Translations under genes and position numbers: made by a program
The notes under the pieces: model-generated
Told to the model about the DNA's origin: nothing
The model's input: only the letters and a program-made list of their open reading frames with translations
The model's database searches: none
Assembly (NCBI GenBank): GCA_028288305.1
Contig: JAQBOA010000036.1
Span: forward strand, 109,267 to 173,266
DNA length: 64,000 bases
Origin: Mucilaginibacter sp.
GTDB lineage: Bacteria > Bacteroidota > Bacteroidia > Sphingobacteriales > Sphingobacteriaceae
Reading direction: 5' to 3'
Shown: piece after piece, positions 1 to 64,000 of the stretch
Position numbering within the stretch: the stretch's first letter is position 1
Layout of the letters: each line of letters starts with the position of its first letter

Positions 1-105
1 TTACAGGGATTTTGGTTTAGGCTGATTGTAGATATAAAAATTGATGAAATTATTCAACAGCAAAAAGGCTATACAAAAACAAATTACGTCAGTAACAATG
101 AGTCC

Positions 106-630
106 TTGAAGTTTATATTTTCTTTTATAATTCTCTTCCCGCTTTTTTATTACTTTAATATATTCTTTTTTGCAATTACTACCCCCGGCAGTCATTATTA
201 TAATTCATTCTTGGCAAATCATTTTAATTATATCAGCTGGTTACGCGAATTATTATTGAACAGTAGCGCACAAATACTCAATTTTCTTGGTTTTACAGCA
301 ATTACAAATGAATATGATTTGCTATTGGCAGGACACGGTATTATCAAGTTGGTTTATTCATGCCTGGGGCTGGGTGTTATGAGTTTTTTTTCAGCATTTG
401 TTTTATCATACCCCCAAAAAGTAAAGTCAAAAATTATTTTTTTAATAGCAGGGATTTTAGGTATACAAATTCTAAATATTCTTCGATTTATATTGCTCGC
501 TTTATTTTGGAATAAGCACGCTTCCCAGATATTCGATCATCACACTGTTTTTAACATTTCTATTTACTTTATTATTGCTGTCTCGTTATATTTTTGGGTA
601 AAGCAGGAGGATATTAAAAACTACCAATGA
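106..630 (+). CDS. Exosortase family protein (XrtY-like), start uncertain
   Basis: Multi-pass membrane cysteine protease/transpeptidase-like protein. Exosortases cleave C-terminal sorting signals of exported proteins, usually in exopolysaccharide loci. The exosortase catalytic triad is visible in order: Cys in YSCLGLG (about residue 87), Arg in NILRF, and His in FDHHTVFN. At least four hydrophobic segments surround them. The start at 106 is a TTG, and the same frame stays open back to base 1 without an ATG, so the gene may begin left of the window. The stop overlaps the next start by four bases (ATGA), so the two are co-transcribed. The FDHH and YSC motifs resemble the Bacteroidota exosortase I remember as XrtY; that subclass is an inference. 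Confidence 0.75.
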   Translation: MKFIFSFIILFPLFYYFNIFFFAITTPGSHYYNSFLANHFNYISWLRELLLNSSAQILNFLGFTAITNEYDLLLAGHGIIKLVYSCLGLGVMSFFSAFVLSYPQKVKSKIIFLIAGILGIQILNILRFILLALFWNKHASQIFDHHTVFNISIYFIIAVSLYFWVKQEDIKNYQ

Positions 631-1178
631 AGCAAACTGATCTGTTCTCTTACAATAATTACCCGTATAATTCAGGCGGAAACCCTGTTAAAAGATTTTT
701 ATGGTATTATGTAAATGCCTTGGTTTTCAAATCAAGCTTGTTTCCTTTTTATGCCTTTAAAATTTTTTTGCTAAGATTATTCGGAGCTAAAATTGGTAGA
801 GAAGTAGAAATTAAACCTTGCGTAAATATTAAATATCCCTGGTGGCTTACCATTGGAAACGAAGTATGGATTGGTGAAAATGTCTGGATAGATTGCCTGG
901 TACCAATTACTATTGGCAATAACGTATGTATTTCGCAGGGAGCCGTTTTACTTACCGGAAGTCACAACTATAAAAAACCCTCTTTTGACCTGATAACAAA
1001 AGAAGTAATATTGGAAGATGGCGTATGGATTGGCGCTTTTGCTATAATAAATGCAGGTGTAATGGCCGCTTCTCATGCGGTATTAACCAGCGGGTCAGTT
1101 GCAACAAAAAATTTGGAAGCGTATTCTATCTACCAGGGAAATCCTGCAGTGAAAATTCGATCCAGAATTATTGATTAA
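627..1178 (+). CDS. WcaF-like hexapeptide-repeat O-acetyltransferase
   Basis: Predicted acyl-CoA-dependent acetyltransferase that decorates exopolysaccharide sugars. Left-handed beta-helix hexapeptide repeats run through about residues 70-165 (for example LTIGNEVWIGENVWI and ITIGNNVCISQGAV), with the GSHNY histidine segment expected at the active site. The C-terminal YSIYQGNPAVKIRSR is typical of the WcaF/NodL/CysE-like group. An N-terminal hydrophobic stretch (residues 24-50) may attach it to the membrane. It overlaps the exosortase gene by four bases, and the next gene is a polytopic membrane protein, which supports an exopolysaccharide role. The acceptor sugar cannot be told from sequence. 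Confidence 0.8.
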   Translation: MKQTDLFSYNNYPYNSGGNPVKRFLWYYVNALVFKSSLFPFYAFKIFLLRLFGAKIGREVEIKPCVNIKYPWWLTIGNEVWIGENVWIDCLVPITIGNNVCISQGAVLLTGSHNYKKPSFDLITKEVILEDGVWIGAFAIINAGVMAASHAVLTSGSVATKNLEAYSIYQGNPAVKIRSRIID

Positions 1179-1188
1179 ACTATTTTGA

Positions 1189-2757
1189 ATGTATTTGAAG
1201 AAAAAGAACTTTTATAAAATTATTCTTTGGGTTGTAGGGGTAGTGGTGTTAATAATGGGCATAGCACTGTTTTTTATTCCCCCTGCACTTTTTCCCGATC
1301 CAAGTATGGGTTTCCAGGTGTTAAGACATATGAGTTTGGGAGGCGGCTTTAATGTTTTTACAAGTCCTGACCAAAGCGATATTTCACAGAACTATAATGA
1401 ATTTTTAACCTGGTGGTCGCCAGGACAATACCTTATACCAGGTTTCTTTAAATTAATAGCTAATGTGAACCTGGGTAGGGCGATAGCTATAACTGTCACT
1501 ATCGCTCAATTATTTGGCTTGGCAGGTTTTTATTTCTTTTTCAAAAAAATTGGTTTTACACCATTTATATCAGCTGTTAGTGTAGTATTTATTGCTTGCC
1601 AGCAGGCATTTGTTGTTCCATATGTTTTTTATAATGGCGGCGAAGTATTGCTTTTTGCATTTGAAGGCTGGTTTTTATACGGTTGTATTGTCCTTCAAAA
1701 ACCAGGGGTTAAACTGGCATTATTTGTACTGCTTTGCGGTTGGATCGGCTTCTTTTTAAAATCCTCCTTTATATGGATATACGTTGCCGGGATATGCTGT
1801 TTATGGATCAGGTTATCATTAGATCATCAGGGAGTTTGGGAATGGATAAAAAAAGGAGTATGGATTGCGATACCAGCAATAGTATCACTGGTATGCATTT
1901 ATGTATTTTTCCTGTCAAAGGGACAAAACCCTGCTTCCGCCTCAAACGACTTAAAATTAACATTTAAAACATTTGGCTTCCCTCTGGCTTCACCCATACT
2001 TTCAGGCTTTTCTGTTGATGACCTGGTTCATGGCTTAATCTATCATACCGGGAAACCAATGTTCAATCCGGAATGGAGCATAATTGTTTTGATATTGCTT
2101 GCCTTTTTAAGCTTACTCTTAATTATCAGCTTAATGAGGTTTGTGCCAAATAAAAATTATAGGATAGTTTTGCTTGTTTTTTATTGCGTTGCCTTGTTGT
2201 TTTTTGGGGTTGCTTATTTAAGGCAGCTTAACATTTCGTACGAGGCAAGGCACTTTCGAATAATTGGCCTTTTAATTACACCTGGGGTTATTTATTTAGT
2301 TAGCACGTTTAAACAGGCGTATAAATTTATTTTCGCCCTTTTATTTACAGGAATAGCAGTAACGAGTATACTCTACGTGGTAAAAGGATATCAAATAAAC
2401 AGCCGGAATGCAAGAGGAATTACAGGCATAACTCAACCGAATATTGATCAGCCGTCCTTAAATTATATCATGAAGCTCGACAAGGAAAACAGAAATGCCG
2501 TTTTTGCTTTTATAGGCGATGATATAGGACTGGAAATTGCCAATAACAGAATTATCACGCTACAACCAATTGGTGAAGATCTTAAAATCGATACAGATGA
2601 TTACGGGTACGAGGGACATGCTGGGCCGCTATATATCGTATTGCCTGCAAATTATGCCGGACCCAAAGAGAGAATGATAATGAACTCGTTTCCCGGATAT
2701 AAAGGATTTACCCTAACGTTACTTAGCGATAAATACGCGCTCTATTCGGCAAAATGA
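1189..2757 (+). CDS. Polytopic membrane protein, possible GT-C-like glycosyltransferase
   Basis: A 522-aa protein with roughly ten or more hydrophobic helices and a long soluble C-terminal tail (about residues 410-522). The first helix is residues 10-32, and an extracytoplasmic loop after it holds FPDPSMGFQVLRHM and FLTWWSPGQYL. Such a loop after helix 1 is the usual place for the active site in GT-C glycosyltransferases, but I do not see a decisive DxD/ExD pair, so the assignment is tentative. It starts 10 bases after the acetyltransferase in the same direction and so probably belongs to the same exopolysaccharide/exosortase operon. It could also be a polymerase- or flippase-like accessory protein. 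Confidence 0.55.
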   Translation: MYLKKKNFYKIILWVVGVVVLIMGIALFFIPPALFPDPSMGFQVLRHMSLGGGFNVFTSPDQSDISQNYNEFLTWWSPGQYLIPGFFKLIANVNLGRAIAITVTIAQLFGLAGFYFFFKKIGFTPFISAVSVVFIACQQAFVVPYVFYNGGEVLLFAFEGWFLYGCIVLQKPGVKLALFVLLCGWIGFFLKSSFIWIYVAGICCLWIRLSLDHQGVWEWIKKGVWIAIPAIVSLVCIYVFFLSKGQNPASASNDLKLTFKTFGFPLASPILSGFSVDDLVHGLIYHTGKPMFNPEWSIIVLILLAFLSLLLIISLMRFVPNKNYRIVLLVFYCVALLFFGVAYLRQLNISYEARHFRIIGLLITPGVIYLVSTFKQAYKFIFALLFTGIAVTSILYVVKGYQINSRNARGITGITQPNIDQPSLNYIMKLDKENRNAVFAFIGDDIGLEIANNRIITLQPIGEDLKIDTDDYGYEGHAGPLYIVLPANYAGPKERMIMNSFPGYKGFTLTLLSDKYALYSAK

Positions 2758-2774
2758 AAGACTGACGAACAATT

Positions 2775-2828
2775 TAGTTGATTAACTTTAAATATGTTTA
2801 ATTTATTACGCTTCAACATAATCAACTA
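2775..2828. terminator. Hairpin between convergent genes
   Basis: TAGTTGATTA at 2775-2784 is the exact reverse complement of TAATCAACTA at 2819-2828. It lies between a rightward and a leftward gene and could end transcription from both sides. There is no clear T run, so confidence is modest. Confidence 0.4.
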
Positions 2829-2832
2829 CTCA

Positions 2833-3840
2833 CTATTCAACTGGTTTATTGATAGCTTTCCACAGCATATCTTTTAGCTCATCAATATTTTTTTGAGCAA
2901 CAGATGAGATGAAAATTGAAGGGACGTCCGCCGGAAGTTCCTTTTTCATTTCAGCTTGCAGCTCATTATCCAACAAGTCAGATTTGGTTATGGCCAGCAC
3001 TCTTGGCTTATGTATTAATTCGGGATTATACTCTTTTAATTCATGGAGTAGTATCTGGTATTCTTCTTTTATAGTGCGGGTGGTATCGGCAGGTACCATA
3101 AATAACAGTACGGAGTTGCGTTCAATATGGCGCAGGAACCTAAATCCTAAACCTTTTCCTTGTGATGCACCCTCAATAATTCCGGGTATATCAGCCATTA
3201 CGAAAGATTTTGAACCCCGGTATGCTACTATCCCCAAATTAGGAACTATGGTAGTAAAGGCATAGTCAGCAATCTCCGGCTTGGCTGCTGATACTACAGA
3301 TAGCAAGGTGGATTTTCCTGCATTTGGGAAACCTACCAGTCCAACGTCGGCTAGTATTTTTAATTCCAACACGTTCCATTCTTCTTTACCATCTTCGCCA
3401 GGCTGAGAAAAGCGTGGAGTTTGAAGCGTGGGTGTTTTAAAATGCCAGTTCCCTAATCCTCCTCTTCCGCCATCAGTAAGTATTTTCGTTTCTCCATCGG
3501 CAGTTATCTCAAATAAGGTCTCACCAGTCTCCGCATTTTTAGCGATAGTACCTAAGGGCACTTCTAAAATTTCATCCCGGCCTGTTTTTCCCGATTTAAG
3601 CGAACTTCCTCCTGATTCACCATCTCCGGCTATTACATGCTTACGAAATTTAAGGTGTAACAAGGTCCATAACTGAGCATTCCCTTTTACTATAACATGC
3701 CCTCCGCGACCGCCATCCCCACCATCAGGACCACCCTTAGCAGTAAACTTATCCCTATGTAAGTGGGAAGAGCCAGCACCTCCGTGACCAGAGCGGCAAC
3801 ATATCTTCACATAATCAACAAAATTTGAACCTTGAGACAT
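2833..3840 (-). CDS. obgE: GTPase ObgE/CgtA
   Basis: Essential ribosome-associated GTPase acting in 50S subunit assembly and stress control. The glycine-rich Obg fold fills residues 1-160 (for example [14 protein letters not shown]). The G domain follows with the P-loop GFPNAGKST at residues 170-178, switch residues in FTTIVPN, the G3 motif DIPGI and the G4 motif TKSD. At 335 aa it lacks the extra C-terminal OCT domain found in some Firmicutes, the usual short form. The start is the ATG at 3840. It lies downstream of adk in the same direction, separated by a repeat-filled 97-base gap. Confidence 0.95.
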
Positions 3841-3937
3841 TTTTATTTCGGATTTCGAAATTTCAATTTCGGATTTATTTTATTTCGGATGTCCAAATCC
3901 TTACAAATTCGAAATCGAACATCCGAAATCTGAAATT
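3841..3937. repeat. Intergenic element built from TTTCGGAT words
   Basis: The obgE-adk gap is almost filled by copies of ATTTCGGATTT and GGATGTCC on the left, answered on the right by GAACATCCGAAATC and GAAATC, which are their reverse complements. The transcript can fold into several alternative hairpins. The same words recur in the gap before prs (20803-20957). No gene is seen. Confidence 0.7.
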
Positions 3938-4510
3938 CTAATAAGAGCCTATGACATTACTGATACCATCAAATATTTCGCCAACCGATCCGATACCGTT
4001 AATGCTTTTAAATTTATTTTGATTTTTATAAAATCCGGCAACGGGAGCTGTTTTATCATTATATTCTTTGATGCGCTTGCGGATAACCTCGGGGTTTGCA
4101 TCATCCGGACGCCCTGAGTCTTTGCCTCTTAATAAAAGCCTTTTTTCCAGTTCGTCATCATTAACCTCAAGCGCTATCATGACTGATATAGGTGCATTTT
4201 TACTTTCAAGCAATTTATCCAAAGCTTCTGCCTGTGCTACTGTACGCGGGAAACCATCAAAAATAAAACCTTTTGCATCTCTATTTGCATCCAGCTTATG
4301 GCTAATCATGCCAATAACTACCTCATCAGGAACTAGTATGCCATGATCCATCAGCTTCTTTGCTTCCAAGCCAAGTTCAGTGCCTTGTGTAATTTCACTT
4401 CGCAGCAAGTCGCCGGTTGATAAATGGATCAAACCGTATTTCTCTATAAGTTTTTGTGACTGGGTTCCTTTCCCGGCTCCGGGAGGACCAAACAATACCA
4501 GGTTCAGCAT
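3938..4510 (-). CDS. adk: Adenylate kinase
   Basis: Cytoplasmic nucleotide kinase, ATP + AMP to 2 ADP. The P-loop GPPGAGKGT is at residues 8-16, followed by the AMP-binding segment STGDLLR and FDGFPRTVAQAEAL. At 190 aa it is the short-LID form: the LID region RGKDSGRPDDANPE carries no zinc-binding cysteines. The start ATG at 4510 places the P-loop at the usual distance. It is followed on the same strand by obgE, a common Bacteroidota neighbour. Confidence 0.96.
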   Translation of the reverse strand: MLNLVLFGPPGAGKGTQSQKLIEKYGLIHLSTGDLLRSEITQGTELGLEAKKLMDHGILVPDEVVIGMISHKLDANRDAKGFIFDGFPRTVAQAEALDKLLESKNAPISVMIALEVNDDELEKRLLLRGKDSGRPDDANPEVIRKRIKEYNDKTAPVAGFYKNQNKFKSINGIGSVGEIFDGISNVIGSY

Positions 4511-4529
4511 CTATATTATCAAATTAAAA

Positions 4530-4563
4530 GCCTTTCAGTACTATACAGAAAGGCTTGCTTTTT
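4530..4563. terminator. Bidirectional terminator hairpin between tRNA-Arg and adk
   Basis: AAGCCTTTC and GAAAGGCTT form a stem with a short loop, followed on the plus strand by GCTTTTTT. On the minus strand the hairpin lies after tRNA-Arg and before adk and ends in TTTT. It probably ends the tRNA transcript. Confidence 0.55.
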
Positions 4564-4649
4564 TGTGTTGTTCCACAAATGCTAACTTTGGTCCTGAATC
4601 TAAACTCGTAAAGTCAAAAAATGACTAAATGACCAATGACTAACACAAG

Positions 4650-4723
4650 TGCACTTGAAGGGAGTCGAACCCCTAACCTCCTGATCCGTAGTCAGGTGCT
4701 CTATCCAATTGAGCTACAAGTGC
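4650..4723 (-). tRNA. tRNA-Arg (anticodon ACG)
   Basis: The acceptor arms GCACTTG and CAAGTGC pair at the ends. The anticodon stem CCTGA/TCAGG encloses the loop CTACGGA, giving ACG (read as ICG after deamination), and the T loop contains TTCGACT. The 3' CCA is not encoded. It is a single gene with a strong promoter just upstream. Confidence 0.95.
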
Positions 4724-4739
4724 TTTTTAAAACGGATTG

Positions 4740-4770
4740 CAAAAATAGGATTTCTTTTTTATAGTACAAA
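4740..4770 (-). promoter_or_regulatory. Bacteroidota sigma-A promoter of tRNA-Arg
   Basis: Read on the minus strand, TTTG (4770-4767) is followed after exactly 19 bases by TATTTTTG (4747-4740). This matches the Bacteroidota consensus TTTG-N19-TAnnTTTG. Transcription would start about 10 bases before the tRNA 5' end. Confidence 0.8.
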
Positions 4771-4777
4771 TTTAAAT

Positions 4778-5239
4778 TTACTTTACCGCTGCGGCTATCG
4801 CATTAAAATTGGGCAGATCAGTCGCTACTTCAAGCACCTCAGCATATATAATGTTTTGATTTTCATCTATAACGAAAGCAGCACGCTTTGAAACGCCTTT
4901 CAGCCCCAAAACAAATTCCTCATAAAAACACCCATAGACTTTTGAAACTTCCTTGTTAAAATCCGAAAGCAACTCAAACTGGTAATTGTTCTCTTCTTTA
5001 AACTTTGCAAGTGTAAAGGGTGAATCAACTGATATACCTAATATCACAGCATTTAATCCGTCATAATAGCCAAAATTATCGCGCATGGTACATAATTGAG
5101 TTGTACATATGCTGGTAAATGCCATCGGGAAAAAATGGAGAATTACTTTTTTACCTTTAAAATCAGATAAAGAAACTTCTTTTCGTGCTGTTGATACTAA
5201 TGTAAATTGTGGTGCAGGCGAGCCTGGTTGTAATGACAT
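4778..5239 (-). CDS. Peroxiredoxin (AhpC/TSA, AhpE/BCP-like)
   Basis: Cytoplasmic thiol peroxidase that reduces hydrogen peroxide and alkyl hydroperoxides. The thioredoxin-fold signature is present, with the peroxidatic cysteine C45 in TSICTTQLC and a second cysteine C50 five residues on, which may act as resolving residue. No signal peptide is seen. The 153-aa length fits the one-domain BCP/AhpE type. It is transcribed alone, and its 3' end lies directly beside the tRNA-Arg promoter. The physiological reductant cannot be inferred. Confidence 0.88.
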   Translation of the reverse strand: MSLQPGSPAPQFTLVSTARKEVSLSDFKGKKVILHFFPMAFTSICTTQLCTMRDNFGYYDGLNAVILGISVDSPFTLAKFKEENNYQFELLSDFNKEVSKVYGCFYEEFVLGLKGVSKRAAFVIDENQNIIYAEVLEVATDLPNFNAIAAAVK

Positions 5240-5338
5240 GAATTTGTTTTTAACAAATAAAAAACATTTAATCCATTGTTAATGGTTAACTCTATAATTA
5301 TAAAGTCAATTTTATGTTAATGCTGATATATTAGCCCA

Positions 5339-6322
5339 ATGAAAGCGATAGTAATAACCCACCCCGGAGGCCCGGAAGTTTTACAAATGGTTGAAAGGCC
5401 AATCCCGGAATATTCAGCAAATGAAGTACTGGTAAAAGTTGCTGCCGCAGGTATTAACCGGCCGGATGTATCCCAGCGCAAGGGCCACTACCCGCCGCCG
5501 CCAGGAGCATCGCCGGATATTCCCGGACTTGAAATTGCCGGAACTGTAATTGAAGTCGGAGTCGATGTTACCCGCTGGAAAATAGGCGACAAAATCTGCG
5601 CCCTGGTAACAGGGGGTGGCTATGCCGAATATTGCAACGTTCCCGAAGGACAATGCCTGCCCATACCGGGCAGTCTTACATTCATTGAAGCCGCTTCTTT
5701 GCCCGAGACGTTTTTTACCGTTTGGAGCAATGTGTTTGATCGCGGCGCTTTAAAAAGGGGCGAAAGCCTGCTGGTTCATGGTGGATCGAGTGGGATTGGT
5801 GTTGCCGCAATTCAAATGGCAAAAGCTTTAGGCTGTATAGTATACGTAACAGCGGGCACAGAAGAAAAATGCCGGTTTTGCGAAAGTTTAGGCGTGGCAA
5901 AAGCCATCAACTATAAAACAGAAAACTTCGCAGAAGTTATAAAACAAATTACCGCCGGAAAAGGCGTAGATGTAATTTTAGATATGATAGGCGGAGATTA
6001 TACCTCCAACAATATAAAATCATTAGCTTACGATGGTCGTCTGGTTTTGATTAACATGATGATGGGAAAGGATGTGCACGTTGATCTTTCTTTAGTGATG
6101 ATGAAAAGATTAATCATAACCGGCTCAACACTCCGTTCAAGAGATACCACTTTTAAAGCGGCTATCGCCCAAAAGCTTGAAAAAAATATTTGGCCGCTGT
6201 TGGCATCCGGACAAATTAAGCCAATAATAAACAAGGTTTTCCCGGCCAGCGAAGCTTCAGCAGCACATCGGTTAATGGAAAGCAGTGAGCATATCGGGAA
6301 GATTGTGTTGAGTTTTGAGTAG
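5339..6322 (+). CDS. NAD(P)H quinone oxidoreductase, PIG3/zeta-crystallin family
   Basis: Medium-chain dehydrogenase/reductase without catalytic zinc, expected to reduce quinones with NADPH. It has an N-terminal GroES-like domain (residues 1-120, including AAGINRPDVSQRKGHYPPPPG) and a Rossmann domain with the nucleotide-binding segment VHGGSSGIGVAAIQMAKALG (about residue 141). The 327-aa length and ITHPGGPEVLQ start match the PIG3 group. It is a single gene, with an A/T-rich promoter region containing TATATTAG just before the ATG. Confidence 0.88.
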   Translation: MKAIVITHPGGPEVLQMVERPIPEYSANEVLVKVAAAGINRPDVSQRKGHYPPPPGASPDIPGLEIAGTVIEVGVDVTRWKIGDKICALVTGGGYAEYCNVPEGQCLPIPGSLTFIEAASLPETFFTVWSNVFDRGALKRGESLLVHGGSSGIGVAAIQMAKALGCIVYVTAGTEEKCRFCESLGVAKAINYKTENFAEVIKQITAGKGVDVILDMIGGDYTSNNIKSLAYDGRLVLINMMMGKDVHVDLSLVMMKRLIITGSTLRSRDTTFKAAIAQKLEKNIWPLLASGQIKPIINKVFPASEASAAHRLMESSEHIGKIVLSFE

Positions 6323-6329
6323 GAGTTTT

Positions 6330-6424
6330 GTCCATAGCCCATGGTCGATAGTCCATAGGTCTATTGAAATAAAATAATAATTGCACCCAGTTTAACCATG
6401 GTCTATCGACCATCGACCATGGAC
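6330..6424. repeat. Self-complementary intergenic element, CCATGGTCGATAG words
   Basis: Left arm words CCATGGTCGATAGTCCATAG are answered about 50 bases later by CCATGGTCTATCGACCATC and GACCATGGAC, their near reverse complements. A long imperfect hairpin can form downstream of the oxidoreductase. A related element lies at 21911-22000 between prs and rplY. Confidence 0.75.
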
Positions 6425-6479
6425 TAAAAAGCGAATGCAAATTTCTTAAACTCCGATTTTAATATTTGCTTATAAATCT

Positions 6480-6487
6480 TAACTTTG
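6480..6487 (+). promoter_or_regulatory. Candidate -7 box of the atpD promoter
   Basis: TAACTTTG matches the Bacteroidota TAnnTTTG -7 element 75 bases before atpD. A TTTG at 6465-6468 is too close to be a standard -33 box, so the call is tentative. Confidence 0.4.
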
Positions 6488-6516
6488 CGCCTCTGAAATG
6501 GCACAGGCTTATTTAG

Positions 6517-8067
<1,551 letters not shown>

Positions 8068-8162
8068 TATTGAGTATTTAGTAGCAAGTAGCAAGACGTT
8101 TTTCTTGATACCAGCGACTTGATACTAAATACTAACGACTTGATACTGAATACTATATACTA
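8068..8162. repeat. Intergenic element with TTGATACTAAATACTAA words
   Basis: Between atpD and atpC, words such as TTGAGTATTTAGTAG and their reverse complements (ACTTGATACTAAATACTAA, ACTTGATACTGAATACTA) alternate. The atpD-atpC message can therefore fold here, which could tune atpC output. It has the same architecture as the other word-repeat gaps but a different word. Confidence 0.7.
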
Positions 8163-8167
8163 AAGAA

Positions 8168-8419
8168 ATGACATTAGAAATTCTTACTCCCGATAAAACA
8201 CTTTTCGAAGGCGAGGCTACCTCGGTAACCCTTCCGGGTACATTGGGATTTTTTGAAATACTGAACAACCACGCGCCCATCATTTCTACTTTGGAAGATG
8301 GCAAGGTAACTGTACGCGGCGGTTCAGCAAAAGAAGATACCTTTTTTATAAAAGGCGGCGTTGTTGAAGCATCACACAACAAAGTTGTTATTTTAGCAGA
8401 AGGCGTACTTCAGAAATAA
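8168..8419 (+). CDS. atpC: F1Fo ATP synthase subunit epsilon
   Basis: Central-stalk subunit that couples rotation and inhibits ATP hydrolysis. The 83-aa protein is the N-terminal beta-sandwich (MTLEILTPDKTLFEGEATSVTLPGT, split here as the usual start; later GFFEILNNHAPIISTL). It lacks the C-terminal two-helix extension found in E. coli, a short form common in Bacteroidota, so inhibition through that helix is not expected. It is followed by a good terminator. Confidence 0.93.
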   Translation: MTLEILTPDKTLFEGEATSVTLPGTLGFFEILNNHAPIISTLEDGKVTVRGGSAKEDTFFIKGGVVEASHNKVVILAEGVLQK

Positions 8420-8449
8420 ATTCTCTTTCCCATATATTGAAATTTAAGG

Positions 8450-8477
8450 ATCCCTGGCTTATGGCCGGGGATTTTTG
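8450..8477 (+). terminator. Rho-independent terminator of atpDC
   Basis: ATCCCTGGC (8450-8458) pairs with GCCGGGGAT (8464-8472), and TTTTTG follows. The stem is GC-rich with one G-T pair. Confidence 0.85.
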
Positions 8478-8866
8478 TTTAGACTCACCAACCATGTCAT
8501 TGCGCGGAGGAACGACCAAGCAATTGCGTGCTATACAGAGCAGCCACATAGAATATCTTTGTTTGCACCGTCATTTATAGGATTTCAGGATGACAGGATA
8601 AGCTTTAATCGCTTGGTCAGGCCGTCATGGCTCAGATAACCTTTGTTATTGCATGGATTTCTTATGCTACCCCATAAAAGCTGAAATTCATCTTCAGCCT
8701 TAAATTCCCCCTGTTAGGTTAATAAACTACTATCGAGCAGTACACAACATTTTGATAAAACCCTATCAAAATGATAGCCCGAAATTAGCAATCGAAGCGA
8801 TGAATTTTTCATTACCACCAACATAATACCATAATTATAAGCCACTTACGAATATTAGGCTATTTG
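8478..8866. other. Non-coding gap between atpC and the kdp locus
   Basis: No convincing gene. The segment around 8494-8530 carries CATTGCGCGGAGGAACGA followed by CAAGCAATTGCG, a degenerate copy of the dispersed CATTGCGAGGAACGAAGCAAT-like repeat seen in many Bacteroidota genomes. An inverted partner (CTTTAATCGCTTGGTCAG) lies near 8607. The rest looks like unconstrained sequence. Confidence 0.5.
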
Positions 8867-8882
8867 TGGCACTGGCTTGGTA
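8867..8882 (+). promoter_or_regulatory. Candidate sigma-54 promoter of the kdp operon
   Basis: TGGCAC, five bases, then TGGTA. The -24 half matches the TGGCAC consensus perfectly. The -12 half (consensus TTGCA) keeps T, G and A but has GT instead of the usual GC. The predicted start (near 8893) falls 20 bases before the first small kdp reading frame. No cognate activator gene is in the window. Confidence 0.35.
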
Positions 8883-8912
8883 TATGGCCTGGAAATCATT
8901 TACTAATAGTTT

Positions 8913-9032
8913 ATGAAAAGGCATCAGTTGAAATATACACTAAAAGAAATAATCACCATTGTGTTCATCTGGTTATTTGCAATCGCAATGCTTTACATAG
9001 TGTATTTGAAAATCAAAATGCTTTACCTCTAA
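8913..9032 (+). CDS. 39-aa single-pass membrane peptide at head of kdp operon
   Basis: Short reading frame starting ATG AAA AGG. It has a basic N-terminus (MKRHQLKYTLKE), one hydrophobic helix (ITIVFIWLFAIAMLYIVYL) and a short tail. It is the first of three tiny membrane peptides directly upstream of kdpA, in the same direction, so it may be a Kdp accessory subunit. I do not recognise a family, and translation is unproven. Confidence 0.45.
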   Translation: MKRHQLKYTLKEIITIVFIWLFAIAMLYIVYLKIKMLYL

Positions 9033-9068
9033 TATTTATATAGTTCAAACACTAAAACCAAATCAAAA

Positions 9069-9161
9069 ATGGATGTAATACTCACAATCGCTTATGTACT
9101 ATCGTTCATAGTCATATTCTGGATATTTTTTAAAACAGTTAATTACTTCGAAAAAATCTAA
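9069..9161 (+). CDS. 30-aa membrane peptide, possible second KdpF-like subunit
   Basis: Frame MDVILTIAYVLSFIVIFWIF and on to FEKI. It is almost entirely one transmembrane helix ending in a charged tail. It ends 5 bases before kdpF, so translation may be coupled. It could be an additional small stabilising subunit of the KdpFABC complex. Family not recognised. Confidence 0.5.
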   Translation: MDVILTIAYVLSFIVIFWIFFKTVNYFEKI

Positions 9162-9166
9162 TCATC

Positions 9167-9244
9167 ATGCTGGCATTATTCATCGTAGCAATCGCCGTAT
9201 TTTTTTATATGGTTTATGTGCTTCTCAAACCCGAAAAATTTTAA
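9167..9244 (+). CDS. kdpF: Potassium-transporting ATPase subunit F
   Basis: A 25-aa hydrophobic peptide (MLALFIVAIAVFFYMVYVLL, then KPEKF). KdpF peptides are single helices with a conserved ending close to L-x-x-PEKF, located immediately before kdpA; both features are met here. It stabilises the KdpFABC complex in the inner membrane. The gap to kdpA is 21 bases. Confidence 0.8.
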   Translation: MLALFIVAIAVFFYMVYVLLKPEKF

Positions 9245-9265
9245 TCACAATCAAACAATCAAATC

Positions 9266-10981
9266 ATGAATACTGAATATATTGGTATTGTTTTTATGTA
9301 CCTGGCAACCATCGCCCTCGCAATACCACTGGGCAAATACATTGCTAAGGTATTTAAAGGAGAAAAAACCTGGCTGGGCTTTATGGCCCCGCTGGAAAAG
9401 CTGATCTTTAAGTTCAGCGGCATTGACCCTAACCGGGAAATGAACTGGAAACAGCATTTAAAAGCATTGTTAACCGTTAACTTGTTATGGTTATTCTATG
9501 CCTTCTTCTGTTTGCTGTTTCAAGGTCATTTACCTCTAAACCCAGACAATAATCCTAATCAAACTCCTGACCTCGCTTTTAATACCGCATTGAGTTTTGT
9601 AACCAACACCAACCTGCAGGATTATTCGGGCGAATCAGGCGCAACTTACTACACACAATTATTTGTGTTTATGTTCCTGCATTTTGTAAGTGCTGCAACA
9701 GGTATAGCTGCTATGATGGTGGTGTTTAAAGCTATGAAGGACAAAATAACCGACAAGCTGGGTAACTTCTGGGATTTTTTAGTAAAATCAATCACCAGGT
9801 TATTGTTGCCTATAAGCTTTGTAATAGCTGTTATTTTAGCCTTTAATGGCACCCCAACCAGCTATAAGGGAAAAGACACTGTAATCACCCTGCAGGGTGA
9901 TACCGTCCATGTTTCGCGCGGACCGGCAGCTGCCATGATCGCTATAAAACAAGCCGGCACCAACGGCGGCGGATGGTTTGGCGTAAATTCAGCGCACCCA
10001 TTTGAAAACCCAAATTACCTCACCAACATTGTTGAGAATATCAGCATTATCCTTATTTCTATTTCGCTGGTATTTGCATTGGGTTACTACCTTAATAAAA
10101 AGAAACTGGCGTGGGTTATTTTCGGTGTGATGACGGTGGGTTTTCTTATTATGATATTCCCATCGGTAAGCGCCGAAGTTAACGGAAACCCAGCCATTGC
10201 GCATTTGGGTATCAGTCAGCCCGGCGGCTCAATGGAGGGCAAGGAAGTTCGTTTCGGACCCGCAGCATCAGCCTATTGGGGGATAACTACTACGGTAACA
10301 TCCAATGGTTCAGTAAATGCTATGCATGATAGCATGATGCCGGTGTCGGGCATGGCACAAATGTTTGATATGATGATCAATGCCTTTTACGGAGGCGTGG
10401 GAGTTGGCTATCTTAACTTCTACATATTTATGATCATCGCCGTATTTATATCCGGCCTTATGGTGGGGCGTACCCCTGAGTTTATGGGACGTAAAATTGA
10501 AGCGCGCGAAATGAAAATCGCCTCGCTGATTGCTCTGCTGCATCCCTTTTTAATATTGGTTGGAACAGCTATTGCAACTTATGTGCTTGTTCATTTCCCT
10601 AATGCAGGCTGGGCAACCAAACCATCGGCATGGTTAAACAACCCGGGCTTTCATGGTTTTTCCGAGATGCTGTATCAATATACATCCAGCTCGGCAAATA
10701 ACGGTTCGGGTTACGGAGGCCTTACAGCCAACAATATATTCTGGAATGTGAGTACCGGTTTAGTGATCTTCCTGGGACGTTTCCTGCCAATTATCGGACC
10801 GGTTGCTATTGCAGGGATCCTGGCCAACAAAAAGTTTGTGCCCGAATCTGCAGGAACTTTAAAAACGGATACAGCCACATTTGGCATCATGATATTTGCC
10901 GTGATCATTATTGTTGCAGCGCTGTCATTTTTCCCGGCTTTAACCTTAGGGCCAATTGCCGAACATTTTTCAATTAAATAA
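9266..10981 (+). CDS. kdpA: Potassium-transporting ATPase, K+-binding subunit A
   Basis: Integral membrane channel-like subunit that selects K+ in the KdpFABC pump. At 571 aa it is full length with about ten helices. The selectivity-filter regions of the four pore repeats are seen in [32 protein letters not shown] and [10 protein letters not shown]. The FENPNYLTN segment is characteristic of KdpA. It is in one operon with kdpB (14-base gap) and kdpC. Confidence 0.97.
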
Positions 10982-10995
10982 CCATAGAAATTATC

Positions 10996-13026
10996 ATGAA
11001 ATCTGATCAAAATACACTGTTCCAGGGCGATCAAATGAAGGATGCTTTTAAGCAATCGTTCATTAAACTTGATCCCCGTATATTAGTTCGTAACCCGGTT
11101 ATGTTTACCGTGGAGATTGGAACTGTAGTAATGCTTGCAGTAACCATTTTCTCCTTTTCAAATAAAGGGCAGGGAAGCTTTGGCTATAACTTTACAGTAT
11201 TCCTGGTATTATTGCTTACTGTATTATTTGCCAACTTTGCCGAGGCTATTGCCGAAGCACGCGGTAAAGCGCAGGCCGAAAGCCTACGCAAAACCCGCGA
11301 AGAAACACCCGCCCGCCTGTTGGTTGATGGGAAAGAAAAGATGGTGATGTCGTCACTTTTGAAAAAAGGCGACGTATTTATCTGTGAAACCGGAGACAAC
11401 ATTCCTACTGATGGCGAGATCATTGAAGGTATTGCTACCATTGATGAATCAGCTATTACCGGCGAATCTGCCCCAGTGATCCGTGAATCGGGTGGTGACA
11501 AATCATCTGTTACAGGTGGCACCAAGGTATTATCCGACAGGATAAAAGTAATGGTTACCACCCAGCCGGGAGAAAGCTTCCTGGATAAGATGATCGCACT
11601 GGTGGAAGGTGCATCCCGTCAGAAAACACCAAACGAAATTGCGCTTACCATTTTGCTGGCTGGTTTTACGCTGATATTTGTAATTGTTTGTGTAACCCTA
11701 AAACCATTCGCTGATTATGCGAATACGCCTATTACGATAGCAGCCTTTATCTCGTTATTTGTTTGTTTAATCCCAACTACCATTGGCGGCCTTTTATCCG
11801 CCATCGGTATTGCGGGTATGGACAGGGCATTACGTGCAAACGTGATTACCAAATCGGGCAAGGCTGTGGAAACTGCCGGCGACCTTGATACCTTACTTTT
11901 AGATAAAACAGGTACCATTACTATCGGCAACAGGAAGGCAACCAGCTTTTATCCAACCAAAGGGATAAACGAAACTGATTTTATTACCGCATGTGTTTTA
12001 AGCTCGCTGGCTGATGAAACGCCCGAAGGTAAATCAATTGTTGAGCTGGCCGAAACAGGTAAAACCAAAGTATCGGTTAAAGCGCCTCTTGACTCAGTAT
12101 TCATCAAATTTACTGCCGAAACCCGCTCAAGCGGATTGGATACCCCAAATGGTTTACGGATCCGTAAAGGAGCATTTGATTCTATCCGTAACATCGCATT
12201 AAAAGCTGGGAATCCTTTTCCTGCCGATGTGGAGGAAAATGTAAAAATTATCTCCTCAAATGGTGGTACTCCGTTGGTAGTATCACAAAACGAAGTGATA
12301 CTGGGTGTTATTGAGCTGCAGGATATTATTAAACCCGGTATTGCCGAACGCTTTGAACGCCTGCGTAAAATGGGTGTAAAAACCGTTATGGTAACAGGTG
12401 ACAATCCTTTAACTGCCAAATTTATTGCCAACAAAGCCGGTGTGGATGATTTTATTGCCGAGGCCAAACCCGAAGATAAAATGAACTACATTAAAAAAGA
12501 GCAGCAAGGCGGTAAGCTGGTAGCTATGATGGGCGATGGTACAAACGATGCTCCTGCATTGGCCCATGAATATTTAGGTTTAGCTATGAACAGCGGCACA
12601 CAAGATGCAAATGAAGCCGGCAACATGGTCGACCTTGATAATGACCCTACCAAGCTGATTGAAATTGTTGAGATCGGCAAGCAGTTGCTCATGACACGCG
12701 GTACATTAACCACCTTCTCTATCGCTAACGACGTCGCCAAGTACTTCGCTATCGTTCCGGCCTTGTTTATGGTTTCCATACCGGCTTTAAGAGCCCTGAA
12801 TATTATGGACCTGCATAGCCCGCAATCAGCAATTTTATCAGCAGTAATATTTAATGCCATCATCATACCAATGCTTATACCTCTTGCATTACGGGGTGTT
12901 GAATACAAACCAATAGGTGCAAGCGCATTATTGCGCCGTAACCTGCTGATCTATGGTCTTGGTGGTGTTATCATACCCTTTATCGGTATCAAGTTAATCG
13001 ACCTTGTGGTCGGCATTTTAATCTAA
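10996..13026 (+). CDS. kdpB: Potassium-transporting P-type ATPase subunit B
   Basis: Catalytic P-type ATPase subunit of KdpFABC in the inner membrane. The phosphorylated aspartate D303 lies in [10 protein letters not shown]. The actuator motif TGES is at residues 155-158, and the hinge motif [10 protein letters not shown] is intact. The 676-aa length matches the family. The ATG at 10996 gives an N-terminal extension of 13 residues before a second ATG (MKDAFKQ); either could be used. It is followed after 16 bases by kdpC. Confidence 0.97.
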
Positions 13027-13042
13027 TATTAATCTTAAAAAA

Positions 13043-13609
13043 ATGAAAACGTATTTATTGCCATCCGTAAAAATAACTATCATACTGTTAGTGATTTTAT
13101 CAGGCCTGTATCCACTGGTGATAGCAGGTATCGGAAAATTTACACCCGGACATGGGGATGGTGAAACCATCGAATATAAAGGGCGCGTGGTTGGTTATGC
13201 CAACGAAGGTCAGAAATTCACGAAAGATAAATATTTCTGGTCTCGCCCGTCTGCCGCTAATTACCAGGCAGATGCAGGTGTAGGCTCAAACAAGGGCCCT
13301 TCCAATGCAGATTATCTGAAAGATGTTAAAGCCCGTATTGATACATTTTTAAAGCATAACCCCGATGTAAAACGCGAGGAAATACCTGCCGAACTGGTTA
13401 CTGCTTCCGGTAGCGGCCTGGACCCTGACTTGTCTCCCGCAGGAGCAAAAGTACAGGTACCCCGCGTTGCTAAAGTGCGCGATATTCCTGCTGCCCAGGT
13501 TTATAAGCTGATTGATGACAATACAGAACAGCCTCTTTTGGGCTTATTTGGTCCGCCAAAAGTGAACGTTTTAAAATTGAACGTGGCTTTAGAAGAGTTG
13601 AAAAAGTAA
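13043..13609 (+). CDS. kdpC: Potassium-transporting ATPase subunit C
   Basis: Single-span periplasmic accessory subunit thought to raise K+ affinity of the pump. The N-terminal helix VKITIILLVILSGLYPLVI is followed by the conserved KYFWSRPSAANY and the C-terminal ASGSGLDPDLSPAGA motif typical of KdpC. The 188-aa length is normal. It is the last structural kdp gene, with 155 bases before the porin-like gene. Confidence 0.96.
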   Translation: MKTYLLPSVKITIILLVILSGLYPLVIAGIGKFTPGHGDGETIEYKGRVVGYANEGQKFTKDKYFWSRPSAANYQADAGVGSNKGPSNADYLKDVKARIDTFLKHNPDVKREEIPAELVTASGSGLDPDLSPAGAKVQVPRVAKVRDIPAAQVYKLIDDNTEQPLLGLFGPPKVNVLKLNVALEELKK

Positions 13610-13764
13610 ACACAAATCTCCTATTATTTATATAACCCGTTGTTTAGTTAAGCAAACCGACAGATTAACAAGTTGAAAATGAGATCTGATAACAAGTAAA
13701 TAGTGACTTCATCAACTTGAATAACCAGCACAGCTAATCAGATAACACAAATAACTCACACAAA

Positions 13765-15096
13765 ATGAAATCTCTATTACTAACAATAGCGGCCGTGGCG
13801 ACTATTGCAATAAATGTACACGCAGAACAAGATACTACCAAAGTTAAAATGAAGAAAGACACCGTTGCCCGGTCCTTACCTTCTCCATTGCCAAATCTTC
13901 CGTTTCCAACTTCTGATTGGGATGGAGCACCGCTTGTAGGCGCTGATGCTACAGCCCCTATTTATCCTTTACAAAAGGCTTTGAAAGCAACTAAAACAAG
14001 GTTCAGGTTTTATGGATGGGCTGATGTTGGCGGCGATATAAGCAGCTCCAAACATTCAAACGCGCCAACTTCTTATGACCTGGTGCCAAATTCAGTACAG
14101 CTTGACCAGGTGGGCTTAAAATTTGATTTACAGCCAAACACTGTTCAAACAGATCACGTGTCGTTCGGATTTTTGTCAACTACCATTTTCGGAACTGACT
14201 ATCGTTATACCACTGGTTTAGGTTATTTCAGTAATCAGCTATTGCAGCATAATAATAAATACGGCTTTGATCCTGCCGAAATGTACGGACTAATATATTT
14301 TCCTAAAATTGCTGATGGAATGCTTTTAAAAGTAGGCCGGTTTATTTCGCCTGCCGATATTGAAGCACAATGGGCAACAGACAATTACCTGTATTCGCAT
14401 TCATTAATGTTTACCGTTGACCCATACACCTTTACCGGAGCGCAGGCAACTTTTAAACTTGGCACATACTGGCAATTGGAAGTTGGCATACATGGCGGAA
14501 ATGACATGGCGCCATGGAGCCATTCGGCACAGTTAAATGGTTTATTAATGGCCCGCTGGGTATCTCGTGACAATAATGATTCCGTTTATGGAGGTATCAA
14601 TTCTTTGGGTAATGGTGATTATACGCAACGACATGATGACTTGCAAATGGTAGTTGCAACATGGGGACATAAGTTTAACGAAACATTCCACATGATGACA
14701 GAGGTTTATTATATATGGCAGTATCATGCCTTAGTTGGCGGAACACCTATTCAAGGACCGCCGCAGCCATTTTATACCAATGTTGGAGCCGGAGCCCCAA
14801 TTCCAGGAGCTGCACAGGCTGTAGGTGCGGTTAACTATTTTCAGATCAAGGTATCAAGTCATGATTATATATCTATCCGCAATGGTTACTTAAGCGATCC
14901 GCAAGGAAACAGAACCGGTTTCGCAACAAGTTATTCTGACCATACCATCGGATTTGTTCACCATTTCAATGACTATATCAGAATACGCCCTGAAATAAGA
15001 TACGAACGCGCTTATGCCGACGGAGTAACTCCCTATGATAACGGCACTAAAAAAGATCAGTATACAGCAGCAATGGACCTGATTGTTCGCTTTTAA
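13765..15096 (+). CDS. Porin-like outer-membrane beta-barrel protein
   Basis: A 443-aa secreted protein with a signal peptide (MKSLLLTIAAVATIAINVHA). It is rich in alternating aromatic/hydrophobic strands (for example FYGWADVGGDIS, MLLKVGRFISPADIEAQ) and ends in a terminal phenylalanine (DLIVRF), which marks outer-membrane barrels. It looks like the barrel family often annotated as outer membrane beta-barrel protein or porin. Its place between kdpC and the Kdp sensor suggests K+-limitation control and a role in letting K+ through the outer membrane. That role is inferred from position only. Confidence 0.7.
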   Translation: MKSLLLTIAAVATIAINVHAEQDTTKVKMKKDTVARSLPSPLPNLPFPTSDWDGAPLVGADATAPIYPLQKALKATKTRFRFYGWADVGGDISSSKHSNAPTSYDLVPNSVQLDQVGLKFDLQPNTVQTDHVSFGFLSTTIFGTDYRYTTGLGYFSNQLLQHNNKYGFDPAEMYGLIYFPKIADGMLLKVGRFISPADIEAQWATDNYLYSHSLMFTVDPYTFTGAQATFKLGTYWQLEVGIHGGNDMAPWSHSAQLNGLLMARWVSRDNNDSVYGGINSLGNGDYTQRHDDLQMVVATWGHKFNETFHMMTEVYYIWQYHALVGGTPIQGPPQPFYTNVGAGAPIPGAAQAVGAVNYFQIKVSSHDYISIRNGYLSDPQGNRTGFATSYSDHTIGFVHHFNDYIRIRPEIRYERAYADGVTPYDNGTKKDQYTAAMDLIVRF

Positions 15097-15165
15097 TAAA
15101 AACATTATGTGGTTGCCCGATGCTGCCACCTTAATAAAACAACAAATAAATTAATAATTATAGCA

Positions 15166-15753
15166 ATGAAAACGTTTAAATTTAAAATGATTACGATCAT
15201 CGTATTGACATTTGGATTTGTTGAGATATCAAATGCCCAGAAACAATCAGCCGGATTATATTTAACTTACAGTGATTATTTAGATCATAAACTAAGTTAC
15301 ATAACAGATCCGACTACCCCTAATGGTAATAAACTTCTCATCCATGAATTTATGGGAATGAATAAGGTAACGGTTATCAGCAATGGTAAAAAAACAGTGA
15401 TACCGAAGAGTGAATTGTTTGGGTATCATGACAGTTATGGTAATGATTACCGCTTTTATGAAAATAAAGCTTTCCAGGTAATTGATACCACAGCTTTTTA
15501 CATTTACAGCTATGATAAACTAATCCAGCAAGGTAAGGGTCCAAAACCAACAAGGGTATATTATTTCAGTAAAAAAAACCTGGGCGAAATACTTCCCCTT
15601 ACAGCCGAAAACATTGCAAAAGCTTTCCCTAAAAATGCAAAATTCAGGTACATGGTTGAGGTTGCGGCTAAAACCGATATAAAACTGGATGCCTATGATA
15701 ATGAATCGAACGAGTATAAAATAAAAGAATTATACGCAGAAAGTTTAAAGTAA
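15166..15753 (+). CDS. Secreted protein of unknown function in the kdp locus
   Basis: A 195-aa protein. I chose the ATG at 15166 because it gives a clean signal peptide (MKTFKFKMITIIVLTFGFVE, cleavage after SNA); an upstream in-frame GTG at 15109 would add 19 residues lacking that character. The mature part has beta-rich segments (FGYHDSYGNDYRFYENKAFQVI) and a charged C-terminus. I do not recognise a family. It lies between the kdp barrel gene and the KdpD half, suggesting a periplasmic or outer-membrane role under K+ limitation. Confidence 0.55.
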   Translation: MKTFKFKMITIIVLTFGFVEISNAQKQSAGLYLTYSDYLDHKLSYITDPTTPNGNKLLIHEFMGMNKVTVISNGKKTVIPKSELFGYHDSYGNDYRFYENKAFQVIDTTAFYIYSYDKLIQQGKGPKPTRVYYFSKKNLGEILPLTAENIAKAFPKNAKFRYMVEVAAKTDIKLDAYDNESNEYKIKELYAESLK

Positions 15754-15761
15754 CAAAGCAT

Positions 15762-15784
15762 ACAGGTTGCTATGAGCAACCTGT
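15762..15784 (+). terminator. Perfect 10-bp hairpin after the kdp structural genes
   Basis: ACAGGTTGCT, loop ATG, AGCAACCTGT. There is no T run, so it may be a processing or weak termination signal. Confidence 0.45.
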
Positions 15785-15863
15785 TAAGATTAGCGCGGGC
15801 TGTTATTATAATTATTTATTGTTTGATAATTATAAGTTTGGTTTGATTGAGGTTCGCGTGAAA

Positions 15864-15887
15864 AAAGGGGGGTGTCGGCCCCCCTTT
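15864..15887. terminator. G/C-rich hairpin before the KdpD half
   Basis: AAAGGGGGG pairs with CCCCCCTTT around a six-base loop. The A-rich left and T-rich right flanks make it a likely bidirectional terminator, separating structural genes from sensor genes. Confidence 0.6.
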
Positions 15888-15950
15888 AATTGGTTGTATG
15901 GAAGTTGTTGATTTAGTTAGCGGTTGAATAGATTTATTTAACTTAACGTA

Positions 15951-17084
15951 ATGAGTGAAGAAAATAACAAAGAGCAGTCGGTTGAGCATTTTCTTGAGCT
16001 GATCAAGCGTTCAAGGCGCGGTAAGTTTAAGATTTACATTGGCATGAGCGCCGGTGTGGGGAAATCCTATCGGATGCTCCTGGAGACACATGCACTGTTG
16101 CGTAATGGCATAGACGTAAAAATAGGCTATATTGAAACGCACAAGCGTAAAGAAACGGAAGCCTTATTAACAGGGTTACCGGTAATACCGCGACGTAAGC
16201 TTTTTTATAAAGGAAAGGAGTTGGAAGAGATGGACCTGAAGGCGATTATTAACCTGCATCCAGAAGTGGTGGTAGTTGATGAGCTTGCCCACACTAACAT
16301 TGAAGGCAGCCACAACGAAAAGCGCTGGCAGGATGTATTGGATATTTTAAATGCCGGCATCAATGTAATTAGCGCTATAAATATTCAGCATATTGAAAGT
16401 TTGAATGAAGAAGTAGAGAAAATAACCGGCACAGCGATTAATGAACGGATTCCGGACAGTGTTTTACAAATGGCGGATGAAGTAGTTAATATTGATATGA
16501 CAGCCGATGAGCTTATTGATCGCCTGAAAGAGGGAAAAATATATGATGAGAAAAAGATCCCGACGGCGTTAAATAATTTTTTTCAAACCGAAAGGATCCT
16601 GCAATTACGGGAGCTGGCGCTGAGAGAGGTTGCAAACCAGGTTGAACGCAAAATAGACAACGAAATACCAAAAACTATAAAGATGCGACCTGAATTGTTT
16701 TTAGCCTGCATCAGCACTAATGACTCATCAGCAAAAATAATTATACGTAAAACAGCCAGATTGGCAAGTTATTACCGGTCTAAATGGTATTTACTTTACG
16801 TGCAAACCTCCAATGAAAGCAGCGATAAAATAAACCTTGCGTCTCAACGGCATCTTTTAAATAACATGAAATTAGCCACGCAGTTAGGAGGCGAAGTTTT
16901 AAAAGTAAAAAGTGACAACATTGCTAAAACAATTTGGGAAACGGCAGAAAAATATGATATTACTACCATCTGCCTTGGCAAGCCGCACTTTAAATTCTAT
17001 CAGCTGGTAATGAAAACAGCCGTTTTTACACAATTATTAAATAAGATGTCACAAACACATATTGATCTTGTAATACTATCATAA
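15951..17084 (+). CDS. kdpD: KdpD N-terminal sensor half (KdpD + USP domains)
   Basis: Cytoplasmic K+/turgor sensing part of KdpD made as its own 377-aa protein. The KdpD P-loop is GMSAGVGKS (residues 31-39), followed by VVVDELAHTN and NIQHIESLN, both family hallmarks. A universal-stress-protein-like domain fills about residues 245-377 (ending LVILS). In E. coli these domains are fused to a four-helix membrane unit and a kinase; here the protein stops, and its TAA shares one base with the ATG of the separate kinase gene. The two products probably work as a complex. Confidence 0.88.
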   Translation: MSEENNKEQSVEHFLELIKRSRRGKFKIYIGMSAGVGKSYRMLLETHALLRNGIDVKIGYIETHKRKETEALLTGLPVIPRRKLFYKGKELEEMDLKAIINLHPEVVVVDELAHTNIEGSHNEKRWQDVLDILNAGINVISAINIQHIESLNEEVEKITGTAINERIPDSVLQMADEVVNIDMTADELIDRLKEGKIYDEKKIPTALNNFFQTERILQLRELALREVANQVERKIDNEIPKTIKMRPELFLACISTNDSSAKIIIRKTARLASYYRSKWYLLYVQTSNESSDKINLASQRHLLNNMKLATQLGGEVLKVKSDNIAKTIWETAEKYDITTICLGKPHFKFYQLVMKTAVFTQLLNKMSQTHIDLVILS

Positions 17085-18799
17085 TGACAATTAAAAATAA
17101 ACTCCGTGCCGGTTTTAGCTTTTTGTTTTTGCTGGCACTCGTATGCTGCGGACTATCGATCTATTTTCTTACCCGCCTCTCCGTTGATGCCCGCGACATA
17201 CTAAAAGACAACTATAAATCTGTTCAGTATACAAAAAACATAGGTGCTTCAATAGATGCAAGCGCTGGTTTATTAAACAGCCGGCAAACCGAGCTGATAG
17301 AAGAAAACCTGGTAAAACAAGAGCACAATGTCACTGAACATGGCGAACAGCAACTTACGGACTCTTTGCGTGTAAAATTCGATGCACTTAAAGCATTAAA
17401 TGGCGATGAAGCAAAAGCAGTTCAATTGCATACAGATATTAAAAGGCTTCTATATGGCATTATGCAGCTAAATATGAACGCTATTGAGCACAAATATGCT
17501 ACTGCTAAAAAAACAGCCGATGATGCAACCTTACTCGTAGCTTTTGTAGGGTCATTCCTGTTTTTAGTGGCATTTAGCTTTACGGTGAATTTCCCTGGCT
17601 ATATTGCTAATCCTATAAAGGAATTAACCGAACGTATAAAAGAGGTTTCCAAGCGGAATTATCATCAACAGCTGAACTTTAAATCGAACGACGAATTTGG
17701 AGAGCTTGGCCAGGCATTTAATACGATGACCAAAAAGCTGGATGAATATGAAAACAGTAACCTTGCCAGTATATTATTTGAAAAAAAACGCATCGAAACT
17801 ATCATAAACTCCATGCATGATGCCATTTTGGGGCTCGATGAAAAATCATTTATCATTTTTGCCAATGAGGTGGCCTGTACATTGATCGGGATGCCGGAAG
17901 AAAGCCTTACCGGCAGGTATGCCCCCGATATTTCCATAGAAAATGACCTATTACGCAACTTGCTGGTGAATGACCAGATTAAAATGAAAATTTATGCTGA
18001 TAACCGGGAGAGTTACTATACCAAAGAGGTATTATCGGTAACCAGTAAGGATAAAGTTATTGGCAGTGTGATCATATTGAAAAACATCACTGAATTTCAG
18101 CAATTGGATGATGCGAAAACCAATTTTATAGCTACCATATCGCATGAGTTAAAAACACCGATATCCTCCATAAAAATGAGCCTGAAATTATTGGAGGATA
18201 GCCGGATAGGCGAAGTAAATGCGGAACAAAAGCAGCTATTGGAGAATATTGATGAAGACGCCCGCAGGCTACTGCAAATTACCGGTGAACTTTTGGATAT
18301 GGCACAGGTTGAAACCGGTAAGCTGCAACTCAATTTCGGCAGTACGCATCCTAAAAACATTGTTGATTATGCCGTAAAAGCTCTAAAAACCACTGCGGAT
18401 CAAAAACAGGTATCTATAAATGTACATTGTGATGAAAACCTCCCGGATGTGCAGGCCGATCTGGACAAAACTACCTGGGTTTTGATTAACCTGCTTTCAA
18501 ACGCTATAAAATACAGTCATGAAAAATCAGTTGTTGACCTTATAGTGAAAATTTATAAGGCCGATGAAATAGAGTTTTCGGTACAGGATCATGGCCGGGG
18601 AATAGATCAAAAATATTTATCAAGAATTTTCGAAAGGTATTTTAAAATACCCGGCGCAACCGCAGAGCAAACCGGCACCGGCCTGGGGCTGGCTATAGCA
18701 AAAGACTTTATCGAAGCCCAGGCCGGCAAAATAGGCGTTGAAAGCGAAATTGGCGAAGGCAGCAGGTTCTATTTTACACTAAAACGGATTGGAAACTAA
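17084..18799 (+). CDS. Membrane histidine kinase partner of split KdpD
   Basis: A 571-aa sensor kinase. It has transmembrane helices at residues 10-30 and about 149-172 flanking a small periplasmic domain, a HAMP linker (about 174-225), a PAS domain (about 235-340), HisKA with the phospho-accepting H354 in ISHELKTP, and an HATPase with NLLSNAIKY, DHGRGI and GTGLGLAI. It overlaps the KdpD half by one base, so it is the likely kinase output of Kdp sensing. No response regulator follows; the partner must be elsewhere. Confidence 0.87.
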   Translation: MTIKNKLRAGFSFLFLLALVCCGLSIYFLTRLSVDARDILKDNYKSVQYTKNIGASIDASAGLLNSRQTELIEENLVKQEHNVTEHGEQQLTDSLRVKFDALKALNGDEAKAVQLHTDIKRLLYGIMQLNMNAIEHKYATAKKTADDATLLVAFVGSFLFLVAFSFTVNFPGYIANPIKELTERIKEVSKRNYHQQLNFKSNDEFGELGQAFNTMTKKLDEYENSNLASILFEKKRIETIINSMHDAILGLDEKSFIIFANEVACTLIGMPEESLTGRYAPDISIENDLLRNLLVNDQIKMKIYADNRESYYTKEVLSVTSKDKVIGSVIILKNITEFQQLDDAKTNFIATISHELKTPISSIKMSLKLLEDSRIGEVNAEQKQLLENIDEDARRLLQITGELLDMAQVETGKLQLNFGSTHPKNIVDYAVKALKTTADQKQVSINVHCDENLPDVQADLDKTTWVLINLLSNAIKYSHEKSVVDLIVKIYKADEIEFSVQDHGRGIDQKYLSRIFERYFKIPGATAEQTGTGLGLAIAKDFIEAQAGKIGVESEIGEGSRFYFTLKRIGN

Positions 18800-18937
18800 A
18801 GAAAGAGCGAAGTAAAAGGTTTTTGAACATTCTGTGTATTTCTGAGTTGTTTATTTATGTTTGAAGCACAGCCGGTAGTTTTTAGCAAGGAAAAATTCGA
18901 AAGAAAAACAATCTTGATTAACTTTGATCAAACATTT

Positions 18938-19441
18938 ATGAAAAAACTGTTACTTGCTATTATTGCCCTGTCGTTTTTAAGTAAGGTACGTGCACAAACA
19001 GCAACAGACAGTACTGTTATGCATTCGCCGCTTAAAACAATGAGCGATAAGCAATATACGGCACTCATAAAAGGCGAAGATTTATACGATATGGCATTGG
19101 CTGGTGAACTCAATCATTATCCATCGCCAGATAAAGTGATAAAATTCAAAAAAGAGCTGGGTCTAAACGCTGCCCAAATAGACAGACTTAATATTATTAA
19201 CAAAGAACTACGCCGAAAAAAGCTGGAAATGGGCTTAATCATCATCAAAAATGAGCGGGTGTTGGACAGTATTTTTAAATATCATTTACTAAATAACGGC
19301 TCGCTTATATTTTACGCCAACAGGTACGGATTATACCAGGGAGAACTCAGAAACGTTATTTTACAGGCTTGCCTTGTTACACGTACCATACTAACATCGC
19401 AGCAAATAAGCAGGTTTGAGGCTTTACAAAAAGCTGATTAA
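18938..19441 (+). CDS. Periplasmic helical protein, Spy/CpxP-like
   Basis: A 167-aa exported protein. I chose the ATG at 18938 for its signal peptide (MKKLLLAIIALSFLSKVRAQ); an upstream frame start at 18857 lacks one. The segment FKKELGLNAAQIDRLNIINK followed by a long charged helix resembles LTxxQ-type periplasmic chaperone/metal-sensing proteins (Spy, CpxP, CnrR). The similarity is by eye and modest. It sits between the kinase and accA with no tight coupling to either. Confidence 0.5.
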   Translation: MKKLLLAIIALSFLSKVRAQTATDSTVMHSPLKTMSDKQYTALIKGEDLYDMALAGELNHYPSPDKVIKFKKELGLNAAQIDRLNIINKELRRKKLEMGLIIIKNERVLDSIFKYHLLNNGSLIFYANRYGLYQGELRNVILQACLVTRTILTSQQISRFEALQKAD

Positions 19442-19490
19442 AAAATGCCATTTGATTTAGTTAATTTAGCGGCCCCCAATAAGCGAGTAT

Positions 19491-20447
19491 ATGAAGATTA
19501 CTTTTGACTTTGAAAAACCCCTTGCCGAACTGCAGCAGCAGATTGAAAAGGTTAAACAGGTTGAAGACAAAAACAAGCTGGATATGTCGGCAACGGTTGC
19601 TGAACTTGAAAATAAGTTAGAGACCACCCGGCACGAAATATATGCTAACCTTACCGGCTGGCAAAAGGTGCAGATAGCACGTCATCCCGAAAGGCCATAT
19701 ACTCTTCAATATCTTGAACTGATGTGCGATAATTTTATAGAATTGCACGGCGATAGAACAGTTGGCGATGATAAAGCTATAGTTGGTGGCTTTGGCTCCA
19801 TTAATGGCCAAACAGCTATGTTTATTGGTCATCAAAAGGGTCGTAATACAAAAGAACGTCAGTACCGCAACTTTGGCATGCCTAATCCCGAAGGCTACCG
19901 CAAAGCATTAAGATTAATGAAGCTGGCCGAAAAATTCAATAAACCGGTAATCACCCTGATTGACACACCAGGGGCGTTCCCTGGTTTAGAAGCAGAAGAA
20001 CGCGGCCAGGGTGAAGCAATAGCACGTAATTTATTGGAAATGGCTATCCTTAAGGTGCCTGTTATATGTGTGATCATTGGCGAAGGTGCGTCGGGCGGAG
20101 CTTTAGGCATAGCAATTGGTGATAAAGTGATGATGCTCGAAAACTCCTGGTATTCAGTTATCTCTCCGGAAAATTGTTCAACCATTCTTTTTAAAACATG
20201 GGAACAAAAAGAAAGAGCAGCAGAAATGCTCAAGCTTACTTCTGTAGATATGCTTAAGAATAAGCTGATCGATGGTGTTATTAAAGAACCGCTCGGTGGT
20301 GCTCACCAGGACCCGATTGCAATGGCCGCTACCCTAAAAAAACAATTGCTGAAAGATTTAAAAGTGCTGAAAGAACGAAATGTTGATGAGCTGGTAACAG
20401 AAAGGATCAACAAATTTTGTGCAATGGGTGTGGTGATAGAGGATTAG
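19491..20447 (+). CDS. accA: Acetyl-CoA carboxylase carboxyltransferase subunit alpha
   Basis: Transfers the carboxyl group from biotin-BCCP to acetyl-CoA in the first step of fatty acid synthesis, together with AccD. The family hallmarks are [37 protein letters not shown] and the oxyanion-hole region [17 protein letters not shown]. At 318 aa it is full length. The N-terminal coiled-coil (residues 8-55) is normal. It is transcribed alone and followed by a hairpin terminator. Confidence 0.97.
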
Positions 20448-20455
20448 CTATTTTG

Positions 20456-20497
20456 AAATAAAGCAAGCTTTCTCAGCAAGGGTAGCTTTCTTTATTT
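20456..20497 (+). terminator. Terminator after accA
   Basis: AAATAAAG pairs with CTTTATTT, with an inner AAGCT/AGCTT pair, and ends in a T-rich stretch. Confidence 0.6.
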
Positions 20498-20663
20498 TGT
20501 GCGTTTTTAGCAAAGCTGACTATTTATTTGGCATTGATTATGATTTGGGATAACCACTGTTTCGAATGCGGCCAGATCAACAATTAAAAACAGATATTAA
20601 GCCTTTCGCTGGGGTATAAATTTTTGTAAATGTTTATCATTTCGAACTTTTAAAAAAAAGCTT

Positions 20664-20692
20664 TTAGTTCTAAAAAAAACGTCCTATATTTG
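20664..20692 (+). promoter_or_regulatory. Promoter of tRNA-Gln
   Basis: A clear Bacteroidota -7 box TATATTTG lies at 20685-20692, with a weak upstream TTAG at 20664. Transcription would start about 30 bases before the tRNA. Confidence 0.6.
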
Positions 20693-20729
20693 CATTCCTT
20701 TTTGGAATGGATAACAAAGCCAAAGAGAT

Positions 20730-20800
20730 TGCCTGATAGTATAATGGTAGTACGACGGTTTTTGGTACCGTTTGTCTAGGTTCGAATCCTGGTCGGGCAA
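20730..20800 (+). tRNA. tRNA-Gln (anticodon TTG)
   Basis: The acceptor arms TGCCTGA and TCGGGCA pair with one G-T. The anticodon stem ACGGT/ACCGT encloses TTTTGGT, giving TTG, and the T arm contains GGTTCGAATCC. The 3' CCA is not encoded. Confidence 0.95.
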
Positions 20801-20802
20801 CA

Positions 20803-20957
20803 ATTTTAATTTCGGATTTCAGATGTTCAATTTCGGATTTATTCCGGATTTAAGAGAATCGGAATCCGAAATTGTTTTTTATGGTTTTACACGCTATAAA
20901 ACTGTAAAAAGTAAGAATTTAAAGATTCCGAAATCGAAATTCCGAAATCTGAAATAA
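20803..20957. repeat. Intergenic element built from TTTCGGAT words
   Basis: Left arm words AATTTCGGATTTCAGATG and CAATTTCGGATTTATTCCGG are answered by GATTCCGAAATCGAAATTCC and GAAATCTGAAAT. It is a second copy of the element type at 3841-3937, again immediately before a housekeeping gene (prs). Confidence 0.75.
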
Positions 20958-20963
20958 CAAAAA

Positions 20964-21908
20964 ATGCCATTACAATTCAACCCGGTTAAATTATTTTCAG
21001 GCTCATGCACCCAGCTGCTGGCGTCGAATATTGCTGCTTCCTATGGCAGGGAACTGGGTGATGTTGTGCTTTCCCGTTTTAGCGATGGCGAATTTCAGCC
21101 ACATTTTAATGAATCGGTACGTGGCTGCGATGTTTTTTTAATCCAGAGCACTAATCCGCCTACCGATAACCTGATGGAATTACTGATGATGACCGATGCC
21201 GCACGACGTGCATCTGCTCATTATGTAACCGCGGTTATTCCATATTTTGGATTAGCTCGCCAAGACAGAAAAGATAAACCACGTGTTGCAATTGGTTCAA
21301 AACTGGTGGCAAATATATTGGTGGCCGCTGGCATAAACCGTATTATGACGATGGACCTGCACGCTGCGCAGATACAGGGATTTTTTGACATTCCGGTTGA
21401 CCATTTAGATGCATCCATAATTTTTGTTCCGTATATAAAAAGCCTTGGGCTGGGTAATTTAACTATTGCTTCGCCTGATATGGGTGGCTCCTACAGGGCA
21501 CGTTCTTTTGCAAAATTTTTTAATGCCGAAGTAGTAATTTGTGATAAGCGCCGCAAACGTGCAAATGAAATAGAGTCAATGACCCTTATTGGTGATGTTA
21601 CTGATCAGGATATTGTGCTGATTGATGATATTTGCGATACCGCAGGTACCCTGGCAAAAGCAGCAGGTTTAATTATGGAACGCGGAGCCCGCAGTGTACG
21701 TGCGGTTTGTACCCATCCTGTATTATCAGGCAATGCATATGAAACCATCGAAAACTCGGTGTTAACCGAACTTATTGTTACTGATACCATACCGCTTAAG
21801 CAACCAGGCAGTAAAATAAGGGTATTAAGCACGGCTGAATTGTTTGCAAAAGCAATAATGAACGTAAATGAACATGGCTCAATAAGTCAGCTGTTCAAAG
21901 TGGATTAA
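20964..21908 (+). CDS. prs: Ribose-phosphate pyrophosphokinase (PRPP synthetase)
   Basis: Makes PRPP from ribose 5-phosphate and ATP for nucleotide, His and Trp synthesis. Signatures: FSDGEFQPHFNESVRGCDVF, the divalent-metal-binding DLHAAQIQGFFDIPVDHL and the PRPP loop IVLIDDICDTAGTLAKAA. At 314 aa it is full length. It starts 7 bases after a word-repeat element. rplY and pth follow in the same direction, the common Bacteroidota order prs-rplY-pth. Confidence 0.96.
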   Translation: MPLQFNPVKLFSGSCTQLLASNIAASYGRELGDVVLSRFSDGEFQPHFNESVRGCDVFLIQSTNPPTDNLMELLMMTDAARRASAHYVTAVIPYFGLARQDRKDKPRVAIGSKLVANILVAAGINRIMTMDLHAAQIQGFFDIPVDHLDASIIFVPYIKSLGLGNLTIASPDMGGSYRARSFAKFFNAEVVICDKRRKRANEIESMTLIGDVTDQDIVLIDDICDTAGTLAKAAGLIMERGARSVRAVCTHPVLSGNAYETIENSVLTELIVTDTIPLKQPGSKIRVLSTAELFAKAIMNVNEHGSISQLFKVD

Positions 21909-21910
21909 TT

Positions 21911-22000
21911 TAGTCCATGGTCAATGGTCGATAGTCCATTGACAATTTTAAAACAAATACAAATAATACATACAAATACCATGGCCTATTTACCATGGTT
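21911..22000. repeat. Self-complementary intergenic element, CCATGG words
   Basis: TAGTCCATGGTCAATGG and TCGATAGTCCATTGAC on the left face CCATGGCC and ACCATGG on the right. It shares the CCATGGTC/GATAGTCCAT words with 6330-6424. It separates prs from rplY. Confidence 0.65.
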
Positions 22001-22014
22001 TTAAAATCAAACAA

Positions 22015-22599
22015 ATGAAATCAATTGCTATTAGCGGTTCTCCAAGAGAGAACGTAGGGAAAAGAGACGCTAAAGAACTGCGTTACCAGGCATTAGTGCC
22101 CGCAGTACTTTACGGTGGGTCAACCCAAACCCACTTTTCAGTGTCCGCAGCTGATTTGAAAGCCGTAGTTTATACGCCGGTTGTTCATTTCATCGACTTA
22201 AACATTGCTGGTGTAAAATCACAGGCCATTATTAAAGACATTCAGTTCCACCCGTTAACTGAACAAATCATCCACATTGACTTTTTGCTATTAGATGACA
22301 AAAAGGCAATCACTATTGAGATCCCTGTTAAATTAACCGGAACCTCACCAGGTGTTAAAACAGGTGGTAAACTGGTACAAAAGCTAAGAAAGTTACGCAT
22401 CAAAGGTTTGCCTAAAGATCACCTGGATGCTATTGAAGTAAGCATCGAAACTTTAGAAGTTGGTAAATCTGTAAAAGTTGGTGATTTAAAACTTGATAAC
22501 CTGACTATCAACAATGCTAAAGAAGATACAATTGTATCTGTAACTACTTCACGTGCATTACGCCAGGCTGAGCAGGAAGCTGCCACAGGTAAAAAATAA
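22015..22599 (+). CDS. rplY: 50S ribosomal protein L25/general stress protein Ctc
   Basis: Binds 5S rRNA in the large subunit. The N-terminal L25 domain (residues 1-90, RENVGKRDAKELRYQALVPAVLYG) is followed by a C-terminal Ctc-type beta domain (KAITIEIPVKLTGTSPGVKTGG). The 194-aa length is typical of the two-domain form. It sits between prs and pth and is followed by a strong terminator. Confidence 0.94.
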   Translation: MKSIAISGSPRENVGKRDAKELRYQALVPAVLYGGSTQTHFSVSAADLKAVVYTPVVHFIDLNIAGVKSQAIIKDIQFHPLTEQIIHIDFLLLDDKKAITIEIPVKLTGTSPGVKTGGKLVQKLRKLRIKGLPKDHLDAIEVSIETLEVGKSVKVGDLKLDNLTINNAKEDTIVSVTTSRALRQAEQEAATGKK

Positions 22600-22634
22600 C
22601 CCGCACCCCTAAAGGGGAATTAAGGTTAATATTT

Positions 22635-22673
22635 AACAGCGATAGGTTTTATACTTATCGCTGTTTTATTTTT
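22635..22673 (+). terminator. Rho-independent terminator after rplY
   Basis: AACAGCGATA (22635-22644) pairs with TATCGCTGTT (22656-22665), followed by TTATTTTT. Confidence 0.8.
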
Positions 22674-22732
22674 AAATAATATCTTCGCGTTAAAATAATT
22701 GATCAAAAATCCCCCCTTCAGGGACTTAGGCT

Positions 22733-23293
22733 ATGAAATATCTGATAGTTGGTTTAGGAAACATTGGACCTGAATATGCCGATACCCGGCATAACATCGG
22801 CTTTATGATTTTGAATGAGATGGCCAAACAGGAAGGGGTAAAATTTTACAATATGCGGCTGGCATATTATACCGAAATAAGCCATAAAGCCCGGACGCTT
22901 TATCTTATAAAACCAACCACCTATATGAATTTGAGTGGCAAGGCGGTTAATCACTGGATGAAAGAACTCAAGATCCCCATTGAAAACGTATTGATCGTGG
23001 TAGATGACATTGCCTTACCTTTCGGTACGCTGCGTTTAAAACCAAAAGGAAGCGCCGCAGGCCACAACGGCTTAAAACACATCGAGGCCACACTTGGTCA
23101 CAGTGATTATGCACGTCTCCGGTTTGGCGTCAGCGATAATTTCCCAAAAGGCCGGCAGGTTGATTATGTGCTTGATGGCTTTGATAAAGATGAATTACCT
23201 GAATTGCCTGCTCTTATTGATAGAGCCATTGAAATGATTAAAAGTTTCGCTGTAACCGGCACCGAATTAACCATGACAAGATACAATAAGTAA
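22733..23293 (+). CDS. pth: Peptidyl-tRNA hydrolase
   Basis: Releases peptides from drop-off peptidyl-tRNAs. The catalytic H20 is in ADTRHNIGF. LIKPTTYMNLSGKAV, the VVDDIALPFGTLRLKPKGSA region and GHNGLKHIEATLG are all intact. At 186 aa it is full length. Confidence 0.96.
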   Translation: MKYLIVGLGNIGPEYADTRHNIGFMILNEMAKQEGVKFYNMRLAYYTEISHKARTLYLIKPTTYMNLSGKAVNHWMKELKIPIENVLIVVDDIALPFGTLRLKPKGSAAGHNGLKHIEATLGHSDYARLRFGVSDNFPKGRQVDYVLDGFDKDELPELPALIDRAIEMIKSFAVTGTELTMTRYNK

Positions 23294-23394
23294 CACCTTT
23301 GTTACATAACTAATTATTTAGTTAAATTTTGTTAAATCTTTTTTTTTCTTGCAACGGATTAATACTTTAGTGTGTCTTTAACCTTAAAGCCATT

Positions 23395-25857
23395 ATGAAA
23401 AAACTTTTACTTTTAACAGTTTGCTACTGCCTGTCTGCCGCAGTGTTCGCTCAAACAACGCCACAAACGTTAACGGTTAAAGGAATAATCATTGATTCGG
23501 TCACAAACAAACCTTTAGGCTATGTTACAGCAGTATTGATTGATGCCGCAACCCAAAAATCGGTACAAGGCACCTTAACTAAAGATGATGGCAGCTTTGA
23601 ACTAAAAAGCCATGCAGGAAAAGCATATCTGCTAACGTTTGCATCTGTGGGCTATCAGAATAAAGTTGTGAAGATAGATGGCATAACCGCAGATGTAAAC
23701 ATCGGCAAAGCCTCCTTATCAGTATCAAGTAACAGTTTAAAGGAAGTTTCTGTAACAGCAGTAAAACCCATTATGAAACAAGAGGTTGACCGTATCAGTT
23801 ACGATGTGCAGGCCGATCCTGAAAGTAAAGCTTTAACAGCGCTTGATATGATGCGGAAAGTGCCCTTATTATCAGTTGACGCAAACGATAATATTAAAAT
23901 GAAGGGTAGCGGAAATTATAAAATACTAATCAATGGCAAAGAATCCGCCATGGTGGCCAAAAACCCGTCGGATTTTTTAAAGGCTATGCCGGCAGATAAT
24001 ATACAAAAGATAGAAGTGATTACTACCCCGCCGGCTAAGTATGATGCTGAAGGATTAGCTGGTATCATTAATATCATCACCAAAAAAAACGCCGATCAGG
24101 GTTATAATGGTAATATCAGCGGCCGTTATAACAGCGTTTTTGGACCGGGGCTGTATATGCGCGGTAATGCCAAGCAAGGTAAGCTGGGCGTTAGTATTTT
24201 TGCAGGCACTAATTATAACAATGGCTTTAACGCTGGCTTTGGTAATTCGCAAACTATTTTTAAAGGTCAAAACACTACGCAAACCGGTTACGGCAGCAAT
24301 AAATTTCATAACTTTTTCGGATCGGCAGAGCTTAGTTATGAAATTGACAGCCTTAACTTGTTGACAGGCTCAATAGAGACGTACCACGGCAGCAGCAATC
24401 AAACCAATGATCAATTTTCAAATACTTTAAATTACAACGGCTCTGTTGCCCAGCAATATAACCAATATTCTTCCGGTTTCAATACTTTCCAGGGACTTGA
24501 CGCAACTATTAACTACCAGTTGGGCTTTAAACAAAAGAAGGATCAGCTACTAACCTTATCTTATAAATTCAGTTATTCGCCTTCTATTAATTACAGTAAT
24601 AACATTTTTAGCCAAAGAGTAAATGACTATCAATCGGCACAGCCAAATTTTACACAAAACAATAATTCGGGGGAAAGGTCTCATACAGTACAGGTTGACT
24701 ATGCAGAACCGTTCAAGAAGATTACCGTGGAGGCCGGTGCAAAGGCTATCTTAAGAACCGATTTTAGCGATTTTAGCCGGTCAGATCTTGATTCGGCAAC
24801 TACCCAATACAATTTAAACCCGGTTTATACCGATAACTTCAATTACCAGCAAAATGTATACAGCCTGTATAACTCGTACCAGCTAAAGATGGATAAATGG
24901 ACAGCTAAAGCGGGACTAAGACTTGAACATACTACTGTAAATGCAGATTTTACCTCTGTCAATGCCACTATCAATCAAAATTACAATAACCTTATTCCTT
25001 CAATATCAATTCAGCGCAGCTTTAAAACCAGCAGCCTGAATTTAGGATTTACACAACGCATACAACGGCCGGGTATTTACCAGTTAAATCCTTTCGTAGA
25101 TAATTCAAACCCTAAATTTATCAGTACAGGTAATCCAAACCTTCGCCCCGAGCTGAACAATAATTTCGAGTTTACCTATAGCAATTTTTCAAAGAACTCT
25201 TTTACAGCAGGTCTTAGCTACCAGTTTTCAAATAACTCCATACAAAACGTATCCAGCCTCCATACCGACAGTACAGCTAATCACCTGCTTGATACCGTTA
25301 CCAAAACTACCTATCAAAACCTGGGGAGTAACCGTACCCTTGGTTTCAACATCAACACCAATCTTACCATTACAAAAAAACTTACACTTAGCTTAAATGG
25401 ATTTATTTCAAAAATTTGGTTGCGGGGTACTTATAACGGGCAATTCTATCAAAATTCGGGTATTACCGGCAACACGTTTGCCAGTGCCGGGTATAAGTTT
25501 GACAGCGGTTACCGGATAGGCATTGATGCCGGTTTCTTTAGTGGCGATGTCAACCTGCAGGGCAGGTCGAGCAACTACATTTATAATTCGCTGGTTATCA
25601 CTAAGGAGTTCTTAAAGAAAAACGCAACGATTTCATTAGTAGCAAATAACCCAGAAACCAAATACCACAATTATACCTCAAATACAACAACCGCCCAATA
25701 CTATCAGTCATCATTTAACCAGGAGCCCTACCGCACCTTTGCAATAAGGTTCAGCTATAAATTCGGCAAGCTGAACAGTGAGATAAAAAAGAACCAGCAT
25801 GGAATTAATAATGATGACACTAAAGGCGGCGGCAAAAGCTCAGGCGGAAACCAATAA
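23395..25857 (+). CDS. Outer-membrane beta-barrel protein with carboxypeptidase-like plug region
   Basis: An 820-aa TonB-receptor-like protein. In order: signal peptide (MKKLLLLTVCYCLSAAVFAQ), CarboxypepD_reg-like domain (residues 25-110), a plug-like domain containing IEVITTPPAKYDAEGLAGII, then a long barrel ending in FAIRFSYKFG. The C-terminal tail (KGGGKSSGGNQ) runs past the last strand. The PPAKYDAEG motif marks the outer membrane beta-barrel family (OMP_b-brl_3 type). The substrate is unknown. It is transcribed alone; the promoter region has TACTTTAG close to the -7 consensus. Confidence 0.8.
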   Translation: MKKLLLLTVCYCLSAAVFAQTTPQTLTVKGIIIDSVTNKPLGYVTAVLIDAATQKSVQGTLTKDDGSFELKSHAGKAYLLTFASVGYQNKVVKIDGITADVNIGKASLSVSSNSLKEVSVTAVKPIMKQEVDRISYDVQADPESKALTALDMMRKVPLLSVDANDNIKMKGSGNYKILINGKESAMVAKNPSDFLKAMPADNIQKIEVITTPPAKYDAEGLAGIINIITKKNADQGYNGNISGRYNSVFGPGLYMRGNAKQGKLGVSIFAGTNYNNGFNAGFGNSQTIFKGQNTTQTGYGSNKFHNFFGSAELSYEIDSLNLLTGSIETYHGSSNQTNDQFSNTLNYNGSVAQQYNQYSSGFNTFQGLDATINYQLGFKQKKDQLLTLSYKFSYSPSINYSNNIFSQRVNDYQSAQPNFTQNNNSGERSHTVQVDYAEPFKKITVEAGAKAILRTDFSDFSRSDLDSATTQYNLNPVYTDNFNYQQNVYSLYNSYQLKMDKWTAKAGLRLEHTTVNADFTSVNATINQNYNNLIPSISIQRSFKTSSLNLGFTQRIQRPGIYQLNPFVDNSNPKFISTGNPNLRPELNNNFEFTYSNFSKNSFTAGLSYQFSNNSIQNVSSLHTDSTANHLLDTVTKTTYQNLGSNRTLGFNINTNLTITKKLTLSLNGFISKIWLRGTYNGQFYQNSGITGNTFASAGYKFDSGYRIGIDAGFFSGDVNLQGRSSNYIYNSLVITKEFLKKNATISLVANNPETKYHNYTSNTTTAQYYQSSFNQEPYRTFAIRFSYKFGKLNSEIKKNQHGINNDDTKGGGKSSGGNQ

Positions 25858-25860
25858 TGG

Positions 25861-26052
25861 GGAAGAGAAGCCAGATAGAAGGAGCTAAGAGTCAAGATAT
25901 AAGAATCAAGATAGACAGGATTGAAACGAATGATTTTGTTAGCAAAGGGAAATATAGAATAGCATTATTTATTTTTTTAACTCTTGCATCCTGGCTCTTC
26001 TTCTTACATCTTGACTCTTGCTTCTTGACTCTTGCTTCTTGACTCTTGCTTC
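25861..26052. repeat. Intergenic element with GACTCTTGCTTCTT words
   Basis: The right side has four near-tandem copies of CTTGACTCTTGCTTCTT; the left side has GAGTCAAGATATAAGAATC and AAGATAGAC, roughly their reverse complements. It forms a long hairpin between the barrel gene and the arsC-like gene. A 61-aa open frame here is an artefact of the repeat. Confidence 0.7.
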
Positions 26053-26072
26053 TTAATTAGTAATTTAGCGTT

Positions 26073-26426
26073 ATGAAAGTATATGGAATCACCAATTGTA
26101 ACACGGTAAAAAAGGCGCTCGACTGGCTAAAAGCAAATAACGTTACGTACGAATTTCACGACTTTAAAAAACTGGGCATAAGCGAAGAAAAATTAAAAGA
26201 ATGGGATCAAAAGGCCGGGTATGAGAAATTTTTGAATAAACAGGGCCTTACCTGGAAACAGCTTGATCCGCAGGTAAAAGAAAGCGTAAAAACATCAGCC
26301 GATGCTTTTAAACTGCTGCAACAAAAAACCAGCATGATAAAACGGCCCGTAATAGAAAATGGCGACTTTTTGTTCTTTGGATTTGATGAGGGTGTTTATG
26401 AGAAACAATTTCGGGCTATTGATTGA
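26073..26426 (+). CDS. ArsC/Spx-family reductase-like protein (YffB type)
   Basis: A 117-aa thioredoxin-fold protein with the single N-terminal cysteine in GITNCNTVKKALDWL (C9), the form found in the YffB/Spx-like branch rather than a true arsenate reductase with the CX5R-linked catalytic set. The C-terminal IKRPVIENGDFLFFGFDEGVY matches the family (K-R-P-v). It is probably a glutathione- or thiol-dependent oxidoreductase; the substrate is unknown. TAATTTAG just before the gene may be a weak -7 box. Confidence 0.82.
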   Translation: MKVYGITNCNTVKKALDWLKANNVTYEFHDFKKLGISEEKLKEWDQKAGYEKFLNKQGLTWKQLDPQVKESVKTSADAFKLLQQKTSMIKRPVIENGDFLFFGFDEGVYEKQFRAID

Positions 26427-26543
26427 GGCTGAAACAATTAAGATCCAATCAATATAATAATATTCGCGTAACAATCATTATACTTTAAGCTGTTTTAGTT
26501 ATTTTGTATTATACTTGTTTTTTTAACTGACCAAATTATTAAA

Positions 26544-28589
26544 ATGAAATTAAACCTGATCGCCGGTTTTACACTGGCTTTTATGGCCGTTGCAAGTTTT
26601 AGCTCTGCTCAAACTACTCCGGCAACACAACCCGCCCCGCCTGCAAGGCCTACCGCTCCCATCGTGGCTGCTCCTGGCACCATTTATGATTATCATGAAA
26701 CATTCGGGCCGTTGTTTTATAACAAAAACGGTAACGAGTACCGCGCAGCGGATGGCCAGCCAGGCCCAAAATACTGGCAAAACAGAGCTGATTATCAATT
26801 GGCAGCCCGGTTAAATAACGAAACAAATGAAATTACCGGTTCAGAAATATTAACCTATACAAATTATAGCCCGCAAAATCTTGGTTATTTATGGATGAAC
26901 CTGGAGCAAAACCTTTTTAAGTTAGACTCAAGGGGAACAGCTATAGTTCCACTAGTAGGAAATCCACCGGTGCCAACCAGTCGTAACTGGGGACGTGGCC
27001 AGGCTTTTGATGCCGGTTATAAAATTAAATCAATAAAGATGCTTGGCGCAAAAGGCGCCGAAACTGAAGTTAAATTTTTAGTGTCGGATACCCGTATGCA
27101 GCTTTTTTTGCCAAAAGCGGTGGCAGCCAACGGCGGCCAGATGAGGCTAAAAATTGAATACTCATTTACCCCGCCAAATTACGGATCAGACCGTATGGGG
27201 ATACAGGAAACTAAAAATGGAAAAATATTCCAGGTTGCACAATGGTATCCGCGCATGTGCGTGTATGACGATGTGTACGGATGGAATACCATCCCTTATA
27301 CAGGCCCGGGTGAATTTTACCTTGAGTATGGTGATTTCGACCTTAAAATCACCGCGCCAGCTAACAATATTGTAGTAGCATCAGGCGAGTTATTAAATCC
27401 GCAGGAGGTATATACCCCCACACAGTTAAAACGCTGGGTAGAGGCTGCAAAAAGCGAAAAAACGGTGATCATACGTTCGGCAAGTGAAGTTACAGACCCC
27501 GCATCGCGCCCCGCCGGAAAAAAAGAATTAACCTGGCACTTCAAAATAAATAGCGCCCGCGATGCCTCATGGGCTGCGTCAGCTGCTTTTATTATTGATG
27601 CAGCAAAGATGGATCTGCCAAGCGGAAAAAAATCAATCGCAATTTCGGCCTACCCTGTTGAAAGCGATGGCAATGATGCCTGGGGGCGTTCAACCGAATA
27701 TGTAAAAAAATCAATAGAATATAACTCCGCCAAATGGTATGAGTTTCCTTACCCGGCAGCGACTGCGGTTGCTGGCATTGTAGGCGGTATGGAGTACCCG
27801 GGAATTGTTTTCTGCGGATACAAAGCAAAAGCCAGGGGACTGTGGGGAGTTAACGATCACGAATTTGGCCATACATGGTTCCCAATGATCGTAGGATCAA
27901 ATGAACGGCTATACGGATGGATGGATGAAGGGTTTAACACTTTTATTAATACACTTTCAACTGCTAATTTTAATAACGGGGAGTACAAAGGCACAAGGCC
28001 GATGGATATGCACCGTGTTGGTATATTCCTTACCGCACCGGAGTTAGAGCCGATTATGAGCCAGCCGGCAAATCTTAAGGAAAGAAATACTGGTACCTTG
28101 TTATATTCAAAACCGAGCGTAGGTTTGGTTTTATTAAGAGAACAAATTTTAGGTCCTGAACGCTTTGATTTTGCTTTCAGAACTTATATTGATAAATGGG
28201 CATTTAAGCATCCAACCCCTGAAGATTTTTTCCGTACCATGGAAAATGCAGGCGGCGAAAATTTACAATGGTTCTGGCGCGGATGGTTTGTACATAACTG
28301 GCGACTTGATGTTGCCGTTCGTGATGTTAAATATGTGAATGACGATCCTTCAAAAGGCGCATTGATCACGATCGATAATCTTCAAAAAATGGCTATGCCG
28401 GTAACACTGGAAATAAAAACAGTTAGCGGCAAAGTTGACAGGATTAAACTACCCGTGGAAATTTGGGAGCGCAATAGCACCTGGACATTTAAATATCCAT
28501 CAACCGAAGAACTTCAGTCTGTAACTTATGATCCTGATAATGCAATGCCGGATTATAATCCGGATAACAATGTTTGGACAAAAAAATAA
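26544..28589 (+). CDS. M1-family zinc metallopeptidase, exported
   Basis: A 681-aa aminopeptidase-like gluzincin. The signal peptide ends near SFSSAQ, and a Pro/Ala-rich linker (residues 26-45) follows. The zinc motif HEFGH is at residues 439-443, with the third ligand E462 in [17 protein letters not shown] supplies the GxMEN-like substrate element in altered form (GGMEY). The missing exact GAMEN suggests a divergent M1 group. Probably a periplasmic or surface peptidase used in peptide scavenging. A terminator hairpin follows. Confidence 0.88.
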
Positions 28590-28595
28590 AACAGT

Positions 28596-28615
28596 AGCCC
28601 GGTTTATACCGGGTT
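28596..28615 (+). terminator. Terminator after the M1 peptidase
   Basis: AGCCCGGT and ACCGGGTTT pair around a three-base loop; TTTTCTGTTT follows. Confidence 0.65.
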
Positions 28616-28706
28616 TTCTGTTTATAAACGGCGGCAGTAAAAATGTTAAAATCAAAACTATTGTTATTCAATAAGGGTTATCACATTGTTAATAATTAGC
28701 ACTGTT

Positions 28707-29393
28707 ATGAAAATAAAGTACTGTTTTGTAATTGTTTTGCTTTTTACAGCTACCCTACTAAAAGCTCAGAGCACCTTAAAAGGCAAAGTGATTGATGGTG
28801 CAAGTAATGCCGGCCTTTCAAATGTTTTTATCCGGGACAATACAGCCAAACAATATACCCTTACTGATAAACAAGGGAATTTTGCGATAAATACCGAAAC
28901 CGGGCATTTACTTGTTTTTGAATCTCCCGGCTATATGCCTGATACACTTTATGTGATCGATATGACGTCAAAAAGAATAAAACTCGAAGCACAAAGCATA
29001 TCGTTAAGGGAAGTAAATATAAATGCAAGCAAGGCAGCATTTGATCCTCATAAAGAATACCCGGACGTGTATACTAAAAGCAAGGTTTATGTAATGTCGC
29101 CCAGCACGTGGTTTAGTAAAGAAGGAAAGGATGCGCGCAGGCTTAAACGTTATTTTCAGTACGAAGCCGAGGAGCGGCACGTGGATGCGGTATTCTCAAG
29201 GGTTTATGTGAGCAGTATAATCCCACTTAAGGGCAAGGATCTTGACGACTTTATGATGCTTTACAGGCCATCCTACGCTTTTTTGAGGGATAATAACGGC
29301 CCGTCGCTGGTAACTTACATTAACGACAGCTACAAAAAATTTCAAGCGCTACCCCCTGATAAACGTACTTTACCCAGGTTAACCAGCCAGTAG
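28707..29393 (+). CDS. Secreted protein with carboxypeptidase-regulatory-like domain
   Basis: A 228-aa protein. The ATG at 28707 gives a signal peptide (MKIKYCFVIVLLFTATLLKA). The mature N-terminus is a CarboxypepD_reg-like beta-sandwich (STLKGKVIDGASNAGLSNVF, with DKQGNFAINTETGHLLVFES). The rest (about residues 110-228) is charged and lacks a barrel, so it is not a TonB receptor. Such stand-alone proteins are common in Bacteroidota; the function is unknown. Confidence 0.65.
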   Translation: MKIKYCFVIVLLFTATLLKAQSTLKGKVIDGASNAGLSNVFIRDNTAKQYTLTDKQGNFAINTETGHLLVFESPGYMPDTLYVIDMTSKRIKLEAQSISLREVNINASKAAFDPHKEYPDVYTKSKVYVMSPSTWFSKEGKDARRLKRYFQYEAEERHVDAVFSRVYVSSIIPLKGKDLDDFMMLYRPSYAFLRDNNGPSLVTYINDSYKKFQALPPDKRTLPRLTSQ

Positions 29394-29441
29394 TTAAAAC
29401 AGCAATTGCAGCTTATTGTTATGCTAATAAACGGCATTGCC

Positions 29442-29555
29442 ATGAAAAATTATTTAAGAAGCATTATTTGCATTGCGGCAATCTTCGCACTATTAGGTGC
29501 AGGCTGCGCACCAAGGCATTTGGCGCCACCACCACATCCGGCACCGGGCCATTAA
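29442..29555 (+). CDS. Small Pro/His-rich lipoprotein
   Basis: A 37-aa frame with a lipobox (LLGAGC, Cys22) and the mature tail APRHLAPPPHPAPGH. An in-frame ATG at 29421 could extend it by seven residues. It is followed at once by a strong terminator, which supports it being a real short gene. Function unknown. Confidence 0.5.
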   Translation: MKNYLRSIICIAAIFALLGAGCAPRHLAPPPHPAPGH

Positions 29556-29564
29556 CAATCTGAT

Positions 29565-29598
29565 CCTTTAACTATTTTAAACAGTTAAAGGTTTTTTT
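29565..29598 (+). terminator. Rho-independent terminator after small lipoprotein
   Basis: CCTTTAACT (29565-29573) pairs with AGTTAAAGG (29583-29591), followed by seven T. Confidence 0.85.
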
Positions 29599-29730
29599 AT
29601 GCCTTTTAGGGTTATTGATGCCTGCCACCTCCTAACTATTAATTAATTTTTTCAATTAATCCTTTTGGTTTCAATTATATCAAACATATAAATGCCCTAT
29701 TATTAAGGGTATGCAAAAAAACTTACGATC

Positions 29731-29865
29731 ATGAAAAAGAAAATTATTGGGCTGGCATTTATAATAGTATCTTTTGTATCCATAACTTCAGGATGTTATG
29801 TTGGTTATGGATATCATCATCACTATTATCATGACCATTATGACCATGACCATCGTGGTTATTAA
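29731..29865 (+). CDS. Small His/Tyr/Asp-rich lipoprotein
   Basis: A 44-aa frame with lipobox SITSGC (Cys22) and a mature tail made almost only of Tyr, His, Gly and Asp (YGYHHHYYHDHYDHDH). This composition could bind metal ions at the periplasmic or cell surface. It has its own terminator. I do not recognise a family. Confidence 0.5.
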   Translation: MKKKIIGLAFIIVSFVSITSGCYVGYGYHHHYYHDHYDHDHRGY

Positions 29866-29890
29866 AAATTTCAGTTGGGTTAAGTGTTAA

Positions 29891-29918
29891 AGGAGCCTGG
29901 TTATCAGGTTCCTTTTTT
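29891..29918 (+). terminator. Rho-independent terminator
   Basis: AGGAGCCTG pairs with CAGGTTCCT (one G-T), followed by TTTTTT. Confidence 0.8.
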
Positions 29919-29947
29919 GTTAATTTACTGCGTATATTATGCTTATT

Positions 29948-32665
29948 TCAGTTAAAAATACTTTGTGCTTTTTTAATTGTTTCTTCCAGATCAATGCCTT
30001 TTTCTAAAACCCCTTTAAATAAATCCCCGGTTTCCTTAAGGCGGTCAACTGAATTAAATATTGTAAAATGCTTCATGGTTAAGCCCGGTTTAACCTCATC
30101 CCAATGCAAAGGCATAGATACCGTAGCCCCTGATTTGGGGCGAAGCGAATAAGGGCCGGCAATGGTTGCTCCCGGACGGTTTTGTAAAAAGTCAAGGTAC
30201 ATCTTACCTTTCCGGTTAGCCACCATTCTTTCAAGGCTTGTAAAATCAGGCAATCGCTTATGCACTATATTTACGATGATCCTTGCAAACATCTGCGACT
30301 GGTCGTAGGAGTACTTTGCTTCCATCGGTATATAAATATGCATACCGGTTGAACCGGATGTTTTGCAATACGAAGGAACTTTAATTTCATCCAGCACTTT
30401 TTTAACTTCCAGTGCAGCTTCAATCACCTGGTCAAATGTATTTTTGTCAGGGTCAAGATCAATCACGCAATAATCCGGATTGTCCGGCGACTGCGCCCTG
30501 CTAAACCACGGGTTCATTTCAATACAGCCCAACGATGCCATCCACAATAAACTGGCTTCATCTGTACCTACCAGGTACTCTTTTTCTTCACCATCACTGG
30601 TAGTATAAGGGAAGGTTTTAACCCAGTCGGGTGCTTTGCCTTTTACATCCTTCTGGTAAAAGCTGGGGCCATGTATTCCGCCAGGGAAACGGTTAAGAGA
30701 CATGGGGCGGTCTTTCAGATAAGGTAAAATAAATTCGGCAACCTGATAATAATAGTTAAACATATCCCGCTTGGTCACTTTATCTTCGGGCCAGTAAAAT
30801 TTACTCAGGTTAGTAAATTTAAGGTCGTGCCCGCAAATTTTTCTAACCTGGGTTTCATCTTTGGGGTTAAGCAGGGTTTTACGTTCCTTTTCCTTTGGCG
30901 GTTTAATAGCCTGCTCGTGTTTTTCGGGTTCAGCGGGTTCGTCTTTTTCCACTACCGCATCGGTATGCACAGGCTTTTCTAAAATCACATCTGTGGCTTT
31001 TTTATCAATACGCATACCCTGAAAAGATGGGTGCCGAAAAACACCATCACTGGTGATTTCAGAAAAAGCTACCTCGCACACCAATTCGGGTTTTAACCAG
31101 GTTGCTTTAGCTTTGGGTGGGTTCGGCCTGAAACGCGAAGGTTTATTTACATCCGGGATAACATCGAAGGGGCTCTTATCAATTATCAATGGCTTAAACT
31201 GGCTCATCATTTCCTTTTGCACTTTGTCTGAAAACCCCGTGCCTACTTTACCCACATACTGAAGGCTGCCGTTATTATAAACACCTAACAGTAGCGAACT
31301 GAAATTCTTTGTCGTATCTTCATTTTTAGTGAACCCGCCGATGATCACTTCCTGCCTTTTATGTACTTTAATTTTCAACCAATCTCTCGAACGAAAGTCG
31401 GAAGTATAGATACTGTTACATTTTTTGGCAATAATACCTTCCAATCCCATACGTTCTGCTGCATGAAAAAAATCAATTCCACTGGCATTAAAAACTTTGC
31501 TTACGCGTATGCGATCATCATCTGCCGGGAGTATTTCTTTTAATACAGCCTGGCGCTGCGATAGCGGCAACCCCATCAGGTTTTTGCCGTCGTACCAAAG
31601 CAAATCAAATACATAATATACCAATTCGCCGTCAGCCTCACTACGCCAATTTTGCAAACTTCCAAAGTTGGAGATTCCCTTTTCGTTTAAAACCAATAAC
31701 TCACCATCCAGCACGGCGTTGATGTTCCACTTTTGGAGCAACTTATAGATGGGGTAAAATTTATCATTAAAACCTTTGTTATTACGGGATAGCAATTCTA
31801 CTTCTCCGTCGTTTATAAATGCCAAAGACCGGTATCCGTCCCATTTTACTTCATATTGCCAGTCCGGGTCGTCAAAAGGCTCATCAACTAATGTAGCCAG
31901 CATTGGTTTTATGCTCTTTGGCATCCGGGATTTTGGCGCCTTTTTTAGGATCGAAGCCACGTCTATACCTTCTACTCTGTCTGCTGTTGCTTCAGGTTCT
32001 ACCGGCCCGGGTGCTTTTTTTTTTCGTCCGCTGCCGCTGCCTGGTGTCTTCACGATCTCTTCATGCCCATGCTGCCAAACCTTTTCACTTGTTTTAGCCA
32101 TGCCGGCAATCGTTTTACCCGATAGCACTGATTTGTCCTCTTTGGTGATATCATTTTCTGAGGCAAACTCATCATTATGTTTTATCAGCAGCCAGGCATT
32201 CTCGCCCATACCATGCGTTTTCACCAGCGCAAATTCGCCATTCAGCTTTTCTCCATGCAGCTTAATTTTTAGCTGGCCGGATTTTAGTTGTTTCAGTAAG
32301 GCTTTTTCCTGTTCCTTTTTTCCCTTTATTTCTTCAATTGGCTCGTAAGTGCCCTCGTCCCATACAATCACGGTCCCGCCGCCATATTCGCCTTCGGGGA
32401 TTATGCCTTCAAAATTGCGGTAATCAAAAGGATGGTCCTCTACCATCATGGCCAGTCTTTTTATTTTAGGGTCTGTAGTTGGCCCTTTAGGTATTGCCCA
32501 GCTTTTTAATACGCCCTCCATTTCAAGCCGGAAATCATAATGCAGGTGAGACGCGTCATGTTTTTGTATTACAAACATTAAACAATCCTTATCCATGCTC
32601 CTTCCGGCTTTGGGTTCGGATGTTTTGGTAAAGTCGCGCTTTTGGACGTATTTTAAAAGACTCAT
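29948..32665 (-). CDS. ligD: Multidomain DNA ligase D
   Basis: ATP-dependent end-joining enzyme of bacterial NHEJ. At 905 aa it carries, in order, the 3'-phosphoesterase domain (HDASHLHYDFRLEMEGVLKS near residue 33), the ligase domain with the adenylated lysine in YEVKWDGYRS (about residue 270), and the C-terminal primase/polymerase domain (HDLKFTNLSKFYWPEDKVTKRD on to DLDPDKNTFDQV with its metal-binding aspartates). The usual partner Ku is not in the window. A DUF3606 gene ends at the base before its ATG, so the two share a transcript. Confidence 0.95.
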   Translation of the reverse strand: MSLLKYVQKRDFTKTSEPKAGRSMDKDCLMFVIQKHDASHLHYDFRLEMEGVLKSWAIPKGPTTDPKIKRLAMMVEDHPFDYRNFEGIIPEGEYGGGTVIVWDEGTYEPIEEIKGKKEQEKALLKQLKSGQLKIKLHGEKLNGEFALVKTHGMGENAWLLIKHNDEFASENDITKEDKSVLSGKTIAGMAKTSEKVWQHGHEEIVKTPGSGSGRKKKAPGPVEPEATADRVEGIDVASILKKAPKSRMPKSIKPMLATLVDEPFDDPDWQYEVKWDGYRSLAFINDGEVELLSRNNKGFNDKFYPIYKLLQKWNINAVLDGELLVLNEKGISNFGSLQNWRSEADGELVYYVFDLLWYDGKNLMGLPLSQRQAVLKEILPADDDRIRVSKVFNASGIDFFHAAERMGLEGIIAKKCNSIYTSDFRSRDWLKIKVHKRQEVIIGGFTKNEDTTKNFSSLLLGVYNNGSLQYVGKVGTGFSDKVQKEMMSQFKPLIIDKSPFDVIPDVNKPSRFRPNPPKAKATWLKPELVCEVAFSEITSDGVFRHPSFQGMRIDKKATDVILEKPVHTDAVVEKDEPAEPEKHEQAIKPPKEKERKTLLNPKDETQVRKICGHDLKFTNLSKFYWPEDKVTKRDMFNYYYQVAEFILPYLKDRPMSLNRFPGGIHGPSFYQKDVKGKAPDWVKTFPYTTSDGEEKEYLVGTDEASLLWMASLGCIEMNPWFSRAQSPDNPDYCVIDLDPDKNTFDQVIEAALEVKKVLDEIKVPSYCKTSGSTGMHIYIPMEAKYSYDQSQMFARIIVNIVHKRLPDFTSLERMVANRKGKMYLDFLQNRPGATIAGPYSLRPKSGATVSMPLHWDEVKPGLTMKHFTIFNSVDRLKETGDLFKGVLEKGIDLEETIKKAQSIFN

Positions 32666-32845
32666 TTATTTATTTATTTTTAAGTACTTCCTCACTGCTT
32701 CAGCCGATGTGCCTGCGGCGTCAACTGCTTTTTTAAGTTCTTCCCTGTCAATACCAAATTCTTTTGTCCAGTATTCTACCTCGTAGTTTTCATGGATATT
32801 GATCCTGTCTCTGTCAGGACTGCCAACATTGCGTTTATTGTCCAT
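32666..32845 (-). CDS. DUF3606 small protein upstream of ligD
   Basis: A 59-aa protein beginning MDNKRNVGSPDRDRINIHEN, followed by YEVEYWTKEFGIDREELKKA, the recognisable DUF3606 pattern. I chose the ATG at 32845 over a TTG five codons upstream. Its stop abuts the ligD start exactly, so translation is probably coupled. The family's function is not known. Confidence 0.8.
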   Translation of the reverse strand: MDNKRNVGSPDRDRINIHENYEVEYWTKEFGIDREELKKAVDAAGTSAEAVRKYLKINK

Positions 32846-33006
32846 AATATCATCTAACAAATAAAAAAACGGATGGTTTTTGGGTATTGCTATGCTTCAT
32901 TTTAAAGATGCAATGTGCTAAAGCTTTAAACCATTTTGTTTTTATCAAACTATATAGTTTTGCAGTTTGAAACCAGGGCAAACGCTGTTTCATTAAGCGC
33001 CCTAAC

Positions 33007-33075
33007 GGGCAAATAGGTATTGAAAGCGAATTAGATAAGGGTAGCACATTTTGGTTTACGTTCCCAATTTCTTAG
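33007..33075 (+). pseudogene. Histidine kinase C-terminal remnant
   Basis: A 22-codon open tail reading GQIGIESELDKGSTFWFTFP then IS and stop. This is the typical last strand of an HATPase domain (GQIGIESE..GKGSTFWF). No kinase precedes it; upstream sequence is not readable in this frame. It is a leftover of a deleted sensor kinase. Confidence 0.6.
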
Positions 33076-33100
33076 TTTAGGGCAATCAAATATATAAAAT

Positions 33101-33409
33101 ATGGAATGGTATAATTACCTCGCTGCTTTTTTTGCAGGTGCATTTTTAGCAAATGCGATACCGCATTTTGTGCATGGTATATCGGGCGATAAATTCCCAT
33201 CACCTTTTGCTAAACCACCCGGCAAAGGTTTATCGTCACCAACCGTTAATGTGGTATGGGCGCTGTTTAATTTCATTGTTGGATACCTGCTATTTGGAGC
33301 CGGCCAGATTAGATCGGGAGAACCTTCACCGGTGATCCTCTTTTTTGCAGGTGCCGCTGCTATGAGTATTATGCTGAGCATAAACTTTCAGAAAAAGGAA
33401 AAGGAATGA
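33101..33409 (+). CDS. Small membrane protein of unknown function
   Basis: A 102-aa protein with three hydrophobic segments (residues 6-24, 50-67, 80-95) and a Pro/Gly-rich loop (FPSPFAKPPGKGLSSP). The pattern (ANAIPHFVHGISGDKFPSPF) looks conserved, and I recall similar small proteins in Proteobacteria and Bacteroidota annotated as hypothetical membrane proteins. No function inferred. Confidence 0.6.
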   Translation: MEWYNYLAAFFAGAFLANAIPHFVHGISGDKFPSPFAKPPGKGLSSPTVNVVWALFNFIVGYLLFGAGQIRSGEPSPVILFFAGAAAMSIMLSINFQKKEKE

Positions 33410-33489
33410 CTTGCCTTATGCATAGTCATTGTATCAATTAAAAAATTTAACATTCAGAAACATAACTATTCCGGGCTGGTTAAAGAATT

Positions 33490-34062
33490 ATGCAAAATAT
33501 TTTATTTTTGGGTGATAGCTTAACCGCCGGCTATGGTTTACAGAATACGGCGATAGAATCGTTCCCTGCGCGTATTGAGCAAAAGGTCAACGCCGCACAA
33601 TTGGAATATAAGGTAATTAATGCTGGTCTTAGCGGGGATACATCCGGCGGCGGCTTAAACCGCATAGACTACTGGTTAAGCAAACCGGTAAGTATTTTTG
33701 TACTGGAACTTGGTATTAATGATATTATTCGCGGTATCTCGCCACAAACAACGTTACGAAATTTACAGGCGATAATTGACCGGGTAAAAACGAGGTATCC
33801 CAATGTAAAAATAGCGCTGATGGGAATGCAGATCCCGGCGTTTATTCCTTCAACTTTTGCGGTGCAGTTCAATGCAATTTACCTGAAGCTGGCCAACGAC
33901 AATCACACAGCATTTGTCCCGTTTTTCCTGGATGGAATTGCGGGAAAGTCGCAATTTAACCTTCCCGACCGACTGCACCCTAATGCCGAAGGTTATAAGG
34001 TAATTGCAGATAACGTATGGCCGGTTATTCAAAAGTTATTGATGGATCACCCTAAAGGTTAA
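33490..34062 (+). CDS. SGNH/GDSL esterase, TesA-like
   Basis: A 190-aa arylesterase/lysophospholipase-type hydrolase. Block I GDSLTAGYG (Ser10), block II glycine in NAGLSGDTS, block III GIND, and block V DRLHPNAEGY with Asp and His complete the catalytic set. No signal peptide is seen, unlike periplasmic E. coli TesA. The 3' end overlaps the convergent alkB-like gene by 27 bases. Confidence 0.85.
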   Translation: MQNILFLGDSLTAGYGLQNTAIESFPARIEQKVNAAQLEYKVINAGLSGDTSGGGLNRIDYWLSKPVSIFVLELGINDIIRGISPQTTLRNLQAIIDRVKTRYPNVKIALMGMQIPAFIPSTFAVQFNAIYLKLANDNHTAFVPFFLDGIAGKSQFNLPDRLHPNAEGYKVIADNVWPVIQKLLMDHPKG

Positions 34063-34647
34063 ATTCACACGCGGCTTTAAAGGTTTAGTTGATTTTGGTA
34101 TGCGATGCTCCCAGTTGAGCTGCATATCCCCTTTCATCAGTAATAGCGAACCGTTTTCAAGCGCTATTGAATATTTATTTTGATGATCAGTTTTATGCCT
34201 GATGTCAAACTTTCGCACTTGTCCGAAACTTACGGAAGCTATCACCGGTTTTATACCCAGTTCGTATTCATCGTCACTATGCCATGCCACCGAATCGTTG
34301 CCGTTCCGGTAATAATTAAGTAATACGCTGTTAAAGGTAATACCTGCAAGTTTTTCTATAATCAGTTTTATTTTGAGCAACTCTTCAGTCCAGGGAATGG
34401 GATCATATTTAGTTCCAGAGAACGTATAATCCTTGCCGGTATCGCCATACCACGCCATTAATCGTGGTGTAATGATCTCCTTGCCATACATAGTCACTGT
34501 TTTTTGCTCCCATGGTACTGTGTGGATAAATGTTTCCATAAATGCTATACTTTCTTTGGCATCAAATATTCCCTGATGATATTCCATCAGATCGGGCGGT
34601 AATGAACCCGGAGGTAAGGCTTCGCCAAATATGTTTAGTTGTTCCAT
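34036..34647 (-). CDS. AlkB-like 2-oxoglutarate/Fe(II) dioxygenase
   Basis: A 203-aa oxidative demethylase-like protein expected to repair alkylated nucleic acid bases. The iron site is H-x-D in AWHSDDE plus the distal His in WEHRIP; 2-oxoglutarate is bound by Arg in KPRVNLTFR. The length and MAWYGD segment fit the ALKBH2/3-like bacterial AlkB group. It converges on and overlaps the esterase gene. Confidence 0.87.
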   Translation of the reverse strand: MEQLNIFGEALPPGSLPPDLMEYHQGIFDAKESIAFMETFIHTVPWEQKTVTMYGKEIITPRLMAWYGDTGKDYTFSGTKYDPIPWTEELLKIKLIIEKLAGITFNSVLLNYYRNGNDSVAWHSDDEYELGIKPVIASVSFGQVRKFDIRHKTDHQNKYSIALENGSLLLMKGDMQLNWEHRIPKSTKPLKPRVNLTFRVIHQ

Positions 34648-34950
34648 TCTTATGAAATAAAACGGCGTAAAATTTCCCTTATTATGTCATTATTAAACTT
34701 AAGTCAGCATCTGCTTTCATAGGCAAGCTTCATATATCTCCGCACCTTTTCGTTCAAGTCTTCTTTAAAATACAAGTGCAGGTAATAATAAAACAGGGAA
34801 GATTAAACAGAAAGATTTTAAACGGAACTTAAAACGTAGCGGCAAACTATGCTTTTATAGTGTATAAACAGCTTATTAGTCGATCCAATTCAATTAGTAG
34901 CTTTTTCGTTTTGCAATGTAATAGCGGCCTTTTTCTGTAGATTTTCGATA
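34648..34950. other. Non-coding gap
   Basis: No gene, hairpin or repeat that I can support. It marks the change from core genes to the more AT-rich accessory region. Confidence 0.4.
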
Positions 34951-36117
34951 TCAATTCTCATCTTTAACTAATTGTTCAACAACTGCATTGAAGTTGCTTT
35001 TGTTTATGCCTGCTATTTTGTTAAGCGTTAGAAAATAGTTATTATTATCTGGCTGATATTTACCACAACTTAGCAAAGCGATTACTCCTGAGAATCCTTC
35101 TTCTTTTTCAATTTTCTTAACTAAAAGTGCATTAATTACATATGATACATACAAGTGGTAGTGTGGGCTTGCACTGAAATTCTTGTTATCATTAAAAGTG
35201 GTTAACCAGTCTTTTTTAATTCCCTCGTAAGTTTTAAATTGCTTGAAGATATCTTTCCAGCTTATTCCCCAACTACCGCCGTAAAGGTAGGCACATCCTT
35301 CATCCACTGGTTTATTAATTATGGATACCGGAACAACTCTATGCAGCCTTTCGTGCCATAGGTCATGGATGTCAAAAATCTGTGTGTTTGAATCATCGGC
35401 CCCCACTAAACGAAGATTAATATTGTTTTCAAAAGATGTTAATGTGTTTTGTTTAATTCCATTATAATCTAATTTATACGTTACGCCAAGCAAATCTAAT
35501 AATGTCGGAAAATCACCGCATAAATACATTTGTGTTATATGAACAGGGGCATTTAGCTTTTTATCAAACTCTGCCATCTTTTTTACATAGTTAGCTATGA
35601 TGGCCATATTTATATGTGTTTTATAATATAAATTACAGTTATATATATTTTTTACTTTCCAGTTTGCAGTATTAGTTTTTAATGGCGAGCTAAAACTATA
35701 TCCATCCGCCTGTTTTTTTACATTGAGTTTAAAACTTGCTCGCAATACTGAAGTGTCCTCTTTTACACCTGAATACGCTATTTGAATTGTATAATTGATG
35801 CTGTCCAATTGAACAACATTAGTTAAGTAGCATTTGAAAAAATTCTTTTTGTCGGCGCCAATACCATTTTCCATACCCTTTATCTCATCCAGCAAGCACG
35901 ATGTTTCTAACAACTCACCGTTCGCCACTAAAGTATTATCCTTGTTAGCAGTCACTGACTGTTTTAAAAAGCTTTCTAAGGAATTAACTATTTTTTTTGA
36001 TTCTATCGGATCTATAGATATACGCACATATGATGGAACAATCAAATGATCTATCTGACAATAAGAAATACTTGATATTAATAAAGCAGATAATGCTAGC
36101 GCGGTTTTTTTAAACAT
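34951..36117 (-). CDS. Exported protein with HExxH zincin motif
   Basis: A 388-aa protein with signal peptide (MFKKTALALSALLISSISYC). HERLH is at residues 255-259 in DIHDLWHERLHR, and E273 follows in VDEGCAYLYGG, giving the HExxH...E arrangement of gluzincin peptidases. The short spacing (13 residues) resembles MA-clan peptidases of unknown type. I do not recognise a named family. Possibly a periplasmic protease. It is transcribed alone, downstream of a pseudogene in the same direction. Confidence 0.6.
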   Translation of the reverse strand: MFKKTALALSALLISSISYCQIDHLIVPSYVRISIDPIESKKIVNSLESFLKQSVTANKDNTLVANGELLETSCLLDEIKGMENGIGADKKNFFKCYLTNVVQLDSINYTIQIAYSGVKEDTSVLRASFKLNVKKQADGYSFSSPLKTNTANWKVKNIYNCNLYYKTHINMAIIANYVKKMAEFDKKLNAPVHITQMYLCGDFPTLLDLLGVTYKLDYNGIKQNTLTSFENNINLRLVGADDSNTQIFDIHDLWHERLHRVVPVSIINKPVDEGCAYLYGGSWGISWKDIFKQFKTYEGIKKDWLTTFNDNKNFSASPHYHLYVSYVINALLVKKIEKEEGFSGVIALLSCGKYQPDNNNYFLTLNKIAGINKSNFNAVVEQLVKDEN

Positions 36118-36136
36118 GATAAGTGATAACAGTGCA

Positions 36137-37209
36137 CTAACTTACAAATAATTCACTTCTCAACAACAGTGTTTGTCTACCTAGAGTATTGTAAGAGATA
36201 TTAATAATTATTTTATTTGGAAAAGTCTTAAAGCTTTTTGTTCCGAACTCCTGTTGCGTAATAGAACTAATCAGGCCACCGGGGTTACTGATTTCTACCC
36301 GGTCATCATAGATCTCCACCATAATCACGGCTCCTTTTTCATAGTAGCTTCGATGACAAATGGCATTTACTAATGCTTCCCTAAAAACTGTTTCCGGTAT
36401 TTCAAGTATTTCTTTTCTTGGGCCACCTTTCTGATTTTCTATTTCGTAGCGCAGGTTTAGTTTAGAAATGAGGCACTTTAGCGCTTCTTCGTATTGTACA
36501 ACCAGGTTACCCGCAATTTCTTTGCTATCTAAAATATACCGCTTGTCTATACCTTTGAAAAGAACACACCTGATGGTGGCATGGCTAATATGGCTTTGTA
36601 GGTTTTTTGCAAAAAACAATACGGCAGCATTAGTGAATTGTTGGTTGTTGGCCGTGAGCCTCAAATTTGTCAGCAAATTAATTTCAGCAAAATTTGCGGT
36701 AATACCCGATTTTCCGGTAAACTCCGAAAAGAATTAGCATCAAAGTCGTCCGGATAGTTGAATGAAGGACAGGGAGCTGTATCAAAAAATATGCTATCAG
36801 AATGCTGAAAAAATCTTCGCATCTGTTCAATGCCTGTAACCCTTTCAGAATTGGGGCCGTTACGGACATAGATACTCCCTGATACCGCATAAGGCTTTTG
36901 CTCTCCGGCAGGGCATTCAAAACAAAGTATGACTTTCCCATTTACTTTCTGCTCGGATACCTTTATAGGCAGCGCAGGATCAATCAGGTTAATTACACCC
37001 TGGATTCTGGATCGCTGTGTATTGTCCATAGTAATCCCTACGACTTGCTGCTTATCATCTACCCCCACCAATAACACACCTCCGTTAGCATTGGCAAAGG
37101 CGCATAATTCAGTGGCTAATTCACTAAGTTTAGAAGGAAAAGATTGTTTATACTCAACGTTGTAACCTTCTCCTTCCTGTATTAATAATTCAAGTTCCTG
37201 CAATGTCAT
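36137..37209 (-). pseudogene. Frameshifted AlbA_2/RecG-like ATP-binding regulator
   Basis: Two frames make one broken gene. The first (37209-36670) has the AlbA_2 domain (GYNVEYKQSFPSKLSELATE, FANANGGVLLVGVDD). The second (36676-36137) has the HATPase_c_4-like part (FREALVNAICHRSYYEKGAV, VEISNPGGL, EFGTKS). The shift lies near 36705-36712, where PENRVLP should read PEN-SGITANF; one missing base restores the frame. The C-terminus also runs into unrelated residues after EFGTKS, without the GTGI motif, so it is truncated as well. Confidence 0.75.
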
Positions 37210-37401
37210 TGGTCAAATTAATTAAAAGATCGGGAAGGCGGGAGAAAATTGCGGGACAATAATATAGTTGTTTCAAAAATATTTAGCACCTGTGCTGGTC
37301 AAATGCAGCCGATATAATTAGGTAAATACTGAAAAACGGGATAAAGTGAAGTACGATTGTTTAATTTCTGCAACCGTAAATAAGTATAAGTTTTTGCCGA
37401 A

Positions 37402-37475
37402 TTGTGTGAGAAATGTGTGAGAATAAAAAAGCCCCACTTGCCGAAGTGGGGCTAACTTTTTGATTTACAAGCTCC
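37402..37475. repeat. Left copy of 74-bp att-flanking repeat (terminator + tRNA end)
   Basis: Identical to 46902-46975 apart from one base (37459). It contains two TGTGTGAGAA words, the hairpin AGCCCCACTT/AAGTGGGGCT (a minus-strand terminator ending in TTTTTT) and GCTCC, the last bases of a tRNA acceptor arm read on the minus strand. A GAACC-containing T-arm-like piece follows. Interpreted as the left junction of an integrated unit. Confidence 0.8.
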
Positions 37476-37580
37476 CCAAGAGATACAAAATTCGAACCAT
37501 TTTTTAGAGCAAATGCGCCTTTTGAGCGAAATAAAGAACTATTAATAGAATCTAATTGTGCGGAATTCGAACCATTCAAA

Positions 37581-37607
37581 TTAGGGGTTCGATTCCCTGA
37601 TGGGCTA
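37581..37607 (+). other. tRNA 3'-end-like fragment
   Basis: AGGGGTTCGATTCCCT followed by GATGGGCTA reads like a T arm and acceptor end, with no matching 5' part upstream, and a terminator (37610-37641) directly follows. Likely a relic attachment site or decayed tRNA. Confidence 0.45.
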
Positions 37608-37609
37608 TG

Positions 37610-37641
37610 AAGCCACTTTACGAAAGTAGGGTGGCTTTTTT
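37610..37641 (+). terminator. Terminator after tRNA-like fragment
   Basis: AAGCCAC pairs with GTGGCTT around a GAAA-containing inner stem; TTTTTT follows. Confidence 0.65.
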
Positions 37642-38342
37642 GTTAAGTTTATTTTCAAATTTTGGCGGACGGCGGAGACACAGTCTCCGGGCATATTGGT
37701 TCGTAGTTGGTTTTTCAAATCCACCGCAGGGCAAGATACTTTTTGTGCAACAAAAAGAAGTCTTGCCGTTGCAAAAACAAGGCATTCTTTTGATAATCAA
37801 AATGCACTATTTCGTAATCCCGAACTACCAACTGTTAAAAAACGTGGAATTAAATTTGAATGGTAAGATTTTCTTTTTTATCAAGTCTGTATAAAACCAT
37901 ACACATGTGAAGTCCTACGATTGATGCCGTTGAAAAAGAATTCGTTAAAGCAGTGCAGGATTAACTGCGGCTGCAATTCTTCCTTTGATTTTCATATTTT
38001 TTTTAACTTTTGATTAATTTTATTCTCCACTCCCATTCGATAAAACTCTAATTAAAGCATAGAAACGCTCATTAAAACTTCCGTTAAGTATAGTAATGTG
38101 TAATAGATGAGGTTAAGCCTTGTGGTATATGAGTTTATAGCCCGATCCGCGAAAGCAGGAACGGCCTCTGCATATATTTTAATGCTAAGTTATGAAAAGT
38201 GCTTTTGTTTATTAAAAATACACAGTCATATTTTTTTAATTAAAATTGTTTTTTTAATTAAAAAAAAGTATAGATTGCACATATTATTATTGAAAGGTAT
38301 ATGGTCTAACATTGTAAGATCAAATTACCTGTTAAAATAGTT

Positions 38343-40739
38343 ATGACCAAACCTTATCTTTACCTCTCAATCTTTTTTTTAAGTATTTCATGTGTCTATG
38401 CACAGAAGCATACCATAACCGGGACCCTGATCGACCCGGGTAATAACGCTATTGAATTTATTCAAGTTGCTTTACTGAGAAAAGACTCCACAACGGTTGC
38501 TGTCAACTACTCGGACACAAAAGGAGCGTTTCAGCTTTCTGTCGACGGAGGAGAATACATTATGAGGATATCTTCTATCGGGAAAATACTACTGCTACGA
38601 AACATACAAATTTCTTCTAATCAATTATTAAAACCTATTCAGATAAATAGGCCAGTCGTTCAGTTGGGAGAAGTAATTATAAATCAAAATAAAAATTTAT
38701 TTGAACGAAAAATTGACCGGTTGGTTTTTGATGTTGAAAACTCTTCTAAATCCTCATCCGGAAATGCGATGGATGTCCTCCAGGTGACCCCAGGGATAGA
38801 GGTTAGCAATGACCAGGTATCCTTAATTGGAAAAAGCACGATGCGGGTTATGGTTAATGATAAATTAATCCGCCTTTCGGGAGATGAACTTTCCAATTAT
38901 TTAAGTTCCATTCCTGCGCAAGACATAAAAAACATCGAGGTGATTACGGCACCTCCAGCAAAATACGATGCTGAAGGAAACAGTGGTTTAATCAATATTA
39001 ACCTTAAAAAAGCAAAAGCCAACGCTTGGAATGCACAACTGTATACAATTTATACGCAAAGGCAGGATGCCGCATATTCTCCGGGCGTGGTATTTGACTA
39101 TAATAAAAACAAATTGAGCCTATCAGCTGCAGCAAGTTTTCGAGATGGAATATATAATCAGGAACAATATTCAGAAACATATTATCCCAATCAAATTTGG
39201 CGTATTCAATTTCCTTTTAGCCGGAATTATCATGCAAACGATATTAGGGCTGATTTAGAATATAAAATCACACCCAATTGGTCTATTGGTGGTCAATATT
39301 TACACAATTCTTATGATAGGAACATAAACGATAAGTCCCAAACCACCATAGAGGACATCAGCACAAACTCCTTGATCTCTACTTTTGCTTCTCCCGATAA
39401 TGTTATAAATAATAGTGCTTTGAACTCATTTAATATTAATAACACCATCAAATTAGATTCTTTGAACAAAAAAATGACCTTAGATTTTGATTATTTTAAT
39501 TTTCGCGCAGATATATTGTCTACCTATCAAGGTAATTACTTTGAAGACCAAACAGCCCCAGAGCAATTTTATAATGGAATTAACGGAAATATTCAGTCAA
39601 TAAAGAATTATTCAATCCGATTGGATTTTGTGATGCCTACAAAATTTGCAAATATAGATTTTGGAACAAAATACACTTTTACAAAAACCACCGACAATTT
39701 AAAATTCTTCAATTCAGGTTTGGTAGATCATTTATCTGATGATATGCCCCTAACATACAATGACTTCAGATATAATGAAGGTATAGAAGCCCTTTACTTT
39801 TCTATCAATAAGAACATAAGTAAGAAAGTTTCTTTAAAGATTGGTTTAAGGGCCGAACAAACACAAACCGAATCGGCCTCAGAAAATTTAAATTTCGACA
39901 AAAGCAATAATTATTTTAAATTATTCCCAACCTTCTATTTATCCTACAAGCCAGGTGAGGATTTGACTTATACATTAAGCTATAATCGAAGAATTGACAG
40001 ACCTGGATTTAATTCACTAAATCCGAATATTAATTATACAAGCCCATTTTTTTCGACTCAAGGTAATGCTTTTCTTCAACCGGATTATAGCGATAATGTT
40101 GAATTGACGCAAAACTTTAAAAATTTCACAACGGCAATCTATTACACAGCAGAGTATAATGCTTCCGCTCCAATAGGCCTTCCAAATGCACAAACTATGG
40201 TTATACAGAACACCGTGCTCAATTATATAAACTTACAAGCAATAGGTTTTAATGGAACTTATTTGTTTAATAAGATTTCCTGGTGGTCGAATACCGATAT
40301 TATTGATTTATCGTACAACATTACGAGCTTTAATTTGGAAGAATATCATCCAAACTTAAATGGGTGGATAGCTAAAATTAGAACTGATAACGATTTTAAC
40401 TTTAACAAAGATAAGACATTTATGGGTGGTTTTAGTTTCTATTACCGACTTCCAGCTGTGTGGCGCATCTACAATGTTAAATCTTCCAATGAGCTGAATT
40501 TAAATTTCAAATACTTATTATTTAATAAAAGCTTGTCCCTTTCCTTACAGCTTAATGATATCTGCAGATCAAATGCCCTACAGGAAACATCGACCGTGAA
40601 TGGTGTTCTACAAAACGCCCGATATTATTTTGATACACAAAGTATAAATTTAACTGTTAGCTATCGCTTTGGAAATAATAAAATTAAAGGTAAAAAAATA
40701 ACATCGGGAAATAGTAGTGAGAGAAACAGGGCTCAATAA
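38343..40739 (+). CDS. Outer-membrane beta-barrel protein of the RiPP cluster
   Basis: A 798-aa TonB-receptor-like protein: signal peptide (MTKPYLYLSIFFLSISCVYA), CarboxypepD_reg-like domain (residues 22-105), plug-like part with IEVITAPPAKYDAEGNSGLI, then barrel strands to NLTVSYRFG. It is the same family as the gene at 23395 but clearly diverged. It lies 11 bases upstream of the putative peptide-modifying enzyme, so it probably belongs to the cluster, perhaps for product export/uptake or self-protection. That role is inferred. Confidence 0.75.
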   Translation: MTKPYLYLSIFFLSISCVYAQKHTITGTLIDPGNNAIEFIQVALLRKDSTTVAVNYSDTKGAFQLSVDGGEYIMRISSIGKILLLRNIQISSNQLLKPIQINRPVVQLGEVIINQNKNLFERKIDRLVFDVENSSKSSSGNAMDVLQVTPGIEVSNDQVSLIGKSTMRVMVNDKLIRLSGDELSNYLSSIPAQDIKNIEVITAPPAKYDAEGNSGLININLKKAKANAWNAQLYTIYTQRQDAAYSPGVVFDYNKNKLSLSAAASFRDGIYNQEQYSETYYPNQIWRIQFPFSRNYHANDIRADLEYKITPNWSIGGQYLHNSYDRNINDKSQTTIEDISTNSLISTFASPDNVINNSALNSFNINNTIKLDSLNKKMTLDFDYFNFRADILSTYQGNYFEDQTAPEQFYNGINGNIQSIKNYSIRLDFVMPTKFANIDFGTKYTFTKTTDNLKFFNSGLVDHLSDDMPLTYNDFRYNEGIEALYFSINKNISKKVSLKIGLRAEQTQTESASENLNFDKSNNYFKLFPTFYLSYKPGEDLTYTLSYNRRIDRPGFNSLNPNINYTSPFFSTQGNAFLQPDYSDNVELTQNFKNFTTAIYYTAEYNASAPIGLPNAQTMVIQNTVLNYINLQAIGFNGTYLFNKISWWSNTDIIDLSYNITSFNLEEYHPNLNGWIAKIRTDNDFNFNKDKTFMGGFSFYYRLPAVWRIYNVKSSNELNLNFKYLLFNKSLSLSLQLNDICRSNALQETSTVNGVLQNARYYFDTQSINLTVSYRFGNNKIKGKKITSGNSSERNRAQ

Positions 40740-40750
40740 AAACAATCAAT

Positions 40751-41908
40751 ATGATAGATACTTCAACTTTGGCAACACACATTAATGGAAAAATAAATAC
40801 CATTAAACTTTTTTTGTACAAAAGCTATCCGGAAATATTTAGTAAGCTGGATTTTGATGATGATAGTATATTTTGTAACCCATTGTTGTTTGCTGTTTTT
40901 AGGCAAAGGTTAGCCAGTGTTTTTAGTGTTGAAGAGGAACGAGATTTAATTTCAGGAATTTTACAAGGATATTTCACTGATAAAGAAAAGGAAATTTTTT
41001 TATTAGGCCCACTCTTCAATTTTCAAGAAATAGCTTATCTCCCTAATGTTGGTTATTTTAAGAAAAACCTTAATAACAAATTTTTTAATCCCCTGGTTTA
41101 TATTGAAGGCTCAAAGATGGAGATATTAAGGTGTTCAACTCCTGCGTTGAAGTTTATACTAGAAAATATTCCAGAAGAAGATCGAAAATGGGACGACAAA
41201 ATTTACAGCGACAATATTAAGTTTTTAACGAATGCATATCATTTTATTAAAAAATCGATACCTAAACACCATCAATTAATTGAACAATGTTGCAGTTTAA
41301 TTTATCTTTTTAAAACGGATTATAAAAATTCGAACTCGTTTTCAAGTGGAAATGCTTTGGGTTCGCTATATTTTAACGTATACCAGGATACTTACGATGA
41401 AGTTTTTTTTGTGGATGATATAGCGCATCAATCTGGTCATACCATTTTAAACAATCATAATTTTAACCCTAAAGATTTTTATAAAATTAACCCACAAGAT
41501 CGGGTAGAGGATATTATTAAAAGATACGACCACAGGAACGTAAATGTTTTAGTTCATGCCTTATATACTTACTATACAACATTTTTATGCATGGACGCAT
41601 GTATTGAACACAACTGCTTTAATGAAAAGCAAAAAACAGAAGCAATTGCCCGTATTGGGTTTTACGTCGATAAATGCAGTGCGGACCTTGAGATGTTTAA
41701 AGAGGTTGCTCTTTATTATGGTGGTATCGATAATATGGTTACAGAAAGTGGATTAATGATTATTGAGGGAATTATTCAAAAACATGAAGAGGTGTTGAGA
41801 AATTGGAGCAAGCTTATTAAAAGCTATGATTATAGTAATCAAGAATACAATTATAATCACAAATTATTTTTGGAAAATAATATTTCGGCTAATATCAAAG
41901 TATGTTGA
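40751..41908 (+). CDS. Putative HxxxH peptide-modifying enzyme (aKG-HExxH-like)
   Basis: A 385-aa cytoplasmic protein. Residues 222-230 read DDIAHQSGH, and about 40 residues on comes YDHRNVNVLVHALYTYYTTF (His269). This order (H-x3-H, then D-x-R-x4-L-x-H) resembles proteins annotated with a HEXXH motif in RiPP clusters (aKG-HExxH-type peptide beta-hydroxylases), with Gln in place of the Glu. It is coupled to the outer-membrane gene and precedes the precursor peptide. Function as a peptide hydroxylase is an inference. A paralogue at 42696 lacks these histidines. Confidence 0.55.
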   Translation: MIDTSTLATHINGKINTIKLFLYKSYPEIFSKLDFDDDSIFCNPLLFAVFRQRLASVFSVEEERDLISGILQGYFTDKEKEIFLLGPLFNFQEIAYLPNVGYFKKNLNNKFFNPLVYIEGSKMEILRCSTPALKFILENIPEEDRKWDDKIYSDNIKFLTNAYHFIKKSIPKHHQLIEQCCSLIYLFKTDYKNSNSFSSGNALGSLYFNVYQDTYDEVFFVDDIAHQSGHTILNNHNFNPKDFYKINPQDRVEDIIKRYDHRNVNVLVHALYTYYTTFLCMDACIEHNCFNEKQKTEAIARIGFYVDKCSADLEMFKEVALYYGGIDNMVTESGLMIIEGIIQKHEEVLRNWSKLIKSYDYSNQEYNYNHKLFLENNISANIKVC

Positions 41909-41997
41909 ATAAATATAAAAAGGCGGTTGGACCAACCCCCATCACCCTTTTGACACAAAAACAATAGGAGACTAACGTCGCCCTAAAGGGTGAAAGT

Positions 41998-42069
41998 ATG
42001 AAATATAGGGGCAAAAAAAGCAAAAGGAGGCTTTATTATCCCAAAGATTATCTTGTAAGTAGGCCTTAA
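41998..42069 (+). CDS. Possible 23-aa basic peptide
   Basis: Frame MKYRGKKSKRRLYYPKDYLV then SRP. It is strongly basic and lies between the modifying enzyme and the precursor gene. It may be accidental; kept because a second small basic frame (42493) flanks the precursor on the other side. Confidence 0.2.
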   Translation: MKYRGKKSKRRLYYPKDYLVSRP

Positions 42070-42180
42070 ATGGAGTTACTTATTAGTTTCGGAATTGCTG
42101 TCAAATAAAGAGAATAACAGCAAATGGCGGAAACCGAAAAGCCAGTAATGAGTAGGTTACACAATTAATTCAAAAATGTT

Positions 42181-42348
42181 ATGAATAAAAACATTGGAAA
42201 ATTATCTTTTGAAGAGTTAGCAAAACAAGCTGATTTAATTACTTCTGAAGATTTGTTGAACACTATTGCCGGTGGCAACAGTGTTCAAACTGGAGACCTA
42301 AGTGCTTGTCATTTAGATAGCTGCCATGCTGCAACTGCAGGGGCTTAA
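42181..42348 (+). CDS. RiPP-like precursor peptide with double-glycine leader
   Basis: A 55-aa peptide. The leader MNKNIGKLSFEELAKQADLI continues with TSEDLLNTIAGG, the Bacteroidota GG-type leader (L-S-F-E-E-L ... I-x-G-G) cleaved by C39 peptidases. The 23-residue core (33-55) contains SACHLDSCHAA, a repeated Cys-His pair, plus Ser, Thr and Asp that could be modified. It is followed by its own terminator, then by a modifying-enzyme paralogue and the C39-peptidase exporter, so processing and export are provided locally. Confidence 0.8.
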   Translation: MNKNIGKLSFEELAKQADLITSEDLLNTIAGGNSVQTGDLSACHLDSCHAATAGA

Positions 42349-42356
42349 CTGTTTAT

Positions 42357-42373
42357 TCACAAATTATTTGTGA
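42357..42373 (+). promoter_or_regulatory. Small palindrome after precursor stop
   Basis: TCACAAATTATTTGTGA is a perfect palindrome directly after the precursor gene; it may stabilise the short messenger or bind a regulator. Confidence 0.35.
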
Positions 42374-42384
42374 GTTATTTAACT

Positions 42385-42425
42385 AAGACAGGAAAGTGTT
42401 GAATTTCAATTCTTCCTGTCTTTTT
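42385..42425 (+). terminator. Terminator after precursor peptide
   Basis: AAGACAGGAA (42385-42394) pairs with TTCCTGTCTT (42413-42422), followed by T residues. It would let the precursor be made in excess over the downstream export genes. Confidence 0.8.
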
Positions 42426-42492
42426 ACTTTTTAGTTAATTAAAATAAATTGCATGTACTAAAGCGGCAATGCCTTAAAATACAATCGACTCC

Positions 42493-42618
42493 ATGGACAA
42501 AAAAAGAAGAGCCAGGAGGGGAGCAAAGAAACAACAAAACAGTAAAATTAATTGGCGGCATACCGATACTGATGCGTGGATGAAACTAAAAAAGCTTTAT
42601 CCGGCACTTTTAACTTAA
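42493..42618 (+). CDS. Possible 41-aa basic peptide
   Basis: Frame MDKKRRARRGAKKQQNSKIN then WRHTDTDAWMKLKKLYPALL and T. It has a highly basic N-terminus and an amphipathic C-terminus, no signal or GG leader. It sits between the precursor and the enzyme paralogue. Family not recognised; it may be a small accessory or immunity peptide, or not expressed. Confidence 0.35.
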   Translation: MDKKRRARRGAKKQQNSKINWRHTDTDAWMKLKKLYPALLT

Positions 42619-42695
42619 CACTATTGTTAAGCTAAAAAGAGCCCCAAATAAAGCATAATATTATACTAAAACACCTTTAACACAGCAATAGTTAT

Positions 42696-43829
42696 ATGAT
42701 AGAATTAATGGAGTTATTAGAATTAAAGCGTGCTGAATTAGCCAATACGATCAAAATATTAATTTATAAACAAAATCCTGATTTATTAAAAAATCTTGAT
42801 TTAAATAATGACGATATCTTTTTAGAACCGCTAATATCTGGATACTTTAATTATCAAAATTGGAAAAGTGATTTTCCAAAGGAAGTATTAAGTGAGCTTC
42901 TTATTGATAAAAATGATGATTTTAAAAAAATACAGCATTTATATAATGGTGACAGAATTGCTTATTTACCGAGAATTGGTTATGTAGATGGATCTGATAA
43001 TTTATCAGTCGAAGCTTCACATACTATTCAAAATAGTAGTATCGAAGTCTTGAAATATGAAGTGCCTTTGATAAGGGGTATGATACATCTGTTGAATATA
43101 CGCAGACCAATAGATGATGAAGATTTGTTGCTGGATGTTTCACTATATAATAAGTACATTAATGTATTAGAAGAAGTATTTGTAATTTTAAATAATACTT
43201 CAAAAAATATGGTCATTATGATGAATACAGTGATAAAAAAAATTGTATTTTACCAAATTAAAAACAAATTCGGCCGTTCATTTTCTTCAATTAATACAAG
43301 CGGCTTATTATATATTAATATAAATACAGCTTTAATGAATGAGACGTATTTTATTAATGAGTTGGTTATTACACTAAACACAAGTATGTTCTCTATTCTA
43401 TTTCATGATGGGAAAAATGTCTTCAAATTAGCTTACAGCACTAAGATATCAAGTTATTTGAATACAAATGATATAAGGGATAGGAATCTATTTACATTGT
43501 TTTCACATTTTTTCACTAACTCTTCATCTGCAAAATGTTTAATTCAAGTGTATGAAAGCACAGCTTCTAATTTGTATAGAAGTGTAAACCTTGAGAATAG
43601 AATTGTATTTCATCTTAAAAAAGCTATGCTCGATTTGGACAAAATAAAAGCTATCATTAATTTTCATACCGGGATTGAATATGTATTTAATAAGGAGGCT
43701 CTCTGGGTATATGAAAGGACTTTGGATGAACTCATCATAAACCTCGATAAATACGAATCACATTTTGTCAAATACAATTTTGATGATTTTGATAATAAAA
43801 ATAGCTTTAGAGACTTCGAAGAGGGTTGA
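42696..43829 (+). CDS. Histidine-less paralogue of the putative modifying enzyme
   Basis: A 377-aa protein that aligns with the product of 40751-41908 along its length: ANTIKILIYKQNPDLLKNLD against NTIKLFLYKSYPEIFSKLD, RIAYLPRIGY against EIAYLPNVGY, and FSSINTSGLLYININ against FSSGNALGSLYFNV. At the position of HQSGH it reads ITLNT (residues 225-229), so the putative metal site is lost. It probably acts as a leader-binding or structural partner rather than an enzyme. It is followed by the exporter after 15 bases. Confidence 0.55.
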   Translation: MIELMELLELKRAELANTIKILIYKQNPDLLKNLDLNNDDIFLEPLISGYFNYQNWKSDFPKEVLSELLIDKNDDFKKIQHLYNGDRIAYLPRIGYVDGSDNLSVEASHTIQNSSIEVLKYEVPLIRGMIHLLNIRRPIDDEDLLLDVSLYNKYINVLEEVFVILNNTSKNMVIMMNTVIKKIVFYQIKNKFGRSFSSINTSGLLYININTALMNETYFINELVITLNTSMFSILFHDGKNVFKLAYSTKISSYLNTNDIRDRNLFTLFSHFFTNSSSAKCLIQVYESTASNLYRSVNLENRIVFHLKKAMLDLDKIKAIINFHTGIEYVFNKEALWVYERTLDELIINLDKYESHFVKYNFDDFDNKNSFRDFEEG

Positions 43830-43844
43830 TTTATTTTTAACATT

Positions 43845-46031
43845 GTGCGAGACAAATTTCCATTTTACAAACAACTTGATTATCGAGACTGCGGCCCAAC
43901 ATGTCTTCAGATGATTTCTAAACACTATGGTAAAAATATATCAAGGGAATATCTAAGAAGTATTGCTGGAATAACTCGGATAGGAGTAACAATGGGTGGC
44001 ATTTCTGATGCTGCCGAAAATATTGGTTTTAGAACACTAGGAATGAAAGTGTCTTTTAGTCAATTAATTAAGGATATACCAGTCCCTTGTATTATTCCAT
44101 GGAAACAAAATCATTTCGTTGTGATCTACAATGTAACCGATGGTGAAATTTGGATAGCTGATCCAGCAAAAAATAAAATAAAATATAGCTATGATGATTT
44201 TTTAAATAATTGGACTACGCTAGATAACACTGGTTACGTTTTAGTTCTTAATCCAACTAATGATTTCTATTCATTAAACTTAAAAGATAAAAATAGTCGA
44301 AAGGGAATTCGTTTTCTTATACCATATTTAAAAACATATAAAAAATCCATTGCCCAAATATTTGTAGGCTTAATACTTGGATCGGCCATTCAGTTTGTTA
44401 TGCCTTTTTTGATCAGGGCAATAGTTGACGTAGGAATTAAAGATAAGAACATTTCATTTATCTATTTGATTTTAACCGCACAGATATTTCTTTTTTTTTC
44501 GCAAACCTTAATTCAAATTTTCAGAGAATGGATAGTACTACATATAACGAGTAAGTTAAATATAAGGATGGTTTCTGACTTTTTATATAAAGTTCTTAAT
44601 CTTCCAATTTCATACTTCGAGACGCGGAATACTGGTGAACACTTGCAAAGAATTACCGATCATCGTAGAGTTCAAGATTTTGTCGGTACCGCTTCATTCA
44701 GTCTTGTTTATTCCATATTGTTATTTGTAATATTTAACATTATTTTACTTCAGTACAATCTAAAAATATTTGCGGTTTTTTTTATAGGTGCAATCGCCTT
44801 TATTTCCTGGACATTATTTTTTCTGCGAAGAAGAGCGGAGATTGATTACAGACGAAGTGATGAACAGGCCGAAAGTCAAGCTGCTTTGGTTCAAATTATT
44901 AATGGAGTTAACGACATAAAACTAAATAATTCACAACAGAAAAATAGATGGAAATGGGAGCTTGTCCAGGTTCGACTTTTTAAAACATCGATAAAGTCTT
45001 TATCCCTTACTCAAGTCCAAACCATTGGTTCTGGATTCATAAACGAGCTTAAAAATATATTAATTACATTTTTGTGTGCTTATTCCGTTATTAAGGGCGA
45101 CATCACTATAGGTGTAATGATGTCTATACAGTATGTGGTTGGACAATTAAATGTTCCCCTCAATGATTTTATCAGGTATATACAATTGTGGCAAGATGCA
45201 AAATTGAGTATAGAGCGATTGAATCAAGTACACAACAATGAAGATGAAGATTTCGGACATAAGAAGCAAAATATAGAACTGAAAGGCAAGGATATTGTTT
45301 TTGATAATTTATGGTTTCGTTATGGAGGGAATACAACCCCTTTCATTTTGAAAAACTTAAATTGCGTATTTCCAAACGGGAAAGTAACTGCGATAGTTGG
45401 TGCAAGCGGAAGCGGAAAAACAACTTTACTTAAATTGTTGTTAAAATTTAATGAACCTACTCAAGGTGCAATTCTTGTTGATGAAAACGATTTAAAAACC
45501 ATTAACAACAATTATTGGCGTATGCATTGTGGGGCTGTGCTACAAGAGACCTTTGTTTTTGATGATACCATCCTTGGGAACATTTCTGAATCAGAACAAA
45601 CAGACCGCATTAATTTCAAAATGATTGAAGATGCGTCAGAAATTGCAAATGTTACAGAGTTTGTTTCACGATTACCAAACAATTACAATACAACAATCGG
45701 GGCATCAGGTTTAGTTTTAAGTGGAGGTCAAATTCAGCGCTTAATGATTGCTAGAGCAGTTTATAAGAATCCAGAATTTATTTTTTTTGATGAAGCCACG
45801 AGTTCATTAGATGCTAATAACGAAAAAATAATCATGGAAAACCTTGATAAGTTCATGAAAAATAGAACTTCAGTAATAATCGCTCATCGTTTGAGCACGG
45901 TAAAAAATGCTGACAAAATCATTGTTCTTGAGAATGGTGAAATCGTGGAGGAGGGAAATCACCAGTCCCTTACGGAAAAACGAGGAAAATATTTTGAATT
46001 GGTAAAAAATCAATTGGAATTAGGGGGATAG
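43845..46031 (+). CDS. Peptidase-containing ABC exporter (C39 peptidase, PCAT)
   Basis: A 728-aa inner-membrane transporter that removes GG leaders and exports the core peptide. The N-terminal C39 domain has the nucleophile C16 in YRDCGPTC, His in KQNHFVVIY and Asp in IADPAKN. Six membrane helices follow (about residues 160-430), then the nucleotide-binding domain with Walker A GASGSGKTT (519-527), signature LSGGQIQRL and Walker B IFFDEATSSLD. The start is GTG at 43845, needed to keep the full C39 domain. Its natural substrate is the precursor at 42181. Confidence 0.92.
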   Translation: MRDKFPFYKQLDYRDCGPTCLQMISKHYGKNISREYLRSIAGITRIGVTMGGISDAAENIGFRTLGMKVSFSQLIKDIPVPCIIPWKQNHFVVIYNVTDGEIWIADPAKNKIKYSYDDFLNNWTTLDNTGYVLVLNPTNDFYSLNLKDKNSRKGIRFLIPYLKTYKKSIAQIFVGLILGSAIQFVMPFLIRAIVDVGIKDKNISFIYLILTAQIFLFFSQTLIQIFREWIVLHITSKLNIRMVSDFLYKVLNLPISYFETRNTGEHLQRITDHRRVQDFVGTASFSLVYSILLFVIFNIILLQYNLKIFAVFFIGAIAFISWTLFFLRRRAEIDYRRSDEQAESQAALVQIINGVNDIKLNNSQQKNRWKWELVQVRLFKTSIKSLSLTQVQTIGSGFINELKNILITFLCAYSVIKGDITIGVMMSIQYVVGQLNVPLNDFIRYIQLWQDAKLSIERLNQVHNNEDEDFGHKKQNIELKGKDIVFDNLWFRYGGNTTPFILKNLNCVFPNGKVTAIVGASGSGKTTLLKLLLKFNEPTQGAILVDENDLKTINNNYWRMHCGAVLQETFVFDDTILGNISESEQTDRINFKMIEDASEIANVTEFVSRLPNNYNTTIGASGLVLSGGQIQRLMIARAVYKNPEFIFFDEATSSLDANNEKIIMENLDKFMKNRTSVIIAHRLSTVKNADKIIVLENGEIVEEGNHQSLTEKRGKYFELVKNQLELGG

Positions 46032-46032
46032 T

Positions 46033-46542
46033 ATGATGTCTGAAAATAATGAATCAATTATTTATAGTGAACCTGTAAATAAAATATTGGAAAATTCTGA
46101 TATTTTTTTTTTCAAGTGGGGATTACTCATTTTTTTATTTTTCATTTTTGTTTTACTTGGTTTAGCAGTAACCGTAAAATACCCCGATAAAATAATCTTA
46201 CCACAAGGTAGGGTCTCGTCTGTTCCTCAAACACAAAGTATAATATATTCAACAGTAATTGGAAAGCCGCAAGTGGATAAAATTAAGATTGGCGCACGCG
46301 CTTTATTTTATGTTGATAACAATCAGTTTCCTGAACACAAAGGTACTATGGAGGGTGTCGTGTCATGGATCTCAAAAATTCCTTCTAAAAATGGAGATTA
46401 CGCCATTCAAGTACAGTTAAAAAACTCGTCAATCATTGTCCGAAGATCAACTTCAGGGCTCAAAACAGATATGGTAACTTCTGTAGAGGTTTTGACCAAC
46501 GAAATCACCCTAATTGGTCGTCTTTTTAATCAAAAAAAATGA
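46033..46542 (+). CDS. Very short HlyD-like membrane-fusion adaptor
   Basis: A 169-aa protein with one helix (residues 27-49), then VKYPDKIILPQGRVSS and a beta-rich part (IGARALFYVDNNQFPEHKGTMEGVVSWIS). These are the start and end parts of HlyD-type adaptors; the long coiled-coil hairpin and lipoyl halves between them (usually about 200 residues) are absent. It starts one base after the exporter stop, so both are co-translated. It may be a natural mini-adaptor or an internally deleted gene. Confidence 0.65.
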   Translation: MMSENNESIIYSEPVNKILENSDIFFFKWGLLIFLFFIFVLLGLAVTVKYPDKIILPQGRVSSVPQTQSIIYSTVIGKPQVDKIKIGARALFYVDNNQFPEHKGTMEGVVSWISKIPSKNGDYAIQVQLKNSSIIVRRSTSGLKTDMVTSVEVLTNEITLIGRLFNQKK

Positions 46543-46856
46543 TAACAGTTTTGCCACGGAATAGGGTGTAACATATGTCCGAAACGTCCAATATGGTTTC
46601 TATCTAATGTCAATACATCTATAAACGCCATATCCTTTAAAACCCGCAATTCACTCTTATAAGAAAAAGACTTATAAAAAGGTGTTTCATGCGTAATGTC
46701 ATAGAATTTTATTTCAGGTTTTTGATTTGCTCCGGCATCAATGTTTTCCTTTTGCGTTATTATCTGCAAGTCGAAAGTTTGAATACGGCTTAGAAATTCC
46801 TTAAAATGCTGCATAACAGCAAATTGCATAATGGTTATTTGACATATAAAAAGCAT
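46530..46856 (-). CDS. Doubtful reading frame, unknown
   Basis: A 108-residue frame opposite the adaptor 3' end. It has some protein-like character (FLSRIQTFDLQIITQKENID, LRVLKDMAFIDVLTLDRNHI) but no recognisable domain, and it overlaps the adaptor by 13 bases. It could be the end of a gene broken when the unit inserted. Kept only as a possibility. Confidence 0.2.
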   Translation of the reverse strand: MLFICQITIMQFAVMQHFKEFLSRIQTFDLQIITQKENIDAGANQKPEIKFYDITHETPFYKSFSYKSELRVLKDMAFIDVLTLDRNHIGRFGHMLHPIPWQNCYHFF

Positions 46857-46901
46857 TATCGATCAGTTAATGTTTTCCATTGCAAAGTATTTTTATCGTA
46901 T

Positions 46902-47013
46902 TTGTGTGAGAAATGTGTGAGAATAAAAAAGCCCCACTTGCCGAAGTGGGGCTAACTTGTTGATTTACAAGCTCCTGAGGCTGGGCTCGAACCAGCGACC
47001 CTCTGATTAACAG
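46902..47013. repeat. Central att-like junction between RiPP and defence units
   Basis: The left part (46902-46975) repeats 37402-37475, including the terminator hairpin at 46930-46953. The right part (46971-47013, 43 bases) is identical to 63461-63503. Read on the minus strand it is the 3' half of tRNA-Asn from CTGTTAATCAG (anticodon GTT) through GGTTCGAGCC to AGGAGC. The two repeats share only GCTCC (46971-46975). It therefore combines the right end of one integrated unit and the left end of the next. Confidence 0.85.
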
Positions 47014-47316
47014 AAAGAGCCTCAGTGTATATAATATCCTAATTATCAGTATTTTATAACCTTAAATTATTTCACTGTTACGTATTTGTAACACATTTTG
47101 ATCTTGCACCGCCATGTTTCGCTTTATCAAATATAATTAAAATGTTGAAATAGCAGTCTTGAACTTTTATATCCATCATTAACGAGTAGCAGTGTTTTAT
47201 AAATTATTTGAAGTTTAATCCTGTTTTTGGCTGTGAGTTTAAGTGAACTCAACAGATTTAAACTTGAACCGTTTTTGTGCATACGCAGCTATATTATAAA
47301 TCTGTATTGTTTGGCC
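47014..47316. other. Gap inside left end of the defence unit
   Basis: No gene. ACTGTTACGTATTTGT at 47074-47089 is repeated exactly at 63292-63307 near the other end of the unit and is a candidate integrase arm-binding site. The rest is AT-rich. Confidence 0.5.
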
Positions 47317-48300
47317 TCATGCTACGCCATACTTTTTAGCGATTGGTTGAAGTAATGTTTCTACCGAATTTATATTTAATGGTCTTCTTGATGTCACAGC
47401 ACCATGATTTTTTCCATGTTGCAATAAGGCCTCCAAAACAGTAAATAGTTCCGCGTCTTCAATTTTAAAATCTTCTATGTCCAAACAGCCTATTGGTAAA
47501 TTACCTTGTAAAATGAACCAAAATAATTTACCTAACTGGAATATATCAGATGAACCATCGATGTTGCAATCAAAAGTGAATTCTGGATTTTTGCTCTTTT
47601 CAGCCAGGAATTTATTCATAGCTTCGGGTGTTTCCCAGCCAAAAGCGCCTAATCTTTGATAATTGTCAAGCGCCAATTCATCTTCTTTTTTAAACCGCAT
47701 TAAACCCAAATCGCCAATTTTACATTCCTCACCAAACATAAATATATTGTCATGCTTAATATCACGATGGTAAATGTTAATACCGTGCAACTGCTTTATA
47801 CCTTTCAAAATACTTGTAAAGAGCAATATTTTTTGCTGGATCGACCTTCTTTCGTCAAGGTAATCTGTTAAGTCAGATGTTCCTTTTTCCATTGTATAAT
47901 ATAAAAACACTTTTTCCTGAACTTTTATCTCACCATGATTGATAATTTTTACAACGTTGGGCAATCTGTATTGATTAGCACGTTTAAGAGCTATTATTTC
48001 CCTAAGAAATCTTTGTTTACGATTTTGTGTATAATAGCTATGAGATTGATTGGTTTGAATATTCGAAATTTTAATGATCAATTCACTAGATGATTCATCC
48101 TCGTAATCTTCATCGTCGTTGTCAGCAACAACAAGCTTAAAAACATTTGAATTACCACCGCGATTCCCTTTAACGGTATCACTAAGATTTCGCATTTCAT
48201 AGTCGTTGCCATCAATATTAATAATATTATCATAGCCATCCTTTGCCAAGGTGATACGGTTATCACTGGATACCGTAACTCTTTTAGATGTTTTTACCAT
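47317..48300 (-). CDS. Serine/threonine protein kinase paired with DUF262
   Basis: A 327-aa Hanks-type kinase without membrane segment. It has a glycine-rich loop (KGNRGGNSNVFK), the catalytic loop YHRDIKHDNIFMF, a DLG in place of DFG (KIGDLGLMRF) and SSDIFQLGKLFW in the F-helix region. An acidic insert (NDDEDYEDESS) follows the glycine loop. It begins 4 bases after the DUF262 gene, so they form a two-gene operon. Kinases in defence islands often trigger toxicity by phosphorylating host targets; that role here is inferred. Confidence 0.8.
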   Translation of the reverse strand: MVKTSKRVTVSSDNRITLAKDGYDNIINIDGNDYEMRNLSDTVKGNRGGNSNVFKLVVADNDDEDYEDESSSELIIKISNIQTNQSHSYYTQNRKQRFLREIIALKRANQYRLPNVVKIINHGEIKVQEKVFLYYTMEKGTSDLTDYLDERRSIQQKILLFTSILKGIKQLHGINIYHRDIKHDNIFMFGEECKIGDLGLMRFKKEDELALDNYQRLGAFGWETPEAMNKFLAEKSKNPEFTFDCNIDGSSDIFQLGKLFWFILQGNLPIGCLDIEDFKIEDAELFTVLEALLQHGKNHGAVTSRRPLNINSVETLLQPIAKKYGVA

Positions 48301-48304
48301 ACGG

Positions 48305-49408
48305 TTACGCGCTGAATACTATACTTGGTTTCAGGACTTTTAATTGATTTAAATCAATTGTATAATACTGCCCATTTTGCTGTAATTCAAAATTCAGCAT
48401 TTCATAATAGGTCAATATTTCGCGTTGTACCGTATTTGGGACTAAAGCTTCATTCAGAAATAGGCTTTGATAGAATGATCTTCGCTCTTGTCGGGCGTTT
48501 TTGGAATTAGATTGAGTAACACAATTCCTAGCATAGTTTTGAAGGGGTAGACAATCGTCATTAGATGGTGATATATCACTGGAAATTAATACCAGTATTT
48601 GATAGATGACTTTTAATTGCTCTATCGGCAAATTCGTATCGTTAATAAATCCGAAAAATGTATAGAAATCATTGCGCTGTTTATATCTCGTTTTACGAAT
48701 AGGAAAAAGAGAATTTAGAATATTCATGTTGTTTATTACACCAAGGAATTTCGCGTGCAGAAGGTCATATTGCGCTTGAGTAATGTCTTCTACAAATGTC
48801 CTGTCAATTTGGTCTTTCTTATCGGTGATACCGTCCTTTAACAAAACGATTAACTCCGACACAAAATCCATGTCGTTCATTCGTTTTAAAACATTGTCAG
48901 TGAATAATCCTAAATTTTTAAACCCTGTATAATCATTGCATATGTTTATTAGTTTAAGAAATTTGGTATCATAGTAAGTCGCTTTATTGACCTCGGGGCG
49001 ATTCAAATGAACACCGGCACTATTCACAAGCCCGTAAAATTCCTCTATGGAAATGTCATCAACTGCAATATCTTCGATAACGATTACAGCAATTGGAAAT
49101 TGATCAAAGTTGGGATAGTCATTAATATTATATAATCTATCATTGAAGTCAGTAAACCCGCCATTTCTAAATGCTACTAAAGTACGGGTACGTTGTTGGC
49201 CATCTACAACCTCAAAATTTCCAGGTTGTAATTCCCTTAAAAAAATATTTGGAATCGGATAGTTTTTGAAAGTTGATTCGATTAATATTCTTTGATCTTC
49301 AAGTGACCAAATAAAGTTTCTTTGATATGGTGGGCTCAGGTCTAAATTCCCAGCTGCATGAACAGAAATTAACTGGTTAATCGTCCATGTTTCAATTCTA
49401 AATCTCAT
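48305..49408 (-). CDS. DUF262 (GmrS/ParB-like) domain protein
   Basis: A 367-aa protein. Residues 24-50 read LSPPYQRNFIWSLEDQRILI, and 67-75 VVDGQQRTR; the PxYQR...W and DGQQR motifs define the DUF262 NTPase/ParB-like fold found in GmrSD-type modification-dependent restriction. No HNH (DUF1524) nuclease domain is seen at the C-terminus, so a partner must supply the effector; the kinase directly downstream is the obvious one. It faces away from the helicase operon across a 212-base divergent promoter region. Confidence 0.82.
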   Translation of the reverse strand: MRFRIETWTINQLISVHAAGNLDLSPPYQRNFIWSLEDQRILIESTFKNYPIPNIFLRELQPGNFEVVDGQQRTRTLVAFRNGGFTDFNDRLYNINDYPNFDQFPIAVIVIEDIAVDDISIEEFYGLVNSAGVHLNRPEVNKATYYDTKFLKLINICNDYTGFKNLGLFTDNVLKRMNDMDFVSELIVLLKDGITDKKDQIDRTFVEDITQAQYDLLHAKFLGVINNMNILNSLFPIRKTRYKQRNDFYTFFGFINDTNLPIEQLKVIYQILVLISSDISPSNDDCLPLQNYARNCVTQSNSKNARQERRSFYQSLFLNEALVPNTVQREILTYYEMLNFELQQNGQYYTIDLNQLKVLKPSIVFSA

Positions 49409-49620
49409 TGTTATATAAGGATATGTAAACAGGTTGGTTATGTAATATTAAGGATATTATTTAAAAGTCATAACATTGCTAGATGTTTGACTCAGAATAA
49501 TTATTCGAAATTAAATATAAAACTCAATTATTATTAAATAACTTAGGCATTGAATCCGAATTATATTTTTACATATGAATAGCAATCTTTTGTTGTTATA
49601 GACCTGCTTCTAACAAATAA

Positions 49621-51231
49621 ATGGATATAAAAAACCTGATCACTCGCCTTGATGAAGAAGCGTTTCAAAACATACTCGGAAAAGAAGTTGTAGCCACGTT
49701 AAACCTGCTTGGAGGCAAGTACGTATATTCGGAGAACCTTTTAAAGGTGCTTTTCAATACTTATTCAAATCAAGAATTAGTATTAAAAAAGATTTCAAGG
49801 AATTATTTAATTGACGCATTAAATAGGGAAGAAATAACCAACTTGATATTTATATTGGGTGTACAGCCGTCGAAAGACATGTATGAATTTGTTAAAGAGT
49901 TAAACTTCAAAGGCGATATACTTGATCGATTATTCAATTACTTTGGTGAGATCCTTCCAAAGGAAACACCATTGGAGTGGATTTCAGAGGTAGCGATTGT
50001 TCCTAAATACCCTTTATATTCCTATCAAATTAGCGTACAGGGCAAAATTGATAGGTTTTTGGCAACTGAAAAGAATAGAGTTCTCCTACATATGCCTACC
50101 GGTTCTGGTAAAACAAGGACTACGATAAGTTATATATGCAATTTCTTTTTGAAAAATGAGGGCGTTAACGTTGTATGGTTTGCAAATACAAAAGAGTTAC
50201 TAGACCAAGCATTTTCCGAATTTGTCCGAGCATGGAGTCTGTTAGGTAATCGTGATATTAAAGCGATTAAATTTTGGGATAAATCTACAGTGGACCTCAC
50301 TCAATTAAAAGGTTGCTTCATTGTCGCTGGTTTGGATAAAACATATCAGGCGTTGATGAAAAACATGAGTTCAATTAGCATCTTCGCCAATGGTTGCAAA
50401 TTGATTATTATGGATGAAGCCCATATGGCTATTGCCCCAACTTACAAGCTGCTTATTGAAAATATGATTGCCAATAAGACATCATTGATTGGGCTCTCTG
50501 CAACACCTGGAAGAACATGGAATGACCCTGATGAAGACAAAAAGCTTTCTAACTTTTTCTATCGTCAGAAAGCAAAACTGGAAATCCCTGGATATGAAAA
50601 CCCTGTTGATTACCTTGTTGACGAAGGGTATCTGGCAAGGGTAAATAACACTAAATTATTTACAGATTCCGGCATAACCTTATCGGCAAATGACATTAAG
50701 TATTTGACGGAAAACTACGTTTTGCCAACAAACGTTTTGAAGGATCTTTCTGAAAGCCGTCTTAGAAATATGGCCATCATAAGTAAAATCAAAGAACTCA
50801 TCAAAGTTCACAAACGAATTATATTATTTGCTATTACAAAAGATCACGCGATTGTATTAAACAGCTTACTTACAGCAATTGAAATAAATTCTAACGTAGT
50901 AACCTCAGACACTAATTCAATTGATCGTTCGAGCATTATTAAGAAATTTAAGGAGTCTCGTCTTGATAATCCTGCACCTATGGTTTTGTGCAATTATGGA
51001 ATTCTGACAACAGGCTTTGATGCTCCGGAAACAAGCTGCGCTGTTATTGCAAGGCCTACGGATTCTTTGGTTTTATATAGTCAAATGGTTGGCAGGGCAA
51101 TTAGGGGTATAAAATCGGGAGGTAACGCTACAGCTGAGATTGTTACAGTAATAGATGAAAGCCTTCCTGGCTTTAAAGAAGTAGCTGATGCTTTTTTAAA
51201 TTGGGAAGATGTTTGGGAAAAAGAAATATAG
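49621..51231 (+). CDS. SF2 DEAD/DEAH helicase (ResIII-like)
   Basis: A 536-aa helicase. An N-terminal helical domain of about 130 residues has no recognised family. The RecA-like core follows: Walker A MPTGSGKTRTT (about 158-168), motif II IIMDEAHMA, motif III GLSATPG, and in the second lobe TTGFDAPE and QMVGRAIRG (motif VI). No nuclease domain is fused. It is the first gene of a three-gene operon with a GHKL ATPase (16-base gap) and a PLD-like protein, so it probably translocates on DNA for the partner nuclease. Confidence 0.9.
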   Translation: MDIKNLITRLDEEAFQNILGKEVVATLNLLGGKYVYSENLLKVLFNTYSNQELVLKKISRNYLIDALNREEITNLIFILGVQPSKDMYEFVKELNFKGDILDRLFNYFGEILPKETPLEWISEVAIVPKYPLYSYQISVQGKIDRFLATEKNRVLLHMPTGSGKTRTTISYICNFFLKNEGVNVVWFANTKELLDQAFSEFVRAWSLLGNRDIKAIKFWDKSTVDLTQLKGCFIVAGLDKTYQALMKNMSSISIFANGCKLIIMDEAHMAIAPTYKLLIENMIANKTSLIGLSATPGRTWNDPDEDKKLSNFFYRQKAKLEIPGYENPVDYLVDEGYLARVNNTKLFTDSGITLSANDIKYLTENYVLPTNVLKDLSESRLRNMAIISKIKELIKVHKRIILFAITKDHAIVLNSLLTAIEINSNVVTSDTNSIDRSSIIKKFKESRLDNPAPMVLCNYGILTTGFDAPETSCAVIARPTDSLVLYSQMVGRAIRGIKSGGNATAEIVTVIDESLPGFKEVADAFLNWEDVWEKEI

Positions 51232-51247
51232 TATTAAAACAAAATAA

Positions 51248-53089
51248 ATGAATCATTCAATAGTTCCAGTGCATTTGGTTGTAAAATCAATGCGCGATAA
51301 TGGATATAAAAATACGGCATATGCTATAGCCGAATTAATAGATAATTCTATTCAGCATGGTGCTACTATTGTAGATCTAATTTGCCTGGAAGATGATGTA
51401 CAAATTGCTACTTCCAAAACGGTTTCCCGAATAAGCGAGATTGCAGTTTTGGATAATGGGCAAGGCATGAATGCAGAAACATTACAAAAAGCATTGCAAT
51501 TTGGCAACGGTACAAACTTAGGGAAAGAAAATCAAAAGGGGATCGGAAAATTTGGGATGGGTTTGCCCTCTTCTTCTATATCACAAGCGGTGCGGGTAGA
51601 CGTGTGGAGCTGGCAGGGAGATATTAAACAGGCACTTCATACTTATATTGATGTAAATGAAATAAGTGAGGGGTTTATGACCGATGTCCCTGATCCTTTA
51701 CTAGAAGTCATTCCAGCTAAGTGGTTGGAGATAGTCAAAACATTTGGCCCTACGGGCACTTTGGTGGTATGGTCTAAACTAGACCGTTGTTTGTGGCGCA
51801 CAGGTAAAACGATTATTGATCACTCAGAATACATTGTCGGCAGAATGTATCGTAAGTTTATTAATAGCGGAAAAGTTACCATCAAAGCAACAGTGGTTAA
51901 ATCCAGTAATTTAAAAACTCCTGTACACAGTGAAGCATTCCTGGCAAACGACCCTATGTACCTGATGCAAAATACTAGCGTTTCTGAACTGTTGGCCAAA
52001 CAAGGCCTTCCTGATCCGATGTTCGCAAAACTTGGGGGTGACGATGGTTTTGAAAAGAAATTTACTATTAACTTTGAGAATCAAAATCATGATGTTTTTG
52101 TACGCTATTCTTTTGCAACTGAAACAACCAGGAAAGGTAAACTTGCCGGTTCATACCCACATGGTAAGCATGCCGCTGGCAATATTGGTGTATCTATTTT
52201 AAGAGCGGGACGTGAATTAGACTTAGATACCTCGTGGACTGTTTATGATGCCCGTGAAAGATGGTGGGGCGTCGAAGTTGAATTTCCACCTTCACTTGAT
52301 GAAGTATTTGGGGTTACAAACAATAAACAGTTTGCAAATAATTTTAAAGAATTAGGCAGCATCAATTTCCGGGATTATTTAGAAGAGCGTGGTCAATCCA
52401 TTTCAGAATTTAAAACAGAGTTACTGGAAGATAATGATTTGAAGGCTTTATTAATTGAAATAGCTGTTGATATAAAAAACCAATTAGGTAATCTTAGATC
52501 AACTATTAAGGCTCAAGCACCACACTTAGAAAAGAGCGATCCAAGTGCGCGACATCCGGCAGTAGAAGTAATTGATGAAGCAGAAAAGCATGCTTCGGAT
52601 GTTACTCAACTAAGAAAAGATCATGGTATAGTATCACCAAGCGATAAACAGGCTGACTCTAAAACAGAAGAAGAAAAGCTGGAGGAAATTGTAAAAACTC
52701 TTACCGAGGATCAGGTACCTGAACCTGCGGCATTTGCGAAAACGATGATTACATCTTCGGTGATATATCAATTTGTTGATGCTAACTTTGAATCAAAAGC
52801 ATTCTTTTCTGTTGTCCCTGCGGGCGGAAAAATCATCATAAAGCTCAATACCAGTCACCCGGCCTATGATCAGTTTGTGGAAGTTCTCAAGGATGATATA
52901 GATCCTGATGCTACCAAGGATGACCTGATTCAACGCTTACTGAGTGCAAAAGATGGTATGAAGCTCTTGTTAATGGCTTGGGCAAGATTTGAGGATGAAC
53001 AACCGGACGGTAAATTAAAAAACAATGTTAAGGATGCCAGAATAGATTGGGGTAAGATGGCGACTGCATTTATGACGATCGATGAGTAA
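51248..53089 (+). CDS. GHKL ATPase, MORC/Hsp90-like
   Basis: A 613-aa protein. The GHKL fold is clear: N box AIAELIDNSIQHGA (N33), G1 box LDNGQGM (69-75 region) and G2 box GIGKFGMGLPSSS (98-110). The AELIDNS form is that of MORC/MutL/Hsp90-type ATPases rather than histidine kinases. An S5-like domain and a C-terminal acidic/helical region (after residue 420) follow. Prokaryotic MORC relatives beside SF2 helicases and nucleases have been described as restriction-type systems (Iyer, Abhiman and Aravind, 2008). It overlaps the PLD gene by 8 bases. Confidence 0.82.
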   Translation: MNHSIVPVHLVVKSMRDNGYKNTAYAIAELIDNSIQHGATIVDLICLEDDVQIATSKTVSRISEIAVLDNGQGMNAETLQKALQFGNGTNLGKENQKGIGKFGMGLPSSSISQAVRVDVWSWQGDIKQALHTYIDVNEISEGFMTDVPDPLLEVIPAKWLEIVKTFGPTGTLVVWSKLDRCLWRTGKTIIDHSEYIVGRMYRKFINSGKVTIKATVVKSSNLKTPVHSEAFLANDPMYLMQNTSVSELLAKQGLPDPMFAKLGGDDGFEKKFTINFENQNHDVFVRYSFATETTRKGKLAGSYPHGKHAAGNIGVSILRAGRELDLDTSWTVYDARERWWGVEVEFPPSLDEVFGVTNNKQFANNFKELGSINFRDYLEERGQSISEFKTELLEDNDLKALLIEIAVDIKNQLGNLRSTIKAQAPHLEKSDPSARHPAVEVIDEAEKHASDVTQLRKDHGIVSPSDKQADSKTEEEKLEEIVKTLTEDQVPEPAAFAKTMITSSVIYQFVDANFESKAFFSVVPAGGKIIIKLNTSHPAYDQFVEVLKDDIDPDATKDDLIQRLLSAKDGMKLLLMAWARFEDEQPDGKLKNNVKDARIDWGKMATAFMTIDE

Positions 53090-54038
53090 CAGGTTATTTA
53101 AAAACGGTATTGATTTGTTTAATGAGTTGTCAGTTTTCATTAATGGGGCTGACAACCTTTCCATCTATGTTCCTTATATTAAACTACAACCTTTAAAGGC
53201 ACTAATTGACAATCATAGCTCAGTTAAGACTGTAGTTGTTAGATGGGAACCGAGAGATTTGATTACAGGAGCTTCGGACTTGGAAATTTACTCCTATTTA
53301 AAAGAAAAGGGCATTACCTTATACCGAAATCCACGGGTGCACTTAAAGGCCTTTGTACACGATGGTGAAAGAGCATTTTTTGGCAGCGCGAACATTTCAC
53401 AGAGGGCTTTAAACAATCCTCCATTACTCAATTATAATTATGAACTTGCTACCGTAGTAGAAAACTTGGGTTTGGATGAACGGTTATACTTTAATTTAAT
53501 TGAGGCAGAAAGTGTTTTAATAACAGATCTGATATACGAGCAAATAAAATCGCAACTACCCGAAAAAATTGCCTCATTTCCTAAAGAGTCTGATTTTGAC
53601 ATTGCTATCCAATATCCAGATAAAAACTATTCTATATCTTCCCTTCCAATGACCTATAATGTAGAAACGCTTTACAGGATTTATGAAACCCATGAAGGGC
53701 TTCATGAAGTGGAACTAAGCTGCTCATTACATGATTTAGCCCTTTATAATCTGCCATTGGGATTACCTTTAGATGAATTTAAAAAACAACTTAAGGTAAG
53801 TTTCTTCAATCACCCTTTTATTCGCGAATTTTTAAGGAATGTAGATAACGAAGGGGAAATATATTTTGGTGGCGCAAAGGACTGGATACATCGTAATTGC
53901 TCAGACGTACCCACCCCCAGAAAATGGGAGATTACCGAAAATATCCAAATCTTATATCGTTGGATTACTGCGTTAGGGGAGGGAATTTACCAAATGGACA
54001 GACCCTCACATTCTGAACGTCTCTTTTTAATTAAATAA
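53082..54038 (+). CDS. PLD-superfamily nuclease-like protein
   Basis: A 318-aa protein with one HxKx4D motif: HLKAFVHD followed by GERAFFGSANIS (about residues 87-106). A single HKD per chain means it should act as a dimer, as in Nuc/BfiI-type nucleases. The C-terminal 150 residues are unassigned. Its start lies inside the end of the GHKL gene (8-base overlap), so the two are translationally coupled. Likely the DNA-cutting effector of the helicase-GHKL-PLD operon. Confidence 0.82.
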   Translation: MSNRLFKNGIDLFNELSVFINGADNLSIYVPYIKLQPLKALIDNHSSVKTVVVRWEPRDLITGASDLEIYSYLKEKGITLYRNPRVHLKAFVHDGERAFFGSANISQRALNNPPLLNYNYELATVVENLGLDERLYFNLIEAESVLITDLIYEQIKSQLPEKIASFPKESDFDIAIQYPDKNYSISSLPMTYNVETLYRIYETHEGLHEVELSCSLHDLALYNLPLGLPLDEFKKQLKVSFFNHPFIREFLRNVDNEGEIYFGGAKDWIHRNCSDVPTPRKWEITENIQILYRWITALGEGIYQMDRPSHSERLFLIK

Positions 54039-54166
54039 AAGTATCCAAAAACAACAAAGCATCTTCTAAAGTTTTGAAAACATTGCCGGATGGCTGGTGT
54101 GCGATCTTAAAATATCGAGCAAAAGTTTCATCCACTTAATCCTTTAATGCCTTCCATTTTTTATAT

Positions 54167-55273
54167 TTAAATAAAGCAGGACGCACATCCAATCCCTTCC
54201 TCTTCATCCAAAATGTCAACCAAAAAAGCTGACTTTTTATTTGCTGCGCGATCTTGCTTTTTCGCGTAATCGTTCTTGATTTGTTTAATTCTATCCGGTG
54301 CGATTAATTGCTCTAGACTTTCATTTTGCATCCATGTATATCCATCTTTTTCATAAACCATAGCTTTTCTGAAAAGCTCGGGATGTTGTTCATATAACCA
54401 TACCCATTCGATCTTTTGTTGGTAAAAGCAAAAGAAACAACCGGACCGGCTACGTGCATATGATGAATTTTTACCGTTGATTTCGAAATCGATCTTCTTA
54501 TAATAAGCAGGTACTCCTACGCCTGATTCCTCTAAAATTCTAAAAATATCATCCCGTACCAAATTCTCATCGTTTTCTAATAACGGGAAATACGCATCGT
54601 CCTGGGCTAAAGGGTAATTAGTTGATTTTAGAAAATTGTAAACAAGGTAATTCGTTTCCTTTACGCCTAAGTCAAGTAATTGATTTAACTTATTATGCAT
54701 ATTATAATTCAGGTCTAACGACTTGGCCAGGATACCTTGTAATTTCCCGCTTTTTGTGCCAAAATCAAACTGCGATAGCCCATCAATATTAAATGCCATA
54801 TGATCATTGGCCAGAAATTTTTCTATAACATCTTCACTCCAGATGTTTTTTCTGAAAGGGAATATAGATTGAATATTAGGCTTCCTGGATATATATCCTT
54901 CACGGTCTTCATCACCCCTTATGCCTACATACGAAATAACCAAGTCGTTGCCGACGTACTTTTCAAATGGTTCCAGTTTTAACTTCTTCGTACACCAACG
55001 TGCATTTGATGATGGCAGGTAACCGCCATACATTTTGAGAAAATGATCAAAGGGATCTTCGTGGCTATTTTCGGCAGCTTTTAATATATTAATGCTTTTA
55101 CCGAGATACACCTCCAAATTTGTAATTAACTGATAAGTTTCGTCAAGTTCTTTTCCGGTATCGCTCGAGTAATATTCTATATCTAAGAGCGGATAAAGGT
55201 TCTTCAAATAAATTGCCAATGCGGCGCTATCTTTTCCCCCTGATATACCCAGGACGTGTCTTACCTTACTCAT
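54167..55273 (-). CDS. PAPS-reductase/DndC-like PP-loop protein
   Basis: A 368-aa ATP-pyrophosphatase-fold protein. The PP-loop is SGGKDSAAL (residues 11-19), and CTKKLKLEPFEKYVG and YVGIRGDEDREGY follow. Cysteine pairs near the C-terminus (GCFFCFYQ and the final GCASCFI) with the Cys in ARWCTKK could hold an iron-sulfur cluster, as in the sulfurtransferase DndC. No cysteine desulfurase, DndD or DndE is nearby. It is the last gene of the DUF4007-ATPase-PAPSR operon and overlaps the ATPase by 8 bases. Confidence 0.82.
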   Translation of the reverse strand: MSKVRHVLGISGGKDSAALAIYLKNLYPLLDIEYYSSDTGKELDETYQLITNLEVYLGKSINILKAAENSHEDPFDHFLKMYGGYLPSSNARWCTKKLKLEPFEKYVGNDLVISYVGIRGDEDREGYISRKPNIQSIFPFRKNIWSEDVIEKFLANDHMAFNIDGLSQFDFGTKSGKLQGILAKSLDLNYNMHNKLNQLLDLGVKETNYLVYNFLKSTNYPLAQDDAYFPLLENDENLVRDDIFRILEESGVGVPAYYKKIDFEINGKNSSYARSRSGCFFCFYQQKIEWVWLYEQHPELFRKAMVYEKDGYTWMQNESLEQLIAPDRIKQIKNDYAKKQDRAANKKSAFLVDILDEEEGIGCASCFI

Positions 55274-58200
55274 TTTCCAATACTTTTTGCAACAGTGTGG
55301 TCAATATCAATTTGTTCAAATTCTGGTCGTTAGATAGGGCTAAGCCAAGCTTATCGACATATGAATTAATATTATTTGCTTGGTCACGGGAAACACGAAT
55401 GATATTTTTTTGGGGATTACTTCCAAAGGTCACAAATTGCAGGTTATAAACCTGTTCTTTTTCTTCATCAATTTCAATAGCAGATAATTCGGTTAAACTG
55501 TCCAGATCATGAATCATGCTTTTAAAATTCTCATATAAAAGAATTTCTTCTTCATCCCGGATCGTTTCCAGACTTTTACCTAATAACGATTGGCAAACTG
55601 AACTTAACCAAGCGCGATTATCATCAAGCAAGGAGTCTATTCGTTGTACAAACGATTTTTGTTTGGTTAAAAGTAAATGGCGTTTTAAAGGTAAAAATCG
55701 TTCCTGAAGTTTGGCTTTAGCAACATCAAAATCTACTTGCCCATCTTCAAACAAAATTTCGTGTTTAATAAATGATTCAAATCTATCTACTAATCCTTCA
55801 AAGCAAGTTCGAATTTCTTTAATGGCATTTTGTAACGTTTCTATATAATTAACCAATAAAGTAGGATCATCGTTTAAATCCTTGATGCCACTGCCCAATG
55901 CCGCCGGTAAAGCCTCAAAGAAGGTAATTTCAGGATCTTTGGACTTTGAAATGGCATTTCGTACGGAAATGGCTTCTTTAGATAGGCGGGCAGTTTGTTT
56001 AGCATATTCAGGCAGTGTACGGTAAAATACCAAAAATGGCTTGATAGTTTCTATAAAAGAACTATTGTTAATCGTTGCTTTGCTGTCCTGATTTAAAAAA
56101 GTCCGATAGCTATTGAAAATATCTAACCTAACGCCGTCTATATCAAAAGCTTTGATTTGAAAATCTTTAGGCTTCTTAGCTAACAGTTCTAAAGTATCAT
56201 CGGTCATTGAAGGGAGGAAAGCCCCATCGCAATACAATGCAAAATCATTTCGCTTTAAAAAAAGGAATGACGGTATCCAGAAATCAATAAAGCCTTGCTT
56301 TAACTTAAATGGTTTTTGGGATAAAAGGTCCACAAAAAGGTTAAGCGATTTCGGATGCTGTTTAGTTCCATCCAAAAACTGTTGACTTAAAGTGATTAAC
56401 CTATAAAAACTATCACCTGGCCGGATATCTGCGTTCAAGTCCTCTTTATAAGGCGATAATCCGTTGTCCAATAACAGGGAGCGGAAGATCATTTTCTCCG
56501 GCGGAAATTTATTTTCTGGTATCCCTAAATCTGGTTGATCCCAATTCGCAACTAGTCCTTTAAAATAGTTTCTCTTGGCGGTATAAATAGCACTGGAGAT
56601 TTTATGCTTATTGACTAGTTCGTTTTTGAATACGGGTGCTGAGCTATATACCTCTTTACAAACCTGGGTCAATAGTTTATTAAACCCTTTTTTGGAACTA
56701 ACAGTTTGAGTAGCATTGTTCCAGTACCAGGATATATCTGTTGTACCCGTATAAAGATTATTCAATATGAAGTGGTTTAAAAGAATTTGCTGGTGTGCCG
56801 CAATGCTTTCCAACTCCCTTTTTGCTACTTTATCATTAGAATTTTCATTTAGTACTTTTCTTGTTTTTTCAAGATCAAATAATAGTGCCTTAATATCTTT
56901 TGAATTTTTGTAAAAAACATAGATGTTGGCGGATGGTGCAGCCTCGTTTAAAAGCGCAATGTCCCTTTCCTTGATATTTTCATTAAAAATCAACTGGATG
57001 TAACCATCAATTTCATTTTCAGGTGTGAGTATTCTCGGGTACTCAGATATTTCAAATTGAAAATACCTGCTCGTTCCATTGATATAAGAATACTCTTTCG
57101 CAAGGACAGGTGAAAACTCGAAGTATTTTTTGAGTACCGTCGGAATGTCAGAAATTTCGGAAACACGGTCCCCTGCCTCGATCAACGCTAACTCAATATC
57201 AATCTCGGCTTCTTCCGACAAAACATACCGTTTACTGTGTTTACGATAACGAATGATACTTTTAGAAATTAAGTTCTCTATTATAATATCGCTATCACTG
57301 ATGCCTAAACAGTTTACCGCGTAGCCTGATAAAAATTTCTGATCTAGAACTGCGCCTGCGGCAGAAAAAGTATTTAGCAAACCTATAGTCTTTACTATTT
57401 TTAAATAGTCATCAATTTTGCTGTCGAATGAGTTTTCAACTTGTTCTATAGCCTGACGTATTGCTGCCCAAGATGCAGAATCCGGGTTATGTTTAGAATG
57501 CAGGAATGAATAAAAATTATTGATCAGGTAATCGAAAACATTCGACAAATTGTAGAACGGTGACTTAGCAGACGTTGTAAACTTTAGAATACCGGCTTGG
57601 TCTGTAGATTCTAAAAAAGAAAATAATGACCGCTCATTCTGACCGTAATTTTGCAGGGCAAGCGTTAACACATTTGCAGCGAGTAAATCAAGCGGAAATA
57701 ATTTACTTGCAACTTCCTTGCTATACCCTGATTTAAACGCCTTTGCATTTTCAAAAATAGACAAAGCGGTATTGATTTGCTTTGAGCCGTTGGGATAAGA
57801 AAGCTGCGAAATATGTTCCGACGCTAAATATAGTAATTGCTCAACTGGTTCATTAAACGTTAATTCCTTAAATCGGCCCTTTACTTTTGTCCACTCCTGC
57901 CTTAACGATTTATTCAACTCGTATGAATAGCTGTCAAAATTTTGGTGAACGGTTGTAAGTAGAAGTATCTGGTGCTTAGAATTGTTCGCAAATTCAGCCA
58001 ATTGCTGTAAAAAATACAACTCCCTTTCAGGGTTGTTTTTTGCCGCAAATTCTAAAAACTTACCTAGTTCATCAACGACAATAACCAACAAAGAGTTTTT
58101 TGACTTTAGCTGGTGGTATCTGTTAAATAACTCCGATAAAATATTTTCAATCTCATGTTTTTCTGAAACGACGTCTAAATATTCAGCGAAGGTTTTGATA

Positions 58201-58484
58201 ACGGATTTGTAGCTGCCTATTATCTTGATGACCTCTACTTTGGAACCGTTGAACGTTGACAAATCAAAGTGCGGATGTACTTTGAGCAAAGTTTGCTCTA
58301 ACGCTAAAAGAAATGAAGATTTGCCGGTGCCGTACGAACCGATCAAATTAAATGATCTTAATCCTTTATCGAAATCATCCTGAATTTGGCTAATAATTCG
58401 TTTGGAATTGGGGGTGGCAATATAATGAACCGCCTTAGATTGATCTCTAATAATATTAACTGACGGGGAGTAATTTGTGCTCAT
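55266..58484 (-). CDS. Large P-loop ATPase of the DUF4007 operon
   Basis: A 1072-aa protein. I chose the ATG at 58484 (4 bases after the DUF4007 stop) over a TTG ten codons upstream. Walker A GSYGTGKSS is at about residues 49-57 and Walker B LLVIVVDELGKFLEF at about 135. After the AAA-type N-terminal third, the long helical remainder has no recognised domain. Size and layout recall BrxC/PglY-type ATPases of BREX systems, but no PglZ, methylase or BrxL is present. It is in operon with DUF4007 and the PAPS-reductase-like gene. Confidence 0.75.
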   Translation of the reverse strand: MSTNYSPSVNIIRDQSKAVHYIATPNSKRIISQIQDDFDKGLRSFNLIGSYGTGKSSFLLALEQTLLKVHPHFDLSTFNGSKVEVIKIIGSYKSVIKTFAEYLDVVSEKHEIENILSELFNRYHQLKSKNSLLVIVVDELGKFLEFAAKNNPERELYFLQQLAEFANNSKHQILLLTTVHQNFDSYSYELNKSLRQEWTKVKGRFKELTFNEPVEQLLYLASEHISQLSYPNGSKQINTALSIFENAKAFKSGYSKEVASKLFPLDLLAANVLTLALQNYGQNERSLFSFLESTDQAGILKFTTSAKSPFYNLSNVFDYLINNFYSFLHSKHNPDSASWAAIRQAIEQVENSFDSKIDDYLKIVKTIGLLNTFSAAGAVLDQKFLSGYAVNCLGISDSDIIIENLISKSIIRYRKHSKRYVLSEEAEIDIELALIEAGDRVSEISDIPTVLKKYFEFSPVLAKEYSYINGTSRYFQFEISEYPRILTPENEIDGYIQLIFNENIKERDIALLNEAAPSANIYVFYKNSKDIKALLFDLEKTRKVLNENSNDKVAKRELESIAAHQQILLNHFILNNLYTGTTDISWYWNNATQTVSSKKGFNKLLTQVCKEVYSSAPVFKNELVNKHKISSAIYTAKRNYFKGLVANWDQPDLGIPENKFPPEKMIFRSLLLDNGLSPYKEDLNADIRPGDSFYRLITLSQQFLDGTKQHPKSLNLFVDLLSQKPFKLKQGFIDFWIPSFLFLKRNDFALYCDGAFLPSMTDDTLELLAKKPKDFQIKAFDIDGVRLDIFNSYRTFLNQDSKATINNSSFIETIKPFLVFYRTLPEYAKQTARLSKEAISVRNAISKSKDPEITFFEALPAALGSGIKDLNDDPTLLVNYIETLQNAIKEIRTCFEGLVDRFESFIKHEILFEDGQVDFDVAKAKLQERFLPLKRHLLLTKQKSFVQRIDSLLDDNRAWLSSVCQSLLGKSLETIRDEEEILLYENFKSMIHDLDSLTELSAIEIDEEKEQVYNLQFVTFGSNPQKNIIRVSRDQANNINSYVDKLGLALSNDQNLNKLILTTLLQKVLENE

Positions 58485-58488
58485 TGCT

Positions 58489-59337
58489 TTAAATAAATAG
58501 TGAGAAGTTGTCAAGTGGTTTCTCTTTAAATTGTATTTCTTTTATGCCCGCCTGGTCGTTATAAGTAATCCACTCATATTTATCAGTTAATTGTTCTACC
58601 TTATCTAAAAGGTCTTGTCGGTTTAACGCAAAGATATTACCTGGACTATTCTCATCATTTTCCAAGGTGTGCAAACTAATAGAGTTTGAAAAACGATGAA
58701 TATCTAATATCGTATATAATAACACCTCTGGCGACAACGATGGTCTTTCAGCCTGGTCAATGAAATAAACCCCTTTTTCATATAATTTCAGCAATTGCAA
58801 ATCTGATAACAACCCTAAAAAGGAATCTTCGGTAAGCTTATTGTCTTCTGATTTATTGAGATACATTTTCTTGAACACATCGAAATCATCTCCGACGGTT
58901 TTGATATTCACATTTTCAAGTATTCTTACTACGAAAGATTGAAAATTTTCTTTCGTAAACTGCATCTTTTCCTTTCGGAACACATTGAATATCAGGTGAT
59001 AGATTGATGAAAAGTTATTTTGAATAAGTTGATAATGTAATAACCATAGGCTTTGATCGTCTTCCAAATACGGATCAAAGCCATTCGGACTGAATAAAAA
59101 ATTAGCAAAAGGGGTTAGCTGTTCACCGTTATCAATTAAATTGAAGGCTTTCATCCAAAATTTAATGGATGTTACCATGTTCTTTCCGACACCTAATGTT
59201 ACAACTGCATCCGGGGCATTAAACGATCTGCCATTATTGAGATAGTCGTACCCTTTTTTTAACCATAATTGCCTGCAATGGAAGCTCTCGTGTCCAGAGA
59301 AGGTATATTTTATATTATCTGCAAGTAGTTGGCTCAT
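58489..59337 (-). CDS. DUF4007 family protein
   Basis: A 282-aa protein beginning with the recognisable DUF4007 pattern: YTFSGHESFHCRQLWLKKGY near the N-terminus, then AVVTLGVGKNMVTSIKFWMK. The ATG at 59337 is preferred to an upstream TTG. It is the promoter-proximal gene of the operon. DUF4007 genes are often found with PAPS-reductase-like and ATPase genes in defence islands; the biochemical function is not known to me. Confidence 0.82.
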   Translation of the reverse strand: MSQLLADNIKYTFSGHESFHCRQLWLKKGYDYLNNGRSFNAPDAVVTLGVGKNMVTSIKFWMKAFNLIDNGEQLTPFANFLFSPNGFDPYLEDDQSLWLLHYQLIQNNFSSIYHLIFNVFRKEKMQFTKENFQSFVVRILENVNIKTVGDDFDVFKKMYLNKSEDNKLTEDSFLGLLSDLQLLKLYEKGVYFIDQAERPSLSPEVLLYTILDIHRFSNSISLHTLENDENSPGNIFALNRQDLLDKVEQLTDKYEWITYNDQAGIKEIQFKEKPLDNFSLFI

Positions 59338-60740
59338 CAAGACTATTTCTTAGAAAACAAAAATTAACATAAACAGATCAAAATTACTAATAATTTTAGT
59401 AATTTAAAGTCTATAATTTAACAAGTACAAAATAAGCACTAATCCGCAGAATAAATGACAAATTTATGCACATTTAATGAGAATCTTCATGGAAGTTAAT
59501 TAGCCATTTTAGTATATATACCTCAAAGAGAAATAAAGTTTGAAATCTAAATCAACGTTTCTCCACCCACTTAACAGAAATTAGGCTCCGCTGGATATCA
59601 GCAGCAATTTTATAGTTGCATATCCTGCTCAACAGTTCGCAATTGAAATCAGCGAAACTCTTGCCTTTTTAGGGTTAATTAATCCATCATATTTGTTCTA
59701 AGACTTGCTCATGTTAATGTTTAAATCAAGCCAAGTTTAGTCATACCAAAACGGCTTGCCGAAACGCCCGGACAATGCTGCACTACGTTATGGCATATCT
59801 GAATTTAAATTGCCTATGAGCGACATATCTGAATATATAACTATATGGATTACTTGTTTGATTTTTCAATTGCAAGTTGTGTTTTTGGGTACCCCAAAAA
59901 CTTACTTGCCCTTCCGCCGGGAGCGATACGGGGTTGGAAGACCTGCGCAACTTGGTCTTCCTTAACTTTTAATTCGCTCATTGCCCAGACGGCTTTAAAC
60001 AATTCTTCTTGCTTTAGTAAAACAAGCGTTTAAAAGCTTCCTTTCTTGTAGGAGTATTAGAACAAAGTATATTATAATGACTAGTCCGATCCATAAGTTC
60101 ACAGTCGTAAAGAAAACCAAGTTGCGCAGGTTTTCTTCCATGCCGCTATGCGGGAATGGCAAGTAAGTTTTTGTGACACAAAAACACAACTTGCAGGATA
60201 AAAAACGGCAAGCGGCTGTATATACGTCTATATAGATAGTTAAATAGTTTAAAGCGCTTGCCCGAACTATCAAATGTTGAAGCTTCACAATAGGTTAATA
60301 TCTAACCGCCCAAAAGAATTGCCTATCTTTTGTTTTTGAATCTATAATGATTGGAAGCTGGCTTGCTAAAAGAAAATACGAAATATAATCAAAACCTCTT
60401 TTCTAAACCGATACATTATCATTCGCTACACAAACGGTTGCTACTATAATAAAGCTGCATACTCAATAAACAGCTATTAAATTATTCATATTAACAGATA
60501 TACAAATAAGCGTATATAAGGCTTGCTCTCTATGTTCAATTAAAGCTTTAGCAGAGTACGATAACAGGTTTTTTAAATAACAGGATATGACTAATCCACA
60601 ATTTCACTAAACATTCTCAATTGCGAATACAGCGTATTAGCATAGTCTGATGAAGAAAGAAATGGTATTTTTGGTGGTAAAACCAAATATTAGGAAGCTT
60701 AAAAGCTATTGGAACAAGAAGTATAACAAAGAGCACAATT
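59338..60740. other. 1.4-kb non-coding stretch in the defence unit
   Basis: No convincing gene; short frames overlap repeats. It contains a composite inverted repeat (59872-59955 and 60117-60194) and a further 8-bp inverted pair GGCAAGCG/CGCTTGCC (60207-60214, 60255-60262). 60460-60520 shares ATACAAATAAGCGTATA-like words with the hairpin at 61849-61901. The right end must hold the promoter of the YhcG-type gene. Confidence 0.5.
59872..60194. repeat. Composite inverted repeat with hairpin arms
   Basis: The left arm begins with GCAAGTTGTGTTTTTGGG folding on CAAAAACTTACTTGC (59872-59909), then CCTGCGCAACTTGG (59942-59955). The right arm is its mirror: CCAAGTTGCGCAGG (60117-60130), then GCAAGTAAGTTTTTGTG folding on CAAAAACACAACTTGC (60159-60194). 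Each arm is a hairpin and the arms are inverted around a 161-base spacer. Confidence 0.75.
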
Positions 60741-61847
60741 ATGGAAATTGACAAAGGCGGTCTATATGCTGATATTAAATCTATTTTAGAGCAAGCAAGG
60801 GGAAATGCTATTAGAGCGGTTAATTTTTCAATGGTGATAGCTTATTACGAAATTGGAAAAAGAATTGTAAAAGATGAACAACATGGTAATGAACGGGCTG
60901 CCTATGGTGAATCTGTTTTAAAAGAACTCTCTAAAAAACTTACTGCTGATTTTGGAAAGGGTTTTACGGTTGTTAATCTTGAAAATTTTAGAAAGTTTTA
61001 TCAAATATTTTCTGATAACTCAAAATCCTACGCAGCGCGTAGGAAATTAGACGAGCCAAAATCCGACGCAGTGCGTAGGATTTCTGAAGAAAAAACCAAT
61101 TCAATACCCGGCGTATTGCGGAGGGAATTGAGTTGGACGCATTACCGCCTGTTAATGCGAGTAGAAGATGAAGCGGCCAGAAACTATTACATGAATGAGG
61201 CGGCTGAACAAAATTGGAGTACACGTACTTTAGAAAGACAGATCAATTCCCTTTATTTTCAAAGATTGCTTTCATCAAAAAACAAACAGCCTTTAATTGA
61301 GAAGACTGCTACAGAAAACCAAGAAGATAAGCCTACTATTTTTGATTTTGTAAAAGACCCTTACATACTCGAATTTTTGCAATTACAGCCAAACGCTACC
61401 TTATATGAAAGGGAATTAGAAACCGAGTTGCTAAATAAATTGCAGCTTTTCCTGTTAGAACTAGGTAAAGGCTTCTCATTTGTTGCCAGGCAAAAAAGGA
61501 TCTCGGCAGATAATGAGCATTTTTACATCGACTTGGTATTTTACAATTATATATTAAAATGTTTTATCCTTGTTGATCTGAAAGTTGGCAAACTCTCTCA
61601 TCAGGATATTGGGCAGATGGATCTATATGTTCGTTATTACGAAGACCAGATAAAGCAAGACTCGGATAACCCAACCATTGGGCTAATTTTATGTACCGAA
61701 AAGAATGAAACCATAGTTAAATACTCGGTACTGAAGGAAAGCACGCAAATTTTCGCCTCTAAGTATAAACTGTACCTGCCGTCCGAAAAAGAATTAATAG
61801 ATGAGCTAAATGCTGAATTAGAGCAGCTTAAAAAAAAGAAATTATAA
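60741..61847 (+). CDS. YhcG-type PDDEXK nuclease (DUF1016)
   Basis: A 368-aa protein with an N-terminal DUF1016 helical domain (FSMVIAYYEIGKRIVKDEQH, FTVVNLENFRKFYQIF) and a C-terminal PDDEXK nuclease domain (FYIDLVFYNYILKCFILVDLK, with the D...D-x-K core). Residues about 95-120 are an insert read from two DNA palindromes (SYAARRKL and SDAVRRI), described separately. Such proteins are common on mobile elements and are predicted restriction-type nucleases. Transcribed alone, convergent with the integrase. Confidence 0.87.
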   Translation: MEIDKGGLYADIKSILEQARGNAIRAVNFSMVIAYYEIGKRIVKDEQHGNERAAYGESVLKELSKKLTADFGKGFTVVNLENFRKFYQIFSDNSKSYAARRKLDEPKSDAVRRISEEKTNSIPGVLRRELSWTHYRLLMRVEDEAARNYYMNEAAEQNWSTRTLERQINSLYFQRLLSSKNKQPLIEKTATENQEDKPTIFDFVKDPYILEFLQLQPNATLYERELETELLNKLQLFLLELGKGFSFVARQKRISADNEHFYIDLVFYNYILKCFILVDLKVGKLSHQDIGQMDLYVRYYEDQIKQDSDNPTIGLILCTEKNETIVKYSVLKESTQIFASKYKLYLPSEKELIDELNAELEQLKKKKL

Positions 61848-61848
61848 A

Positions 61849-61901
61849 CTGTATATACAAATAGCTATTTATACGCTTATTTAGCTATTTGTATATACAG
61901 A
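61849..61901. terminator. 19-bp inverted repeat between convergent genes
   Basis: CTGTATATACAAATAGCTA begins at 61849 and its exact reverse complement ends at 61900, with a loop of about 14 bases. Placed between the nuclease and integrase stops it can end both transcripts, though no T run follows. Confidence 0.6.
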
Positions 61902-61955
61902 TAAGGGCTTAGTTGACTATTCAAATAGATATCCTGCCTAGCTCATAACTTACTA

Positions 61956-63266
61956 TCACTTAAGCCTCGGTAAATTGATCGATCTTAAAAATGACAGCGG
62001 CGATTCATTAACAGGCGGTAAGCAGACATCATTCGTAAGAAGCGATAAAACCGCTGCCTGAACCTCATCGACAATTGACCAGTCCTTATCCAAATAAATA
62101 TCTGTAGTTCGCCGGCCGTGATCTACATGGTTTAATGCCAGTGCCACATCGTCTTTTGATTTACGGCATTTATTACGGGCTAAATTGCCGAACGTATGCC
62201 TTGCCCAATAAAAGGTTAAATCTTCCTCACCGATCAATTTACCAACTTCTTTCAATCCTATATTGAGTGCCTTATTCAAATTGCCAATTTCGGCATACCG
62301 GCTAAAAAGAACATTTTTATACTTGTTAATTTCAGCTAAAGCACACTCCGGTACATTTAAGCTGATAAAGGCGCTATCCTTTCGTTTACCTTTTGTTTTG
62401 GAACGACTATAGGATAGGCGGCCGGAAACAATTTTGAATCCACAATTGTAAAGATCTACCGCATTCATGCCACACAGGTAAAAGGACAACATGAAGAGAT
62501 CGCGGGATAACTCCGTACGGCTATTGGGTTTCAATTGCAGACTTTTGATTTTCAGCATCTGTTCCACCGTCAGGTTTCTTTTTCTTGTTTCGGGTAACTG
62601 GGCGAGTTTATATTCTTTAAACGGATTATAGGGCAGCGGTACGACACCCAATGACGGTTTGTTATAATAGACCTGCGCCGCAGTAAACAAGCCCTTAAAA
62701 TCCCGCATATAGTTATGTACACCGGCGTCGGATAAGCCTTTTGATTCTGTTACTACTTCTTTACCTTTCTGATTTAACCGCTTAAGCGTGCGTGGCCTTC
62801 TGAGAAATCGCTCATAGGTTAATAAAAAGCCAGGTGACACCTCTTCGGCATGCAAGGTCGTGCCTCTGAGAAAATCAATCAGGCTGTTCCTTAATGTACG
62901 GTAAGTAGATGCACTTTTTGTGCGCCCCTGCGATTCCAGGTAATCCACATGTATCTGGGCAAAAGCAATGAGGTCAACTTTTTCATTTCTTTTTAGCAGG
63001 TAAGCTTTAATATCACCAGCTGTCATCATATCGACTTTTACGCCGAGTAGTGAAATGGCTTCCCTGTATTCATCAAGGAGCATATAAAGAATGCGATTAA
63101 GGGTCGTATCCTTAATTTTTAAGCTTTTATCAAGCTTTTTTTCTGTAACATAATGTTCGGTGTCCATAAACACCCGTTTGCGGTAATGGTGTATGCACAC
63201 CTTAACATTGTAAGTACCGTCTGCTTTTTTGTGGTGTCTGTACACCTTTGCGCTTAATGTAGCCAT
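61956..63266 (-). CDS. Tyrosine recombinase (Bacteroidota type), integrase of the defence unit
   Basis: A 436-aa protein. I chose the ATG at 63266 (MATLSAKVYRHHKKADGTYN), typical of Bacteroidota arm-binding N-termini; an upstream frame start at 63332 adds 22 residues. It has an SAM-like core-binding domain (about residues 95-210) and a catalytic domain with WARHTFGNLA (Arg II), a histidine in ALNHVDHGRR and the nucleophile Tyr in TTDIYLDKD. The region normally carrying Arg I reads SFYLCGMNAVDL, with Cys where Arg is common. It lies 195 bases from the right att copy, pointing inward. Confidence 0.88.
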   Translation of the reverse strand: MATLSAKVYRHHKKADGTYNVKVCIHHYRKRVFMDTEHYVTEKKLDKSLKIKDTTLNRILYMLLDEYREAISLLGVKVDMMTAGDIKAYLLKRNEKVDLIAFAQIHVDYLESQGRTKSASTYRTLRNSLIDFLRGTTLHAEEVSPGFLLTYERFLRRPRTLKRLNQKGKEVVTESKGLSDAGVHNYMRDFKGLFTAAQVYYNKPSLGVVPLPYNPFKEYKLAQLPETRKRNLTVEQMLKIKSLQLKPNSRTELSRDLFMLSFYLCGMNAVDLYNCGFKIVSGRLSYSRSKTKGKRKDSAFISLNVPECALAEINKYKNVLFSRYAEIGNLNKALNIGLKEVGKLIGEEDLTFYWARHTFGNLARNKCRKSKDDVALALNHVDHGRRTTDIYLDKDWSIVDEVQAAVLSLLTNDVCLPPVNESPLSFLRSINLPRLK

Positions 63267-63291
63267 AATCATTTTCAATAGCCACGGAAAA

Positions 63292-63307
63292 ACTGTTACG
63301 TATTTGT
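63292..63307. promoter_or_regulatory. Candidate integrase arm-type site (right)
   Basis: ACTGTTACGTATTTGT, identical to 47074-47089. Each lies 60-155 bases inside or beside an att repeat. The left copy extends to a GTTAC/GTAAC dyad. It overlaps the region upstream of the chosen integrase start, so it could also mediate autoregulation. Confidence 0.45.
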
Positions 63308-63427
63308 TACGTTTTTCCGTGAAGTTCAACAAAAAATCCTGCGAAACTGAAATATGGAAATACTGACCTCCCGGAAGAGAGCTGCTGCAAAAACCGCGTT
63401 TTTACAGCAGAAAAGGCCATTTTTAAA

Positions 63428-63456
63428 CAAAAAAAGCCTAGCGGACGTGCTAGGCT
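63428..63456 (-). terminator. tRNA-type terminator beside right att
   Basis: On the minus strand AGCCTAGC pairs with GCTAGGCT and is followed by a long T run, just after the tRNA-Asn 3' end. It differs in sequence from the terminator at the other two att copies. Confidence 0.7.
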
Positions 63457-63460
63457 TATT

Positions 63461-63503
63461 GCTCCTGAGGCTGGGCTCGAACCAGCGACCCTCTGATTAA
63501 CAG
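63461..63503. repeat. Right att copy (43-bp tRNA-Asn 3' half)
   Basis: Identical over 43 bases to 46971-47013. Read on the minus strand it runs from the anticodon loop CTGTTAATCAG to the acceptor end AGGAGC. Sequence further 5' (GGGTTAGCACAGCCATCTGA) only loosely recalls a D arm, and no acceptor 5' strand is present, so this is not an intact tRNA gene. Confidence 0.85.
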
Positions 63504-63657
63504 TCAGATGGCTGTGCTAACCCGTTAAAATCAACTCCTTCTTTAATAGTCAAGTCGCTTACTATCAATAGGTTAAAATTTATTGATACGATTATTTTAC
63601 TTAAATAAACCCAAACTATTACCTTTAGTGAATAATGTTTTACAATAGTTTTACTAT

Positions 63658-64000
63658 ATGCCAACCTTTAAACCTTTGATTTTCAAGCATCAACAAAAAG
63701 AAGACGGGACATTTAATGTCAAAATTAGAATCACGCACAACCGGGAATCAAAATACATACCTACAAGTTTATATATTAAAGGCAAACAAGTAACGGGTAA
63801 TTTTGAAATAAAGGACAGGTCAGTAATAAAAAAAGCTGAGGAAGATATTGATAGTTATTGGGAAATAATCAAACGCCTTCCAGATGTTTCCGGGTTAAAT
63901 GTTTCAGAATTATTAGATGTATTAGATAAGGAAAAAAAGAAAACACAAAAAATTGAAATGGACTTTGTCAAGTTTAGCAGGGATCATATTGAAGAATTAA
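63658..64000 (+). CDS. Second tyrosine recombinase, partial (runs off the window)
   Basis: The N-terminal 114 codons begin MPTFKPLIFKHQQKEDGTFN then VKIRITHNRESKYIPTSLYI, the arm-DNA-binding fold of Bacteroidota integrases (F-N-V-K-I-R-x-x-H-N-R...Y-I-x-T). The frame is open to the last base. It starts 155 bases right of the right att copy and points away from it, so it should belong to the next integrated unit. Confidence 0.8.
   Translation, partial: MPTFKPLIFKHQQKEDGTFNVKIRITHNRESKYIPTSLYIKGKQVTGNFEIKDRSVIKKAEEDIDSYWEIIKRLPDVSGLNVSELLDVLDKEKKKTQKIEMDFVKFSRDHIEEL

Follow-up and report, generated by a model that had tools for sequence, protein, structure and literature searches.

A Mucilaginibacter locus in which an SspBCD operon lies beside a helicase-GHKL-PLD trio and a DUF262-kinase pair: likely an Ssp-type system with variant partner modules

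Gene content of the locus

The window analysed is a stretch of 64,000 nucleotides from Mucilaginibacter sp. (contig JAQBOA010000036.1 of assembly GCA_028288305.1, which is approximately 91% complete). Open reading frame (ORF) coordinates together with Pfam and PADLOC scans confirmed all eight genes that an earlier reading, made from the sequence alone, had placed between positions 47317 and 59340 (Table 1). They are arranged in three operons: a kinase and a DUF262 protein on the minus strand, an SF2 helicase, a GHKL ATPase and a PLD nuclease (hereafter the trio) on the plus strand, and a DUF4007 protein, a large ATPase and a PAPS-reductase on the minus strand. The trio and DUF4007 operons were found to converge, as had been described, with 128 bases between them. 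Within the operons, neighbouring genes are separated by gaps of 4 and 16 bases or overlap by 8, 8 and 26 bases; the earlier description of these junctions as overlaps or 4-base gaps is mostly accurate, the exception being the 16-base gap between the helicase and GHKL genes. The ATPase, previously given as 1072 amino acids, is present but is 1082 amino acids long from the longest TTG start. A promoter and terminator scan of positions 47000-60800 returned 53 and 8 sites, respectively, against 52.5 and 9.5 expected, none of them above chance.

Table 1. Coordinates (window positions), strand and supporting matches of the eight genes.
Gene product	Positions	Strand	Match
Kinase (Ser/Thr-type; DUF262 partner)	47317..48300	-	PF00069 3e-17
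DUF262 protein (predicted phosphorothioate sensor; PPYQR + DGQQR)	48305..49408	-	PF03235 7.8e-18
SF2 helicase, RadD/type III-like (trio)	49621..51231	+	PF04851 3.4e-23
GHKL ATPase, paraMORC-type (trio)	51248..53089	+	PF13589 2.5e-18
PLD nuclease, single HKD-type motif (trio)	53082..54038	+	PF13091 4.1e-8
SspD homologue (PAPS-reductase/PP-loop)	54167..55273	-	PF01507 5.3e-6; PADLOC SspD 1.5e-92
SspC homologue (BrxC-like ATPase, 1082 aa)	55266..58514	-	PADLOC SspC 1371.7 bits
SspB homologue (DUF4007; nicking/DNA-binding subunit, Ssp)	58489..59340	-	PADLOC SspB 3.6e-103; PF13182 1.9e-76

The SspBCD operon

The DUF4007, ATPase and PAPS-reductase genes were identified by PADLOC as homologues of SspB, SspC and SspD, encoded in a single operon of overlapping genes. 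Judged by homology, this operon is the SspB-SspC-SspD phosphorothioation module of Ssp, which supports its earlier description as a sulfur-modification module. The sequence-only reading had held that the set matches none of Dnd, Ssp or BREX; this does not stand for Ssp, while the defining genes of Dnd and of BREX type 4 are incomplete here. Of the three operons, SspBCD corresponds to a named module, and the trio and DUF262-kinase operons gave no full-strength PADLOC match; a match of each operon to a named stand-alone system, which the sequence-only reading had given as grounds for refutation, was thus seen only in part. The SspC homologue carries the Walker A motif GSYGTGKS, and among 72 SspD proteins, the window copy included, SGGKDS is found in 58 and the C-terminal GCxxC in all.

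No SspA was found by PADLOC among the island ORFs, and the scanned ORFs also lack a methylase, PglZ, DndD/E and a cysteine desulfurase, as had been noted; an unlinked IscS is encoded elsewhere in the genome (locus L082; 651.8 against a cut-off of 643.2). An Ssp system calls for a cysteine desulfurase, SspA or IscS, in the genome, the latter being present here in this unlinked copy. In SspABCD systems IscS can substitute for SspA, and one SspBCD can serve two restriction modules (PMC8092258).

Conservation of the trio with SspBCD

Alignments indicate that the catalytic motifs of the helicase, GHKL ATPase, PLD nuclease and kinase are conserved. The helicase retains DEAH and QxxGRxxR in 78/78 aligned proteins (8 of the 78 rows being gapped at Walker A), the GHKL ATPase E29, D32, N33, D69 and G73 in 84/84, the PLD nuclease H87, K89 and N104 in 63/63, with the D94 position varying (44/63), and the kinase K77, H178-R179-D180, N185 and D197-L-G199 in 6/6. 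Alignment columns were used for these counts in place of sequence patterns that proved too strict (HKD spacing, 6/63 PLD proteins only; first GHKL N-box, 43/84; helicase Walker A, 36/78). The predicted PLD model is nearest to Nuc and SauUSI, and with a GHKL ATPase adjoining an SF2 helicase and a nuclease the trio has the composition of a paraMORC restriction operon.

Of 80 GHKL loci drawn from many phyla, 66 have SspB, SspC or SspD next to the trio. A helicase is present in 76 of the 80 and a PLD nuclease in 57; the latter number is possibly low, since contig ends cut certain loci short and PLD genes may in some cases have gone undetected. Among 395 genomes of the window's phylum, seven of the eight that carry the GHKL gene have SspC no more than 7 kb away, and SspC is present in only 22 of the 395, which argues against a general clustering of islands. 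Where SspD and the helicase are co-directional, 12 of 33 pairs are less than 100 bases apart. No SspC was found in the genomes of 9 of the 80 GHKL loci, one of these being a complete Microcoleus vaginatus genome; helicase, GHKL and PLD are all present at one SspC-less locus (L040), while eight of the nine genomes have no PLD match beside the helicase-GHKL pair.

Because the trio is co-conserved with SspBCD across phyla, the two very probably work together, in line with the earlier suggestion that the convergent operons do so. That they form one fixed unit is, however, not supported: tree agreement is 0.86-0.89 among SspB, C and D and 0.84 for helicase-GHKL, but when helicase or GHKL is compared with SspB/C/D it is only 0.30-0.39 (0.30-0.42 counting PLD), which is weak, yet above all 500 shuffles. 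With agreement this weak, the modules are read as exchanged.

The DUF262-kinase pair

This operon had been assigned no role in the sequence-only reading. At E 1e-20 the DUF262 family counts 1,028 proteins in the database, and the neighbourhood sample consisted of six close homologues with surroundings seen; SspBCD and the kinase are alongside in 6/6, and in five as a contiguous SspB-C-D-DUF262-kinase operon with the pair directly 3' of SspBCD. Elsewhere these genes form one operon; in the window its sspD-DUF262 junction is occupied by the inverted trio. On gene neighbourhood, the pair belongs with SspBCD. The family of genome G385 (79 genomes) added zero new close DUF262 homologues, DUF262 loci on viral contigs were all at most 46% identical (best 80 of 104) and were left out of the further analysis, and among the best 12 of 87 plasmid records with DUF262 none exceeded 30% identity.

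The DUF262 protein (367 amino acids) matches GmrSD_N only in Pfam, with no match to a DUF1524/GmrSD_C domain. Among 16 aligned DUF262 proteins DGQQR is invariant, P.[YF]QR occurs in 16/16 and P.YQR in 13/16; F replaces Y in three (that of locus L153 included) as well as in all eight distant ones. The P-x-[YF]-Q motif, which includes Y30/Q31 of SspE, is also present in DUF262 proteins without Ssp nearby, and P-x-Y-Q was for this reason rejected as proof of phosphorothioate reading. With the predicted DUF262 model, Foldseek gave zero matches at E 0.001 or better, and alignment with BrxU, SspE and DndI was obtained from a second aligner only (rmsd 12-19 Å over two domains). The kinase has moderate matches to the PADLOC models PDC-M71A, mad6, PD-T4-6 and Stk2 and weak matches to NCBIfam MAD6 (31.7 against a cut-off of 460) and PglW (19.6 against 990 bits).

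Comparison with known systems

SspABCD-SspFGH resembles the locus in combining SspBCD with a separate three-gene restriction cassette. In the features described in PMC8092258, SspF has a Walker A motif and SspH an FtsK-like C-terminus, the proteins otherwise being without significant homology to annotated genes, whereas the window cassette consists of an SF2 helicase, a GHKL ATPase and a PLD nuclease, each recognisable. SspFGH was tentatively set apart on these described features, which do not fit the trio, and no SspF, G or H was named among the PADLOC matches of the island ORFs. SspE (PMC9646914) and DndI (PMC11662687) share with the window a DUF262 protein bearing P-x-Y-Q and DGQQR beside phosphorothioation genes; they are described as having a C-terminal DUF1524/HNH nuclease, whereas the window protein has no DUF1524 match and is paired with a kinase. 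SspABCD-SspE was rejected on the lack of a GmrSD_C match and on one PADLOC SspE model, PDLC02792, which is unmatched at E 1e-3 in the approximately 91% complete assembly and matches 8 of 14 control genomes; the GmrSD family was likewise set aside, only GmrSD_N being matched.

PbeABCD/CxC-DndE (PMC6459918, PMC10853773) also has a PLD and SF2 helicase restriction part adjoining phosphorothioation genes, but PbeA, as described there, is a PLD-helicase fusion accompanied by a CxC ABC ATPase and a DndE-like protein, whereas in the window PLD and helicase are separate genes and the ATPase is of the GHKL type. It was rejected, as the window helicase matches PbeA over the helicase part only (9.2e-21) and the PLD is unfused; no PbeB, C or D was named among the PADLOC matches of the island. 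The paraMORC restriction operons (PMC2292703) share the GHKL ATPase, SF2 helicase and nuclease, and Nitrococcus mobilis, which is named in the Figure 2 legend of that paper, has the same arrangement; in the text cited, these operons are tied to methylases and RE-fold nucleases and not to phosphorothioation. Also rejected were Dnd (DndC at only 3e-5, no DndD or DndE named among the matches of island ORFs of at least 100 amino acids), MZA (GHKL against MzaB 75.9 bits, NCBIfam cut-off 850) and DISARM (PLD weakly like DrmC, 1.1e-6), with no other Mza or Drm protein named among the island matches.

Protein kinases are encoded within two other DNA-modification defences, MADS (MAD6) and BREX (PglW), both of which rely on methylation; the window kinase scores far below the NCBIfam cut-offs for either, and we know of no DUF262 sensor that is a partner of MAD6 or PglW.

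Proposed mechanism and alternatives

The eight genes are likely to constitute one phage defence. In the reading that we favour (probability approximately 0.6), SspBCD would mark host DNA with sulfur as phosphorothioate (C-PS-C-A in Ssp), the trio would cut unmarked DNA, and the DUF262-kinase pair would recognise the mark and pass the signal on through phosphorylation. IscS may supply sulfur to SspD, with SspB and SspC selecting and nicking the site; the helicase would travel along DNA, the paraMORC ATPase would serve as clamp or gate, and cleavage by a PLD dimer would follow if no mark were encountered. Under this scheme the trio, like SspFGH and DndFGH, is expected to be toxic when SspBCD is absent. 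The DUF262 protein may correspond to the sensor half of SspE/DndI without the HNH nuclease, its NTP hydrolysis at the mark setting the kinase, which could license or tune the neighbouring nuclease module or halt the infected cell. A more specific form of this is put forward tentatively: a phosphorothioate reader may have been split from its nuclease and wired to a kinase, converting DNA sulfur state into protein phosphorylation that licenses whichever nuclease module adjoins it; here this would be the trio, and in relatives PbeABCD or the 817-amino-acid GHKL protein.

It is less likely that the trio is switched on, rather than blocked, by phosphorothioate in host DNA and is harmless without sspBCD. 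SspE behaves in this manner, being non-toxic alone and requiring phosphorothioate (PMC9646914), and the same was reported for PbeABCD (PMC6459918), in an account partly disputed by PMC10853773; however, no trio component is recognised as a phosphorothioate reader, and the lack of an adjoining PLD match in 8/9 SspC-less genomes would fit a nuclease that is tolerated only when SspBCD is present. For the second operon, the moderate kinase matches listed above would suit a phage-triggered abortive-infection kinase whose DUF262 partner senses nucleotides or phage-modified bases instead of the mark, and the DUF262 domains of GmrSD, BrxU, Menshen and Dazbog serve, or are thought to serve, other inputs (PMC10952713). 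Such a general kinase ought to turn up in other contexts as well, whereas all six neighbourhoods seen contain SspBCD, and we consider this explanation, too, less likely.

It is improbable that the trio works as a nuclease defence sufficient in itself, sharing defence islands with SspBCD but making no use of the mark. Weak tree agreement between modules and the helicase-GHKL pairs in SspC-less genomes are consistent with it, as are the paraMORC-helicase-nuclease operons of restriction systems, in whose description phosphorothioate is not mentioned in the text cited (PMC2292703); the frequent adjacency to SspB, SspC or SspD in different phyla, the closely spaced SspD-helicase pairs and the proximity of the GHKL gene to a rare SspC all argue against it. 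A decayed or variant BREX type 4 locus, which would have the SspB (DUF4007), SspC/BrxC and SspD homologues in common (PMC12839542), is highly improbable. In its favour, the SspC homologue scores 1.7e-76 (256 bits) with the BrxC model and SspB and SspD match BrxP weakly in PADLOC; against it, the best SspC model gives 1372 bits, no linked PglZ or BrxL is present among the island ORFs scanned, and a single PglZ-domain gene was found in the genome, on a different contig.

Candidate partners of SspBCD

Among the matches listed in the open literature searched, neither the trio nor the DUF262-kinase pair was found described with Ssp, and no description was found of a DNA backbone mark tied to a protein kinase. 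To our knowledge there is no earlier case of a phosphosignalling readout of a DNA backbone mark, and a reader split from its nuclease and coupled to a kinase, if true, would be the first, PglW and MAD6 being the nearest parallels. The locus is most likely of Ssp type, with variant partner modules and possibly a new readout.

In a published survey 2,211 of 2,678 sspBCD loci were without sspE and sspFGH, and other restriction partners were left open (PMC8092258). Two concrete candidate partners are provided by this locus, the trio being conserved across phyla, and two more by its relatives (PbeA and the 817-amino-acid GHKL protein); these would help to explain the seemingly partnerless majority of known SspBCD copies, and the question of partners can now be tested with a handful of clones. 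Among the 395 genomes sampled, 17 of the 22 SspC loci have one of three second modules (the trio in 7, PbeA in 5 and the 817-amino-acid GHKL protein in 5), and within the stretch fetched none has two. PbeA homologues adjoin SspBCD at seven loci in other genomes.

Operon 3 encodes the SspBCD modification module

The eight open reading frames predicted from sequence alone, and their order, were borne out, with convergent operons 2 and 3 separated by 128 bases (see table). All three genes of operon 3 were named by PADLOC, the DUF4007 protein as SspB (3.6e-103), the ATPase as SspC (1372 bits) and the PAPS-reductase as SspD (1.5e-92). SspBCD is the modification module of Ssp phosphorothioation systems. 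The sequence-only reading had placed the set outside Ssp; this was wrong for the modification half, because operon 3 is SspBCD and the genome carries an unlinked IscS scoring above the NCBI curated cut-off. SspA was not found among the island ORFs, and IscS is reported to take its place (PMC8092258). One PADLOC model for SspE gave no match across the whole genome at E 1e-3, and neither PglZ nor BrxL was linked to the island.

Coordinates of features in the window and in relatives' loci (L-numbers)
Locus	Feature	Coordinates	Strand
Window	Operon 1 (DUF262-kinase), tight operon	47317-49408	-
Window	Operon 2 (helicase-GHKL-PLD trio), tight operon	49621-54038	+
Window	Operon 3 (SspBCD), tight operon	54167-59340	-
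Window	Outer-membrane beta-barrel protein, C39-peptidase ABC exporter, small protein, two proteins without Pfam match	38343-46542	+
Window	YhcG/DUF1016 PDDEXK nuclease (PADLOC candidate PDC-S02), upstream of sspB	60741-61847	+
Window	Phage-integrase-like gene (PF13102), past defence genes	61956-63332	-
L162	YhcG/DUF1016 nuclease homologue adjoining sspB	13137-14102	
L157	SspC broken into two open frames	8093-11455	
L092	612-aa full-length DUF262/GmrSD-type protein	17266-19104	
L062	612-aa full-length DUF262/GmrSD-type protein	12810-14645	
L153	~817-aa GHKL protein	5222-7672	
L154	~817-aa GHKL protein	4175-6595	
L155	~817-aa GHKL protein	2553-5003	
L164	~817-aa GHKL protein	14137-16587	
L169	~817-aa GHKL protein	13375-14898	
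L288	~817-aa GHKL protein	15230-17677	
L288	Tpt1/KptA RNA 2'-phosphotransferase gene directly after kinase; genome of the window's genus	12041-12583	

The trio recurs beside SspBCD

An alignment of the GHKL (paraMORC-type) ATPase was used as query against one-genome-per-species contigs, giving 264 relatives, of which the best 80 loci were retained. Among these 80 (from Bacteroidota, Cyanobacteria, Proteobacteria, Chloroflexi, Actinomycetes and others, by record titles) the helicase was present in 76 and the PLD nuclease in 57, while SspC was found in 62, SspD in 59 and SspB in 55; at least one Ssp gene was present in 66 and the full set in 49. An SspA-type desulfurase cluster, its identity taken from one checked representative, accompanied 44/80. 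Among 40 loci with six complete genes, drawn from the 80 and further loci and including the window, the trio and SspBCD were co-directional in 27 and convergent, as in the window, in 13. The gap between SspD and the helicase was below 100 bases in 12 of 33 co-directional pairs; the remainder had gaps of up to 3.1 kb, commonly with intervening genes.

An independent sample of 395 genomes from Bacteroidota, the phylum of the window, contained 22 with SspC and 8 with the GHKL gene. Seven of those 8 carried SspC too, in each case on one contig with the GHKL gene and at most 7 kb from it, compared to 15 of the 387 others (Fisher P = 4.7e-9). In three of those seven loci (L156, L165, L166) the GHKL gene belongs to a more distant subfamily, and in the eighth GHKL genome, G023, it is a 228-aa fragment.

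Other genes also recur near the trio: a cluster of proteins weakly matching methyltransferases in 11/80 loci (including L016, L023, L030, L036 and L061; one member checked), an HTH-HNH nuclease in 10/80, in cyanobacteria (including L007-L011 and L032; one member checked), and DndB-like genes. In two Hymenobacter records (L092, L062) full-length DUF262 proteins adjoin the trio and SspBCD, so a nuclease-bearing DUF262 protein can also accompany the trio.

The two modules are exchangeable partners

Counting against the link, SspB, SspC and SspD were all absent from the fetched DNA at 14 of the 80 GHKL loci. Thirteen of these genomes were searched; SspC lay elsewhere in four and was not found in nine, among them the complete genome of Microcoleus vaginatus HSN003. 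Four of the nine are Chloroflexi/Anaerolineae loci with a helicase-GHKL pair and no PLD match (L046, L047, L049, L052), which share a metabolic-gene neighbourhood. Flanking Ssp genes or a genomic SspC accompanied 55 of 57 PLD-bearing loci (one, L040, had none and one genome lay outside the search) versus 15 of 23 loci without a PLD match (8/23 had neither), a split that may be blurred by overlooked divergent PLDs and incomplete assemblies. The PLD-armed trio is thus almost always accompanied by SspBCD, and the helicase-GHKL pair without a PLD match is less bound to it.

Tree agreement was strong within modules (0.86-0.89 for SspB/C/D, 0.84 for helicase-GHKL) and weak between them (0.30-0.42), yet above all 500 shuffles; SspBCD and the trio therefore do not form a single fixed unit but are exchangeable partners. 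The PLD tree fitted neither module well (0.31-0.48).

DUF262-kinase and alternative second modules

A second module was found near DUF262-kinase in 6/6 loci: the trio in the window, an 817-aa GHKL protein in L153, L154 and L288, and PbeA with PbeC in L262 and L289. The DUF262 protein itself has 1,028 relatives at E 1e-20. As the module differs across these loci, DUF262-kinase looks like an add-on compatible with any of the three, a pattern that speaks for sensing or licensing more than for killing on its own. Among the 395 sampled genomes, the 22 loci with SspC comprised seven with the trio, five with PbeA, five with the 817-aa protein (one a 508-aa piece) and five with none of these, including L162, where a weak PbeC match lies close to the stretch edge; two second modules at one locus were not found in the 13-20 kb fetched for each.

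The conserved ~817-aa protein, which has a weak GHKL ATPase match (PF13589) and gave no match when three copies were scanned with PADLOC, recurs beside SspBCD and is a candidate further Ssp partner. PbeA-type PLD-helicase genes adjoin SspBCD in L158, L160, L161, L167, L170, L262 and L289, whereas PbeABCD as described accompanies Dnd modification.

Proposed mechanism and relation to known systems

Most likely, host DNA would be marked by SspBCD with IscS, the trio would scan DNA and cut where the mark is absent, and DUF262 would read the mark through NTP hydrolysis and set the kinase. The closest proven parallels are SspFGH and DndFGH for cutting unmarked DNA, and SspE and DndI for DUF262 as the predicted reader. 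The P-x-Y-Q motif is not decisive for mark reading, because P-x-[YF]-Q also occurs in DUF262 proteins without Ssp nearby. The proposed kinase readout is the bold part of what is new here.

The SspFGH-defining survey reports neither sspE nor sspFGH in 2,211 of 2,678 sspBCD loci, and names unknown restriction partners as one possibility (PMC8092258). Among the matches listed in the literature searched, no description of the trio or DUF262-kinase together with Ssp was found. Nitrococcus mobilis, whose locus L070 carries the trio and SspBCD, is listed in the legend of Iyer's Figure 2 (PMC2292703), so that figure may already depict some of this gene context without recognising it as phosphorothioation.

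Flanks of the island

The integrase-like gene possibly marks the edge of a mobile island, and the genes on the other side, from the beta-barrel protein onwards, look like a peptide-export cluster.
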